Under the pieces are notes generated by a model. The model was not told the DNA's origin and did not search any database. It saw nothing but the letters and a program-made list of their open reading frames with translations. From Ulva prolifera (Eukaryota; Chlorophyta; Ulvophyceae; Ulvales; Ulvaceae): a stretch of DNA of 64,000 nt. Each line of letters opens with the position of its first letter. Position 1 is the first letter of the stretch. The translations under genes were made by a program, and so were the position numbers. The stretch lies in NCBI GenBank assembly GCA_023078555.1, contig CM041200.1, forward strand, positions 5,708,861 to 5,772,860. Reading direction: 5' to 3'. Below are positions 1 through 64,000 of the stretch, piece by piece.

Positions 1-2997
1 ACTGAAGCGTCCGCCTTACGTGCTGGAATGCACTGTAGCGCTGCGGCTGCTGCTGAACTCGTCCCCGTGGATGACCCGGGGCTGGCGGGGCCATACCTGT
101 CTGCCCCCATGGATGCATGGCGCTGATTTCCAGCAGCGCCAATGAGGGCGCCTCGATGTCTATCATTTCCAGGCTTGCAATGTGAGCCTGGTGTTACACA
201 GGGACTCGATGGCGATGCCTGTTGTGATGCATTTCGTCTTCCGGGTTTCCGCGGACTGTACCGCGGCGACGTCGTGACAGATACCTCCAGGCCACGGACT
301 TCTGCTGATGTGGCTGCGCTCATGTCTGTACACACTGTAGGCACGGGCGAGGCACGAGAACTGACACATGAGCGGCTGCAACAGCGCTCTAATGCCGAAG
401 TCGACCGCAGCTCCATCGACTTTGTCAGTGCACCCTGCATCAGATCTAACGCTGCAAAGTTGTCCTGCAGCCACGCCTTGCTGACGAGGCGCTGACCACT
501 TACACGGCGGCTGTCCTTGCGAGTGTCACGGGCCATTTCGTGTGCGGAACGAAGCCGAGCACGTGAGGCATCAGCTTCAGGACTACAAGTGCTGCCAGAT
601 GGCTCAGCCAGGGCATCACTGATCACCTCAAGCCTGGCAGTGCCACACGGCATGCCTGTAGATACACTGTGCGGCAGCGGCGGCGTGTGAGGCCTCACAC
701 GCTCAGGGGGCAGCGATGTAGATGGCTGCATCTGATCCACAGGTTTGGCCTCGGGGCTGCACAGCGTCAAGCCGTGGACAGGCACGATTGAGCCCCAGGG
801 TGCTTCACCCTCCTTGCTGCGGATTGGCTGAGAGCATACTGAGCTTAGGGAGCTCAGGGAGCTCAGGTCGCCAAGTGCGTCTCGGCAGGCAGCCTTCTCA
901 GGATCACTGGGTTCCCTGCCCGCATCCTCTGTGTACACTGCATCATGTTACTTGCACTGCTCAGAGCTAAGACTCACAACAACAACGACGACAAGCAAGA
1001 CTATGCCAGTGCAGAGGAACGTCGCACCCAAAGCACCAGGCATGCTGTGGCCCTGACTAGAAAATGTCTGGCTCGCGGAGGTATCCTGGATTGGCTGTAG
1101 CACTGGTACGATATGCACATCTTCCACATCTGAGAGGCAGAAGGAACGAATCCGCTGGCTCGCTGAGGACTTCATGCGCACTCCTGCTGCAACAGCAGCC
1201 TTGCCCTTGGTCAGGCTGCTGCGCAGGGACGTGCTGGCTGAAGCAGGAGTTTCCCTGAGACGAGCCGACAGCGACGCATGCACACTGCCCAACAGCCGCC
1301 GGACCTCCTTACAGGCCGCTTTTGTACGTGTGTCAGATGCTGGATTCTGAGGCCCTGGTTGTGAGTCTTCACAACCACTGGAAGTACTGGCAGCAGGCAC
1401 AGCCAATGGCTGTAGTGTTGGGGGCATTGCGAGAGTCATTGTGTCTGCTGAGAACGAGCTAGCGTTTGAGGCACGTGGCCAGCGAACTTCGGGGAGCTGC
1501 TTCCGCATGAGATCTGAGTACCGCTGCAAGTATGGCTGCATCCATGGTAGCTTGAGGATGGCGTCGGCAGTGGGCCGGCGGGCTGGGTTCTGTGACAACA
1601 TGGAGCGAATGAGGCTGCACAGGTGGACGCTGAAGCGAGATGGGACCGGAGAGAAGCGGCCCATCAGGATGTTGACCATCAATGCCGGCATGGTGTTACC
1701 ACTGAATGCCCTTTTCAGTGTTGTCAGCTCATACAGCAAGCATCCAAGGCTCCATATGTCGCTCTTCTCACAGTATGGCTTGCGCTCGCACATTTCTGCA
1801 GAAGTTCCATTCATGTGTCAGTTTGGAACCCAGTTGGCTGACCGGAATTAACACGAATGCTCCTGTGCAATGCAGATGCAGCTGTGCGCTTCCTCACAAT
1901 CATGCGCACGAACTGCGAGGTATGTGGTGATCCTGATGTCTGAACCATGTTCCAAGAAGCTTTCTGTCTGCAACTGCAGATTCATGAGGCAATGCATGTG
2001 CGCCTCGTTGGGCCTGAACCAGATCCGTAAACTGGTCATGAGCTGCGCTTGTGTATGTGTGCATAAGTGATTTAACCAAGACAACACAATTCTGCAGTGG
2101 TGTCACGACACGTGTCATCCAATCACGGAGAGCGGGGGTGATCTCTGTCATTACTGGCAGACTATGGCCTGAACGACACAAATGCACGCATTTATGCCGT
2201 GATGCAGTTGCGTGCATTCATGTCGATTGACAAAGAAGAGCTGCACCTGGGCTACGGTAGCACGGAGTACCCACAGGGGTGTTTGAAAGCCGCCCGTTTG
2301 TTGTGTCGACCATTGTAGCTAGGCCGAAATCTCCCAGTTTGACGATGTTGTCATGCCCCAGGAGAAATACATTAGACGACTTGATGTCTCGATGAAGGAA
2401 CCCACGTGCATGTACGTAAGATAGTGCCAAGGTGATCTGAACAAATGTAAGCAGGACAAACTCCTCGCTGAAATGCTTTCTTTGAGAAGCACGCTGCTGG
2501 ATCAGGCCCCCCAGATCACCGCCCGCTGCGTTTTCCATGATGATGTACAAAGCAGATCGCTCTGCACAAAACGGTTCCCTCACTTGATCGGATGCAGTGG
2601 TACGAGATGCTGTACCAGGAACAAGCGGGAGGCAAAAGCAGTGAAAGCATCAGCTGCGTACCATTGTTGTAGCGCACGTCATGATAACGGATGATATTAG
2701 TGTGCCTCAGATGCGAAAGCGTCTGTGCTTCTTGCAGTGCCATCTGGCGTTCATCCGGGTCCAATGTGTCCACCCTCACCGCCTTGACAACAACACTCTC
2801 ACCGCTGCACCTACACTCAGCAGCACCTACTTAACATGTACCACTATGTAGGTCGCAAGGCAAACTCATCATTCCAAAGTCATGAGAGCATACCTATTCC
2901 TAGCTGCATGAACAGTGCTGTACGACCCTTCACCGATGACCGACTCGATGGCGTATGCTTCATCAATTGGCTGGTCGCACACCGGTAGCGGTAACAT
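1..2997 (-). CDS. NIMA-related (NEK) serine/threonine kinase, 3' end off window
   Basis: Serine/threonine kinase of the NEK family. Members act in cell-cycle and ciliary control. Exons read by eye: 2997-2894, 2810-2662, 2582-2247 and 1795-1037, with matching phases, then an open exon 937 to 1. Visible kinase parts in order: glycine loop IGEGSYSTVHAARN, catalytic lysine in SVVVKAVRV, LYIIMENAAGGDL, catalytic loop FLHRDIKSSNVFL, DFGLA, activation segment GTPCYRSPE (split by the 1796-2246 intron) and KSDIWSLGCLLYEL. The ATG at 2997 lies just before the kinase domain; an upstream exon is possible. After the domain comes a low-complexity Ser/Pro-rich tail of more than 400 residues, still open at base 1. 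If the 938-1036 intron is ignored, the frame ends at 948 after a hydrophobic run that mimics a tail anchor. Family is secure; the exact NEK subtype is not. Confidence 0.85.
938..1036 (-). other. Inferred 99-bp intron in the NEK tail
   Basis: A GT donor after 1037 and an AG acceptor before 937 are in matching phase (phase 1). Joining them removes the stop at 948-950 and links two frames that are both open. The pyrimidine-rich stretch would otherwise translate as a valine-rich hydrophobic segment. Inferred from sequence only. Confidence 0.6.
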
Positions 2998-5218
2998 AAA
3001 GTCATCAATCGACTGCAGAGATAAGCACAAAATCCCACACAAGAGTTATACAGACGTTCTTTCAGGGACCCGGTATACATGGTGTACTCGAGGGCTGAGA
3101 ACCCGCTTATGCGAGATGTGCATGACTGCACGCAAAGTGGCGCCAGCATTGCTCACACCTGGTTGGCTTCCATAGCGCGTTGGTTTTCAGCCATAGTGAC
3201 TTTACCTGGTTCCCCCGCTGAAGTAAAGCTCATTCCTGCATGTCCTATGGGCCGGTAGAGCGCAATGCGCAACGCAACAACACATCACCTCGTCATGCCC
3301 TTCGGTACAGGTCCGAGCATGATGAGCGAGATATGGACTGCTATACACACGCTGGTTTGAGTGAACACAACGTCGCCGAACTTGGTGGCTGCACACGATC
3401 GCAGACCCGCTCAGTTGCCTACGTGCAGATGCTGCCAACACCGTGGGGCGTTCCATGGCCTCCCATATTAGCAAATTGGCAGATGCCACAAACAACAATC
3501 TTGCAGACACCTGTCGTCAATGTAAGGAGATCGCTGTCCGCACCAGTGAACAGGTGTTCGCAGCTGCGCAGCACAGCATCGTGTCGGAAGGGGCACCCGT
3601 TGTTAATGCGTCCATCTGCGCGCCATAGTAAGCGTTCGGATAGACATGCATTCCTTGAATACCCTGGCGGCGTCCATTCATGATCATAAGTGTTAGCATC
3701 TCTGATTGGCACATCTACGCATTGTGACGCCTGGCAGGGCTGGGAAGCAAATCGCTATCCAGCTGCTATCAGGATATGTCGACACTGAGCGCGTGAACTG
3801 TTCTGTCCAAATTGCTCCGGATGATCTGCGCATCTGCACATGTTGCATTTGCTGCATCTAGCTCAACGGGTATATGTATATGTCGGCAGCGCCACACGAA
3901 TTCGTCGCAGCATTCTCGAGCGCGTTTCGCGCTAGTCTGCATCTTAAGCAGGTCTACTCCGCTTCTCACGAGTCCATACGTGATATTGCAAATGTCTATG
4001 ACTGTCAGTCGCGGCAGCAGCGTTTGCTGCCTTACTCATATGACCGGAGATGGTCAACGTGATTACGTGTGAGGACTACAGACCTCTGGTCATTTGACGA
4101 TTGGATGTGATTACTCTCGGCTTGCGTGGGTCAATGGGGTCTGAGGCCGCCTCCGCTGGCTCGACATGCCCCAGCATGCGAACGACACAGGACGTGGCAA
4201 TGTGTGAATGCTGCTGCACGTGGCTGGCAACAAGCGTATGCACCCACAAGAAATGCAGATGTACGGCATGTCAAACCATTGTAGCCTGTACCATCAGCCG
4301 GGCGCAGGTGGCATGATTTGGCAGACTGTGGCAGAGGTACCAAGTCCACCATCGGTCGATTGAATGCACAATGTGCTGTCATGGGTTTTCATGACCTGGG
4401 CGTGTGTCTGCCCTGTATGCCTTGTGTCACACATGCCTCTGCTGATGAGAAGTGCGAAGCAGAGCGGCTGCATGGACAGCTGGAACGTTTCCTATAGGAG
4501 GAATAATGCACCTGTCATTGACAAATTTCTTGCACAGCTGTGGCACAATGCAAGTGGGTAAAGCAGGCTGTTCACCTAGTCAGATTCAAAGTGCACCGAT
4601 TGACCAGATGATGCTCGCCTTGGATGGCATTGAGAGGTGCACCACTGCAGTTGATGTGAGCCTAGCAACAAGCGGACCCGAAATTACTGTCAAGGACACC
4701 TTCACACCGTGGCAGCATGTCAAGCTCTCAGTGTGCGCGTTCAGGATGCGTCAAACAGCAGGACACATCGGCAGGAGTGATTTGCATGGGTTCACACACG
4801 AAAGTGTGAATGGTGGAGGCTGCGCAGCGTGGACGCATGTGATGTTAAGCGAACAGACAGAAACCAGGAGACATCACTGCTGACATCACGTTCTGTCAAC
4901 CCTAGCTGGACTGTCACTAAAGTTCATGCTGCTTAAGTGCACTACATTTGCATCCCATCCTCATCAGTTGACAACTCTCCGAGTAGGGCGCTCTCAGGCC
5001 AACAGCAACGTATTTGGTGCACTTGCGTCTGCAGACCGAAACACATGTGTGAAACCTAAGAAGAAAATTGCCTGTTTCTGGACTGGCTGCAACATACTAC
5101 GTAAGTTGGATTTGTTCCACGTCCTTTCTTGTGGTATATGTTCCACAGCGATGTGACAACCACTACATGGTGGAGCGTCAATCATGCAAACGTCCCCTTC
5201 TGCAGCTGAGCACTCTCT
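2998..5218. other. Intergenic stretch, no gene recognised
   Basis: Lies between the NEK start and the 3' end of the next kinase gene on the same strand. It should hold NEK 5' sequence and promoter. Short open frames occur on both strands, including one at about 4452-4883 (+), but none shows a motif, an intron pattern or a clear start context. Confidence 0.4.
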
Positions 5219-8004
5219 TCAGCATATTCCTGAACGTCCAGCCCCATGTGTGGCAGCTGGAGTCGCCCTGCACCAACAGTGACCCAGATCAGGCCTATGT
5301 GTACTGCGGCCAGCCCTAGTATGCGCAAGTTCATCTTTGAAAGCTCGGTGATACGTGAGATGAGTGTGAGTCGATGTTGACAGCAGAGTTCGCACCGCTT
5401 GTGCGGCTCCCAAGTGCTCCTGCTCGTCCAGGAGCCCCACCTGCGCCGCTTGCGCTATGGCAGGCTCGCTCTCAAGGCCACTTTGTTGAGCCATGCGCAG
5501 ATCTGTGACCTTGCTCACAGGCGCTGATATCGAGTCACTTGCCTTGCGACTTGAGTTGCAGGCACTGGAGGCAAATTCGAGCTTGACCGCTAGTGCGGAT
5601 CTGGCTGGATCTCCTGGGGCGTGAGCAGTTGTGTGGATCGCAGAGGCAGCGGTAGAAGCACCAGTGTCCACTGCACCACCGGGCAGCTCTCCCGGGACAC
5701 TACAAATTAGACGGCCACTCCCGGCTTCTTCCGCACAGGCAGATGCCGGCTTGCTTGTGTAAGATTGTTTTCGCGATGCAGCAGTTGTGGTAGCACGGCC
5801 TGTATAGCAGCCTAGCGCACTGCCCGGGCACATCCCACTGTCCTGCAAATTTGCTATATGGTCTGTCAAGTCTCATGCATGCAATGACGAGGCACATACC
5901 CTACGCATCGATCACTGAGCAGCACAGCAGCTGCTGAGCAATGCATGGCAACCTTGCCATCGATCACATACCGGATGGACCAGGCTTAGGGGCACACCTG
6001 ATAGCCAGTGTCTTGCACATGCCCAATGTAGCCGCCGAACGTGATGCGTTTCTGAGCTCGCAGCTGTGAGAGGCAATTGCCGGTCCCTTCTTCAGCTCGG
6101 CTGGCGGCAACATGCGCAGCTTCAGTAGCCGCACAGCCTCTGTCAGCGCCCTCATCCACAGCACGTGGTGCAGGACGCATCGTTTGGTCTTCCCGGTATG
6201 CATGGTTTGGCCAGGCGCCTCCCACAAATAGCAGGCCGCACAATTCGTGTGATGGGGTGTCCACTTGCCGAGCCCGACCAGCGGCAGCTACACAGCGGTC
6301 GCTCGCGCCCCCCAGGCCGGTGTTGGAGACCGCAGCACGGCCCAGCGTGGCAAGCATAGCCTTCGCCATCAGGCCACTCTCTCGGTCCCACGCGTTGCGC
6401 TTGGGGAGCCGCATGCACCTTGCCTGAGCGTCCCTCCGCCGCAGCGCCGAGTGCACGAACAAGTCAGCAAGCATATCCTGCCAGACCATGCAGGCCTCGT
6501 ATGCCGACGGCCGCCGCTGCGAGTCTGCTGTGCTCAGGTACTGCACCATTGACGCCAGGCAGCATTGCTGCAGCGTCTGCCCTTCCCTGGTACCGCAGGC
6601 GTGCGCTGTGCCGAGTGATATGCGACGCTCCAGAGAGCCCACATCGGGGACGTACGGCCACTCCTGCGGCCGTGGCACATACATCATGCTCAGGGCAACG
6701 CCAGCCGCGTAGACGTCAAGCTTCGAGGACACTGTGAGGCTGGACGGCAGGGGTTTGATGCCTTGCGCACGCATGGCTGCCATGTGGAGGTCTGCCGCGA
6801 CGAGCTCCGGGGACCGGTACGCCGGGCTCATCAGTGGGCGGTTGTGGCGGTGCTGTCGATCCTTGTGCTCAGGAGAGAATGCAAGGCCAAAGTCAGTCAG
6901 GACAACCGGCGGCGTCATACAGCTGTATGCGCGCTCCTCTGTGGTGAATGACGGGTACGCGATATGCTCCATGTTCTCATCTACCTACAGAGCACAGGTA
7001 CCTGTCAGCGCAGTGGGTTCTGCATAGACACACAGCGAGGACAATAATTGCTGATGCAGCTTCAGGAACGTGGCAAAAAATCAACTCAATACATGATGTC
7101 AAGCCTGTCATTCTGCCTCGTGTGCCTCACCTGGACAAGGAAGTTATCCAGCTTCACATCGGCATGGACTGCCCCACGTGTCTCTAGCCACGCAACGGCA
7201 TGGACGACACCTTGCACGACCCGCATCGCGTCCAGAGTCCCAATCCGCCTGCCGTTTTGCCGCATTGCATCTACCATATGTTGCACAGATCCATCATAGT
7301 GCTCAGTATAGAACCCATCAATCACCCACAACCCCCTGGGCTTTGGGGCTGTACCCGGCTCAGGCTGAGCGCCGGTGGCATCTCGGTGGCCAGCACACCG
7401 TGCAGGATCAGAGTCGCGCACACGTACCAGCGACTTGGTTGTGGTGCCGTTGCTGCGAGTTCGCGCCTCATGCACAAAGCAGTCTACAGACAGGGCTAGC
7501 GGCTTCACAATCGGAGGGCGCAGAGGAACAACATTGACTGCCCCATGCAGTGTCGTCTTTGCCCAGGCTGTCAGGCGATATCGTCGCGGGGCCATGTCAA
7601 GTGATCCGTGCAGGGCAAGCAACAGCCCAACCTCTTCGCCGATGTCTGCCAAGGCCAGGCGGTTGATGTGGTGGAAGGTCTTGACGGCCATCAGCATGCG
7701 TGACCGCCTGACCTCGACTCGGTACACCTACGTTGCACGACGCCAGGCTAGGTAAAAGCCTTCAAACGGATCCCGGAACCACGGCGACGGTTTGTGGTGC
7801 AGGATGTGCGTGGCAGAGAAGCGAGCAGTGGTGAGAGGCTGCTTGGAAGAGGAGGCACACCTTGGCGCTGGTTCCTTTACCAAGCAGAAGTGACCGCTGG
7901 ACAGCCGGATGCTGATAGGGTATGATCGTGGGGCGCTGAACACCAGACTTTGAGTCTGCAACCAGCTTCTCCAGGGCTGGCAGTTGTTTGGCAACCTTGA
8001 ACAT
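5219..8004 (-). CDS. Divergent non-RD protein kinase with long C-terminal extension
   Basis: Four exons with compatible phases: 8004-7861, 7727-7131, 6984-5998 and 5842-5219, giving 783 residues. Kinase signs in order: glycine loop LLLGKGTSAKVY (restored by the first splice), lysine in MAVKTFHHINR, a likely helix-C glutamate in IGEEVGLLL, catalytic loop VHADVKLDNFLVQ, TDFGLAF, SPAYRSPEL and the lobe-F region KLDVYAAGVALSMMY. HAD replaces HRD, so the activation-loop-binding arginine is lost while catalytic Asp, Lys and Asn remain. About 90 loosely conserved residues separate the N-lobe strands from the catalytic loop. Roughly 400 residues follow the core and are Ala/Ser-rich with no recognised domain. 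HxDxKxDN also occurs in BUB1-like kinases, but I cannot assign a family. The last exon rests on one phase-matched splice and is the least certain part. Confidence 0.7.
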
Positions 8005-8300
8005 CTTACAAGCATCTGCACAAACATTGTGTGTCGCTGTTGGCTGTGTACACATAGTGTATGCTCTGAGCAGGCCAGAAAGGGCCTGGAGAAGTCACAT
8101 ATGCACCAATTGCAGGCATCCCGTCGTAATTGTATCGACATGGCCACGAGGGCTGTGGCCCCAGCTTTCCCCGTGGCCAGCTTCGGGCTCGTGTACATAC
8201 AGCTGCGCAGATGGGAAGCCAAGCTTCAAGGTTTCTACTGTTGCAGATGCAGGCGCGTGCTTCCAGGCCTGGGCTACGCAGCACCCACAAGCCAACAAGC

Positions 8301-8418
8301 ACACACGAATGCGGGTGCAGGTGTATGTTGGACCGGTTGGCTGGCTGTGTTCTTGACCTGCTTGCTGCTTTCGCGGTGCTGCCCGCCTCGCCATCTTTCT
8401 CGTAACACACAAATGCGG
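8301..8418 (+). mobile_element. Short SINE-like insertion (90 bp) with 14-bp target duplication
   Basis: Bases 8315-8404 end in the family's constant terminus (TGCCCGCCTCGCC, then a TCGTAA end). They are flanked by ACACACGAATGCGG at 8301-8314 and ACACACAAATGCGG at 8405-8418, one mismatch in 14. It is the shortest copy seen. Keeping only the 3' constant end fits a 5'-truncated product of target-primed reverse transcription. Mechanism is inference. Confidence 0.6.
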
Positions 8419-8419
8419 T

Positions 8420-9489
8420 TACCGGCTGTGCATCCGCACCCGCGGCAAGTCCGACGCGATGCAACGCACTGCGTCGGCCGCCATTTGCGCACGTGATCAC
8501 GTGCGGACAACCCGCTATAAGGCGCTAGGCCTAGCTATGATCAGTCATCTGGGATCCAAGCTTAAGCAGCGACAAGCGCGCCCGATGGGTCTCGGTTTGA
8601 TCGTACATGTACAGAGTCGAGCTAGCTAGCTGTAGAACTAGAAACGGTACAGGATATTCGGCGGTATGCAATAGGGCGCGCGGGGGTCGATCGCGACTGA
8701 ACATGTACAGGAGCTGTGTACACAGTGGCAGCCGTGCTATCGCATGCTAGCGCTGCAGCGCGCTGCGGTTGGCCATGCCGGCGAGGCAACAGCGCTGCAG
8801 CTGGCGAAGACGCGTATGCAGCATACCTCCGACGCCGGATTGTTCCACGCTGCTGGTAGCAATCCAGATGTTATTCTCTCGGCTGGCTGCCGTCTGTGCC
8901 TTCGTATCCATGGCCATCCGCGCGCAGCTAGCGCAGCGCCGTTACAGGGCTCTGCAGTGCTCGAATCGAGCTCGGATCGATCGCTGTTGATTGGAGCCGG
9001 CAGATGCGGGAACCGTTGCTGTATTAACAAACAGAAGTACGCCTTGGAATTTTCATAATACAACAAGGCGTGTCTTGGATCTCAGATGTGCACAGCGACA
9101 GGAGATGAGTCGCTACAGCTAGCTTATAGCGCTTGCTTCAGATACGCAACTTAATTAGATGCCTGAGGGGCCAACGTGGCAGGCAAGGCTACACGAACAC
9201 AAACATATGCGCATCTATGCGGAACATGTTCTGCAGCTGTCTTGCATACGCAGACGGTCGTCTCGCAAGTGCTGCGTGCAAGGCCGTGCACGCATACAAG
9301 CGATGCCATGGTGCACGTGCTGTTGCGCCCGGGATTCGCTGTGCCACATGGTGCACGTGCCTGCAGCAGCTTCCGCCGCCGAACCGCCTCCACCCATGCG
9401 GCCCGGGCCCCTGCGCGGCCACACTCCAGCACGGATATGCATGCTTGAGGCCCATCAGCTGCAGGCCTGTTTCCAGATCTACAGGCGGG
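8420..9489. other. Gene-free stretch
   Basis: No supported gene. Long frames overlap on both strands around 8740-9060, which argues against any one being real. Bases 8488-8503 contain a 16-bp palindrome, GCACGTGATCACGTGC. The rest appears unique. Confidence 0.35.
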
Positions 9490-9766
9490 CATGTCAGCCT
9501 GTGTTACAAGGATAAAGCAAGCGAGGCAGGTAGCATCGCAAGCAAGAACCAGGGGAACCGCACACCACGCAACAAGCCACACGCAGCACACACCAAAACA
9601 CCCACGCAACGGCGGCACCCGCGCCGGCCACAGCCCCACAGCCACACACACGCCCACGCCCAAACGCCCACCCCCAAAGCACAAGCAGCCAAGGCCGCCG
9701 AGCAAACAAACAAACACTGAGACCGCAACAACAACCCCCAGCCCTGTCCACCATGTCAGCCTGTGT
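9490..9766 (-). mobile_element. SINE-like insertion E1 with perfect 15-bp target duplication
   Basis: CATGTCAGCCTGTGT occurs at 9490-9504 and again at 9752-9766, bracketing 247 bp. Read on the minus strand the element ends CCTTGTA at its junction with ACACA of the target. Its plus-strand face is rich in C and A. The body is closely related to those at 9931-10172 and 54241 onward. There is no poly-A tail and no convincing protein. The long minus-strand frames here are low-complexity shadows. Confidence 0.75.
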
Positions 9767-9794
9767 GCACACACACGCTGTATACATGTGCATG

Positions 9795-10397
9795 CACAGT
9801 ATACACATACGGGTTTGTGGCTGGGGAGGCCCCTGGCAGTCGGGCGGCTCGGACAGGTGGCCTCGGGCGGCACCTTGTCGGGCGCGGCTCTATCGTGCGG
9901 GGATAGGCGCTATGGTGTGGGGTGCTGTGTTGCGAGGACAAAGCAAGCAAGGCAGGTAGCACCGCGAGCAGCAACCAGGGGAACTGCACACCACGCAACA
10001 AGCCACACGCAGCACACACCAACACACCCACGCACCACCAGCACCCGCGCCGGCCACAGCCACATAGCCACACAGCCACAAAGCCACAAACACTCACAAG
10101 CATCACACCCAACAACCACACGCCCACCCCCACCCGCACCCCGCCCACCAGCCAGGTGCAAGAGCCCCGAAATGTGGGGTGCTGTGTGGGTGTGTGTGGT
10201 GTGTGTCTGGGTGCGTGTGTGGGTGTGGGTGTGGGTGTGTAGCGGTCTGAGATTCTGGGTGCGACGTCGATTTCTGGGCGCGTGGTGGGATCTGTTTGTG
10301 TTGCGTGGGTGTCTGGGTTTGTGCTTGCTCTGCTTGCTTCTTCCGCGGTGCTGCCCGCCTCGCCGCATTTATCCTTGTAACACAGTATACACATACG
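9795..10397 (+). mobile_element. SINE-like insertion E2 with perfect 17-bp target duplication
   Basis: CACAGTATACACATACG at 9795-9811 is repeated at 10381-10397. The 569 bp between end in ATCCTTGTAA, the constant family terminus, here in plus orientation. The element is split by a second copy (E3). Net of E3 and its duplication it is about 312 bp. The right part is GT-rich. Confidence 0.75.
9916..10187 (-). mobile_element. SINE-like insertion E3 nested inside E2, perfect 15-bp duplication
   Basis: TGTGGGGTGCTGTGT at 9916-9930 recurs at 10173-10187, flanking a 242-bp copy in minus orientation. It lies wholly inside E2, so it inserted later. Its body matches E1 over most of its length and diverges only toward the variable end. 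Confidence 0.75.
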
Positions 10398-10684
10398 TAG
10401 TTAACAGTTGCCATCGCAAGATTATGCGAAATTTGGCTCAGACTCACTGCCCGAACTATCATAGAATCCCTGTCTTCCGGAAGCTCTTGCATGCAGCTAG
10501 TCACGCAGCTGTATAAACCAGGGCGACTGTCGCATGTGCATGGCCAGGGGACCTGCTGATACAGGCTCGAGAATTTGGCAAAATTGCCGAGTTCCTTTCA
10601 CGGATATGCTGCTGCTTGCGTTGGGCTGACTTCAAGAACCACCAGACCTTGGACCGGAGCGCCACGATCCGCCAATGTGTGTTC

Positions 10685-10870
10685 CTAACAAGGATAAAGC
10701 CGGAGAGGCAGGTAGCACAGCCGAAACAACGCACAAGAATACCCACGCAACGACCAGCAGCGGATGCGGACACACGTCTAACGCCTCCACAGCACCCGTG
10801 CAAAGCACGACCACCTCACACTCCACGCCAGCGCGCACGTGCACTTAAGAGACACACGCACACCCCCACC
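10685..10870 (-). mobile_element. Degenerate SINE-like copy E7
   Basis: AACAAGGATAAAGCC followed by GAGAGGCAGGTAGCAC matches the family end, but the terminal motif carries an insertion and no duplication is visible. The far boundary is a guess. Probably an older copy. Confidence 0.4.
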
Positions 10871-12116
10871 GATTGACCCCGCCGCCTCCCGCTCGGCCGA
10901 GGTGGCCCCACCCGATCGCCTAGCTGCCGCCGGCCCCACTAAATGCCTAGGGAGCCCCCAGCCCCGAACCACACAGAAACATGATGGTGCCTGCAAGGGC
11001 AAGCCCAGATTGTTATGATTGGCCCATCTGCGGTGGTGTGGGGTTGAGGTTGGGGATGCTCTCATGTGGGTGTGGGGCTGTCGGGTCTGGAGCCCCGCAC
11101 AATCTGACTTGACCCCAGCTGCAGCTGGACAGTGTCATCTCAGCCGCCCTTGTGGTGGAATGGGTCAGGGCTCTTAACTTAGGGGTTTGTCCGCGTGGTG
11201 TAGCTGAGAGCTTGAATCGGCGCGCGTGGGTGCTGTGAGGAGAGCTCTGGGTTTGGGGTGGCAGGGGGCAGATACTTGTGCAGTTGGCAGATATTTGTGC
11301 ATGTGGAATACTGCCTGTGGGGCTGCGTGCCTGTTCAACTTGACGCTTGCAACACACAGACAGGCCCGAGCACACCCACCGATTGCTGGCGAAGTCACAG
11401 CAGTGTGCGTTGAACCAGGCTCCAGCACCACGAAAGGCCGAGTCTATCTGCGATCCGGTGCACCTGAACATGGTGTGTTGTAAAGGAAGCGTAAGACTCT
11501 GGGCGGAGATGTAAACGTTCTGCGTCATGGAGGAGCCTCTGGAAGGTCGAGTGTCAGTATTGATTGGCGTTCATCCAGGCGGTGGTGTGCAGGGAGTGGC
11601 GTTGATGACACCGCTACGTGCAGGTGAACCTGCTCTCTGATTGGGGCAGGGCAGCAACATCAGGTAGGTGTGCTGCTGCAGTCCGTTAGGTCACAGCTGC
11701 ACAATGCCTATCGAATAGCGTGTGCGCCCACACTACAAACGGAGGTGGGAGCTCTTACGCAGTACGCAGCTGGCTCAGGACCATCACATCAATGCCACAT
11801 GTTGCTTATACACAAGCAAATGTAGCAGGCAGGGACCGTACAGCTGCTCCACATCTGCAGTGGGCCGGTGCAAACTTTTGCGCATGTGTAAGGAATTGCA
11901 TTGTGCAATGCAGACGGGCAGGGTGGCCACCGATGGACGCATGCACAAGGCCATGTCTGAGATGTAGTGGAACCATTGGTGGAGCACACGGGGCCACCAC
12001 TGGCTGGACTGTGGGGGGACTGTGGCGCGATTGTATCAGGTCGGCCATGCTATGCGACGGAGAGTGCTTTGAGGTAGCGACTACCTCGGTGCTTGAATGA
12101 TTCATCCGATAATTGG
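10871..12116. other. Gene-poor stretch
   Basis: Short frames occur on both strands, such as 11720-12100 (+), without motifs or splice context. I see no gene I can support. Confidence 0.35.
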
Positions 12117-12482
12117 TCACCTCGACGAGTATTCCCAGACTTGACGATGATGTGATCTAATCTGATAGCGACGAACAACCAGAAAACTTGTTCCTCGCGA
12201 TCGACTGGATATAAAATGATGACTCAAAGTTTTTGTCACCCGCTCGACAGTATGCTGCATACAGTACTTTCCAGCATTGTTCACAGCGGTGCGGCGGTAT
12301 GCATGCTTTGAGCGGCAGGGTGGAATGCCCAGGACAGCGGTCCGCAAGTGGTGCTTCGCCAAAGAATCCACTGATCGAGGCACAATCTTAGTCAGCCTCT
12401 TTTTCTGGCTCCGACGTGCAGGCTTATGAGTGTCGAGCCTGCGCAATCTGTTACAGCGCAGTTGCCATGTCGGAACAGACAT
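12117..12482 (-). CDS. Small basic protein, possible first exon
   Basis: An ATG-started frame of 121 codons. The first 60 residues are strongly basic, with a KPARRSQKKRLTKIV run and then HHLRTAVLGIPPCRSKH. That composition would suit an organellar ribosomal or RNA-binding protein, but I recognise no family. The last 40 residues look random and could be intron read-through. It starts about 110-130 bp from the MED20-like gene on the opposite strand, so the two may share a promoter. Could be spurious. Confidence 0.3.
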   Translation of the reverse strand: MSVPTWQLRCNRLRRLDTHKPARRSQKKRLTKIVPRSVDSLAKHHLRTAVLGIPPCRSKHAYRRTAVNNAGKYCMQHTVERVTKTLSHHFISSRSRGTSFLVVRRYQIRSHHRQVWEYSSR

Positions 12483-12589
12483 GGCCTTCTACCTGCCGAC
12501 AGATCTAATCGCCGGATCACCAACTTTTGATCTATTCGGCTCCTTTGATTTGTGTATGAGCTGCTAGAGTGTTTGAGTATGTGTGCTTC

Positions 12590-13411
12590 TCACTTGTACA
12601 CAGTCACTCCGAATACCCAGTATGACACCGCCCTAGGGCACCTCACCTCAGCGATATCTGAACTTCAGCCTACCAGAATACGTCCCTGGGAGCGCTGCCT
12701 GAGGTCTGGTCCTGTGTGAGTGTTTCTTTCATTTGTGTATGCATCGTGACAAATATCCAAAGTATGAGTCACCTGGCTCACAGGTTTTGGACACAGACAA
12801 AGATAGGGCAGGATGAGGAAACCATGATGAAAATTGTTTCTGGGGTACTCAGCCCTGTTGTGACAGTACACATGCAAGATACATGTGTCATGGTGCATCC
12901 CGGGAAGTCTGCACAGGTGCAGCATATTGTGGAGTGTGGTCCAGCAACTGATGTGCTGTTAGCGGCTTTGCAGTACAATCAAGCCAAAGAGGTAACATCT
13001 CTGCTAGCTGCACGCAGGGACTAATGCCTGAGCATGTAGATATATTTCTGGCAAGCCGTGCATTCAGTTTGTCGTAAATTTATGCAGGTGATGTTCACAG
13101 GCACAGAATATGACATGGGGGATATCTCTGTAGTGCTGGGAAGGGTAACCAGACGGACGAATGACCTGCAACAGGTTTGCATCTTCATGTCCGTGTGGCA
13201 TCATGAAGCTTGCATGCTGTCTCGGGCCGAAGGCATCCTACATACATGTGCTGTGCGGGTGAGGGATGCTCTCAAGTCGCTTGGGCTTGGCCAGGAAGTG
13301 ATGAGGTCCGCAGAATTTCGACGTGTACGGCCACCGATGTTGCAACAAATCGGAGATTTTTTCACACCGTGCCATGAGGCTCTGTATTACTATCATGTGT
13401 CAATGCAGTAG
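12590..13411 (+). CDS. MED20: Mediator subunit 20-like protein
   Basis: MED20 is a head-module Mediator subunit with a TBP-like fold that links RNA polymerase II to regulators. Readable exons: up to 12703 (ending ISELQPTRIRPWERCLR), a second ending at 12991 (...LLAALQYNQAKE) and 13088-13411. The third opens with FTGTEYDMGDISVVLGRV, matching the family pattern F-x-G-x-x-Y-x-x-G-D-(5x)-G-x-V seen in plant MED20 at the same place. The order of a helix, a strand pair, an L..L repeat and then this motif also fits. The stop at 13409 gives a protein near the family's usual 200-odd residues. The true start and the second exon's left edge are unresolved. Assignment is by motif recognition without alignment. 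Confidence 0.55.
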
Positions 13412-13961
13412 TTGATATTTACTGCTGAGGCGGACGTTCACATCGCCAGGTGTGCTTTGTGAGCGCTCTGTTGTTTGCTCTGCATTGTGCAATTGATCCA
13501 TTGAAGTGCGTGCCAATACTTTGGTGAATGACTTGCACTTAAATTCACTGTGACAAAGCATTACTGCTCAGCGTGCAGCTTGTGTAATATACAACACTCA
13601 GCCACCAGCAATGGACTGTTAAAGCTGTAGTACACTGCTGTGTTTAACGGCCAAAGCGAACAGCAGTGCACTGTGGCTTGTTCGATACACAGATCCAACT
13701 CGGATGCAGGAGCAATCACACGGAATGGCTGAATTTGAATATCTGAACTGCGGGCATTACACATCGTCATTCTGGCATGTTTGAGCTGGTTCAATGGGCA
13801 AGGTGTTGAGACTCACGAGACATTTAACACTCTCCAGATGCTCCAGCAATGACGACCAAGCTCTGTCAAATTGCCCTTATTAAACACACATTCCGTGCAA
13901 AGTGGAAGGTGTACAGAGTTACACACAACGACCACATATCGAATGTATTCAAATCCAAGAA

Positions 13962-14182
13962 TCACAGCTCACCAGATGCAACAATTCGGATAGTGACAGA
14001 GGGCTTGCCGCTGGGTGATCCCATTGCCTCAACAGCCTTGACGACACTCATGCCTTCAATAACTGCAGTCCAACACAAGCGCGTCGCTCGACATTGTTGA
14101 CCTCATGATCAAGTACTTGTTTAAATGCCCAGAACTGGTGATTGCATGCACCTGCTGTCAGTCATGCCACTTCTTGCAAGCA

Positions 14183-14231
<49 letters not shown>

Positions 14232-15617
14232 CCCCATGAACACACCTTTTCCGAACACAACATGCCGACCATCCAACCAAGGTGTCTTCACAGTGGTGAT
14301 GAAAAATTGCGATCCGTTCGTGTTCGGACCAGCATTTGCCATGCTCAAGTATCCAGGAGCTTCGTGTTTAAGGCTGAAGTTCTCATCCTGCCAGCGACCA
14401 TCCACATCAGGCATGCAAGCAGCCAGAGCCATACGCCGCAGGTGCCGGTCCTTCGCATTACAAACATAGCACTGCAGTCCATTGGCAATCAGAAGCCAAT
14501 TTTGCAAATATCCGCAGACTCACACCTGAAACTTGTTGCCATAAATGCTCTCACCACCAGTGCCATCGCCGCGGGTGAAGTCACCGCCCTGCAAGTACCA
14601 GTCCACCATGACGCATGTGTTAGACGAGAAGGATGCAGAACATGCATGGCAGCTTCGTCAAGTAGTGCCGCGTGTTGAGACCAAATATACCTGGATCATA
14701 AAATTAGGGATGACACCTGCACATGCAATCAAGATAAAAGTTGTTTGCTGAAGTTGGGACACTCCAGTGCCAATTCAGAGTCATAGTTGGAAAAGCATCA
14801 CAAAATGCAGCCAACAAGTTTGGTCACAGCGACTTGAGTTGCCAGTGATTTACAAAAGACACATACGATGGAAAATGGAGTCTGTGTAGGCCAAAGGCTT
14901 CCCAGAAAGTCCTTGCCCTTTCTCGCCTGCAGGTCACCAGCTAATTTTGTGACACAGTTCTGCAGTAGTGCATCAATGCAACGGATTTGTAGGGCGTGAT
15001 GTCGGTCAGACCTGTGCAGAGTGCCCTGAAATTCTCCACAGTCTTGGGTACAGCATTGCCAAATAGGCCCATCACTATCCGACCTGCAAGCGTCCGCAAA
15101 TCCCAGCATAAATTGACTTATCGTTTTCATTTATCTATGATCAATTGTGTGCTCCCTGGACCATCCGGAATCACCCCTCTTGCTGTAGACAACCGCTACT
15201 GCGAAATAGCTTCTGTACATGTGAGACGCACTGGGAGGCTCGTCTCCGATCTTGACATCGAAGTAAACCTGTAGACCATGCAATGATATCGAGTGCAGTT
15301 GACAACGTTCAGTCAAGCCTTGAGGTCGACGGTTCACAGTTTGACCGTTCAGGTTCACCGTTCCAGCGCTGCACACAGGAAACAATTTCGACACAATGTC
15401 AAACTACTACCCTTGCCACTTCTTACGATTGACGATCGACCTCTGGATCCCTATCGGCGGTCCGGTTTACACACGCACGGCCTGGGCTGGTTAGACATAG
15501 GTATCCATAGGTGCGACTCAAGCACACCTTGTTCGTGATCGTCTCATCCCCAGCATAGCATGATGAGACAAACGCAAGCAAAAATAGGACTAATGCAGAT
15601 GTCAACTTCGACATCAT
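13962..15617 (-). CDS. Secretory-pathway cyclophilin (peptidyl-prolyl isomerase, CypB-like)
   Basis: Catalyses proline cis-trans isomerisation, probably in the ER lumen. Eight exons in consistent phase: 15617-15528, 15268-15232, 15083-15012, 14926-14867, 14716-14691, 14588-14526, 14387-14246 and 14062-13962, giving 196 residues. The N-terminus, [18 protein letters not shown] then CYA, is a classic signal peptide. The cyclophilin core is complete: [90 protein letters not shown] and [10 protein letters not shown]. Active-site FHR..., [13 protein letters not shown]..., QFF and the W-L-D-x-(R/K)-H-V segment are all present. It ends IVASGEL with no KDEL-type signal. Exon 5 is only 26 nt. Two ATGs sit in tandem at 15617 and 15614. 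Confidence 0.92.
14185..14227 (+). repeat. (AC)n microsatellite in the cyclophilin intron
   Basis: About 21 uninterrupted AC units directly upstream (plus-strand left) of exon 7. In the transcript it is a GU repeat starting roughly 20 nt after the exon 7 donor. It makes spurious Cys/Val or His/Thr repeats when translated. Confidence 0.95.
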
Positions 15618-15999
15618 TCCCGGCGATTAATTGTGCTCGGAATCAATCTGAAATCTCTGAGCAAGCTATGTTCACGTCCACGCATTCCCGTAACTTCATT
15701 TTTGTAGCAAGCGTGTTGCGGAGTGAACAGGGACATGACTCGAGCTGAGGCGGGTTGTTTGTGTGCATGGTCGTGAGATCCTTCGCCACACCTGCATCCG
15801 CCCCACGCGGACGCTAAAAACGCAGGATCATCTGCATCCGTGCACCCATGATGGTAGATAGGTCTGTGAACACCCTGCTCAAGTGAAGAAGTGGGGTGAA
15901 GCAGTACAGATCATTTCACTGTCTGGCATGTTGCTTGACGAGCTCTGGCTGAATGCCGACCCTTGTATCAACACAGCAGCATGTCCACCGTAGGGGGTG

Positions 16000-18106
16000 A
16001 TGCCTAGAGAGCTAATCACATTGCAAGTTGGGCAGTGTGGAAATCAGATTGGCTGCAGATTTTGGGATCTGGCAGTAAAGGAGCACAAGCTTCACAATGC
16101 ATCTGGCACCTATGATGAGGCTCTCTCCAGGTATGATCGAATTGATGAATGGTACAGGGTGCGTCACTCAAGTCTGGACTGCACTGACGAAGCAAATGCA
16201 GTTTTTTTAAGAATGTTGACACAAAGTCTGAGCCTCCAATCTGGCTCGAGTGCGGAACTGGGAAGCAGCCAGTCGCGAATCTCAAGGTGCGAGGCGCACA
16301 TAGCGTGTTGCGTTTAGCCGAACGCATACAAAACTCTGAAGTCTTGAGACTGTAGGCGAGAGCAATCATTGTGGATATGGAGGAAGGGGTAATCAATTCA
16401 ATGCTCAAGGTGAGCAGGGAACAAAGTCACCTGGACTTCAGTGCTTGTGCACCATTATGTCTGGACGTGGGCGTCCTACATCATGAGTCATACACTGGTA
16501 GACATTGGGGAATTTGACACAGCTTGATGCCTGTCGTGATGTTGCAGAGCCCGCTGGGAACGCTCTTCGATTCAAGGTCCATGTTAGCTGACACTTCAGG
16601 AGCTGGAAACAATTGGGCTCATGGGCACCACGTATATGGACCCCAATATCATGAACGTGTCCTGCAATTGGTGCGACAAGAGGCAGAACAATGCGATTCT
16701 CTGCAAGGGTTTTTCCTGACACACTCTCTTGGAGGCGGTACAGGCAGCGGCTTGGGCACATATCTGCTTTCACTTCTAGAGGTTGGTACCATCGTATGGC
16801 GTTAGTCGGAAAAAAAGTCATGCTTTTGCCAAAGTGCGGGCAAGGGAGGCCTCCTTCATGTGCGACTGTTCATGCAGGATTTGTATCCGGACATTTTCCG
16901 ATTCTCTATCTCATTGTTCCCATCAGAAGATGATGATGTTGTGACATCGCCATATAATAGTCTCCTCTCCTTAAGTGAGCTGGTAGATCATGCAGATGCC
17001 GTTCTGCCAATCGAAAACCAAGCTTTGCATGACATTGTTGCGGCAGTCGATCGTCAAATTGGTAGAACATCATCCAGGGCTGCGGGAGTGTCTGTGGACC
17101 TACTTGGGAAAGGTAAGGTTGTATGCAGGTACACCTGCAGGAGCCTGCTGCTTTGGTACACCACATACGGCGCCTTTGTATGACTATGCCCGCTGCCGAT
17201 TGCTACAGAGTGACATTGTCTGTGCAGAAAAGAAGCCATACGACAGAATGAACAACATAGCAGCATCTGCCATGCTAAATCTGACCAGTGGTATGCGATT
17301 CCCTGGGATGCTCAACGTAGATATTAATGACATCACTATGAACATGGTGCCCTTCCCAAAGCACCATTTCCTCATCCCAGCAATGGCACCTCTTGTGACT
17401 GCTAAAGGCATACCCGCTGGATCCCAAAAAGGGGTTGATCGCCTGTTCTCCGATGTTGTGAGCAGGGAGAACCAGCTCCTGAAGTGCAATCCACGTGGAT
17501 CCACCTACCTTGCTTGTGGACTTCTTGGCCGCGGGCGCATTTCTAGTGCAGATGTTTTCAGGAATATAACAAACCTGCAACCAAACATGAAGATGGCATA
17601 CTGGAACCAAGAGGTGCGGTTGGATGTTTGCAAGCGTAGTCGCTTAGACTCACACCCGCTAAAACTGTGACCCTCACACCAACGTTTTGAAAAGCGACCA
17701 GTGAAAACCAAATCCCGGAGCCCTAAGTTCACCACGAGACCTGCTGCACAACACAGATATCCTGCTGATGTTCACGTCAACCAACATCACTACTAGCCAT
17801 GTGCAGGGTTTCAAAGTCGGGCTTTGCAGCCAAGCACCTTTGGACTTCCAGCACTCCCTCTTATGCCTTGCAAATAACTGCTGTGTGGCAAGCACATTCA
17901 GTACCATGCAGCAACGGTTCGATAAATTGTTTCACCGGCGAGTGTATGTGCACCACTACTCCCAGTTCATGGAACCTGATGATATGGTACAGGCACGGAA
18001 TAATGTGCTTGAGCTCACACATGCATATGAGTCCCTTGACCGGCAAGAACTTCCCAGTGATTCCGAAACTTACATTCCCCTGGGTCTCAGTCCTGTTGCA
18101 CGGTGA
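16000..18106 (+). CDS. TUBE1 (BLD2 in Chlamydomonas): Epsilon-tubulin
   Basis: Epsilon-tubulin is required for triplet microtubules of centrioles and basal bodies and is lost in lineages without them. Seven exons join in phase: 16000-16130, 16202-16286, 16356-16409, 16548-16781, 16878-17112, 17228-17613 and 17807-18106, giving 474 residues, essentially the human length. The N-terminus MPRELITLQVGQCGNQIG and the following RFWDLAVKEH, YDEALSSFFKNVDTK and ARAIIVDMEEGVINSML are epsilon-type rather than alpha, beta or gamma. The nucleotide loop appears as HSLGGGTGSGLGTYLL, followed by SPYNSLLSLSELVDHADAV and MNNIAASAMLNLTS. The C-terminal DKLFHRRVYVHHY region is intact. A GTG just upstream at 15997 is not needed; the ATG at 16000 is the start. 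The 3' end faces the DUF3067 gene. Confidence 0.95.
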
Positions 18107-18562
18107 GCGTGCGGTTGATATGTGCGATTGTGGGCCTCAGGGGATCATAGAAAAACTATTTTCACAGTGTAACACATCCATGCTACAAGGGGTCTGTCGC
18201 GCATACTGCATTCAAACACGACATACAGACGACGTTTAAATGTTCGCAAGGCGACCTTGCAAAACAAAGATGCATGTGAAGAGTGAGGCGCCGTGGCACA
18301 GGAAGGGTACCAGATTGCAGTGAATGCAGCATATCCAGAAACTATCTGGGGTTGAGATGGGTTCGCTATTCGTGACAAGCATGCTGCATCATCGACCAAG
18401 CAGTAGTGAGCCATGTCGTGATTTGATACACAATGTCAAAATTTTCATGGCTTCTATCACTGCAGAAGAGGTTAGTCTGGCACGATCAATTCTAATTCAG
18501 GTGTAAGCCTCATAGTACTTGTGTGTTTCGTTAGGTGCACCCAGCGGACACGAACACTGCGG

Positions 18563-19850
18563 TCAGCCCAGCCTTGCCCCAAGATACTCCTGTACTTGTT
18601 CTGGGGGCAGGTCCAATTGCAGTGCCACAGCTGTGCCTACAATGGGACGAGCTGGCATGCCATTCCTGGGCGAGGGTTTTGCCCGAAAGAAGCTCCGCAC
18701 ATATGCTTGTCTTTCCCAAATAGTCAGCAGCATGGCAATTCCATCGAGCTTGTCTAAGTACTCTTCTGGGGTCATGGGGAAACTTTTCTGATCGAGATGT
18801 ACCCTGCGACAGCACATTCTTGGTCAGATGGTCAGAAGCAATTTGCGAATCTGTACGATGTGTCGTGCAAGAGTCATTTCCTACCCAAATGTGCATTGAA
18901 AACATGAAACATGCATGGTATTGACACAAAGCACGTATTCGGCACTCAGGCATGAACATGAACATGGTATGCATGAAGTGGAGGCCCCTTCAACATCCGT
19001 GTGGTACCTGGGCATGAGGCAAGACGCTCACAGGGCCGCTGCAACAGATAAAAAGCGCCGTAGTTTGGCGACAGACAGGGAGTTGTTTGTGCGTGCGTAA
19101 GCGTTCCAAGCACAGGTCAATGTGCACCAACACAGTAATGCCCAGGATGCACACAGGCATGATACTCCATTGACACAAGAGCACAGAGCACATCATCCAT
19201 GCTGATGTAACCGCAGTCGTACCAGATAGTTTGAATTGCAAAGAAATTGAAGAGGTTGACACAATTGTCTTGTCACATGGGCATTGGCACATACAGGACA
19301 CAGGATACACACAAAAATCAGAAATGTATGAACATCAACGTGGCCAACAATGCGGTCTATGCTACTTTGGGATTAACAGTGCGGACGTGTCACACTGGCT
19401 GATCATTGTAAAGGCAGCACGAGTGCGCACCACATCACGTTGAGGGACACGAAGTCTTTGCCTGCAAATGTCCGTCTTGCGATTGTCACGTCATACTTCT
19501 TTCCATACTTTGACGCCACTAATGTAGCAAGCTCCAACGCTGCACGGAGGGGTCGCATTTAGCTTGCAACGCCTGAATGGCCCAGAGACACACATGCACA
19601 TGCATGATTTTCCTGCGAGGACAACACAAGCTGCTGATCAGAATAAGAATTGCGAAGCCCAATTGTATGCACCTTCGAAAAGAGGTGTAGACTGGACAAC
19701 AACAGGCAAGGTGATCAGCAGCATTGACGAGAGTGACAATGCTCGGAACGGGATTGTCAAAAGTTGCTGTTCGCTTGATCAAAACCCGAAGACAGGATGC
19801 CACGCAGCTGTATGATTTGACGTCGTTGTTGGTGGGTTCCGCTCATGCAT
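18563..19850 (-). CDS. DUF3067-family plastid protein
   Basis: Two exons are clear and join across a split Trp codon: 19539-19431 (LELATLVASKYGKKYDVTIA...VSLNVM) and 18803-18563 (HLDQKSFPMTPEEYLDKLDG...VALQLDLPPEQVQEYLGARLG). Together they match the DUF3067 pattern shared by cyanobacteria and plastid-bearing eukaryotes: a (W/Y)G-x-x-Y-D-V strand, VMW, (E/D)Q-x-SFP, EEYL and a closing LDL near the C-terminus. Function is unknown; a chloroplast location is expected from that distribution. The first exon lies somewhere in 19850-19640. Two ATGs, at 19850 and 19846, are candidates and the transit peptide is not resolved. It is downstream of two small minus-strand ORFs, with only about 40 bp between the second stop and ATG 19846. 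Confidence 0.65.
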
Positions 19851-19884
19851 GCTTCGAACCCGTACTCGAGCTACAAGGTCCGCG

Positions 19885-20250
19885 TCACATAGGTGCCGCA
19901 CCGCTTAGTGGAGCCTGATCGTCAATAGGCTCAGTATCCCCACCATCCCCACCATCTAATCGCAACGCTAGCGCAGCTGCTATGTCATCATCATCAGCAG
20001 ACGAGAAACTGTCTATTGGGCTTGGCGGAGCACGCACGCTGCGTGTGTCCATGGACTGCAATGTCTGGGCATCCGCGCTCAACTGCTTCATTCGCAGCTC
20101 AAGAGCTTCCGCCAAATCATCAGAATCAGACACTGCGACATGATCGTTCGTGTTACACTCGCCACCAGCCGCACCGCACCATTTATGCCTGTGTACACGT
20201 CTCATCACGAATTCCCTCACGACCGAAGACGCCATCAAAACTACGGCCAT
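19885..20250 (-). CDS. Small acidic protein with hydrophobic N-terminus (second ORF of a tight pair)
   Basis: A 121-codon ATG-started frame. It begins MAVVLMASSVVREFVMRRVH, a short hydrophobic run followed by basic residues, then an Asp/Ser/Leu-rich half with two similar motifs, DDLAEALELRM and DDDIAAALALRLDGG. I do not recognise the family. The ATG sits 5 bp after the stop of the ORF at 20471-20256 (TAG, CTGCA, ATG). Either the two are one protein joined across a 29-nt intron (GT at 20284, AG at 20256, phase-compatible) or they are separate proteins from one mRNA. Confidence 0.5.
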   Translation of the reverse strand: MAVVLMASSVVREFVMRRVHRHKWCGAAGGECNTNDHVAVSDSDDLAEALELRMKQLSADAQTLQSMDTRSVRAPPSPIDSFSSADDDDIAAALALRLDGGDGGDTEPIDDQAPLSGAAPM

Positions 20251-20255
20251 TGCAG

Positions 20256-20471
20256 CTATGGCACGAGATGTTTCTGGACCTTACCATTTGTGTCCAACTT
20301 TGGGGCCTGATTCAATCTCCATGCCCTGGACGACTTCGGAGCCCAGTTTTCAAATTTGGTACGTTCAAAGAAATCCCTCACCGAATCCATAAACGAATTG
20401 CAAGCACATTTACGAGCCCGTAAGTACGAGGCAGGACGCGCAGTAACGAATGGGCTGCGTATAGAGTTCAT
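20256..20471 (-). CDS. Small protein with FERTKFENWAPKSSRAW motif (first ORF of the pair)
   Basis: Starts at the ATG at 20471; an upstream TTG in the same frame is not used here. The first 27 residues are rich in Arg, Ser and Ala and could be an organelle transit peptide. Then comes MDSVRDFFERTKFENWAPKS, ending RAWRLNQAPK. The compact aromatic/charged segment looks conserved, but I cannot name it. The frame stops at 20256 unless a 29-nt intron removes the stop and fuses it to the next ORF. A strong GTGAGG donor-like site also sits inside MDSV, so alternative splicing is possible. Confidence 0.5.
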   Translation of the reverse strand: MNSIRSPFVTARPASYLRARKCACNSFMDSVRDFFERTKFENWAPKSSRAWRLNQAPKLDTNGKVQKHLVP

Positions 20472-20819
20472 GGCCACAAACCGACTCAAGCAGTGCTCAA
20501 CAGAATGAAGTGTTCACGGCAAGGCCTACCGAGCAGTCTAAGCTGTTGATACACTCTTGTTTTCTCCATTTTCCCCGCTGTGATCGCTCGTGTCTCCTCC
20601 GGGGGTGGCATCGCCTGGCATCTACTGTGGCATAGGTGCGACATCGGGCCTGTGCTCTTTGAACGTCCGTTTGGATCTGGGGCATCTGCAGAAGGGACCA
20701 ATGCCGGACCTTTGAATTATTCGGCGTGAAGCGTTTTCGTCGCATCCTTTTGTCCTAAACATGTTGTGACATGGAAGGAAAATGCGAGCTGATTCGCAGC
20801 GTTCGCTCCGCCGGTCCAA
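20472..20819. promoter_or_regulatory. Divergent promoter between the small-ORF locus and the USP gene
   Basis: About 350 bp separate two head-to-head starts (20471 minus, 20820 plus). No TATA box is obvious. Regulatory role is inferred from geometry only. Confidence 0.4.
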
Positions 20820-23800
20820 ATGAACAACTGTGAGGACAATTCCGGTGATTTGCCTGATGATGACGCGCAGCTGCATGCCATGGAGCTACAGGGCGCATGC
20901 TCAGTCTTCCCGGTCCATCTATATCAGGACTTGTACGCCGATCTGCATGAGTCAGCCAGATGGACCATTCACTATCAGAACGTAGAGCAATGTCTAGATG
21001 CGACTGCAGAGATTCTTGCAGCTGGAAGCAGGTGTGTTTGACGCCCTTGCAATCTGACGTTGTCCAGGACTGCTTGTAATGTTGTGTTTGGCGAGTTTGA
21101 CTGTGTATGCATCACATGCGAGAAAATTTAAATACGCTCGTAGAGCCTTGATCTCGTGCGATTGGTAGGCAAGCAAGGATCGAGGCGGTGATTTGTCGTG
21201 TAGCCTGCTGTTGCGCCTCGACTGATAGAAGCGCGAACACATTGACCTTCAATGTTCCAGTGAATAATCTGCAGGTCAGTAGATGACAAGGTCAATGTTG
21301 ATGAGTTTGTGCGCAACGTTCTCGCTGACGCCATCGTCAAGGGCGTCGTCGAGTCAAATCATAAAACCTGGAGCGCTGAAGTTCGCGCACATCTGCTCAA
21401 CACATGTATCGCTCTTGCGTCAGCTTGTTGCAGCGGCTTAGCTTCTCTACGGCTACGGCATGATGATGTGTGGTCTGCGGGAGCCACCTCGCCAGTCCGG
21501 CGGGTTGACATCGTGTCACAGCTTCTGGGCATGTTTGGTGCGGTGTTTGATCAGCGATACAGCAGCTTTGCTCCCACTTTTGCACGTGAGCCAGTCCCCA
21601 GCGAGTGTATGGACAAAGTCCACCGCCAATACCGATTTTTGCCTGGCAACATTCCCAATTGGACCAGGGCGGTGGCAGCAAAGTTTATCGAAATGGAAGG
21701 ATTCGTTCGCATCTTTGAGGTGCTTCCTCAGCTGATGGAATGTTTTTGCATCTTTGTCTGATTGCCCTGTTGGCCTGGCGGTTGTTGACTTATTTGCTAG
21801 CGGTGCAGGTTCTGCAATTGGTGCCGATGGGTCTCCGACACATCGACAATTTTTTGCGACCTCTGGAATTTGGTGACTATATGCTTAAGGCGCAGCTCAA
21901 TTCAGGAAGCTTTGAAACAGTATGCCCCATCTGTGACAAGAGCGTGTTTTCACAAATAAGCCATCACCTATGCGGCATAGGCATAGGCTATGCCTGCTCA
22001 TCAACCAGGCCATCCACAGATCTCCATGTCCCCATAGACGAGCAGATGTGCATAACGTATTCATAAACACTTGCTTCTGCATACGGCTATGCATGCATTG
22101 CAGGCCATGAGCGTCAATTGAGCGGTGTGTGCGCGCAGGTGGAAGTGCAACCAGTAGCAGCCTTGGATTTTGTTCTGAGCCAAATCCAGCACATGCTGGA
22201 CCCTGAGGATGCAACTGCGCCTAACGCTAACGATGCTGACTTGGTGCTACTTCCACAGATATTGATGAAGCTGCACTGTGTGCTGAAAGTGTTTCACAGC
22301 GAAGATGATGCGTTCTCGAAAATTTTGGTCGCACATGTGGCGCATCTTCAAGCACTGCTTGCCAAGCGCAGCTTTGCGACCTTGCTCATTCTGGCTCAAC
22401 AAGCTAATATGCTTTTCAACCCAGGTCATAAGGATGGCCCGCGGCCTGCGGCATGTTTGAAGCCTCTGTTGAGCTGGATATGTGACCAACAAGTGGCACA
22501 GCAGCTTCTGGGAGCAAACTTGCATCAGCGTCAATATGTAGATGCTCTCCGAGATTTTCTACTGTACTTGACCAAGTCGGGCTACCTTGCAGACACGACC
22601 ATTACTAAGCTCATCGCCAACATGCTTCAGGTGTGTTGCGGCACATTCAAGTTGAACTACTGACACAAAATCTGCAGTGGCTGACAGGGCGTCGATGTAA
22701 GGTTTCAACAACAATCATGGCGGAACATGCAAGCGGACATTTTCATCTTTCACTCACTTGTTCACTTTCCCTTGATGTCCAGGACGGAGTCATGGACGTC
22801 GAGAAAGATAACATCTCTCGCCTGCTTAAGGATATCATTCCGGTGGCAGATTTGGACATTGTAATGGCAGCAAAGAACGCAATTGCACCAGCCTCGATCA
22901 AGACTAGCAGGGACGCTGTTTCAGTGTTCCTGGTGACTCTTGCCATGGCTCAAAACCCGCAATTGCATCAAAAGGAAGGCCTTGTCCTGGAGTGTCTGGA
23001 CATCGGCTGGAGTCTGCTGCTATCTGCAGAGCACTCTCACCTTGTCATTACTTCAGGGGACAGCAGGGGGCATGACAACCTTTTTGCATGGGTGGTTATG
23101 AAGGCCGATGCAACCTGGCATCTGCCTGAGCCTGATCAAGTGCCTGAGTACTCGAAGTTGTATGCCAGTCGATGCCTGCACCACATCAAACAGCGTCAGC
23201 ACCTGCCAGAGATGCTGCACACTCTTCGCAGTTTGCTGAATGCTTTCAAGGAGCCTCTTATGGTGCTGTTTCTCTCGAATGGCTGCACTGTGCTTGTGTA
23301 TATTCATTCCACCACGGTGTTCCACCAGTCTGGCATGTGAACCATCGCATGCCGTTAAGATGCATTTTTGGCACACTGTCTGCAATTCAGCCTGTCCTTG
23401 CTGTGACCTCTCAGTGGTTGCACCAACTTTTTACTGAGGTGTCAGCAACCCGTTTTCAATGCTTCCGCTGCTGAAACGTCTCCACCCAGCCTTGTCTTGA
23501 GCTGGCAATTCTGCAGCTTCAGCATCTGATACACGGCTGATGCAATGCAGGATCCACAAGAGGCGCTGACCGCTGTTGTGACATCGCTGGGCGACTGGAT
23601 ACAAGCATTCACAGACACTGCACACAGCAATGGTGCAGCACCTCCACTATCTCCAGCAAGTTTTTCTATTCCCTTTCGGAGGTACTTGGAGTTGATCCAG
23701 TTCATTGTGCTAAAAACTGGATTCCCCGACCCTGAGTCGGCAATGCCAGCTGATCTCATACTGGTGCGATCAACGCCCCTTATCAGTTGTGGTGCAGATA

Positions 23801-26800
23801 TTGGCCACAAGGTGCCAGTACATGTCAGGATTTGTCTGACTGTGTGCGATCTCTTGGTTCTATTTTCGCAACGGAGCTGATTTCTTGTCAGTTTGTGTTT
23901 CAGGGGCTGTGGGAGAACACTGTGTGTGCCATTCCGGAAGGGAGCAGCAGTCTTGAGCAGGATGTTGAGTTTGCTTTTGCTTTTTTTGCATGTCTCGTAC
24001 GAGCGAAGGCTGTGCCTATGGAGGCTGTGTGTGAGCTCATCAATAATCCAGAGCACCTGCGGCCACCCCAGCACATTACACCACGCAGTTTGGATCACCT
24101 TTTTCACATCATGCTCTATGCAAACTCACATCTGGGTACTCTTGTCGAGACAAACGAGCTTCCGAGTTGTCTAAGTTTATTGCCGTCAAATGAGCAGCCA
24201 CGCACACAATTTGTGGTTAACGGATCTGGCAACGTGGTTGGTATGGAGTACCTTTTCCAGGTACGCACTGCTTGACTTGGCCCCGCAGTACCTCTTGGCA
24301 GGTTGATGTGTATTTGCCCGCCACGTCCGTCCCTGCAAGTGGTGTTCCCATTTGTGCGCGTTGTAGGATATACATCTCAAAATCTTGTTCCGCCGCAGGA
24401 AGTTGTGTCTCATGCTGGTCCTTCCTGCAGGTGCTGACTCATGCACTTGATGGCCATGTTGCTCAAGAGGCAGCAAACATGTTGGTCAGAGTGTACATTA
24501 AGTCTTACTGTGACTTTGGCCGCTGCCCTTCATCGTGGACATCGTGCGATTCTTGCAGAGCAGCGGAATTTCTGCACATTACAGGGTCACTGCGTTGTTT
24601 GGTGCCTCTAGCCATGCAGCACATGTTGCACATCTCTGATGTTAGTGTGTGCTCCAATGAATCTTGACAATGCTGGAGCATCATCTCGGTGCCATGTTGA
24701 ATGCTGATCAAACGATTTGAACATTCCACCATGTTTCATTTTGGCTGGAGGTGTTTCAGCCTGTGACATGATAGGGTGGTACTGCAGATTTGTGTCTGAA
24801 GTCGTTTCAAAGCTTGTGGGATACGCGACCACTCTAATGGGTGCTGATGACGATCCCAGCGTGAACCACAAAGACACGTTTGCCGCAGCACATGACTTGC
24901 CGCAGGATAGCCTCTGTGGATTCGTGCAGCGCACGTTGCTGCTTTTGATCAGCATTTTAGACTGGTGCCATGGATTCAGCATGCCAATCCAACGGCCTCA
25001 CCACGCCAGCGCAAAAGGCTTACAAGTGGAGATGGCTGCAGCGGGGATGCTTCGAGCTGGCCTCACATCTATCGACAGCACTCAGGCTGAGGTGGACATC
25101 GCCTTGGACCGTGACAAGGGCAAGATTCTGCTTGCAGTGCACAGCCTGATGGTGCGCACTTTGCCATTCACTGTCGCACCCAGAGCATAATGTAGCTGCC
25201 AATGATTGCGCACCTGGCTTGCGCACGTATGTGACCACATTTTGGGGCTATACATAGTGAATGCCGCCTCATCTGATGCAGACTTCTTTATGCAGTACAT
25301 TGGAGATATCAGGAAGTTTCTTGAGCAGATTGGGGGCTGTAAGCCTGGGACACTGCATCTGATCATCCTGGGGCAGGAACGTGCTGATGACAGCTTGCAA
25401 CTGGGAACGATCATGCAGCCAATGCTGGATGCAAGTGGAGGAATAAACCCTTTGACAGTCCAGGTGAAGCAGGCGCGGTTTGGCAGCCGGGACGAGCGTG
25501 TGCTTGCTGCACCTGCTGCGCTACATGTGCTCTCCGATGAAGTCCGGGAGGCAATCCTCGAGAGCTCGCCTGATGTGAAGATGTCTGCAGACGCTTCACT
25601 GATCAAAGTGTTGACTTGTTTACTGGATATACCGCCCAAATTCTACGAAGTGCATCAGCATGCATATCAGCTTCTCATCCGTTTGCAAACATGGCAGCCA
25701 CTGGTGGAGGCGCTCCGATGTGCAATGGCGGACAGTACGCTGCAATCGAGCCATAGTGACATCAACACCCTCTTCTACCTACCTCCTCACAGCAGTGAGG
25801 TGAAACACAATGGCACCCTTCCATCCTGGCGACCACGGCCTGGAGCTGTGCTCTACACTCTTGAAGCTTTGTATGCGTTGATGGAGCCAGCAATACCTTC
25901 CACAGCCGGTGTGCACCCTTCCTGAAGGTCACCTTGGTAGTGTCAGGCGTCAGGGCAGAATGTTCAAAATGTTTGTGCATGTCTACCAATGCCTCTGACA
26001 CGTACACTTTCTGGCTTGGGTACAGGCTGCTACCAACAAATTTGCACCTGCAATGATGCATGCAGAATGATTGAACCATTGGCATGCAGGCAGTCAGGAT
26101 GCCGCTTTTACTTGTTGTCCAAACAGAACAATCCTCACTGTGATTGAGGCAGCTGATGCACATTTTGACCGTGATCGTGAGGACAAGTTTTTCTGGCTGC
26201 AATACTATCATACAGTCGCCAAGGTTCTGAAGTGGGTGCTGGCACATGCCAAGCTTCCCCCTGGCGCTGACCCTGCTGAAACATCACAGACAACTGGCGC
26301 GGAGGGTCCACGACAGCTGAAAAGCAGTCAGCAGGGCATCGGTGAAGAGGTGGTATCAGCACATGAATCAGAAGCAGCGGCTGCAGACAGCATTGGGAAC
26401 CAAAAATCCGCTGATGTGCCCAGCATGATTGGTATGTCAGATTCGGTTGCGGCCGAGGGCAGGCCAGGTGCAGATGCCGTGCTGGAGTCTTCAAGCTCTT
26501 CGGACCGAGCAGCTGGGACGTTGCCAAAGGTGACTTCACGGCAGAGCATGTTGGAGCCGGATGTATTAGGCAAGCTGCTGAAGTTCTGGGTTGTTCTGGC
26601 GACACGTCTGAGCAAGGGCTTGCCCGAGCCTGAAAGTGTCTGTGGCCGCATGGGTCACAGGTCATGGTGTATGAATTCTGGGCCGACCCTCTCCGACAGG
26701 TTGCTGCTTGACGAAGTGATGATGATAATCAAATCCTTGGTAGGCATACGCCAGGATCTGCTCGAGGGTGTGATCTTCGGGCAGAGCTTCCGAGACATGG

Positions 26801-29800
26801 CCACGGAGTTGCTGTTCAATTCGTTGGACCACTCCGTCCGCGGTGGCATGCGCGACTTGGTGTCACTTTGTGCTGGCAGCGCTACCCCGGCTGGTCGGTG
26901 CCACTTGTTGACGGTGTGGGCCAGGTATCTGACTGCAACTTTATCCCACTGGCAGACTTGAATCTGTCAAAGAAGCTACTTCCTGATGCCTGCTTGCTTC
27001 CAGTGTTTCCAGTACCCTTAGGATCCATTGCCATGACATCTGCTATGTCTGTCCCTGCCTCAGGATGTCCATTGGGAATGCAGATCATGGCGAGACCGGA
27101 GATGGCAGAAATTGCTGAGGGCGCACAAATGCACTGTCAGCAATACTTTGAGGCACTTGCTTCAATTGTACAGACTGCAGCAGATGCTGACGATGGCGAG
27201 TCGGTGCCTCGCCTGCAGCAGCTTTTTGTGGCCGAGTTTGCAGTGGTGCAGGGATTACAGCCTCAGGCTACTGAGAGGACTCTGGGGCACCTGACCTTTT
27301 TACACAGTTTGTGGCGATTTTTCGTGGAGCACCCCTCTCATGCCCCACAGGAGATGCTTGCACCGATGCGAGACAACGGCACAGTTGAACTGATTCTTGA
27401 TTCACTCCTCTTTCCCGAAGCTCGTCTAATGGCTAAGTATCACCTACGATGTTCAGATGGAGCCGCGGTCGATGATGATGTGGATGATGATGCTATTGCA
27501 GACGACCTCCTGTCTGCAGACACTGTGTTGCCAGCTACAACTCTTTCTCCAGAGGCCCGCACAATGGCATACACACTGCTGCACACGATGGTGATGTATA
27601 GCGACAGCATGATGTCATACTGCTTGCAACGGCTAGTGGACATGCTTGGGGATGGTCCGCCCAATTTCTCCATTTTGAGACAGCAGACAACAGAGCACCG
27701 GGTTGCAGCAGAGGGTACACTGCTGGATTGCCGGCAGTGGTGCGGGCTGACTAATGCCGGTGCAACATGCTACATGAATGCAGTCCTGCAGCAGCTCTTC
27801 ATGCAGCCAACAGTCAGGGCTCTGGTGCTGGCGCTCCAAGTTCCGGGGATGGAGGACGAAGATGAGGACACACTCTTCCAGATTCAGCGGACGTTTGCAC
27901 ACCTCGCTCTCTCAACGGCGAGGGCATTCACACCTTCAGGGGTCTGGGCGTCTTTGAAAGACTTGGAGGGACAGCCCGTCAATGTCATGGTGTGCCTTGC
28001 AACTCCTGGCGTTGTCATTCGCAGCAGCACCTCGCTGAGAAGCACCTACATCTGTCTGGGAAAGTCTATGAACAAGATATTGCAACATATGGCCTTGTCA
28101 TGCAGGAACACCAGGATGCACATGAGCACTTGTACCAGTTGCACAACATCATTGATGGCAACGAAATTGAGACGTGTGAAACAAAGCCCATGTTTGCGGC
28201 AATGGGGGGCACGTCCGTGCTGCGTATCAGGTGCAGGACTGTAGATTACGAAAGTCGCCGCACCGAGCCTTTCACACACATCAGTGTGGATGTGCAGGTG
28301 TGTCAATTTCAAACGTCATTGTTCCTGCTGCTGCTATTGCATACATGCGATCCGGGCAATAATTTGTTCGATATTCAATGGTCATACCGTCCTCAAAGCT
28401 TTGAGACAACGTGCGTGGGTAGCTGTGCGGCCTGTTTGCCGGCTCTGTGGCATCAGGTGTTGCTGTGACCGTGTCCCATGAAACCTCGAGAATGCTGCAA
28501 GTATCCTATTGTGCAGAACATGCACCATCTGGAGCGGGCATTGCATGCATACTTCCAAGAAGAGCTCATGGAAGGTGACAACGCCTACCATTGTGACAAA
28601 GTCAATGCGAAGGTCCCAGCAATCAAGCGCACCCTGCTGGCCAAGCTGCCCCACACGTTTGTGGTGCAGCTGAAGCGGTTTGAGTTTGACTTCAAGAATG
28701 GCATGCGCGTCAAGATACAGGAGCGCTTTGAGTTTCCAAACAAGCTCAACCTTCGCAAGTTCTCCGAGGCTGCACTGCTAGAAGCTGAGGCAGCAGAAGC
28801 CAGTGCTGCAGCCGGGGCTGATTCAGTAGCTGCCAGCTGTGCATCGCAGGCGTCTGCAATGCCAGAAGGCTTTTTTGAATACGAGCTGAAGGGCGTGGTG
28901 GTGCACATCGGCTCTGCGTTTGCGGGGCACTACTATTCCTTTGTGAAAGAGCGAGGAGCAGATGGGCGCTGGCTGTGTATGGACGACACTTCTGTGACAC
29001 TGTGGGATCCTTCAAAGATGGAGGAGTGCTGCTTTGGCGGCCAGGGTCCAGATGGCCGCATGCGCCCGAACTCGGCATACATGCTTGTTTATGAACGGCA
29101 AGACAGCCTGGAGCCAGTAGTTGTGAAGGAGGAGCTGCAACAGCTCGTGCGGGGGGCTGCAAAGAATGGGGTCGGCATCTGTGGGAATGAAGTGTTCCTT
29201 CCTCCGCAGCGCATGCTCCGTGCCAGCGGAGCCAACAGTCTCCTTGAAGATCCACTGGCATTGGGGCTGCCACAGCGTCTATTTGCTGAGGTCATGGACC
29301 ACAACTTGTTGATGTCTCATGCTGCGAATTGGACTTCACCGTCCCACCTCTGCTTCATGAAGACTGTCGTGACTGACTGTCTACAAATCAACAGCTCAAG
29401 CGATTGCCATGATATTCGGCATTCCATGGCCTCAGGATCAATCTCGGGTGTCAAGACCATGTCTTGTGACACCCGTGACACCAGCTCCAAACGCCTGGCC
29501 ATCGCTGTGCCCCGTACATCAGCAGTGCTAGATAGTGCTGCGCCAATTCAAGACACGGCACAGCCGCTGGCTCTGCCGGCAGCAGCTGCGCTGATCCAGG
29601 AAGCCCCAAATAACGAGGACCTTGCAACGCACCTTGCGTTGAAGTACTGCGTTTCTGTGCTGAACTTTGTCCCAGACATAGATGACAGCATTATGCACTT
29701 CTTTGCTGAGAGCATCGAGCATGGACTACAGCGGAGTTCTGTGCTGGAGGCAAGTGTCAAAATTGTGCTTCTAGGCCTGCTCTGGCAAATGCCAGGGTCC

Positions 29801-31505
29801 CCTTTGCTGTGTACCGATAACTCTGCCGTGCACACAGACCGGTCAGTGCGACTGAGCTACACGACATCTGCACAGCGTGTGCTTGCCGCGTGCTCAGATC
29901 AATTGTCGAAGGGAAATCTTGATGTGGAGCAGCCTGACGCTTCTGATCTGCTCTTGAAGGTTTGTTCCACCAAGATGCTCTTGGTCACTAGTTGTAGCAG
30001 TTGTGGGGTTTCGAATGCGCTCGTGCGGCGCATGATCAAGCGTAAGTTCCCCTCTCTTCGAGGCCATGATGATCAGCTTCTTGTTGCAGGTACATGGTTT
30101 TATCGATACATTGTGGCATATTCTGAAGCGTTACTTGTCAGCCAAGACATATGCCGCTGCTGAGAGCTTGATTTTGATGACAGCAGAGTTGTTGACACAT
30201 GCGCCTCTGCGGATGATCACAGACCAGATCACAATTGATCCTATATCGGTCATCACGATGGCACTGCCCATTGTCGTGAACGAGCGCAGCAGCGAATCGC
30301 CGCAATTGTTTAGGCCTGCGCATGCACTGTGGAAGGTTATGCACTTCCTACTTTTCAACGCATCTCCGGAACCGCCGGGGAGGTATGAGCGCATCATGCT
30401 TCGGCCTGCTCTTGTTCCTGGCTGTGAGGTGGAGGCAGAGGATGCATTCCTAGCCGCACGGTTTGCTGATCAACGTGCCAAGCCAATTTCAACACTTGCT
30501 GAAGTGATGCAAAAATACGACATGCTGCTGAAAACTGCAGACATCATCGTGAATGCACCGAGCAAGAACTCCGTGCGCCGCTTCTTCATCCTTGTGCTGA
30601 GCCTCCGGAGTTTGATCCGCTCATGCTAGCAGAAGCGTTCACTGTGCACACCATCCTTCTACACTGATGCGAACCAGTGCTATTTTTCAGCCATTCAGGG
30701 TTTGTCTGCTGCTCCTCAGGGACCAGCTGCGATGGAATTCTGCTGGGCAGCGGCGCCTACACCACAAGATTTCCATTTATGTGCAGGAGAAGTATATTGA
30801 ATTGTTCATGAGCCCGTTCCTTGCAATGCTTCGTGCCAGGCCAGATGTGCATGAACAAATTTTGATTCCAATCTTGGCTGCGTTCCAAGATGTGTGCAGT
30901 AGCGAAGATGATTCAGACTATCTTGATCGGGCCACTTTGTTGGTGAGAGTGCTGGTAGTAACACATGCAGATGACATGCAGAGTCAGCGCATCCGGGTGC
31001 GCAGCAGCTTTTCGTGCTTCCTGCTCTCGAAATATACCAGATTCCATCTGCTCTGCCACCTCTGCCACCTCTGCCACATTCTGCGCATTCAAATTTGCAT
31101 ACCTGGCATCAGTGACTCGTAAACATGATCTTGGTTCTGCTCCTGTCACTTGTTACATCAATGCAGGACATCTTTTGCTACAATTCTGGGAGGCCATGGC
31201 CGATGGGATTGTTTGGATGTGTATCTTTTATGATGCGCTCAGCTGAGCGTCGGGAGGGCAGAGCAGCCCTGGCTTTCAATGCCTGTCGGCTGTTCTTATA
31301 TGTCTGCGCCGAATTCCACAAGTGGAATCCGGATCTCCTGCAATTTGCTGTGCCCCAAGACATCCGGGAAGCTGAAGTAGCGCTTAGTGTCATGACCAAC
31401 ATGCTGACGATGATGACCAAGTACCAACCACCTAGACTATCAAACGAAGCGGCTGGAACCCTGTACAAGTTCCTGCATACCTATGTAGAAGAGAGGCATG
31501 CGTGA
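20820..31505 (+). CDS. Giant ubiquitin-specific protease, USP9X/USP24/USP34 type
   Basis: Deubiquitinating cysteine protease spread over about 10.7 kb and many exons. It starts at the ATG at 20820 (MNNCEDNSGDLPDDD) and stops at 31503. The N-terminal 6.5 kb encodes helical, leucine-rich sequence without catalytic motifs, as in the ARM/HEAT region of large USPs. The catalytic domain begins with the Cys box GLTNAGATCYMNAVLQQLFM (Cys codon 27768). It continues through QPVNVMEHQDAHEHL (after a splice near 27990-28104) and FVVQLKRFEFDF. The His box is VHIGSAFAGHYYSF (His codon 28928), followed by WLCMDDTSVTLWDP. The C-terminal 2 kb is again helical. The zinc-ribbon site looks degenerate: YHCDKVNAK replaces the usual Y-x-C-x-x-C. 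Exon borders outside the catalytic region were not all traced. Confidence 0.9.
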
Positions 31506-32281
31506 GTAGGTAGGATTGCGATGCAGTTCATGAGGTATTCAAATCTGTTCCGGGTCTAGTTTAGAGAGTCTTTTCAGTATCGATGTATATAGCCAGTGGA
31601 TTTTGCGGGTGAAGCGTTTGACACATGGCTCGCAGTCATAATCCATAGCCAGATGGGAGTCGGCATCGGTTGATGCCATGGCTATCAAGTAATGGAGAAA
31701 TATGCCAGTTTCACTTTGCTGTCATGTCAAGTTCTTTCACAGAGCCAGTACGCTCTATAGAGCTTCAGGGACATTATGTTTTTAAGTAAATGTATAGCCT
31801 CTTGTTCAACACAGAATCTGTCACGCTACAATGCATGGGTCTACTCTAGGCATGTTGCTCAACGAAACAGTCAGTGCCTGGCGTGGTGTGGCCTATGGTA
31901 TCTCCTGTGGCTATGGAATGCCCCATGGTTGCTTACTTGTTCGAGGAGGACCGTATACAGATGCTCTTGCGTCTCGCACGGTTCCACTGTCTTTCGGCGA
32001 GGCAGAGGCACCTGTCAAACTTCAGTTTGTGGTTCGAGTTATCTGCCGCGAATAAACTCGACAGCTGAATGAATGATGACGTCGGACAAACGATGAACTT
32101 GGCGCCTTGATCCGTGGAAGCAATTGCCTGATGTATGCGCTGGAAGCATTAACAGTGACACAACCGCGGCAAAATCATCGAATCCATCTGCTGTTTGCCA
32201 GGAGGGTGTGCCTCGCCATTCGTCGACTATTCCTATATGCATAAATATATTCTGTCTGGGTAGACGGCTGTTAGCGTGCAG
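31506..32281. other. USP-BBS4 intergenic region, likely contains BBS4 5' exon
   Basis: Holds the USP 3' end and the unresolved start of BBS4. An ATG frame at 31831-32055 has no recognised motif. An open segment around 32150-32260 before the acceptor at 32281 could be the BBS4 N-terminal exon, but no phase-consistent join was found. Confidence 0.35.
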
Positions 32282-33963
32282 GATTATGCCAAGTGCTTGG
32301 ACTTGATCCAAGAAACCGTGACGTCTGGCCAAAGTGGATTTTTGCACTACCCGATTTTTGTTAAAGCCATCATTCTCCGGCAGCAAGGTCAAATTAAAGA
32401 GTCGTTGCGTGTTCTTGAGGAAGCGATCCGTCTCGACCCACAAAATCCTGACAACCTGAAGCAAGTGGGACATTCACTGTACCTGCTGGGGCAGCACCAA
32501 GTCGCACTAGACGTCTTCGATGAAGCTCTGCATGTGTATCCAAGCGACTGGGAAATCTACCACGAACAGGGCTTATGTCACCTGTATTTGTCTCAGCTGC
32601 CACAGTGTGCTCCAGATCAACTTTAACAATAATGGTCACACTCCAAAGCTTTGCTCAGACTGTAGAGCTTCCAGTCCCAGCAATTTTTGGAGTGAGACAG
32701 CACGTAGTCGCAGTAAGTGGTATGAATGCATCATGTGTGACGCAGAGCCGAAGCTGCATTTCGACAAGCGATGGAATTGGAACCATACGAAAAGACCTTT
32801 GAGCAGCTTGGAAAGGTTCTTGTCATGCAAGAGCGGCCGGAAGAAGCACTGGCGGTATACATGGAATCCCTGCAGCTGACACCTGACAATGCAGATGTTC
32901 TATGCCAGATTGGGCTGTTGCATTTACGACAAGGTGACCCAGACTTCCACTGCAGTTGTGGAAATGGTGAACAGTTATGCTGGTTGCCTGCTTGGCTGAA
33001 CAGTTGTTGGCTTCTGTCGGGTCAAGCAAACAGATCCAGATCTGCATCTCTATGCTGGAGCATCTGGACAAGGGCTGCAGTGGAGTATTGTATGCCTGCA
33101 GGTGACAATGAAGCTGCCCTCTCCACACTACAGAAAGCAAATGCTGTCAATCCACAGCATTCAAAAGCAACGCTTGCCCTTGGCAGTGTTCTGCAGGATG
33201 GATTGGACCTAGACGGTGCCTTACTGCAGTATCGTGTGGCTGCTGCAGTGCAGCCAAACATTCCACAGGTGTGCTTCATGTCGTCAAAATCATTGCAGAG
33301 CGGGTCGACACGACTTGATTGCTTCCCAGGTTATGGAAGCCAGCTGCATTATCTACTGAATCTGTTGCATGGACTTTGGACAGGGGAAATTCACACCTGC
33401 AGTGTTTCACTGCAGGTATGGAACAACGTTGGTTTGTGCTTTCTTGGGAAGCAACGCTACATAGCAGCAATTGCGTGCCTCAAGCGTGCGCAATACCTGG
33501 GGCCATTTGAATGGATAGTCTGTTACAACCTCGGCCTCGTGCATCTGAACACCGCACAGTATGCAGCTGCATTCAACTACTTCTCTGCAGCAATCAATCT
33601 GCGACCTACGTTTGCACATACATACATGTACTTGGGAGTGACACTGGCCAGGCTTGGAGACCTGGACAACGCACTCCATGCGTATGAACGAGCCATTGGC
33701 AAAGATGATGCTGACCCAATTTTCTACCTGAACTATGGTATGCCATCTCCTCATTGACCGCAAAAGCAACAACACAGACGGACAATCTGGTGGGGCGTTT
33801 TGCAGCAATCACGCTTTTCAATGCTGGTAATGGTGCCAAGGCTAGAGATGTGTTCAACAAGTTTCAAGCTAGGTTTGATATGTGGGACGAAGAAATGAAG
33901 AACGCAGACCCTGACATCAACGAACAAGCAACCGCGTTGACATCCTTACTCCGAAGTAGGTAG
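32282..33963 (+). CDS. BBS4: BBS4, BBSome TPR subunit (5' exon not resolved)
   Basis: BBS4 is a BBSome subunit that acts in ciliary membrane-protein traffic. Five exons join in phase: 32282-32604, 32746-32933, 33102-33268, 33416-33737 and 33806-33963, giving 385 residues plus a missing N-terminus. TPR-type repeats run throughout. Segments line up with BBS4: DYAKCLDLIQE, NLKQVGHSLYLLGQHQVALD, DWEIYHEQGLCHLYLSQ, NADVLCQIGLLHLRQG, WNNVGLCFLGKQRYIAAIAC, LKRAQYLGPFEWIVCYNLGL, VHLNTAQYAAAFNYFSAAIN and NYAITLFNAG. The order and spacing match the human protein, with a shorter C-terminal tail (ends TALTSLLRSR). The first frame starts at a splice acceptor, so one or more exons lie upstream. Confidence 0.9.
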
Positions 33964-34134
33964 CAGAAGTAGTGAGATAGAGTTGACTCACATACGTACA
34001 CCAAGTTCACTTCCACTTGGTTCTGAGTACGTGAGACAAATCCCTGTACACAATGTACACAAAACTCCATTACAACATGTACTCAAGCAGCGATAGCCGC
34101 TAGACCACAGACACTCAATTTGTTGCGCAGTTCA

Positions 34135-37100
34135 TCACTGGCCTGTTTGCGCTGCAACCTCTGCCGCAAAGTCATCCGACTTCTTCTCGATTCCCTCACC
34201 CAGCACAAATCGTGTAAATCTCCTGACCTTCATGTTTTCGCCAGTTGCAGCAATTGCCTCCTTGATCACCACATCAACCTTCTTGTTGGTGTCCTTGATG
34301 TACTCTTGGTCCAACAGGCACATCTTGGTCAGAGTTTTGTTCACACGCCCCTCTACAATCCGGGGGATTTGGGCCTCAGGCTTGCCTTGCAGGTCATCCT
34401 TGCCGGATTCAATCTTGTACTCAGAGTCCTTGACGGCCTGGGGGATGTCGTCCACAGACACATACTGCACCTCCGGATTTGCCGCAACCTGGACACGCAC
34501 AAAACGTGTGTTGTGGTGTCAAGGGTAATCTGCTGGAAAATGGGACAGCTCCAGGCCCGGAGACACATAGTGCTCCCTTGCAGCATATCAGGACATCATG
34601 CACATGGCCTAGGCGCATCAAGCCATGCTTACAGCTTCGTTGCATGTGCCCTACAGGGCCCACCACGAGACGACGATGCAGACATGCGGGGACCCTTACC
34701 TGCATCGCCATATCAGCTGCGAGCTCCTGCATTACATCACCCTTTGCCACAAAGTCAGTTTCGCTGTTGACCTCGATCAGCACCCCCAGGGATGACCCAG
34801 CATGGATATACGATGCAATCAGCCCTTCTGCTGCGACGCGGCCAGCTTTCTTATCAGCTGAGGCCAGACCCTTCTTCTTGAGCCACGCCTGCACCATATC
34901 AATCTATCAGGTGGTCCCTCAAATACATCATGATCTCTCACATCGCTGGCTGACGACCCTTGAAGTGGTCTTCAACCTGCACTCTATACAGCAACAGCGG
35001 CGCAGCCATACAAGATGGACTGCACTTGTGGTACAGCTGCACAAAGCAGAGACACACGCTTGCTGCCTCGAGATCGTTGTTGTTTTCTGCAAGGGCACCC
35101 TTGCAGTCCATCATGCCCGCCCCAGACATAGTGCGCAGCTCTTTCACAAGCTTGGGGTCAACCTTGACGACTGGCTTCTCTTCAGCAGGCTCCTCCTACA
35201 AGTGTCAATCTGCACTCAATATGACCCTTCACAATGCCAGTCCATCGCACATCTCACAACTCACGGCCGCTCTGTGTATTGCAGCTCCAATTGCACAAAG
35301 CAAAACCCCCTCGTCACAGGTGGCAACTTCAAACGACCTCGAAGCTGGTCATGCGCAAATCATCCAATGCCTGTGATAGTGTAAGTGGGCAAACCTTCTT
35401 CTCTGCAACAGGTGCTGGTGCAGGCTCAGAGTCCTTCTTCTCAGTCTGCGCTGCTACCTCTGCAGCAAAGTCCTCCTCCTTCTTCGCAATGCCCTCACCC
35501 AGCTCGTACCGAACAAAGCGTCGCACGGTGATGTTCTCACCAAGCTCCGCGATCTTCTCCTTGACAGCGTCTGCTACACTGGAACCATCCTCCGCACGGA
35601 TGAATGTCTGCTCCAGCAGCGCCTGCTGTGCCTTGATCTTTGCAATGCGGCCGTCCACAATCTTCGCGCGAATCTGCATGTCGCCACCGCACTTTGCAAC
35701 AGCAGTTGCACGAGCCTGATGCTGAAGGCATGCAGGTTCCGCCCCTGAAGCCCAGCTGGCTGCTGCTCGCCGAGGCAACGCCAGAACGGCAGCCAACACA
35801 CGCACTGCCTCTGCATGTCCATCGCATCACACCCCCGTCCTATGAACCTCCAGCCCCCAAAACTCATGCATGGCACCACACAGCGCCCCTGCTCAGAACA
35901 ACCTGGAAAGGGACCTGTTCAGTGCGGCCATGGCACACACGTAGCCCTGTAAGCCAGCGTAGGCAGACACAGGCAGCAAGAAAGACAAGACACAGCCCGT
36001 ACATTCTCCGGCTTGGACATGAGATCCTCCTTCTGCATCTCAATCTCCCGCTCCTTCTCCATGTCCTCGGCAGACACATCATCAACGCTGACCACCTTTA
36101 CGTCCGGGCACGCAGCCACCTGCATCGCGATGTCCGCTGCAAAATCCTTGAAGATCTCACCGCGCGCGACAAAGTCCGTCTCGCAGTTCACCTCCACAAG
36201 CACGCCGAGGCGGGAGCCTGCATGGATGTACGATGTCGTGACGCCCTCTGCGGCGACGCGGCCCGCCTTCTTGTCGGCCGACGCGAGGCCCTTCTTGCGC
36301 AGGAACTCCTGCGCCGCCTGCACGTCGCCGTTGCACTGCTGCAGCGCCTTCTTGCAGTCCATCATGCCCGCCCCGGACATCGCGCGCAGCTCGCGGACCT
36401 GCCCGGCAGACACCGCAGCCGGTGCGGCCTCCGCCACTGGCTCGGCTGCCGGCTCAGCAGCTGGCTCTGGAGCAGCTGTGGCCTCTGGCTCTGGAGCCTC
36501 TGGCTCTGGCTCAGCTACGGCCTCTGGCTCCGGGTCAGCTACGGCCTCTGGCTCCGGCTCGGCTACGGCCTCTGGCTCTGGCGCGGCCTCGGGCTCAGGG
36601 GTGGCCTCTGGCTCAGCTGCAGGGGCGGCAGCCTCCGCCACCGGCTCTGTCGCTACAGGGGGCTCCTCTGCGGGCTCTTCCGGGGCAGGCGACGTAACTG
36701 GCGTAGGCTCAGCTGCAAACATGTCACCAAGGCCAAGGGCGGTGAGGTCACTCAGAAGCGAGCCGCCGACGGCAGAGGAGGCGCCATCCGAGGAGGCCCC
36801 CTTGGAGGCCTCGGCCATGGAGGCGCGGTCCTCGTCGCTGATGGCGGTCACGCCGACCTTGGAGCCATCAACCTTGAGGACGGTGACATCCATAACGTTG
36901 CCAACGGTGACGAGGGTGTGCGGGTTGGGGTCGAGGTCCTCCGCGGCCGACATCTCGGCAGTCGGTAGCAGCACCTCGAAGCCGTCCGGCAGCTTCAGGA
37001 ACGCGCCAAAGCCCGCAATGCGCATCACCTCGCCCTTGACCTTGTCTCCCACGTTCAGGCCGTGCTCCTTCACGACTTTCTGACGGGGGGCGCGCTTCTG

Positions 37101-37935
37101 CTTGCGGTCGGAGCGACCTGTAAAGCACCTTACATGTCGGAGCAAGGCCCATGGCAGCATGGTAGCGGAAGCAACCTATGATTCCTGATGGTCATGAGCA
37201 TTACCCCGTGGATCACCTATGGCGATTGTTATTGAAGCAAGCCGCTGCTGGGTGTAATCACCTCCATGGCGGCATTTGAACAACATAACATGCAGCGCAA
37301 GTACAGCCCAAATGGCCACGCAAGTGAATCTCTCAGTAATCTGCATTGCATAAATGATTCATGATGTTACGTAGATCTAGGGATTTGCCAGCGCCCGGCA
37401 CAGTGATATTGTACACAATCCTGGAAACAGTGGAATGGTGGCCATACTTGCGGGAGCAGAGTCGTCCTTCATGGTAAGGGCGATCTTGTTTGCGCCCTCG
37501 ACACCAAGAACCTTCACTGTAACCTGCTGTCCCACCGTCACAAAGGAGTTAACGTCCTTGACGTACTCGTTGGACAGTTGGGAGATGTGCACCAGGCCAT
37601 CAGTGGTCGCCCCGATGTCCACAAAGCATCCATACGCAGCAACGGCTTTCTGCATGCGGCTGATGCAGTTTATTACACTCATATCGCTGATAAGCGTAGA
37701 CGCTAAGTCGTCCAGGCGGCCCATGTTGGGAAGAGGATGTTGCAGTATTGCCTGTTGCGAACGTACCACGACTCCGCTGTACGCCTGTCCGGTCACAACG
37801 TCAGAGACGTCGATCTTCCCCACCTCGGGAGCCTTTGTAGCTTCATCGGCAGAGTTGGACGTGTCTTCAGCCGCAACGCGGCGGCACACAGTCCTTGCGG
37901 ACGAAGGCCCGGCCGGGACATCAGGACGAATGATC
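34135..37935 (-). CDS. PETs: Chloroplast EF-Ts polyprotein (S1-S1-linker-EF-Ts-EF-Ts)
   Basis: Precursor of plastid ribosomal protein PSRP-7 (two S1 domains) and two elongation factor Ts modules, as described for Chlamydomonas PETs. Exons in phase: 37935-37767, 37649-37448, 37117-36003, 35673-35395, 35195-35058, 34888-34700 and 34488-34135, about 814 residues plus an unresolved transit-peptide exon upstream. In order: transit end near [10 protein letters not shown]1-1 ([20 protein letters not shown]); S1-2 ([20 protein letters not shown]); a Pro/Glu/Ala linker of EPEA repeats; UBA/EF-Ts-1 ([39 protein letters not shown]); its C-lobe ending [13 protein letters not shown]; and EF-Ts-2 ([41 protein letters not shown]). 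The Thr-Asp-Phe-Val EF-Tu contact motif is present in both modules. Confidence 0.92.
36470..36640 (-). repeat. Pro-Glu-Ala coding repeat in the PETs linker
   Basis: Tandem units of about 24 nt encode [12 protein letters not shown] repeats between S1-2 and the first EF-Ts module. Likely a flexible tether and possible processing region. Repeat number may vary between strains. Confidence 0.8.
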
Positions 37936-38876
37936 CTGCAAAAACTTTCACAAAGTAAGACACGGAGAACATGAAGATATACAGGGGGTAGTTTTTTGCG
38001 TGGAAGGATCCTCGGGGCTGGACGCAAGCCATGGACATGGGAGAGCGGGCAGGGCCACACGCATCAGGCATCTGCAAGCTCGCGAGACAACATTGCACCA
38101 CTCACGCAAGTGGCCAGTGCATGCAGAAGATATTATAGTTGATGCGATGGCAGCAGACTTAGGGCGCTTGCATGAGCACAGGTGGACGCATCAACCGGTA
38201 CCAGTGGCAAGGCATCCCGCACCATTTCCCCGGGACCTTGCACTTGGGGCCAACCCGATTGACCTGCAGTGTATTCGAGTCAGATTAGCGTTTGGATAGG
38301 TCTGTCCTGGTTTAACGCTGAGGCGAATAGACGGATGACACACCTTAGCGCCGGCGGTGAACATAGCTACAACGAATTGGTCTTTGCGTGCTCCTGGTTG
38401 CGTGTTGAGAGGAAGATTGAAGGTGATGGAATCGTAGTGTAGGTGCACAGGCGTGCGCTATACATCGTCACACTGGTTCACCGTTGTGAATGCCTGTGGA
38501 TCGGTCGCTTGCCGCAAATGCGTCACATGCTCACCCTGTGGCCCACCGCTCAGTACCACTGGTGGCCACCTGGAACCCGGACCGGCCGGAAGAGCCGCTC
38601 GATGGGCTGCGTTGTGATAAGGGCGCACCGGAAACATAACATAGCCGACAATCAGCAATCCAGATCATGTTGCTCACGGCAAATCGCTTGCCGTTCGCCC
38701 ATTCACTGTCGGAGCTTATGACTCTGTCGGAACCTAGGTTCCTGGGCTAGCGTTCGACCCTCACTTTGCCGTCTTCAGGTCTAATCTGCCTCGCAAACAA
38801 ATATGACTTTCATGAATATGTGCGTGAGCCTGGTGCATGGCGCGACTGGTGAACGTCGTCCACCGCACACAGAAAG

Positions 38877-39404
38877 GTCCTGAGGGCGTGTTACAAGGAC
38901 TGAGTCGGAGACGCAGGCAGCACCGCAGGAACCGGGAGCACAACAAACATAGGAACCCTGCACACACAAGCCACCGCCGTCGCTCCACAGAGAAAGATAC
39001 CCATACACTGCTACGCGTCAACAAAATCCGCGTACTGCATCACCTCCACACATCCACAGCTTCACCTTCCAAGGCACACCTCTACAAACACCCACACCCC
39101 ACACCCCATGGGCGTGTTGATGTTTTTGTGCGTCACTGCGGATGCGCTTGGTTCTGCTTGGGCCACGGGTTGCTTGGCGCGGTGCCGGGGTTGAACGGGT
39201 GCTCCTTCCGTGAGGGCTGCCGGCGGCTTGGGTGCGGTGTGCTGGGTTGGTGGGCCTGTTTTTGAGCTGCTCGCTGCTTTCAGGGTGCCTGCCTGGTCGC
39301 ATTTGGCCTTGTCACCCACACCCGCACCCAATGCACGCTGCGGCACCATGCCAGCAGCCCCCCTCCCACCACGCGCGGGGCCTGGGCGGCCCTGAGGGGA
39401 GTGT
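38877..39404 (-). mobile_element. SINE-like insertion E4 between the two PETs-family genes
   Basis: GTTACAAGGAC at 38890 marks the family terminus in minus orientation. Imperfect flanking repeats GGTCCTGAGGGCGTGT (38877-38892) and GGCCCTGAGGGGAGTGT (39388-39404) suggest a decayed target duplication. The interior contains a second copy at 39100-39312. It separates PETs from its truncated S1-S1 paralogue. Confidence 0.5.
39089..39323 (+). mobile_element. Possible nested SINE-like copy inside E4
   Basis: A plus-orientation family terminus (GCCTGGTCGCATTTGGCCTTG) ends near 39312. It is bracketed by CACCCACACCC at 39089-39099 and 39313-39323. The repeat is short and low-complexity, so this is weaker than E1-E3. 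Confidence 0.4.
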
Positions 39405-39748
39405 CATGAAGTCAGGAGCGATGCACTGTGCTGCACGGTCACATGTGACGAGCGTGGTCACGATAGCAGGCAGCACTACCGTATCTCATGCACATCTACG
39501 GCCGCTGTGGGAACACACTGACACAGTGGAACGAATGGCAACAGTCTCACATGACCCACTCAATACCAGATGATCATCAGCTGTGACGTTTCACATGCTT
39601 TCTCCATGGACAGAAAATCTCCAGCAGCAGCAACGGCGGTTTATGCCATTCTTACACGGCGCTTTCACACCCCCACGGCAGCTGTGTTGTGTTGAGGCTG
39701 TTGCGCCTGTAGGGCCAGTGCATCGCTCAAGGCCAGCGAGTGTGCACC

Positions 39749-41354
39749 CTATTTTGCAAACATATCCTCCAGGCCCAGGCCTGCAAGGTCACTCATCAGG
39801 GAGCCGCCGATGGCGGAAGAGGCGCCCTCGGAAGAGGCCCCCTTGGAGGTCTCGGCCATGGAGGCGCGGTCCTCGTCGCTGATGGCGGTCACGCCGACCT
39901 TGGAGCCGTCGACCTTGAGCACGGTGACGTCCATGACGTTGCCGACGGTGACGAGGGTGTGCGGGTTGGGGTCGAGGTCCTCCGCAGCCGACATCTCGGC
40001 AGTTGGCAGCAGCACCTCGAAGCCGTCCGGCAGCTTCAGGAACGCGCCAAAGCCCGCAATGCGCATCACCTCGCCCTTGACCTTGTCGCCCACGCTCAGG
40101 CCGTGGTCAACCACCTTCTTGCCCATGCGAGGCGCCCGCCTGCCCTCACCCCCCGCCTCACCGGCGCCTGCAGACTCTGTGGATTGGACGGATGTGGGGC
40201 CCTATAGCTATTTCTTTGCAAGCCTCTGGTGGAAGCTAGCGCATTGTGGGTATGCGGTGCATGATGAGGGTTGTCCTCGGGAAACGTGACTCGTACGGAT
40301 GTAATACATCCCACAAATGATGAATGCGCAACTGTGCAGGCTAGCCCCACACGCAGGCGCGGTGCGCAACCTGCTATGGCCTGGTGCATACGCCCTGTTG
40401 ACGCTGCCTGAGCCAAGCCTGCGCCGCAGTCGACACTGAGAGAGCAGCAGGCGCAACTGGCGCGTTGTGGTACAGACGCTGCCTGGTGCATCGTGATTGA
40501 GCAATGTTTTAGGGCGACGATGTGTCCATTTACTTCAGGGGATGCTGCTATTCAGGAGGCCAGTGTGAAGCGGGGGGCGGCACCTTCGTCTGCGCCAGTC
40601 TTCATGCTCAGGGCGATCTTGTTTTCACCCTCTACACCCAGGACTTTGACCTGAACTGTCTGGCCGACCTTGACAAACGAGTTGATGTCCTTGACGAAGC
40701 CGCTTGAGAGCTGTGATATGTGCACAAGACCATCTGTGGATGATCCGATGTCTACAAAGCAGCCATACGCTGCAACAGCTTTCTGCACGCAGGCATGGCC
40801 TTCAGGGTTGGCACCGCTTCGGATACACAGCACAGGAAATATGACTGCAGTCTTCGTGGTGACGGAGCCGGATTGAAAGCTATAATGTCAGGCATTGCCA
40901 GCACTGATTGCGCGGTTGGCGATCGTCAAATATATGTGTGAGCGTTGCACTGCTTCGAGGATACCTCCCTATGGTTGGATGCAAGACATACAAGAACATA
41001 CGGCTGCAACGCGTGGAAGCACGACAGCGACGGTCTGTGGCTTACGGATTCTGCATCCTTTGCTACACCAACTGCAACGGTGAGCCTGTCAGGCAAACAA
41101 TGCACAAGATAGCCCAAAAGTGCCGGCAGTCCCAGCGGAAAACAAAAACGAATCGTCGATGAGAAGCTGATGCTGTGCGTACCACGGTGCCCTGATACTC
41201 CTGCCCTGGCAGAATTTCTGAAAGGGGGACCTTGGCTGGTTGGTCTGTGGCCGGAGCCTCAGCTGACGTTTCAGGGGCTGCAGCATCCTCGGAGGCTGCG
41301 CGACAAAGTACTCCAGACCGTGGAGCAGACAGAACAATATGCTTAAGGACCAAC
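39749..41354 (-). CDS. Stand-alone double-S1 protein, truncated PETs paralogue (PSRP-7-like)
   Basis: Exons in phase: 41354-41183 (KHIVLSAPRSGVLCRAASED..., a transit-peptide end), 40782-40584 (S1-1: [20 protein letters not shown]) and 40167-39749 (S1-2: [20 protein letters not shown], then a stop after GLEDMFAK). It thus covers only the first two domains of PETs, ending where PETs continues into the EPEA linker and EF-Ts modules. A plastid ribosome role like PSRP-7 is expected. The gene lies on the same strand, directly upstream of PETs, as a tandem partial duplicate. Intron positions in the S1-1 region match those of PETs. A possible N-terminal exon starts at the ATG at 41664 (MSTIRSYPSS...), but the join is not proven. 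Confidence 0.85.
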
Positions 41355-42052
41355 CTGCATGATCACACGCCTGCCACAGCTGTCTAACCTGTGCACCAAA
41401 GTGCCACGTTCAAGCACCCCCAGTGCAATGGACAGCTACGCGTCATACACTGAGTGTATTAATAAATATGTCCCATGATATGATCCGCCAGACGTTTTCC
41501 AGGTCGCAAAGCATTCATGTGGACGCGCGACGGCAGGCTGTGCTCCAGACAAACGCACCGTTTACGAGCCGAGACTTGCACACAGCCGCGATCCAAAGTG
41601 AGCTACAACACACAAGTTCATGTTGTAGTGCGATCGACGACGGATATGACCTGATGGTGCTCATTATCATCGGTATCGTACTTTTTGGCCGGCAGAAAGC
41701 ATTATTCAGTGCTGGCGAGAGATGCAACTTTGTGCACTTGAAAATGAAAGAAAACAAAGCAAGCGCAACTTTAGGCCAGGCAATTTCAAATGCACTTGAC
41801 GGCAACACTTGAAGCGTTCAAATTTCAACCGTTCCACTTCAAACTGTCTTTGATTCAGCTCATTTCTCGCGGGTGATTAACAACAAAGATGTCAGATACT
41901 ACACGAGCGTACAACAGCTGCCTTCACAAATTGCGCCAATCGACTCAGTGCGTTTTTGTGGCATGGTGCGGGCTGCAGTCAGCCGTGCAATGGAACGTCC
42001 GGAACCCTGGAGAGCGTTGGCGTGTCCACAGGTGCATGTGAATTCACATCGT

Positions 42053-42953
42053 CGTGCCACCAGTGCTCTACAGTTGGGTTTTTTCTTGGCGGGAAAACCG
42101 ATGCCAAACCCTTGTTTTGGTCGGGCTGCCCCCTCCAAGATGGTCGGTAGATGTCGGGATTTCCCGCCAACGCTGTGGCAATCTGTCGGGGATGTTCAAA
42201 CCAAATTACGGGGTCATTTGCATTACAGCATTTGCCAACTGATTATTGCACGAAGTCTAATCAATTAAAGAATGGGTGCGGCACAGCTCTGTGCGCATCT
42301 TTGTGCGCATCTTTGAACTTGTACTTCGTAAAGTCGCTGTTCTTACAAGAGTCACATATCGTACAGTGCCACTGGTGAGAATTGTTGACCACGCCTTCGT
42401 TTTTGTCTTCTCCCGTTCACTAATTTGTGATCGTACTTCGTATTCCACCCATGGAAACTCAAGCTGGCGTGCGTGCACTTTGGTATCAGACAACCTTTAC
42501 CGAACGACAGAGCCATCCGCAGCTACTCTTTTCGAACAACTGGCTTCGTTCCTGTCTTTGTCAGCTGATGATGAAGCATTATCATGATTATCATGATCAG
42601 CTGTGCGCTTGGGCACTCGGCCGGTAAACCCGAAGTTATGCAAGGTCATTCTCGCAACACTCAAGCAACAGGTAACACCGATGTCAGCAATAGTTCATTC
42701 CGTTTAGTGTTCTTCTGGCCGGACCAGGCCCGACAAGCTGTCGGGACTCCCGAGTCTTGACCAGGCCCGCCGAGCTGTCGGAATTCTGTCGGGGTTCCCG
42801 CCATGCCTCGGTGGCGGCCGGCGGGCTTCGCCCGCCAGCCCCCCCGTGGCTTGACGGGAAAACCGATGGCTCGCTTCGCTGGCCATCGGTTTTTTCGCCT
42901 TTTTTTCAATTTTTGTCGGGAAACCGATCGGTCTGTAGAGCACTGCGTGCCAC
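42053..42953. mobile_element. Non-autonomous hAT-type DNA transposon with 8-bp target duplication
   Basis: CGTGCCAC at 42053-42060 is repeated exactly at 42946-42953. The 885 bp between begin CAGTGCTCTACAG and end with its perfect inverse, CTGTAGAGCACTG (13-bp terminal inverted repeats). An 8-bp duplication with CAG...CTG ends is the hAT hallmark. No transposase-like frame is present. TGTCGGG(A/G) motifs and CGGGAAAACCGAT boxes recur near both ends, resembling subterminal transposase-binding sites. A 12-bp tandem repeat (TTTGTGCGCATC) sits at about 42290-42315. Confidence 0.85.
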
Positions 42954-43060
42954 TCTAGCCACATTGCATCAATAGCCAGGGACGGAAATACGATAGAAGT
43001 GATCATAGCCAAGTGGATGTTAGATGTGGATCTCGTACACTGTGGTGCTCAGCACATCAT

Positions 43061-43092
43061 GTGAGCTGTCTACAACGTTGTAGACAGCTCAC
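43061..43092. repeat. Perfect 32-bp palindrome
   Basis: GTGAGCTGTCTACAAC is followed immediately by its exact reverse complement, with the axis between 43076 and 43077. No spacer. It can form a 16-bp cruciform arm. Confidence 0.95.
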
Positions 43093-43098
43093 GTGCAT

Positions 43099-43128
43099 GT
43101 AGAGTCTGTCATTAATGACAGACTCTAC
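43099..43128. repeat. Perfect 30-bp palindrome, 6 bp after the first
   Basis: GTAGAGTCTGTCATT joined directly to its reverse complement, axis between 43113 and 43114. Sequence is unrelated to the first palindrome apart from a short GTAGA/TAGAC similarity. Confidence 0.95.
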
Positions 43129-43547
43129 GTACACATGCATGGCTGGCTGCCGAACGCCAGCGGCGTGCGAATACTATAGCCAAGGTCCATGGGTCCAATC
43201 TGACGCACGAAAGTGCAGACATGCATGCCTTAAATGTCCACCGACACGCGCAGAGCCGCGCCTCATCACCACTGCACGCGTGCAGACCAATCTGCCGAGC
43301 TCAGCTGTCGTATGTGCGTGCATGGGCCCAACTTTTGAAAGTCGATCGAGGTCGCGTCAACAGTTTGAAAGCGCGGATGGAAGGATACGGAAATTTGTGA
43401 GTCCACCCGCGGCAGTGTCGTAGTGACCGGACTGTGTGTAGTGGAGCTGTTCCGCTGCCAAGCAGCTGCACCAAGCGTGAAGGCGACCTCACGTTTGCCT
43501 AATACTTTGACAGCGCGTAAGATCTTAGCTGGTGGGACTACAGTGCA

Positions 43548-45651
43548 ATGGAGCACGTGGAAGTCACATTCATTGCTCAAGATGATCACGTTGTTGTGGA
43601 TCTAAGCCTGTCTGGCACTGAATGTCGGGCAGAAGTGCCTCAGTCGTCCACAGCTCCGTTGCTCGAATCGGAGGGACGTCAGGCTCATGACGTGTCTCAG
43701 CACACAGGTGCAAACCGTTCCCTTGCATGGCGCCGTGGTGCTTGATCACAGATTCCCTGCTTCTGCTGACCTCGATTATCACAGAGCAGCGCAGGCACAG
43801 CTTTCATGTGCAGACCCAGATCCCACAGTCGGTTCCTCTTCGATGGAAGCTCAAGCCATTGATGGACTGTTCCGTTGGCTGCTTGATGATGTCATGGTGT
43901 GGAAGCTGTGCTCCTGCTGCAGCCGTCAATCCAGCGCACACAATAGATGTAGCGTTTCTGGCCTGTAGGTTAATCCCGCCATATGGCTGTCCAAACCTTC
44001 CACTGCTGACGCAACCACCTGGCTGCTGCACGAGTTATGCAGCAGTCCAACAAGAGAGACTATGTACTTACTTGATGTCTCAACAAAGTGGTGCGCGCTG
44101 TGCAGATGTGCCATCTGCAGACAGTGCTACATGCTGGCTATAATCAAGATTGGTCTGCAGCGTGCTACTGCAGGGTCCGTCCGGCTGGCCACATCCTGTT
44201 GGTGAGCTCGTGTCCATGCCAAATGGACATTGCGGGGTGCAGCAGAGAGATTGTCCCACTGGCATCCGACATGCACTGCGAACCATATCTGCTCAGGACA
44301 ACCTTGGAGATGTCACAGATCCCGCGCAATTGTGCAAGTTCATCTTACATGCCATAGGACTTGCGTCCACCTCTGCTGATTTTGTGCCCCTCGAGACTGT
44401 CGCAAAGCACTTGCTTCCTGGATGCGATGATGCAGTGCTTGATTATGCTCAGGTGAGCTGTCGGCCATTGTTCTTGTGCCTTCCTTCTGTAGGGGGCTGT
44501 TCCGCTGCTGCTCACCATCGCGCGAGTTGGTCACAATGGCCATACATTTGGCTTTTCAGCAGCAACACAGTGAATTTGTTGCTCTCAGCACAGGGGAGCT
44601 TCAGTGGTGCTGACCGGCGCATGCATGTGCTCAGGCAACTCTGGATCCAGTGGGCGGATATCTTGCTGCTGGCGTCAAGCTTGGTGACGCTGAGGCATTG
44701 GCAAATGCGCTGGCAGACACACTGCGCTGCGAGCAGCAGCTGATTGATGCCAATCATTTGGCACAGGCAGACTGCGCGCTTGATGAGGTACTGGCTGGCC
44801 TCAGCGGTGGCAACAGAAGGCACGTCACATCAGTCCAAAGTGAATGCAACGTGGCGTGTATGAACTGCACAACCACCGCAACAGCGAATTGGATGAACGC
44901 CCCGCTTGGAATAGTTGTAAGTGGTAGGGTGAGGTTATAAAATGATTGCCGTTCATCATTACTCCTGTGTATTACTCCCTTCTTTTCACCCTGTATGTGC
45001 TGTTGACAGCATGCCCTTAGCTCAGCGGTTTGCACAACTGCAGCAGATACTGATCATGCTGCATCGATCTGAAGCTTACACCCACCGTATGCTGCTTGAT
45101 TCGATGCATAGCTGAAAAGACACCATGTTGGACGTTTGACGCCGTGAAGGATACAAGTGATAGACACTGGCTGCGCATTCTCCAGCAGCCCTATGCTCTG
45201 CATACTATCGCTTTGGTCAGATGCAAACATGAAGAAAGTTGGACTATGCCGTTGCAGGGCTCAGTCTTTCTCCCAAGTACAGAAATCTCTGGGTCACCTA
45301 GATCACTTCGTGTCATACTGTGCTATTAGCCGATGGCTGAAGGCATTGGGTTCCAGTATGGAGATCTGCGCCAGTGATGCTCGCCGAATCCTTGTGCACA
45401 TCCAGCAGTGGGCATGCCTCAGAGACGGGAGCCATGCCACAACACAGGTGTCAGTGAGGTGCCTCGCAGAAGCACTCCGGATGATACCCATGAAGATTAC
45501 GTCTAGTCTCAGTGAGGCTCATCTCAGATCCACGCCAGATGATACCCATGCAGATGCTCCCTTGCAACAGCAGAGCAGCCCAGCGTTAGTCAGGTGTGCA
45601 CACCACTTCTTATATCCGGTGCTGTGCGTAGCACTGGTCAGATTTGTGTAG
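43548..45651 (+). CDS. Unrecognised multi-exon gene
   Basis: A clean ATG at 43548 opens MEHVEVTFIAQDDHVVVDLS, followed by donor-like sites and several protein-like segments in changing frames. These include PSTADATTWLLHEL near 44010, FILHAIGLASTSADFVPLET near 44350, KLGDAEALANALADTLRCEQ near 44680 and CASDARRILVHIQQW near 45370. The last resembles the lid helix of AAA+ clamp-loader-like ATPases, but I see no Walker A motif, so I do not assign it. Exon joins were not established and the limits are approximate. It may be one gene with the next entry. Confidence 0.35.
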
Positions 45652-45840
45652 TGGTCGATGGTCAATTGAACCTATGCATATATTGTTGAGATAGCATTGA
45701 GAAAAAGCCAGTAGGCCCATGTCGACTGAATAACACATGCAAGGCTATTCTGTGCTCAAGAAGATTTGCTGAATTTGCGCCATCAGTTTTGCTGCTGTAT
45801 GCCTGACTTCTACATGCATGCATAGGGCTACAAAAAAACC

Positions 45841-48840
45841 CCATGCAAAACCCAAAGTGAGGACTCTTCCACGTGGGACAAGCACGACATCAGCTGCAGC
45901 AGCAGCACATCTGAATCACATGCTGATGACTCAATCTTATGAACACCTTGAGCCTGAACATTTGGGGACGGTGGCTAGATTCCGACAGGACAGGTGAGAG
46001 CTCTGGACACTCAACTGTCTGCTTGCATATGCGTCAGCCTGTTGCGTGAAGGATGTACGACTATTAAACAAGCGTGATTCGCCGTGATTACATTGGTTGC
46101 ACAATTCAGAATGCATTGCAGTTACGGTTTCAGCCATCAGGCCCTTCCTCTGCTCCTGTTCATGTGCACTGCAACAGCAGCTCAAATAGCGTGATGTTCG
46201 CTTGGAACGGTGGCCTGCGCATGAATGGTCATGTGAAACTTGTCTTGCTGGGCATTGACCCTAAGCATGTATGTATGTACGCATTGATGTAGACCTACTG
46301 ATGGCCACCGAGTGTGCCAAGTTGCAATGGTGGAGCCCTGCCTGAGCATGCTGTGTGCCCACAGTACTTGCATCCAGGGCTTCAGGCGCATCTCTGCACA
46401 TCGGCCGTGTGCGAACTCCTACCACAAATCGCCGGGCAAGCTTAGCTATGATGCTCAAGCGCAACACATTCCCTGCGAAACCTGATGTGGGCACTGGTGA
46501 ATCTGTGCGCGGTGCCACAGATATAGAATACAGCCCTGGTGTTTCAATTCGACCCGCATGGGCACATTTGCCTGCGGAGACGCAAGAGTTGTTGCGAAGC
46601 TCCGCCAGCAGGTGTGCTCCAAGGCCAGACCACTGATACACAACAGTTGCAGCCAAGCATTGTATGGCAGTCACTGATCCGATCCTGCACTTTGCTGCCA
46701 TAGCGGGGGCTGTGGAACTTCTTCCTGACATACAACACACGGCTGGCTTCGTCTTGCTATGCCGATACTTACATGTATGATGTTGAATACGTAGGACCAT
46801 GGTCGCATCATATGGATGCCAATCACATTTGCAATTGAAGGTTTCTATGATTGCACCACACCACTCGCTGCTCAGGTTCAGGCAGCTCACGGGCTTTGCA
46901 GCCGCTTCAATGATGTCAGCCATAGATAGACACTCCTTGCAGGCCGGGCTGGCAGTCAGGACGCCACATAGACGATGGCGAGGTCCCAAGCATGCTTCAG
47001 GTATCCAGAAAGTTCAGGGACATGCAGATGTTTGCAAGAACTGCACGTCAGGTGCGTCCAGGTGATGTGGCTTGACACCACAACTCCCCTTGCAGTGGAA
47101 TGTGACGCCACGTCGCGAGTGCACTCTACTTCGGCTCCTGGCAGTCAAAATCAGTTACTTAGCTGCGATAGTTTCATACGATTGATGCTGTATTGGGTCA
47201 TGCTGTGCGTTTCTGGTGCGCCGGGCATTGGTCTTCGGCCCAGTGATGTTCCACTGGGACCTGGCTGGGACACGACTCTACAGCAGGTGTATACCGATCG
47301 GTCAGCAAGCTGGACAATGTGCAGGCATCCTACCACACCAGAATTGCTGAAACGTACCAGGAACCAGCTGCATCGACTGCTCTCCAGAAGGACGCGAACA
47401 TGGGTGAGATTATCACCCCAGCTGAGTTTAAAGTCACCGCTGCTGCTTCTTGGCTCCATGAAGACCTGCCTGAAACAGGGAAGACGCAGCACGGCGCAGC
47501 GGGCGGGCGTGTGCCTGATGCATATGCAACTGAGCTGGCTCTTGCAAACTCTCAAGGTGTGCTACAGGGCGAAGAGATGACACAGTAGTCGCCGAACAAT
47601 GGGTGATTGGCCGCAACTGAATGGCCGATCGCTGGATGTACATACAGGCTGGCCCTAAGCAGCATGCAAGGAGGTTCGTGAGCGTTATGTTCCGTTCTGC
47701 AGTTGACCCCATCGTCACGTATGCAGACGATGAACCAGCCTTGCCTTCTGAAGACCCGCAACCCCCAGCAATGAATGACCAAATTGGTGATGCTGATTCA
47801 GCGAATTCTGAATCTGAGCCTTTCAAGCCTGGGAATACAGCGAGAACTCGCCCGTTGGAATCGGTGCTCTTGAATGATTTCACAATGGAATTGGACCGTG
47901 ATGAGGTAAAGCATATGTACACAGCTGCACGCCGCATGGCGCCTGCTGCAGTCCTGGTATGATATGAGGCTCCCATACATCAACTGTGTGTTACTGGCAT
48001 TTGTGCTGCACTCCAGGTGAAATTTGCTGAGTGCCACGCGGCATTCACTCCTCATCACCTGCACTGTGTTTATACCCTGTTGCTACTCTAACTGACGAAG
48101 ATACAGCCTGGCCGGACGCAAGGTTTCAATGCTTCCTCTGAAATGCAGAAAGCGCCGCCCACTCGGAAGCGTGCTGTGCCGCAGAGAACTGTGGCCCCAT
48201 TTGTGCCAGGGTCCCTCACAGCGTCCAACCAGGCGATTGGCAACATCTATGATGGTAGGTACAACAGATCACGGCTGATTAAACCTGCACACGCAGCACA
48301 AGACATCTTTGTCCCGTGTGCTGGTGAGGAAGCAGAGAGCAAGCATGCCTGGTTTCCAATCTCGAAGGATCAAAGCTTCAGCCGTGCACCAGGCTGTGTG
48401 CAGTATGCACACGAGGAGACTGCGCTTCGTGCAGCCCTGGGACTTGATAGAGATGACAGAACCCAATGGATCCCACTTGGGACCATGGAGAGCCCTATGG
48501 GTTGGAAGTCATCTGCTTGCGCAGCTTACTTGTACGATCAAATGTCATAGTGGCACGGTCCAAGCGATGCAGTCTTGTAGTCACCCTTGGAGATGGCATA
48601 AGAAGGAACGAAACGGTCACAAGCACTCTACCAGTAGACTTGTATCACATAATTGATTGTCAGATCATACCAAGTGTGGGCACCCACGCAAGGGCGAGCA
48701 AGGACTTGACAGATCGCCCCCTCCGCCACTCAGTGGACACATGTTCGATGGCTGTTCATGCTATCCAGGCGCGTAAGCTGAAGATGTGTGCATCACTGCG
48801 AGCTGTATTTCATTCTATCTGTAGCTGGCAGGCATTCTGA
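45841..48840 (+). CDS. Unrecognised multi-exon gene or 3' part of the preceding one
   Basis: Protein-like segments occur in order on the plus strand with donor/acceptor-like borders: about 45850-45990 (Ala-rich, then YEHLEPEHLGTVARFRQD), 46370-46620 (RRASLAMMLKRNTFPAKPDV), 47620-47960 (acidic, ending NDFTMELDRDEVKHMYTAAR) and 48110-48540 (TLTASNQAIG region: IYDGRYNRSRLIKPAHAAQD, then HAWFPISKDQSF). The last is the most convincing coding stretch. I do not recognise the family. Introns and ends are not resolved. Confidence 0.35.
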
Positions 48841-51100
48841 ATCTGGCTGAAAAAGCATGGTCCGCTGCGTCGCCGCACGCCATCTGGTGGTGCTGGCCAT
48901 GCAGTGCACTCAGAATCGATGATGGACTACGCATGGATTTTCGTACAATGCATTTGATGTCTGTCGCACAGCACAGCTACAGAGCTACATTACTCCCCTG
49001 ATGATGGTGGGCCGCTTGCACTGAAACAAGACTTCGTTCTGAAGCAAGACGGCGTAGGAGAGGGCGCAACCGCGTGGCCTGGAAATTGCTAAGATTGAAG
49101 AGAGCATGCAGTGCAAGCACGCGGACATCAAGACACGCTGCCGACATGACCTGACTGTTTGTCCATTCTTTGATCACCCACAGTGCCTTCGATGGGGCAA
49201 CGCATGCAGCCGCGCCCCGCGCCGGAGTGCAGTAGCGCGACATAACGTAGCGCGCTGAATTCCACGACCCAAATTCAGGCATTTCTGGTGGTGCTCCTCA
49301 CTGGTCGATAGGAACATGCATAAGCTTCAGCCAAAATAAGATCGACTACCCGACGCAGGTATAATGTTCAGCAGTCCAGGTGTCCTCCAGTCGATGTCGC
49401 CAGTGTCGTCGCAAGCCTGTTAGCGCGACACTGCTGACACGGCACAGGAAGACGTCATGGGACAATGTCTCAGTTGCTGTGGTACTGATGAAGTTGGTAT
49501 GATCCTGATCTTTGTTTTGCTGCTGAATAGATCTGCGCCTGCCTCGGACTGCTCAGTTCAAACACGGCGATGAGATCCATGCCCGTCACCGTCTCCAAAT
49601 GGGGATGCAGTTTCTGAAACACTGCTTGTGTGCTACATGGCTCCCAACGGAGATGACACTGCGATGCACAAGAAACTCAGCCTTGTGTTTGATTGAAGCA
49701 CGAGCGCGCTTCTGCTCGCATGTCGGTCTCCATCAGCTGCAGCAAGTCAACTCACGAACACAGGTGCTAAACATCATCATGGTAGCGTCTGACATCACAA
49801 TGGCATGCTATATCTAGGTACTGACTGCATGGCCGCGGCAAACGTCTGGCTCTCAGCAGCTGCGTGCAGACTGGTTTCCGGCTGAGCTGCTAGCGCTCGC
49901 ACGTCGTGCGCTCCGGTGCAAATGATCATATCTTAACCGGATTTCGTACAGATTTCAATAAAATTCCCCCCTGGACTTCTTGCCGGCGTTTCCGCACTGC
50001 TGCACACAGTGCCACGACACTCGGCTGAGGTCCGCCGCGTCCGGTGTTTGATTTACATACTTGTACGCGGTCGGTGAGCGGACAATATGTTCGCCTTGCG
50101 TGGGCATGGTTAACGGACAATGCCACAAAATGCAGTTGATTATGCGAGGCTGTCCTGCTCACGACCCGGTTTGGTGCATGCTGTTCTTTGAAAGTGGCGC
50201 TGATGCACGCGACCGGCGGAGTGTGTTCAGCAGTCGCAATCGCTTCTTACTTCCAGCGGAGAATTGCTTGACTGGAGAAGACACCATATGCGTTTATACT
50301 GAACTGTCCTGCACCCACGCGTGTGGTGCAATGTCTCCATTATGCGCTGCTGCCTGCCGCGTTGCCTTTGTCCGTATTGTGCACCGCTGTCGGAAGTTTG
50401 TACATGGTGTGAGCGGGGTCTGCGCGCAGGCACATGTACTTTTCCTGTCTGCTGTCCGCCCACTGCAAGTCTGGCCGTTCCCATGCATATCGCAGGCAGA
50501 GCCGTGTTACCTCCCTGTGCAGAGCAGTGGCTGCCGTTGTGTACCACCCATCGTCATGGCTCAGTTGCCTGATTTACACATGATAGTTGCCAGGCTATCA
50601 TTGCACGCTGTGGTCATGCTGATCTGGTCATGCTGATCGGTCATGCTCATGAGTGGTGGTCTCCGCATTGCAATGCATTGGTTGACAAGTGTGCACATGC
50701 AGTGACCCACATCCCACAACACTGCAGCTTTCTTCAGTATCAGCCCTGATCGCGGTCTCGCGTTGCTTTTTTAACATGAACAAGTCCTTGAGCTGTCCAC
50801 AGTGCGCTGCGGTGCACAAAAGACGCCTTCTGTTCTGCTTGCTTTGGTCAGCACGGCCTTACACCTAACATACCTGTCTGACATGACAGTCCAACATGAG
50901 TGCCGCCCGCCATCTTAAGCGGGTCTTCACCATCTTGCCAGGACAGCATTCATCTTGCAGCCTCATGTGGACAGTGTGGAATTGGGAACAAGCGCTCTCC
51001 CACTGGCCATGACGACCACATGCATGGCGACCATGTGGCTGTAGGCCCTGTGCATGGCGACCACAACTTGTCCCAGCGAGGCAAACCGTGCATGCACCGG
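48841..51100. other. Gene-poor stretch
   Basis: About 2.2 kb with no gene I can support. A minus-strand frame at 48977-49282 and a Cys-rich plus-strand frame at 50061-50636 lack motifs. A short tandem GTGCATGGCGACCA-type repeat lies at about 51010-51065, just before the GH5 gene. Confidence 0.35.
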
Positions 51101-51128
51101 GATGAGATGGCCTCACAGCAAATCTGCG

Positions 51129-52887
51129 ATGTGTGCAGTGACTGTGGCAGAGGGGGATGAGGGCTGCCTGCGGGTCGAGGGGACACGGCTGGTCGCAGCA
51201 TCTGGGGAGGTGGTGCAGCTCCGAGGGGTCAACTTCGGGGGATGGCTGGTAAGCATCGCCACCTCGATCGCGTACATCAGTCCTGGAGTCTCCGAAACTG
51301 CCTTTCGTTGATTGTGCTGGCGATTTGGCAGCTGCAATTATAACATACTACTTTCATGGCTGTATCAGCCGTGCATGTGTGCGAGGCAATGGGGCCAGCA
51401 AAGCCTGGAGAGTCTCACATACGTATTTGTGCGCAGCCGTGATCCGCAGAATTCGTCTATCATGTCACACCATATTCCAGGGCGGCAGATGTTGTAGCGT
51501 CCGTGGCCTGCACTGCTATGGTGCCGCGGCGTTTACAATGATCGTGGCTCCTGACAACACCCCGCACGTTGCAGTCACGGCCGCACATCCAATCCTTGTG
51601 CCAGACATCAGGTGAAGTGTCGCTGCGATGTCAGGCTCACCACGCTGCCACATGCTAGCATCGGCGGCTGGTCTCCCTCCTCGGAACAAATCACAGGTCC
51701 CTCTGCGGCTGACTCAGCTGTCATGCACAGCGATCATCCCTACCTGTCTGTCCGCCTCTGTGCAGCACAGCACCAATCTCCCGGAACATCAGCCCATCAT
51801 CGCTCCATGCCCACAGGTGACGGAGGACTGGATGTGCGGCGTCCGCGACGACAGCGACGGCCCGGCCGGCCGCTTCGTGCTCGAGACACTCCGCGAGCGC
51901 TTTGGAGCCGACGAGGCGCAGGAGCTGCTCCGCATGTGGCAGGACAACTTCATCACGGAGGACGACTTCCGGCGCGTCAAGGAGCTCGGCTTCAACTGCA
52001 TCCGAGTTCCCTTCAGCTACCGCACGGTCCACCCACACTCCGTGCACCACGAGGACGACCACTGCCCGGCGCAGACCGGCAGCCTAGACTTTGCGGTGCT
52101 CGACTGGGTGGTCGACCACGCGGCAAAGTACGGCCTGTACGTCGTGTTCTGCATGCATGTATGGTGGGGCCAGGAGCGCGGCCGCACGAGCCGCACCGGC
52201 GAAGCCGGCGAGGCGGTGCGCAGCCGTGCGTACGACCTGCTGACGAAGGAGGGCGAGACTGGGTCGCGGGCGCGGCAGCAGCGGCAGCACGCGGTGCACA
52301 TCTGGCGCGGCATCATCGAGCACTTCAAGGGCTGCGCGGCGATCGCGGCGTTTGAGCTCGTGAACGAGCCGTACGGCGGCGTCCATGGCGCGGGCTTCCT
52401 CGTGCGCGCGCTGCGCCATGTCGACAAGAAGCGGCTGTTTGTGGTGTGGGAGGAGCCGGTGGAGGAGACGCGGGACTGGACGAACGTGCTCTACGGGCCG
52501 CACCTGTACGAGTTCCGCAGGCCCGACGCGCGGGCGGACTGCCACGCTATTTCGGAGAGGTTGCAGGGAATGGCAAAGACGCGGGAGGGCTTCCAGGTGC
52601 CGTACTTCATCGGGGAGCTGCACTGCTTCACGGAGGGTGAGGAGGAGGCGCGGATTGCGACGGCGGAGCTGCTGCGTGGGCTGAATGAGCTTGGGATGAG
52701 CTGGGCGGTGTGGACGTACAAGGGGATTGACGTCGGGGACTGGGCGCTGGTGTGGGTGAGCGATGCAGCGCGGGTGAACGCGTGCGAGGACTCCGCGGAG
52801 CGTATCCGGGAGTGCTGGTCGCAGATGCAGGAGAAGCAGCACGACAACACTGCGTTGCAGAGAGTGTATGCTGAGGCGCTGCGGTGA
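51129..52887 (+). CDS. GH5-family glycosidase (cellulase / exo-beta-1,3-glucanase type)
   Basis: Retaining glycoside hydrolase, probably on a beta-glucan or related glycoside. Two exons: 51129-51248 and 51817-52887, giving 396 residues from the ATG at 51129; an in-frame ATG at 51102 is an alternative. The first exon carries the GH5 opening motif LRGVNFGGWL, split by the 568-bp intron. Then come LGFNCIRVPFSYR, the acid/base glutamate in FELVNEPYGG and the probable nucleophile in VPYFIGELHCF. Near the C-terminus is MSWAVWTYKGIDVGDWAL, the usual last-strand Trp region. The family barrel is complete. No signal peptide is seen, unlike many secreted GH5 enzymes, though an upstream exon could supply one. 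Third codon positions in exon 2 are almost all G or C, unlike the USP gene. Confidence 0.88.
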
Positions 52888-54240
52888 GCTTCTCGGGCAG
52901 GGAGGTGTGCCAGGGGCTGTCGTGCCACCCGGCACAGCCGTGTGCCTTAGTAGACAGAGTTGTGGCTTCTTTCTGCCGCGCTCACGTCCACCAACGTCGA
53001 TTTGAAGGAGGATCCAGTGTTGAGCCGAGTTTTCGGATTGCCCCGTCCCGCGGGGTCTTCTTTGCTCTATTTTGGTAGCAGGTCTGCCCTAGCCAGGTAC
53101 CTCGGAACTAGCCAGTGGTGGTGTACAGTACAGCGCTTCTAAAGACCTCTGTGTCATGCCCAAGCTTTTGCCCAGCAGCGAAAGCTGGAGGAGCTTTCGC
53201 TTTTGCGCGCAGTGTTGCCGCGGGCTCCTGAATGACGTTATGGCCATTCAAAGCACTTTACATAGGAACACATTATTGCAACTAAGTCGAAGTTTCATTT
53301 AAATGCATTCAATGTAAGAAAGTAACGCGAATCAAGCTGTGGTTGTACGTTGTTCACCTGAAAATCACCTGGTGCAGTTGGTCTATCGAACCATGCGACA
53401 ACAGTGACCCCACCAACATGGTGTTTTTCGGGAGCAGTCTCTACACTGCGTACCGTATGTATGTTGGTGTTTTCCCTGCTGAGATCAGGTCACTTTCATG
53501 AACAAATCAGAGAGGTACGGGCCTTTGGAATGGCTCGTGCTGCAACGCGTGCTTTGAGTGCACGCTTTGCGTAACACCACGCGGCACTCTCAACAGGATC
53601 GGGATACCCAACACTCATAACCCCACGCTCACGCAAGCAGTCACCTTGTGTCCACTTCGTCACAACACATTAAATGTGGTACGGCCACGCTGGATCACTA
53701 CCCGGGCCCCCAATCACACAGCTGAACCTTTTTAACAGAGGCACAACCATGTCAATTCAGTAAAGCAGTGCCTCAGGTTTGCAGATGATTTTGTGTGAAG
53801 CGAAATGCCTGAGGACTTCCAATCGCAAGCTGTGTGTGTGCATTCGTTTGGGATAGTCAGTCCCAGTGTAGAGGGATAGTGAATGACTCCTGCAGATCTG
53901 CTTTCATCTGCCATATCGTTGACCAAGCTGCTGCGCGATGTCGTGGAACGCAACGATTCGCGTTTCCAATTCATCACACCCCCATGGGCCTGCCATGCAT
54001 GGGCTGGGGTGTAGTGGTGGCTGCCCGTGGTGTATGTTCCACATGCACCACAGTCGCCAGTAAGACGAAGTAGACAGAGTGGGTGCCTCGTGCTGTATGA
54101 CGCATGATTGCATAAACAATACACAGTTTGTGCCGGCGCCATGCATAGCCATATCCATTCAGACGTTTGCAACTGCTGTGAGATGTTGCGGTGTTGCCGC
54201 GCTGGTGTGGAGATTGCCTGATCAGCATGCAGTCGTTGTG
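52888..54240. other. Gene-free stretch with one hairpin
   Basis: No coding feature supported. A 10-bp stem (AGCGAAAGCT / AGCTTTCGCT) with a 5-nt loop lies at about 53174-53198, roughly 290 bp past the GH5 stop. Confidence 0.4.
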
Positions 54241-54570
54241 TGTTACAAGGACAAAGAGGCAGGTAGCACCACAAGCAAGAACCAGGGGAACCGCAAACCA
54301 CGCAGCAAGCCACACGAAGCGCACACCAAAACACCCACGCAACGGCAGCACCCGCGCCGGACACAGCCACACAGCCACACAGCCACACACACGCCCACGC
54401 CCACACGCCCACCCCCACCCGAAACCCGCCCACCAGCCAGGCGCACCAGCCCCGGAAGCACAAGCAGCCAAGGCCGCCCAGCAAACAAACAGCGAGACCG
54501 CAACAACGACCCCCAGCCCCGGGAGGCCCCCGCCTCCCCCAGCACAACCCCCCAAGCCCAGCCCGTGATG
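54241..54570 (-). mobile_element. SINE-like copy E5, longest version
   Basis: Begins TGTTACAAGGACAAAG on the plus strand (3' end of the element read on the minus strand). It contains the segments found separately in E1 and E3, so it may be closest to full length. No flanking duplication was found. The low-complexity C/A-rich face yields long spurious frames. Confidence 0.6.
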
Positions 54571-55608
54571 TGCTGCAGGCCAGAAAGTCGTCAGTCTAGG
54601 ACCCAGACCACTGGGATAAACGGCCAGTATATTGGCACGTGCACGCACACACAGCTAGTGTACTGAGGGTGCGAATGGGCATGGCCACTGTCATCGATTC
54701 CATCGGACATTTTCCATCAGCAAGGCCGGGGAGCATTTTCATGTGTGAAGTTCGACCTTTATCAAGTGTTGTTTTGACACTCGAAAATTCTGTCATCGCA
54801 ATGTAACCCACGTTGCAACTGCATTACTCTGTTTACAGAAGCTTGATGCTTTGATTACACGTTGTACTTATGCGTTGATTCTTGATGTCAGCAATGTTAC
54901 CTGCAGCCCTAGTTGTGCCTGCATGTACACAGCTGTACCATCGCTGAACATGCATGAGCATGTGATTTTCGAGCGTCACCCTCACTCTCACAACTCGATA
55001 AATGCCTCTACGATTCTAGCTGGGATACTTCACACTTGCAATGTCTACCGGAACCATCAACCATTGGTGACCCGCATTTGGACGAAAATCTTCTGGGCCC
55101 ACGCGCAACGCTGAACTTCGCTGTCAAGCTTTCGCCCTTGCAATACACTGCCGGACAATATTGATGCGATGCCATCACAACGCCATCACAACAAGAATTG
55201 GTACTACTGCTCGGGGCCCCGCACGCTGGATGCGGCAGCACATGCCCACCACTACTGTACTCAGCCAGCCCATACACTACCAAAGCCAGCGCAGCCAGCT
55301 CTCATCGCCCATCCGTGACACCCTCACTGATCAAACCTCATCGCAGGTCTCTGGACACATGGCCAGTGCACTAACGCTGCGCAGCTGCCGGCCTGTCAAT
55401 GCGCCACAGCATCTGCCAGTCCGCTCAGCACACCAATCAGAGCACCCCACGTGTCCAGCATCCTGGGCAGTCCCCCATGCAGGCACATCCCCGAGCCTCC
55501 CCCCTGCTTTGCTTGCACGCGGCCCCCCGCCCCCTGCCGTCACCAGCGATGCGGGCGTCAACCTGAGCGTGAGGTCGCGGGTGCCAGTGCTGGCGACCAG
55601 GGGGCTTG

Positions 55609-58600
55609 TCAGCTCTGGCGGCATGTCACCTCCGAGGAGCCCCCCTCATCCTCGCGAATGCCGACCTGCGTGAGGCCCATCAGCTGCAGCATCTCAGGGT
55701 GGCGCACAAAGTCGCGCAGCTGCGCCTCACGCACATTCGGCAGGAACACGCGCGAGGCCTCCATCTCCTGTTGGCTCTCCTCCACCATGCGGGACATCTC
55801 GGCGACGCCGCTGCCGACGCGATTTGCGTCGTTGTCTCGCTCCACCTCCCACAGCTTTACCTGCAGAGGCGCAGGTGTCTTTGGCCCCACGGCACCCTCA
55901 CTGGCACTCCGAAGGGATGCGTGTGGCCAGGAGCACCGGTCAACAGTGGCATTGTGTGCATTGTGTGCAGGATTTCACCACAGATCTATCCGGCGCAAAA
56001 CCCACAACCCATGCACATTCGAGTCTTCGTGTTGCCCATAGCGAGATCTGGAGGAGGCCGGTCTGCTCTGAGCCAGATACACCATGTTGCCCGTGCTCAT
56101 GCAGGCCAGACATGGCAAGACCGACTTGAATGACAGATGCAGCATGCCTGCAGCAGCAATCGCGGCAGCACAGGGCCTGATCTGACAGCCGCAGGAACAG
56201 ATCCTGAGGGGCGCGCACCACGTCCTCCATGCCACTGGTTGCCAGCACAGGGAGCGTCGGGTGGCACTGGACGCAGTTTGCGACCTCGCGGTCCGCCCAC
56301 AGCACCCGCAGCAGCTCCCCGGTGACGGAGTCAAACAGAAATACGCGGCCCTGGTCGCTGCCGCAAGCAACAACTGCATCATCCTGGCCCACAAACGTGG
56401 CCTCCTTGATGTCCGTGATGACGTTGCACTGCCCCACAAAGCACTGATCTGTGCGCATCGACGCGGCCGCCAGAGCCTCGAGCGCGCGGCCAGACGTCGC
56501 GCGGCCGCAGCCCTGCGGTGGGGTGTACCCCTCGGCATGATCGTCCCACCGCCGCTGCATCGCACAGTCCATGTCACTGGCATTGTGCACAGACATGCGT
56601 GCTGGCACAGCATGACAGGGGCCACCTCACGATGGGGGCACTCACCGACTCCCGCGACTACAGCGAACAGCGCATGGGGGAGCCCTTTGCAAGCGCTATG
56701 AGGTCCACGCCGGCTACAACTGCCTGCTTTGCAAGGCGCCCCTTGCAGAATGTGGGCCGTTGCAACTAGTGAATGTGTACCGCATGCTGATGCCCAAGCC
56801 TACGGCATTGCAGAGCTGCCTCTGGTGCAGTATCACCTACTCGAGCTTATTTCCTCGATCTTGGAAATACCTGCTCAGCACTTGAGGGGGGACGCACGTG
56901 GCCGTAGATATACGAGCAGAGCTCCGGCCCATACCCCTGGAACCGCTGCTCTGGCAACGGCAGCACGCTCGCGCCGGGTGCAAGGCAGTCCGGCGGCTCC
57001 AACGGCTCCCCAAGGCCGCCCAAGTTGTCATCGTCGTCCACGACAGCCCCCACCGCATGCTGCGATCCATCCCCTGTGTCCCCAGCTAGCCACGGACTCG
57101 CATCAGGGCCATCGTCGCGGAGCGGCGCCCAGTCTCCAAGATGCCCTATTGTACCCGGGTCCTCCCCGTTTTGTGACCTCGGCGGACCCTCCCGAAAATA
57201 TTCCGTGTCACTGCCACGGCCGTCCGCCGCAGGCCCCCCTGAGTCCCCCTCGTTGTGTGAGTAGCTCCGAGCAGCCTCCTGTGCGGCTGTGCTGTCCCCC
57301 TGCCATGGCATACGGCGCATGTCGTCCATGAATGCTGCATCGGCGTCAGTCGCTCCCTCGCGGCACATATCCCATGCGGCAGTCGAAGCGCCCCCGGCGA
57401 GCCACGCTCCCCAGGATTGCTGCAGCGCCTGCCGCACCCACCGTGTGACGCGGTCAGGCTGCGGCACAGCCGCAGCAGCGGCTGCAGCGGCGCCAGCTAC
57501 TGCGCGGCATGATGCACTGGCACTGCTGCAGGCGGCAGCATCGTCTGGCATAGCAGAGCCGTTGCGGCTATGCGGCGCGCACCCGTTGTGTATTCTATGA
57601 TACGCTTCCTGCCCGTGGTCCCCTATCGCATCAGCCTCGGCTCCCGCGCCGTCCTCTACCGGATGCAGGGACCGCATATATGCTGCACATGCTCGAGTGC
57701 GTCATACCCCAGCGATCGGACTCAGTGGATTCACACTTCCGCTGAAAAAGCAACAACCCACGTTGCCGCAGGTGCCGCTCCAGCCCGGCACGACATATGC
57801 GTGTGCACCGGGTGACTCATGCATTCAGCGACAACGAGGGTTGCTTGACTGCGTATGGCACCGTTGTACACGAGCCCCGCCACAATGCATGCACCATGGG
57901 CTTTGGATCAGGCAACCACAGTTGGATCAGCAGAACACACCCCGGTACGGCCGGCATGGTGCGCCCTGCGGGACCGCCGCCGACCCAGCAGGCCCTGGAA
58001 CCTCCCGGTCCAGTGGGCCAGCTCTGTCTGATGGGCCGGCCGCTCCCAGCGAATGCGCCGGGGCTGGCGCGTCAGGTGGCACAGTCGTAGCGGCGTCCTC
58101 AAGCGGCGACGCGGTGCCGCTGCCCTGTGCGGGCGGCACTTGCTGCCGCAGCCGCACCTGTGCCTGCCGCTCGATGGTCGCGGCGAGCTCCTTCTCCAGC
58201 TTTACGCGCAGCGTCCACAGCATGCTGCTATCAGCCTCGTCCGGGAACTCCTCCGTCAGCAGACTCAGCTCCGCCATCGCCGTGTGGATCTGCACCGCGT
58301 GAGCTCTCTTGACCGAGTAGGTATACACTTCCTCGGGGGCCCACCCGACCAACCCAAGCTGCCCTGCCGTGCCGTCAATGCCGTACCATCCCACCTGCTG
58401 GTAGACCTCTGCTACCATGCCAGCCCCGGACCAGATTCCCATGAGCCAATTGTGCAGAGAAGGCATTGTTTTGGGCTTCAAGCATGCTCGATTGAGCGGG
58501 GAATGAAGAACAGCAGACATGTGTTCCTGTCATGATGATTCTACGTGTGTACTGGCCCAGAAGTGGTTCGCCCAAGGTGGTTCGCCCAATGTTGGGCCGT

Positions 58601-61137
58601 GCCGCACCTGGCCGAGGCTGCGCAGGCAGCGGATGCGCGTTTCGTAGGCCTTCGGCCAGTGCGGGCTGAGTGCGGCGCAGGTGTCCGCGTCGCGCAGCGC
58701 GCACAGCGCGTCGCCCTTCCAGCCACGCCGCAGCAGCACAATTGCGCGCGCAGCCCACGTCTGTGCTAGCCACGGCACTCGCTTTAGCAGGCGGCCGTAC
58801 AGCGCCAGCGCGTCGTCCCAGCGGTCCTCCATCACCGCCTCGTTCGCGGCCCGCCGCATCTCAGCTGACTCGGCATCCAGCGGCGGGTCTTGCTGGTGCG
58901 CCTCGTAGCCAGCGTCGTTGTGACGCGCCGCAGACTCAAGTGCGCTGAGGCACGGCTGAGTCGAGCAGAATAACATCCGCGGAGGCGCCGACTCGCTTGT
59001 CACGTCAAAGGTGTACGCCTGTAGATATATGACCCACATGCAGAGTGACTTCAGCACTGGCAGCTACACTGGCACGATTCCGCACACGCAGCGAGTTCCA
59101 TTGACTGTTCGATTTGAAACTGAGCATGGCTGCCACCCCCACAGGCTGCACCGTGATGGCACTCCTCGGCAAAGCGGTGTCACAACATCATACAACACTG
59201 GAGAACAGGATGCGGCGATGACATCCCCCGCCAGCATGGCGAGCATAGCACACCTGCTCGCGGTGGTACGTCGCAAGAAGGCGGTCACCGCGGTGGCTGA
59301 AGCGCGCACAAGTGGTGTACACGGCCGAGGCCTTGTGGCCAGGCAGGTTCAGGTGCAGTGGGCAGAGCTCCAGCAGCGCCTGCGACGGCCGTGCAGCTGA
59401 TGGCAGCCGCAGCGAGAGCTTGCGGCGGTCGTACACGCGCACAAAGCGGTCGGAGCAAGCCGTTGCCATCATCCACGGTCTTGCCTGCATCACGCCCCCG
59501 GACCAGTCGGTATGAATGTGCCTGCCTCAGTGGTGCATGTGCGTGCGCAGCGGGCACGGCAGCGCTTTACGCACAGCCAGACAGATACCGAATCAGCCCG
59601 AAATAAACTTTCCTCCAGCAATGCAAGTGCCATGGGTGGGATCGCTGCGACACTTGAACGTGACATCGCGCCCCTCTGTTGTTTGCGTGTGCGACACTTT
59701 CAGCATCACAACCGGATCTGCGTCCCACACAAAGCCTAGACAGAACAAACACATTGCGGGTGCGCACGCCGTTGATGTCAAGGGCCTTGAACTCCACACG
59801 GAGGCCTGCATAGCCATCAGAGGGGGGTGCCTGGATGAGCATGCTGGCCGACGTCGCCTCGCCAACGTCCGGGCAGCGCAGGTCAAACTGGTGCACGCGC
59901 CCGTCCTGTGCCGCTGACCAGAAGCAATGAGGGTTCCCCGGCTCCACAGCGACGTCCTGCATGCGTTGGACATGCTCGCATGATGACGGCGCATAGCACC
60001 ACCAGCGCGATGTGCCGCCAGGCTGTCACAGCGGCATGCATGAGGAGTCGCGGCCATAATCACATGCTGTTGTCATTGATGCGATTGAGGCACACACAAC
60101 AGGTCAGAAGCTAGTGCAGGGGGGACCCTGGGTGGCTGCGAGCGGGTGTGGAGGATGGCAGAGAGGTTGCTGCTGTGGGAGCGGACCTTGACACTCTCGG
60201 AGTGGTTGAGGAACGTTGTGGTGTGGCAGCGCACAGCCTGCGCCGCAACCGGCGGGGCGCCCTCGCCATCCGAGCGAGGGCGGCCGGCTGTAGGTTCCAT
60301 GGACGTGTGATCCAGCCGGTGGAGTTGCACCATGCGGTCGAATGCAGAGGTCACGATGTGGCTGGAGTTGGTGCAGGGCAGGAAGGCGACGCCGAAGATG
60401 TTGAGATCATGCATGGTGTCAATGCGCAGCGGAGGGCAGCTGCGGTCCGGGTAGTTCCAGAGCATGACCTGCAGACGTGTGCAAATGTAGCTTTGGGATG
60501 TGGCACACCAGTTGACGTGTAAGAGTGATGCATGCACATGGACGGTCCTACGGACGGAAGTGCGCTTGTGTGTGTGACGCTCGCGCAATGATCCAAACCT
60601 CTGAATCTCTCAGGCCTAAGAATTAGGGTGCCATGCTCCGGACGCGTGCAATAACATTGCTTCTGACAAACAGTCAGGGGCAGCGCCGTAGGTGGGGCGA
60701 ACCCAGCTGAAGCGGTGAGCAGTGACATTGCGCAACCCATGTCTACCCCACGCGGTGCAAGCCCCAGACCGATCACAGCATTGGGGACAGAGCCGCCCGA
60801 GAATACCCATCAATTCCCCCCTCCCTCAACAATGACACACAGGTGTGGTCCCGCATGAACCCCCCTCACACTGACTGTGTTTACTGCCTGCAGGCTGATC
60901 GCAAGGTGCCTGCAGCGGCCCAGCCCAAGATCATACCATTCAACTGAATACTGGGCGATTCAGTACTGATAAGGCAAGGCAGGGCAGTGATTTGAGCACC
61001 TTCCGGTCATCAGATCCCGAGGCCAATTTGGTTCCATCTTCATTCCACGTGATGCGGTTCACACACCCCATATGGCCATGCAGCTCCTCCGAAAGCGCGA
61101 GCCACCTTGCGTAGTATGGTGGAAAGTGAAAATGCAT
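55609..61137 (-). CDS. WDTC1: WDTC1-like WD40/TPR protein
   Basis: WDTC1/DCAF9-type substrate receptor of CUL4-DDB1 ubiquitin ligase, with WD40 repeats around a TPR core. The first coding exon, 61137-61000, reads WLALSEELHGHMGCVNRITW then NEDGTKLASGSDDRK. The next starts at 60468 (VMLWNYPDR). Further WD segments are NPHCFWSAAQDGRVHQFDLR (about 59890) and TACSDRFVRVYDRRKL (about 59430). The TPR block at about 58950-58600 has RRAANEAVMEDRWDDALALY and ALRDADTCAALSPHWPKAYE. A long Ala- and acid-rich insert lies at 56850-57680. The family signature is FVGQCNVITDIKEATFVGQD (about 56400), followed by LATSGMEDVVKLWEV across the 55861-56218 intron. It ends EVTCRQS, close to the human C-terminus. Several internal introns were not fully traced. 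Confidence 0.85.
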
Positions 61138-62675
61138 CTGCGGCCGCTGCAGAGCAATAGACCCGGTTGGGGCAGCATTCAATGCGCAACCTGTGGCAGA
61201 GATTTGAGGTGCACAGTTGGGTCGGTGCATGACTGACGGTCCAGGTACAACCGTGCGAGACGTGCGCGTCAGCATAACAATGACACCAGAAACTTTGACT
61301 GCGGAGTTCGGGTGCAGCAGCAAGTGCGTCCCCGCCCCAATCTGAACTGCTGAGACTGTAGATTGCATGATGCAGGTGCCGCGTGAGCGGTAAGTGGTCA
61401 CGGCCAAAACAGATGCAGCTGAACAAAATCACACAGTCACAACGAGCATGACGGTCTCCAAGTGAAGACTGCGCCACGATGGCTCGAGACCGCCTGCAAA
61501 CGGGCTCCAAGTGCATACCTCGGCATGCTCGCGGCCAACAAGCAGCTGCCGTACACTCATCCTCGCTCAAATTATCCACTGTGCCCAAAAGCTCGCCCAG
61601 ATCATGTTTTACCGTCTACATGTTTCATGCTCGGCCCCGTCTGCAACATGAATGCTATCTTGAAATGGCGCGGCGACGGACTACGGCAGGACAGGCTCAC
61701 ACGAACAAGTCTAAACAGAGTTCGGCGATTCACACAGAAATCGGCATTGGCTGCTTTGTGAGCGTCGGCAACTGCGAACGCCACGCACTTCCATGCATAA
61801 GCCAGGAGCTGACTCACTGAGCTTTTTACAGCGTGCAACAATGCTTGCATGAATTTCCAAATGGTAAAAGCGCAGCCTTCACATGGCAAGCATACCATGC
61901 AAGTGATACAAAGTTTCCAAGTGCCATCTCGACATTTTGATGCATTGCGCTGCACAATATGTGGTCTGATGATCATGGCTGACCATCATTGAGGGCCTAC
62001 CTTGTCAGGGCTTCATACAAATTGAGAACACGACTACAGTCTTGACCAAAGTAGTGCCGGCCATACCCCAGACAAGCTGGGATCTCTATCGTTGTGTTTT
62101 TTTGGACAGTCAGACCAAGCATGGCAATGGATGTGCAGGGAATGCGGGATGCTCACAGCATGCAACTGCTGCGTGCCGCCTTCCTACAATGTAAGTCACA
62201 CTCAGGAGCAGTGTATCTGTGGACACTTATCTACTAGTCTAGTCTGTTGTACACCATGTACACCCAGGTTTACCCACCAGAGCAGTTTCAGCAACAAACT
62301 TACAGCCCACGTTTCGCTTCGTGAACGGCCACATGCCAAACCATCTGTAAAAAGAACACTGCTAATCTTACATACCTGCATGCGGATTTCTAAAATCTAT
62401 TCATACCTGCATCTACAATTTGAGACATATTGAGATGCGCCTTGACTGCAACATATGTAATGTAACGCAAATCAGAATATAAATCTGCGAAGACCTGTTC
62501 ATGCCGAACTACAAGCCTGCGGCACACTGACCGGCATCATGGCGGCATGCCATGCCATAGCCGTGAGCCATTCCCAAAGAGCTTTAGGTTCATCAGCCAG
62601 ATGCACCGCCACCTGCAACGGTCTTGACACATATTTATTGGTGGACACACCGGGCCCAGGATACTGTGCGGACCA
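61138..62675. other. Intergenic stretch upstream of WDTC1
   Basis: About 1.5 kb between the WDTC1 start and the RSH stop, both on the minus strand. Frames here, such as 61602-61976 (-), show no motif. Expected to hold the WDTC1 promoter and the RSH 3' UTR. Confidence 0.4.
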
Positions 62676-64000
62676 TCAGACCGTGGCAGCATCCGTCCCC
62701 GAATGCACACACTGCCTGCCCATGTTTGTTAGAACCAGGCCATACAGTTCCTTCTGAAGAATGCCCAGTGCCGCCGGCGCCCCAGCAATTGCTCTCATAG
62801 GTAAGCGCAGAACTGCTGGCAAATTCTCCTCAACACTGACTACATCACCCATGTAGAGTGGGTGTGTTGTACTCGTGATTGGCACGCCATTGACGCGCAG
62901 CTGTGACTCATGAACACCTGCCGGCAGCCCTCCTGCCTCAAGCAGGTGGCCAACAGTGCTTGCTCCCAGAATGGCTTGCAGCGAATCTATCCGTGCACTG
63001 CCGTCCGAATCCACGACCACGTACACATTGCCTACACGTGGAGGCTGCATAACTGTGGCAACGTGGTCATTGAAGGTCCTGGATCGAGACGGCAGATCTG
63101 CACCGTCGAGAGTACGGCGTCGGGATGTAGCTGGGAGTTCCCGGGAGTGCCGCTCTTCGGCGGTGCCAGCCATGATACTCTGTGTGATCTGGCGCAGAAG
63201 TGTCGAGCGGCTACCCAAAACGTTCTTGTTGTAGTCCCTGATCTCATGCCCATACTGGAGCAACATGCGTGCCCAGGAGGTGTGCAATGCATCTGATATG
63301 GCTGCACCGTCCTCATCGCTGTCACTGGTACCGTGCTGATTGTCACCGCCCCGGGTCTTCTCCTTGTAGGACCAATGCGCAGCGATCCCAAATTCTGCAG
63401 TGCCAGCATTCATCAGTTACGAAAATAGTCGCTGCACCCATTGCAAACTTGCGATTGAGACACATAGCGTCAGGCAAAGCATTGCACATGAGACACTTGA
63501 ACGCCAATTTTTCGAGGCAAGCACCTGCGTTCCAGTGCATCTGGGGTGTGCGAATCTGGATCTCGATGGGAATCCCGTTGCCAACCAGCACCACGTTGTG
63601 CAAGCTTCTATAGCCATTGCCTTTCGGCGATCGCACATAGTCCTTCATGCGACCAGCAACGGCCGGCCAGCGATCAGTGATCTCCTTCATTGCTGTGTAA
63701 CAGTCGTTTTTGTGAGGCACAATTATCCGTACTGCCAGAACATCGTGTATCCGATCCAGGGGCTGCACAGCAACTGCACGGTTGGTGTCCTGTGGCGCTC
63801 GCATGAGAGACCAATCTTACCTTTGTTCAAAAGCAGAATATTATGGTTTCTCCAATTGCATGACGTCCTGCTTTTCTGATAACCAGACAGCTCATACCTT
63901 CAGTGAAGCGTCTGATGACTTTGATACTTGCTTAGACCTAATCGAGCTCAGGCTTTTCGGCCGGCCCTCGATATCATCAATCACAATGCCTCTCTGCTTC
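62676..64000 (-). CDS. RSH: RelA/SpoT homologue, (p)ppGpp synthetase domain plus TGS (5' end off window)
   Basis: Makes the alarmone (p)ppGpp; in plants and algae RSH proteins act in chloroplasts. The right-edge exon reads QRGIVIDDIEGRPKSLSSIR, with the synthetase GRPKS motif. The next exon has RIHDVLAVRIIVPHKNDCY, then GNGYRSLHNVV and EIQIRTPQMHW, containing the catalytic glutamate. A 130-bp intron (63395-63524) rejoins to NAEFGIAAHWSYKEK. After a Ser/Arg-rich spacer, a TGS-like domain runs from VYVVVDSDG through LRVNGVPI to MGDVVSV. The stop is at 62676. No ACT domain follows. Whether a hydrolase domain lies upstream cannot be seen. Confidence 0.88.

Follow-up and report, generated by a model that had tools for sequence, protein, structure and literature searches.

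Short repeats in a 64-kb window of Ulva prolifera are very probably 3′-terminal fragments of a recently active LINE with CACA targets

The stretch of Ulva prolifera DNA analysed here (64,000 nucleotides; hereafter the window) holds genes recognized with Pfam together with copies of a short repeat, listed below under the LINE from which, as argued in what follows, they very probably derive. Besides the one segment of elongation factor EF-Ts matched by Pfam, a second was seen by eye in the same gene at 34–36 kb; plastid EF-Ts polyproteins occur in chlorophytes.

948–1814, minus strand: protein kinase (Pfam)
8301–8314, plus strand: left target duplication of copy 1, ACACACGAATGCGG (14 bp, differing from 8405–8418 at one position; strings compared by eye)
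8315–8404, plus strand: copy 1, 90-nt 5′-truncated LINE 3′ end of a divergent subfamily (profile match 8335–8404, E = 1.5e-7)
8405–8418, plus strand: right target duplication of copy 1, ACACACAAATGCGG, pairing with 8301–8314
9490–9504, minus strand: target duplication on the 3′ side of copy 2, CATGTCAGCCTGTGT (15 bp, perfect)
9505–9751, minus strand: copy 2, 247-nt 5′-truncated LINE 3′ UTR (profile E = 1.3e-17; length set by the duplication)
9752–9766, minus strand: target duplication on the 5′ side of copy 2, pairing with 9490–9504
9795–9811, plus strand: left target duplication of copy 3, CACAGTATACACATACG (17 bp, perfect)
9812–10380, plus strand: copy 3, LINE 3′ UTR with about 312 nt of its own sequence, split by nested copy 4 (profile E = 1.8e-11; duplication)
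10381–10397, plus strand: right target duplication of copy 3, pairing with 9795–9811
9916–9930, minus strand: target duplication on the 3′ side of copy 4, TGTGGGGTGCTGTGT (15 bp, perfect)
9931–10172, minus strand: copy 4, 242-nt LINE 3′ UTR nested in copy 3 in opposite orientation (profile E = 7.5e-16; duplication adjoins the homology edge)
10173–10187, minus strand: target duplication on the 5′ side of copy 4, pairing with 9916–9930
10688–10742, minus strand: copy 5, LINE 3′ end, faint and old (profile E = 1.5e-5), also detected as inverted-repeat arm I3 and absent from the duplications of the preliminary description
26712–30160, plus strand: ubiquitin hydrolase (Pfam)
32741–33754, plus strand: TPR protein (Pfam)
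34135–34518, minus strand: EF-Ts, one segment (Pfam EF_TS, E = 5.4e-21)
38892–38976, minus strand: copy 6, LINE 3′ end, faint and old (profile E = 7.1e-6)
51616–52884, plus strand: family-5 glycosyl hydrolase (Pfam)
54244–54565, minus strand: copy 7, about 322 nt of LINE 3′ UTR, 91–93% identical to full-length relatives

A preliminary description of this DNA had proposed a SINE-like family of at least six copies sharing one terminus. A profile built from 27 distinct 3′ ends, among them that of the copy at 54241 in the window (L001), recovered seven copies at E ≤ 1.5e-5 and two further weak matches (E = 0.006 and 0.14), while ten Markov-shuffled windows gave no match at E ≤ 0.01. The duplications reported at 9490/9752, 9795/10381 and 9916/10173 are exact over 15, 17 and 15 bp, and the one at 8301/8405 is, as described, 14 bp long with a single mismatch. 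Comparison of both flanks of copy 7 (54241–54570) detected no target duplication. The absence of any protein, also remarked upon in the earlier account, holds in that tblastn with three LINE proteins found no match in the window, but only because the window copies stop before the coding region.

In the 88.9-Mb assembly (44 contigs), the shared element end TTTGTCCTTGTA occurs 1,788 times against 13 for its reversed control, followed by ACA at 1,454 of these places and by ACACA at 1,176, and the 15-mer TTTGTCCTTGTAACA has 1,454 exact occurrences against none for the reversed control. The 3′ UTR terminates in TTTGTCCTTGTA and probably takes in a portion, at least, of the AC run; poly-A is absent, as had been pointed out. 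Measured by homology, the elements in 32 copies with duplications range from 27 to 5,434 nt, no start being visibly favoured, and the shortest element ends comprise just 12–13 nt, bearing out the proposed combination of a fixed 3′ end with variable 5′ truncation. Consensus folding (alifold) of 26 chosen 3′ ends found no conserved hairpin: the value was −0.16, and column shuffling gave −0.66 on average.

A genome search with the 54241–54570 copy, as the preliminary description had suggested, did yield related copies: of 901 first-look candidates, 40 were scored and 41 matches listed. At eight retrieved loci homology continues upstream beyond the 330 bp originally delimited, by differing amounts and for 2.9 kb in L009 and L023, and some copies extend into an open frame with reverse-transcriptase (RT) motifs (GVRQGDPLGPLLF and CHDDTYVQG). 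With a 357-residue RT query, nine of the 116 matches listed span the whole query and lie in frames of at least 1,440 codons; from stop to stop, these nine long copies measure 1,440–1,556 codons. The copy L038 (C1:781800–787700), about 5.4 kb long, ends 3′ in TTGTA and is flanked by its own 21-bp duplication, CACACACACGGCCACAATGCA. Its frame and those of L039 and L040 (68% and 64% identity to L038) align; a pair of CC..HH zinc fingers at the N-terminus is followed by the RT, a zinc knuckle and a C-terminal domain. The element of about 5.4 kb comprises a 5′ leader, a single open frame and a 3′ UTR of about 560 nt, and since the frame stops that far before the 3′ end, the repeat first noticed corresponds to the 3′ UTR.

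An RT frame, the lack of LTRs, a fixed 3′ end, variable 5′ truncation and duplications of variable length are together the marks of a LINE, and we conclude with considerable confidence that the window repeats are 3′-terminal pieces of a LINE about 5.4 kb long that is autonomous and recently active and has an R2-like RT and CACA targets. The LINE that had been expected behind the repeat does exist and has the same 3′ end; it is not a separate partner, the copies being its own 3′ UTR. When the last 325 nt were compared, mostly among copies chosen as best matches, 11 of 32 had a 99.7%-identical partner at another site, and these near-identical partners, with the nine long open frames that are left, indicate on sequence grounds that the family is recently active. 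A putative second LINE family is represented by more than 50 further RT matches at 38–41% identity, with frames of up to about 1,200 codons (for example, C2:8258891–8259988 and C1:1593331–1594461). Locus L018 carries a separate 621-codon frame with RT-like motifs seen by eye; it stops some 2.6 kb upstream from where the LINE ends and possibly belongs to another retroelement type.

Two other classes of element have to be weighed against these observations. A true SINE would carry its own Pol III head and a LINE-derived tail and be moved by a partner LINE; the window copies, all short and non-coding, would suit it, and SINE/LINE pairs with common tails are described for Chlamydomonas in the accessible part of PMC3747384. 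In the Ulva copies, however, the sequence upstream of the tail belongs to the LINE itself, as 3′ UTR and coding region, the lengths of duplication-bearing copies spread over 27–5,434 nt, tRNA and Rfam searches of the window gave no match, and an all-against-all comparison of upstream stretches revealed no fixed head common to the short copies. Two copy pairs do share longer upstream stretches (754–757 nt at 90% and 268–274 nt at 69%), which we read as divergent subfamilies. Lacking a fixed 5′ end or a head of their own, the copies are better described as the LINE's 3′ UTR cut at many points, and the SINE family first proposed is very improbable. A DNA transposon, for which ten pairs of inverted-repeat arms within 8200–10800 might speak, has practically negligible probability: the arms related to the family are 3′ ends of different copies in opposite orientation, duplication length varies from 10 to 31 bp rather than being constant, and full copies encode reverse transcriptase. 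Two fixed ends with terminal inverted repeats, the pattern that the preliminary description had set against its own proposal, were looked for and not found; one end varies and only the 3′ end is fixed.

Flanking duplications proved to be widespread at other genomic copies of the LINE. With the 5′ edge set by homology alone, the right flank recurs beside that edge (score ≥ 10) in 32 of 56 copies, whereas permuting the right flanks 100 times gave 0.73 such copies on average and never more than 3; at a score of at least 14 the figures are 20 of 56 and a permuted mean of 0.07. The 56 derive from 75 rows, of which 64 had the required terminal TTGTA (the nested window copy 9931–10172 was thereby lost); rows with A/C-only right flanks were then dropped (L016+, L021+, L024+ and L037+, L021 not being a true microsatellite), as were those with the 5′ end at the locus edge (L004, L008 and L039) and W54, the same DNA as L001. 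Long young copies are over-represented because most of the 64 rows are best-scoring genome matches. No duplication was found beside the homology edge in the other 24 copies, at least one of which, window copy 3, does carry one that the edge test missed because of the nested insertion inside it.

Duplications in the 32 positive copies are 10–31 bp long, with 18 at 13–15 bp and 25 at 13–18 bp, and CACA lies within the first bases of the left, pre-insertion copy in 30. The earlier remark that nearly all targets begin with ACACA therefore extends genome-wide in the form of CACA. Three of the 64 rows (L016, L024 and L037) sit within long (AC)n tracts, and in L037, a near-full-length copy, about 0.9 kb of almost pure (AC)n follows position 5517 up to the end of the retrieved stretch.

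The origin of the AC run at the 3′ junction bears on how such targets are selected. We compared the alternating A/C run at the junction with that of the target in 29 copies, taken from 32 rows by leaving out L026, L038 and L060, which have no counterpart in the target; these 32 had been chosen by other rules than the 32 duplication-bearing copies. The run at the junction exceeds that of the target in 19 copies, matches it in four and falls short of it in six. An excess of a single base (nine of the 19) would be explained by a fixed end TTGTAA without any AC tail. The other ten exceed the target by two to eight bases, so that in at least ten copies the element, or slippage on it, appears to have supplied part of the run, as expected if an RNA ending in AC pairs with a TGTG primer. 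The suggestion that the terminal bases pair with the nicked target thus finds support at ten of 29 junctions and not at the nine that differ by one base, the four that are equal or the six that are shorter.

The CACA preference could instead reflect nothing but the cleavage taste of the endonuclease, with no RNA–target pairing and with slippage producing the extra AC. R2-type endonucleases recognize DNA, which counts towards this explanation, as do the ten junctions without excess and the nine with one additional base, whereas the two to eight extra bases at the remaining ten are what an RNA ending in AC would leave. We regard cleavage taste alone as a rather doubtful yet serious competitor, and consider that (A)CACA targets probably pair with the RNA end. 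In a cycle built on such pairing, the endonuclease would nick the strand opposite a CACA run and create a primer ending in TGTG-3′, which, judging from the junctions, would pair with the end of the element RNA, where AC is present. Reverse transcription would begin at the fixed 3′ end and halt at a variable distance, often below 60 nt, as the observed products suggest; the other strand would be cut, mostly 13–18 nt away, to give the duplications that are observed.

Very short products of this kind are frequent. In a systematic sample of 28 loci, seven insertions measure approximately 13–56 nt, each flanked on either side by an exact repeat of 10–21 bp:

L042: 23 nt, repeat preceded by nine unmatched bases; among the two weakest
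L044 (G000:C1:688040–688870): 12–13 nt, twice in tandem
L046: 32 nt
L054: 38 nt, 10-bp repeat; among the two weakest
L059: 18 nt
L065: 56 nt
L066: 22 nt

The sample, all within the first 6.5 Mb of contig C1, took every fifth of 100 listed places of the 15-mer (20 loci) and eight at an offset, namely entries 3, 8 ... 33 together with entry 42 in place of 38, which lies within the L061 tandem array. Among 73 non-identical ends from the retrieved loci and the window, 15 (several of them units of the same arrays) have a repeat of at least 10 bp within 160 nt, against 0–3 with shuffled flanks. Insertions with fewer than 12 element bases are invisible here because the seed needs 12. At L061 (G000:C1:1803700–1804050), four 39-bp units each consist of a 28-nt LINE end and 11 bp of target, and because every unit joins the two, tandem amplification seems to have come after insertion.

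A continuous truncation curve biased towards short products would explain the 13–56-nt insertions as well as a separate class would. Tentatively, and with a little less than an even chance of being right, we propose that the AC-tailed LINE RNA pairs with TGTG nicks anywhere and that reverse transcription breaks off early so frequently that roughly one insertion in four is a 13–56-nt tag with full duplications, some of them amplified in tandem. If so, the genome would by proportion hold a few hundred micro-insertions, mostly unseen by repeat annotation. In the openly licensed literature, the papers listed on abortive or short insertions concern L1. With insertions of every size class (full-length, truncated and ultra-short) and their duplications intact, this one genome offers a natural record of early-failing target-primed reverse transcription and of the way in which short target sequences may be chosen by an RNA tail; judging from the 13–56-nt tags, a LINE may scatter small insertions missed by ordinary repeat masking. 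What had been proposed as a new SINE class gives way to a LINE that is recently active and has left clear insertion products.

As to the kind of LINE, an RT profile compared with solved structures matched R2 proteins best (E = 1.1e-8, 1.5e-8, 3.1e-5, 3.1e-5 and 0.007), followed by human L1 ORF2p (E = 0.16); Pfam RVT_1 scored below its cut-off on the LINE RT (20.8 versus 29.6 bits). RHN, GD-x12-D and KRDKY motifs were found by eye in the C-terminal part, with GXW replaced by GXI/V; profile searches retrieved nothing relevant for this part in Pfam or PDB and no R2 endonuclease for the knuckle part. LINEs with a restriction-like endonuclease (RLE) are laid out, in the excerpts consulted of PMC5678591 and PMC4640811, as a single ORF with zinc fingers, RT, zinc knuckle, and RH and KX2KY motifs, and have a target preference. 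L038, L039 and L040 show this order (single ORF, N-terminal zinc fingers, RT, knuckle and C-terminal domain) with a deviating knuckle spacing, and by these features the family is likely to be RLE-type.

The alternative would be a LINE from RTEX or some other APE-type clade that existing catalogues already record in green algae. RTEX belongs to the RTE group by RT phylogeny and carries an APE endonuclease; a scan of the three LINE proteins found no APE domain at E ≤ 1, and both the motifs RHN, GD-x12-D and KRDKY and the presence of a single ORF agree with RLE LINEs. The RT is likewise nearest to R2 among solved structures, a set without an RTEX protein. In favour of RTEX, the 3′ repeats given for its green-algal members in the accessible Table 3 of PMC3747384, (CA)n and (CTTGTAA)n, are close to CCTTGTAACACA, and RTE-X LINEs are reported from Chlorella centromeres in the part of PMC11005252 available. 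On balance we consider this assignment unlikely.

The openly licensed literature yielded neither an RLE LINE of chlorophytes nor an element with ACACA targets, and in viral contigs 31 stretches matched a peptide pattern, none of them confirmed as a relative; Repbase may already include this family or the clade to which it belongs. Other green-algal LINEs, in the accessible parts of Craig et al. 2021 (PMC8226300) and PMC11005252, are L1/Zepp, Dualen and RTE-X. Zepp and ZeppL, of the L1 clade, from Coccomyxa and Chlamydomonas (PMC8226300, excerpts), resemble the Ulva family in frequent 5′ truncation, nested insertion and the survival of mostly 3′ ends, but are clustered at putative centromeres, whereas the family described here is spread over many contigs and has no poly-A. 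Green-algal RTEX elements (Repbase, per the available part of Ohshima 2013, PMC3747384), compared by description only, are similar in their (CA)n and (CTTGTAA)n 3′ repeats and differ in that no APE was found here.

With the RLE LINEs (CRE, R2, R4, NeSL including Utopia, for which an oomycete account exists in the excerpted PMC5348765, and HERO), the family shares a single ORF, N-terminal zinc fingers, RT, knuckle, RH/KX2KY motifs and a target preference. It departs from them in its knuckle (CX1CX8HX3C versus CX2-3CX7-8HX4C), in having GD and GXI/V in place of PD and GXW, in a long low-complexity insert between the knuckle and the putative endonuclease core, and in its dispersed short CACA targets as opposed to one gene. 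A parallel in target choice, compared by description, is found among known microsatellite-directed RLE LINEs in Togen of fish, which is NeSL-related and specific for (TG)n according to the available part of PMC4640811; there a (TG)n/(CA)n preference is matched by CACA/TGTG here (30 of 32), with the difference that short CACA runs in unique sequence suffice in Ulva, where just three of 64 rows lie in long (AC)n.
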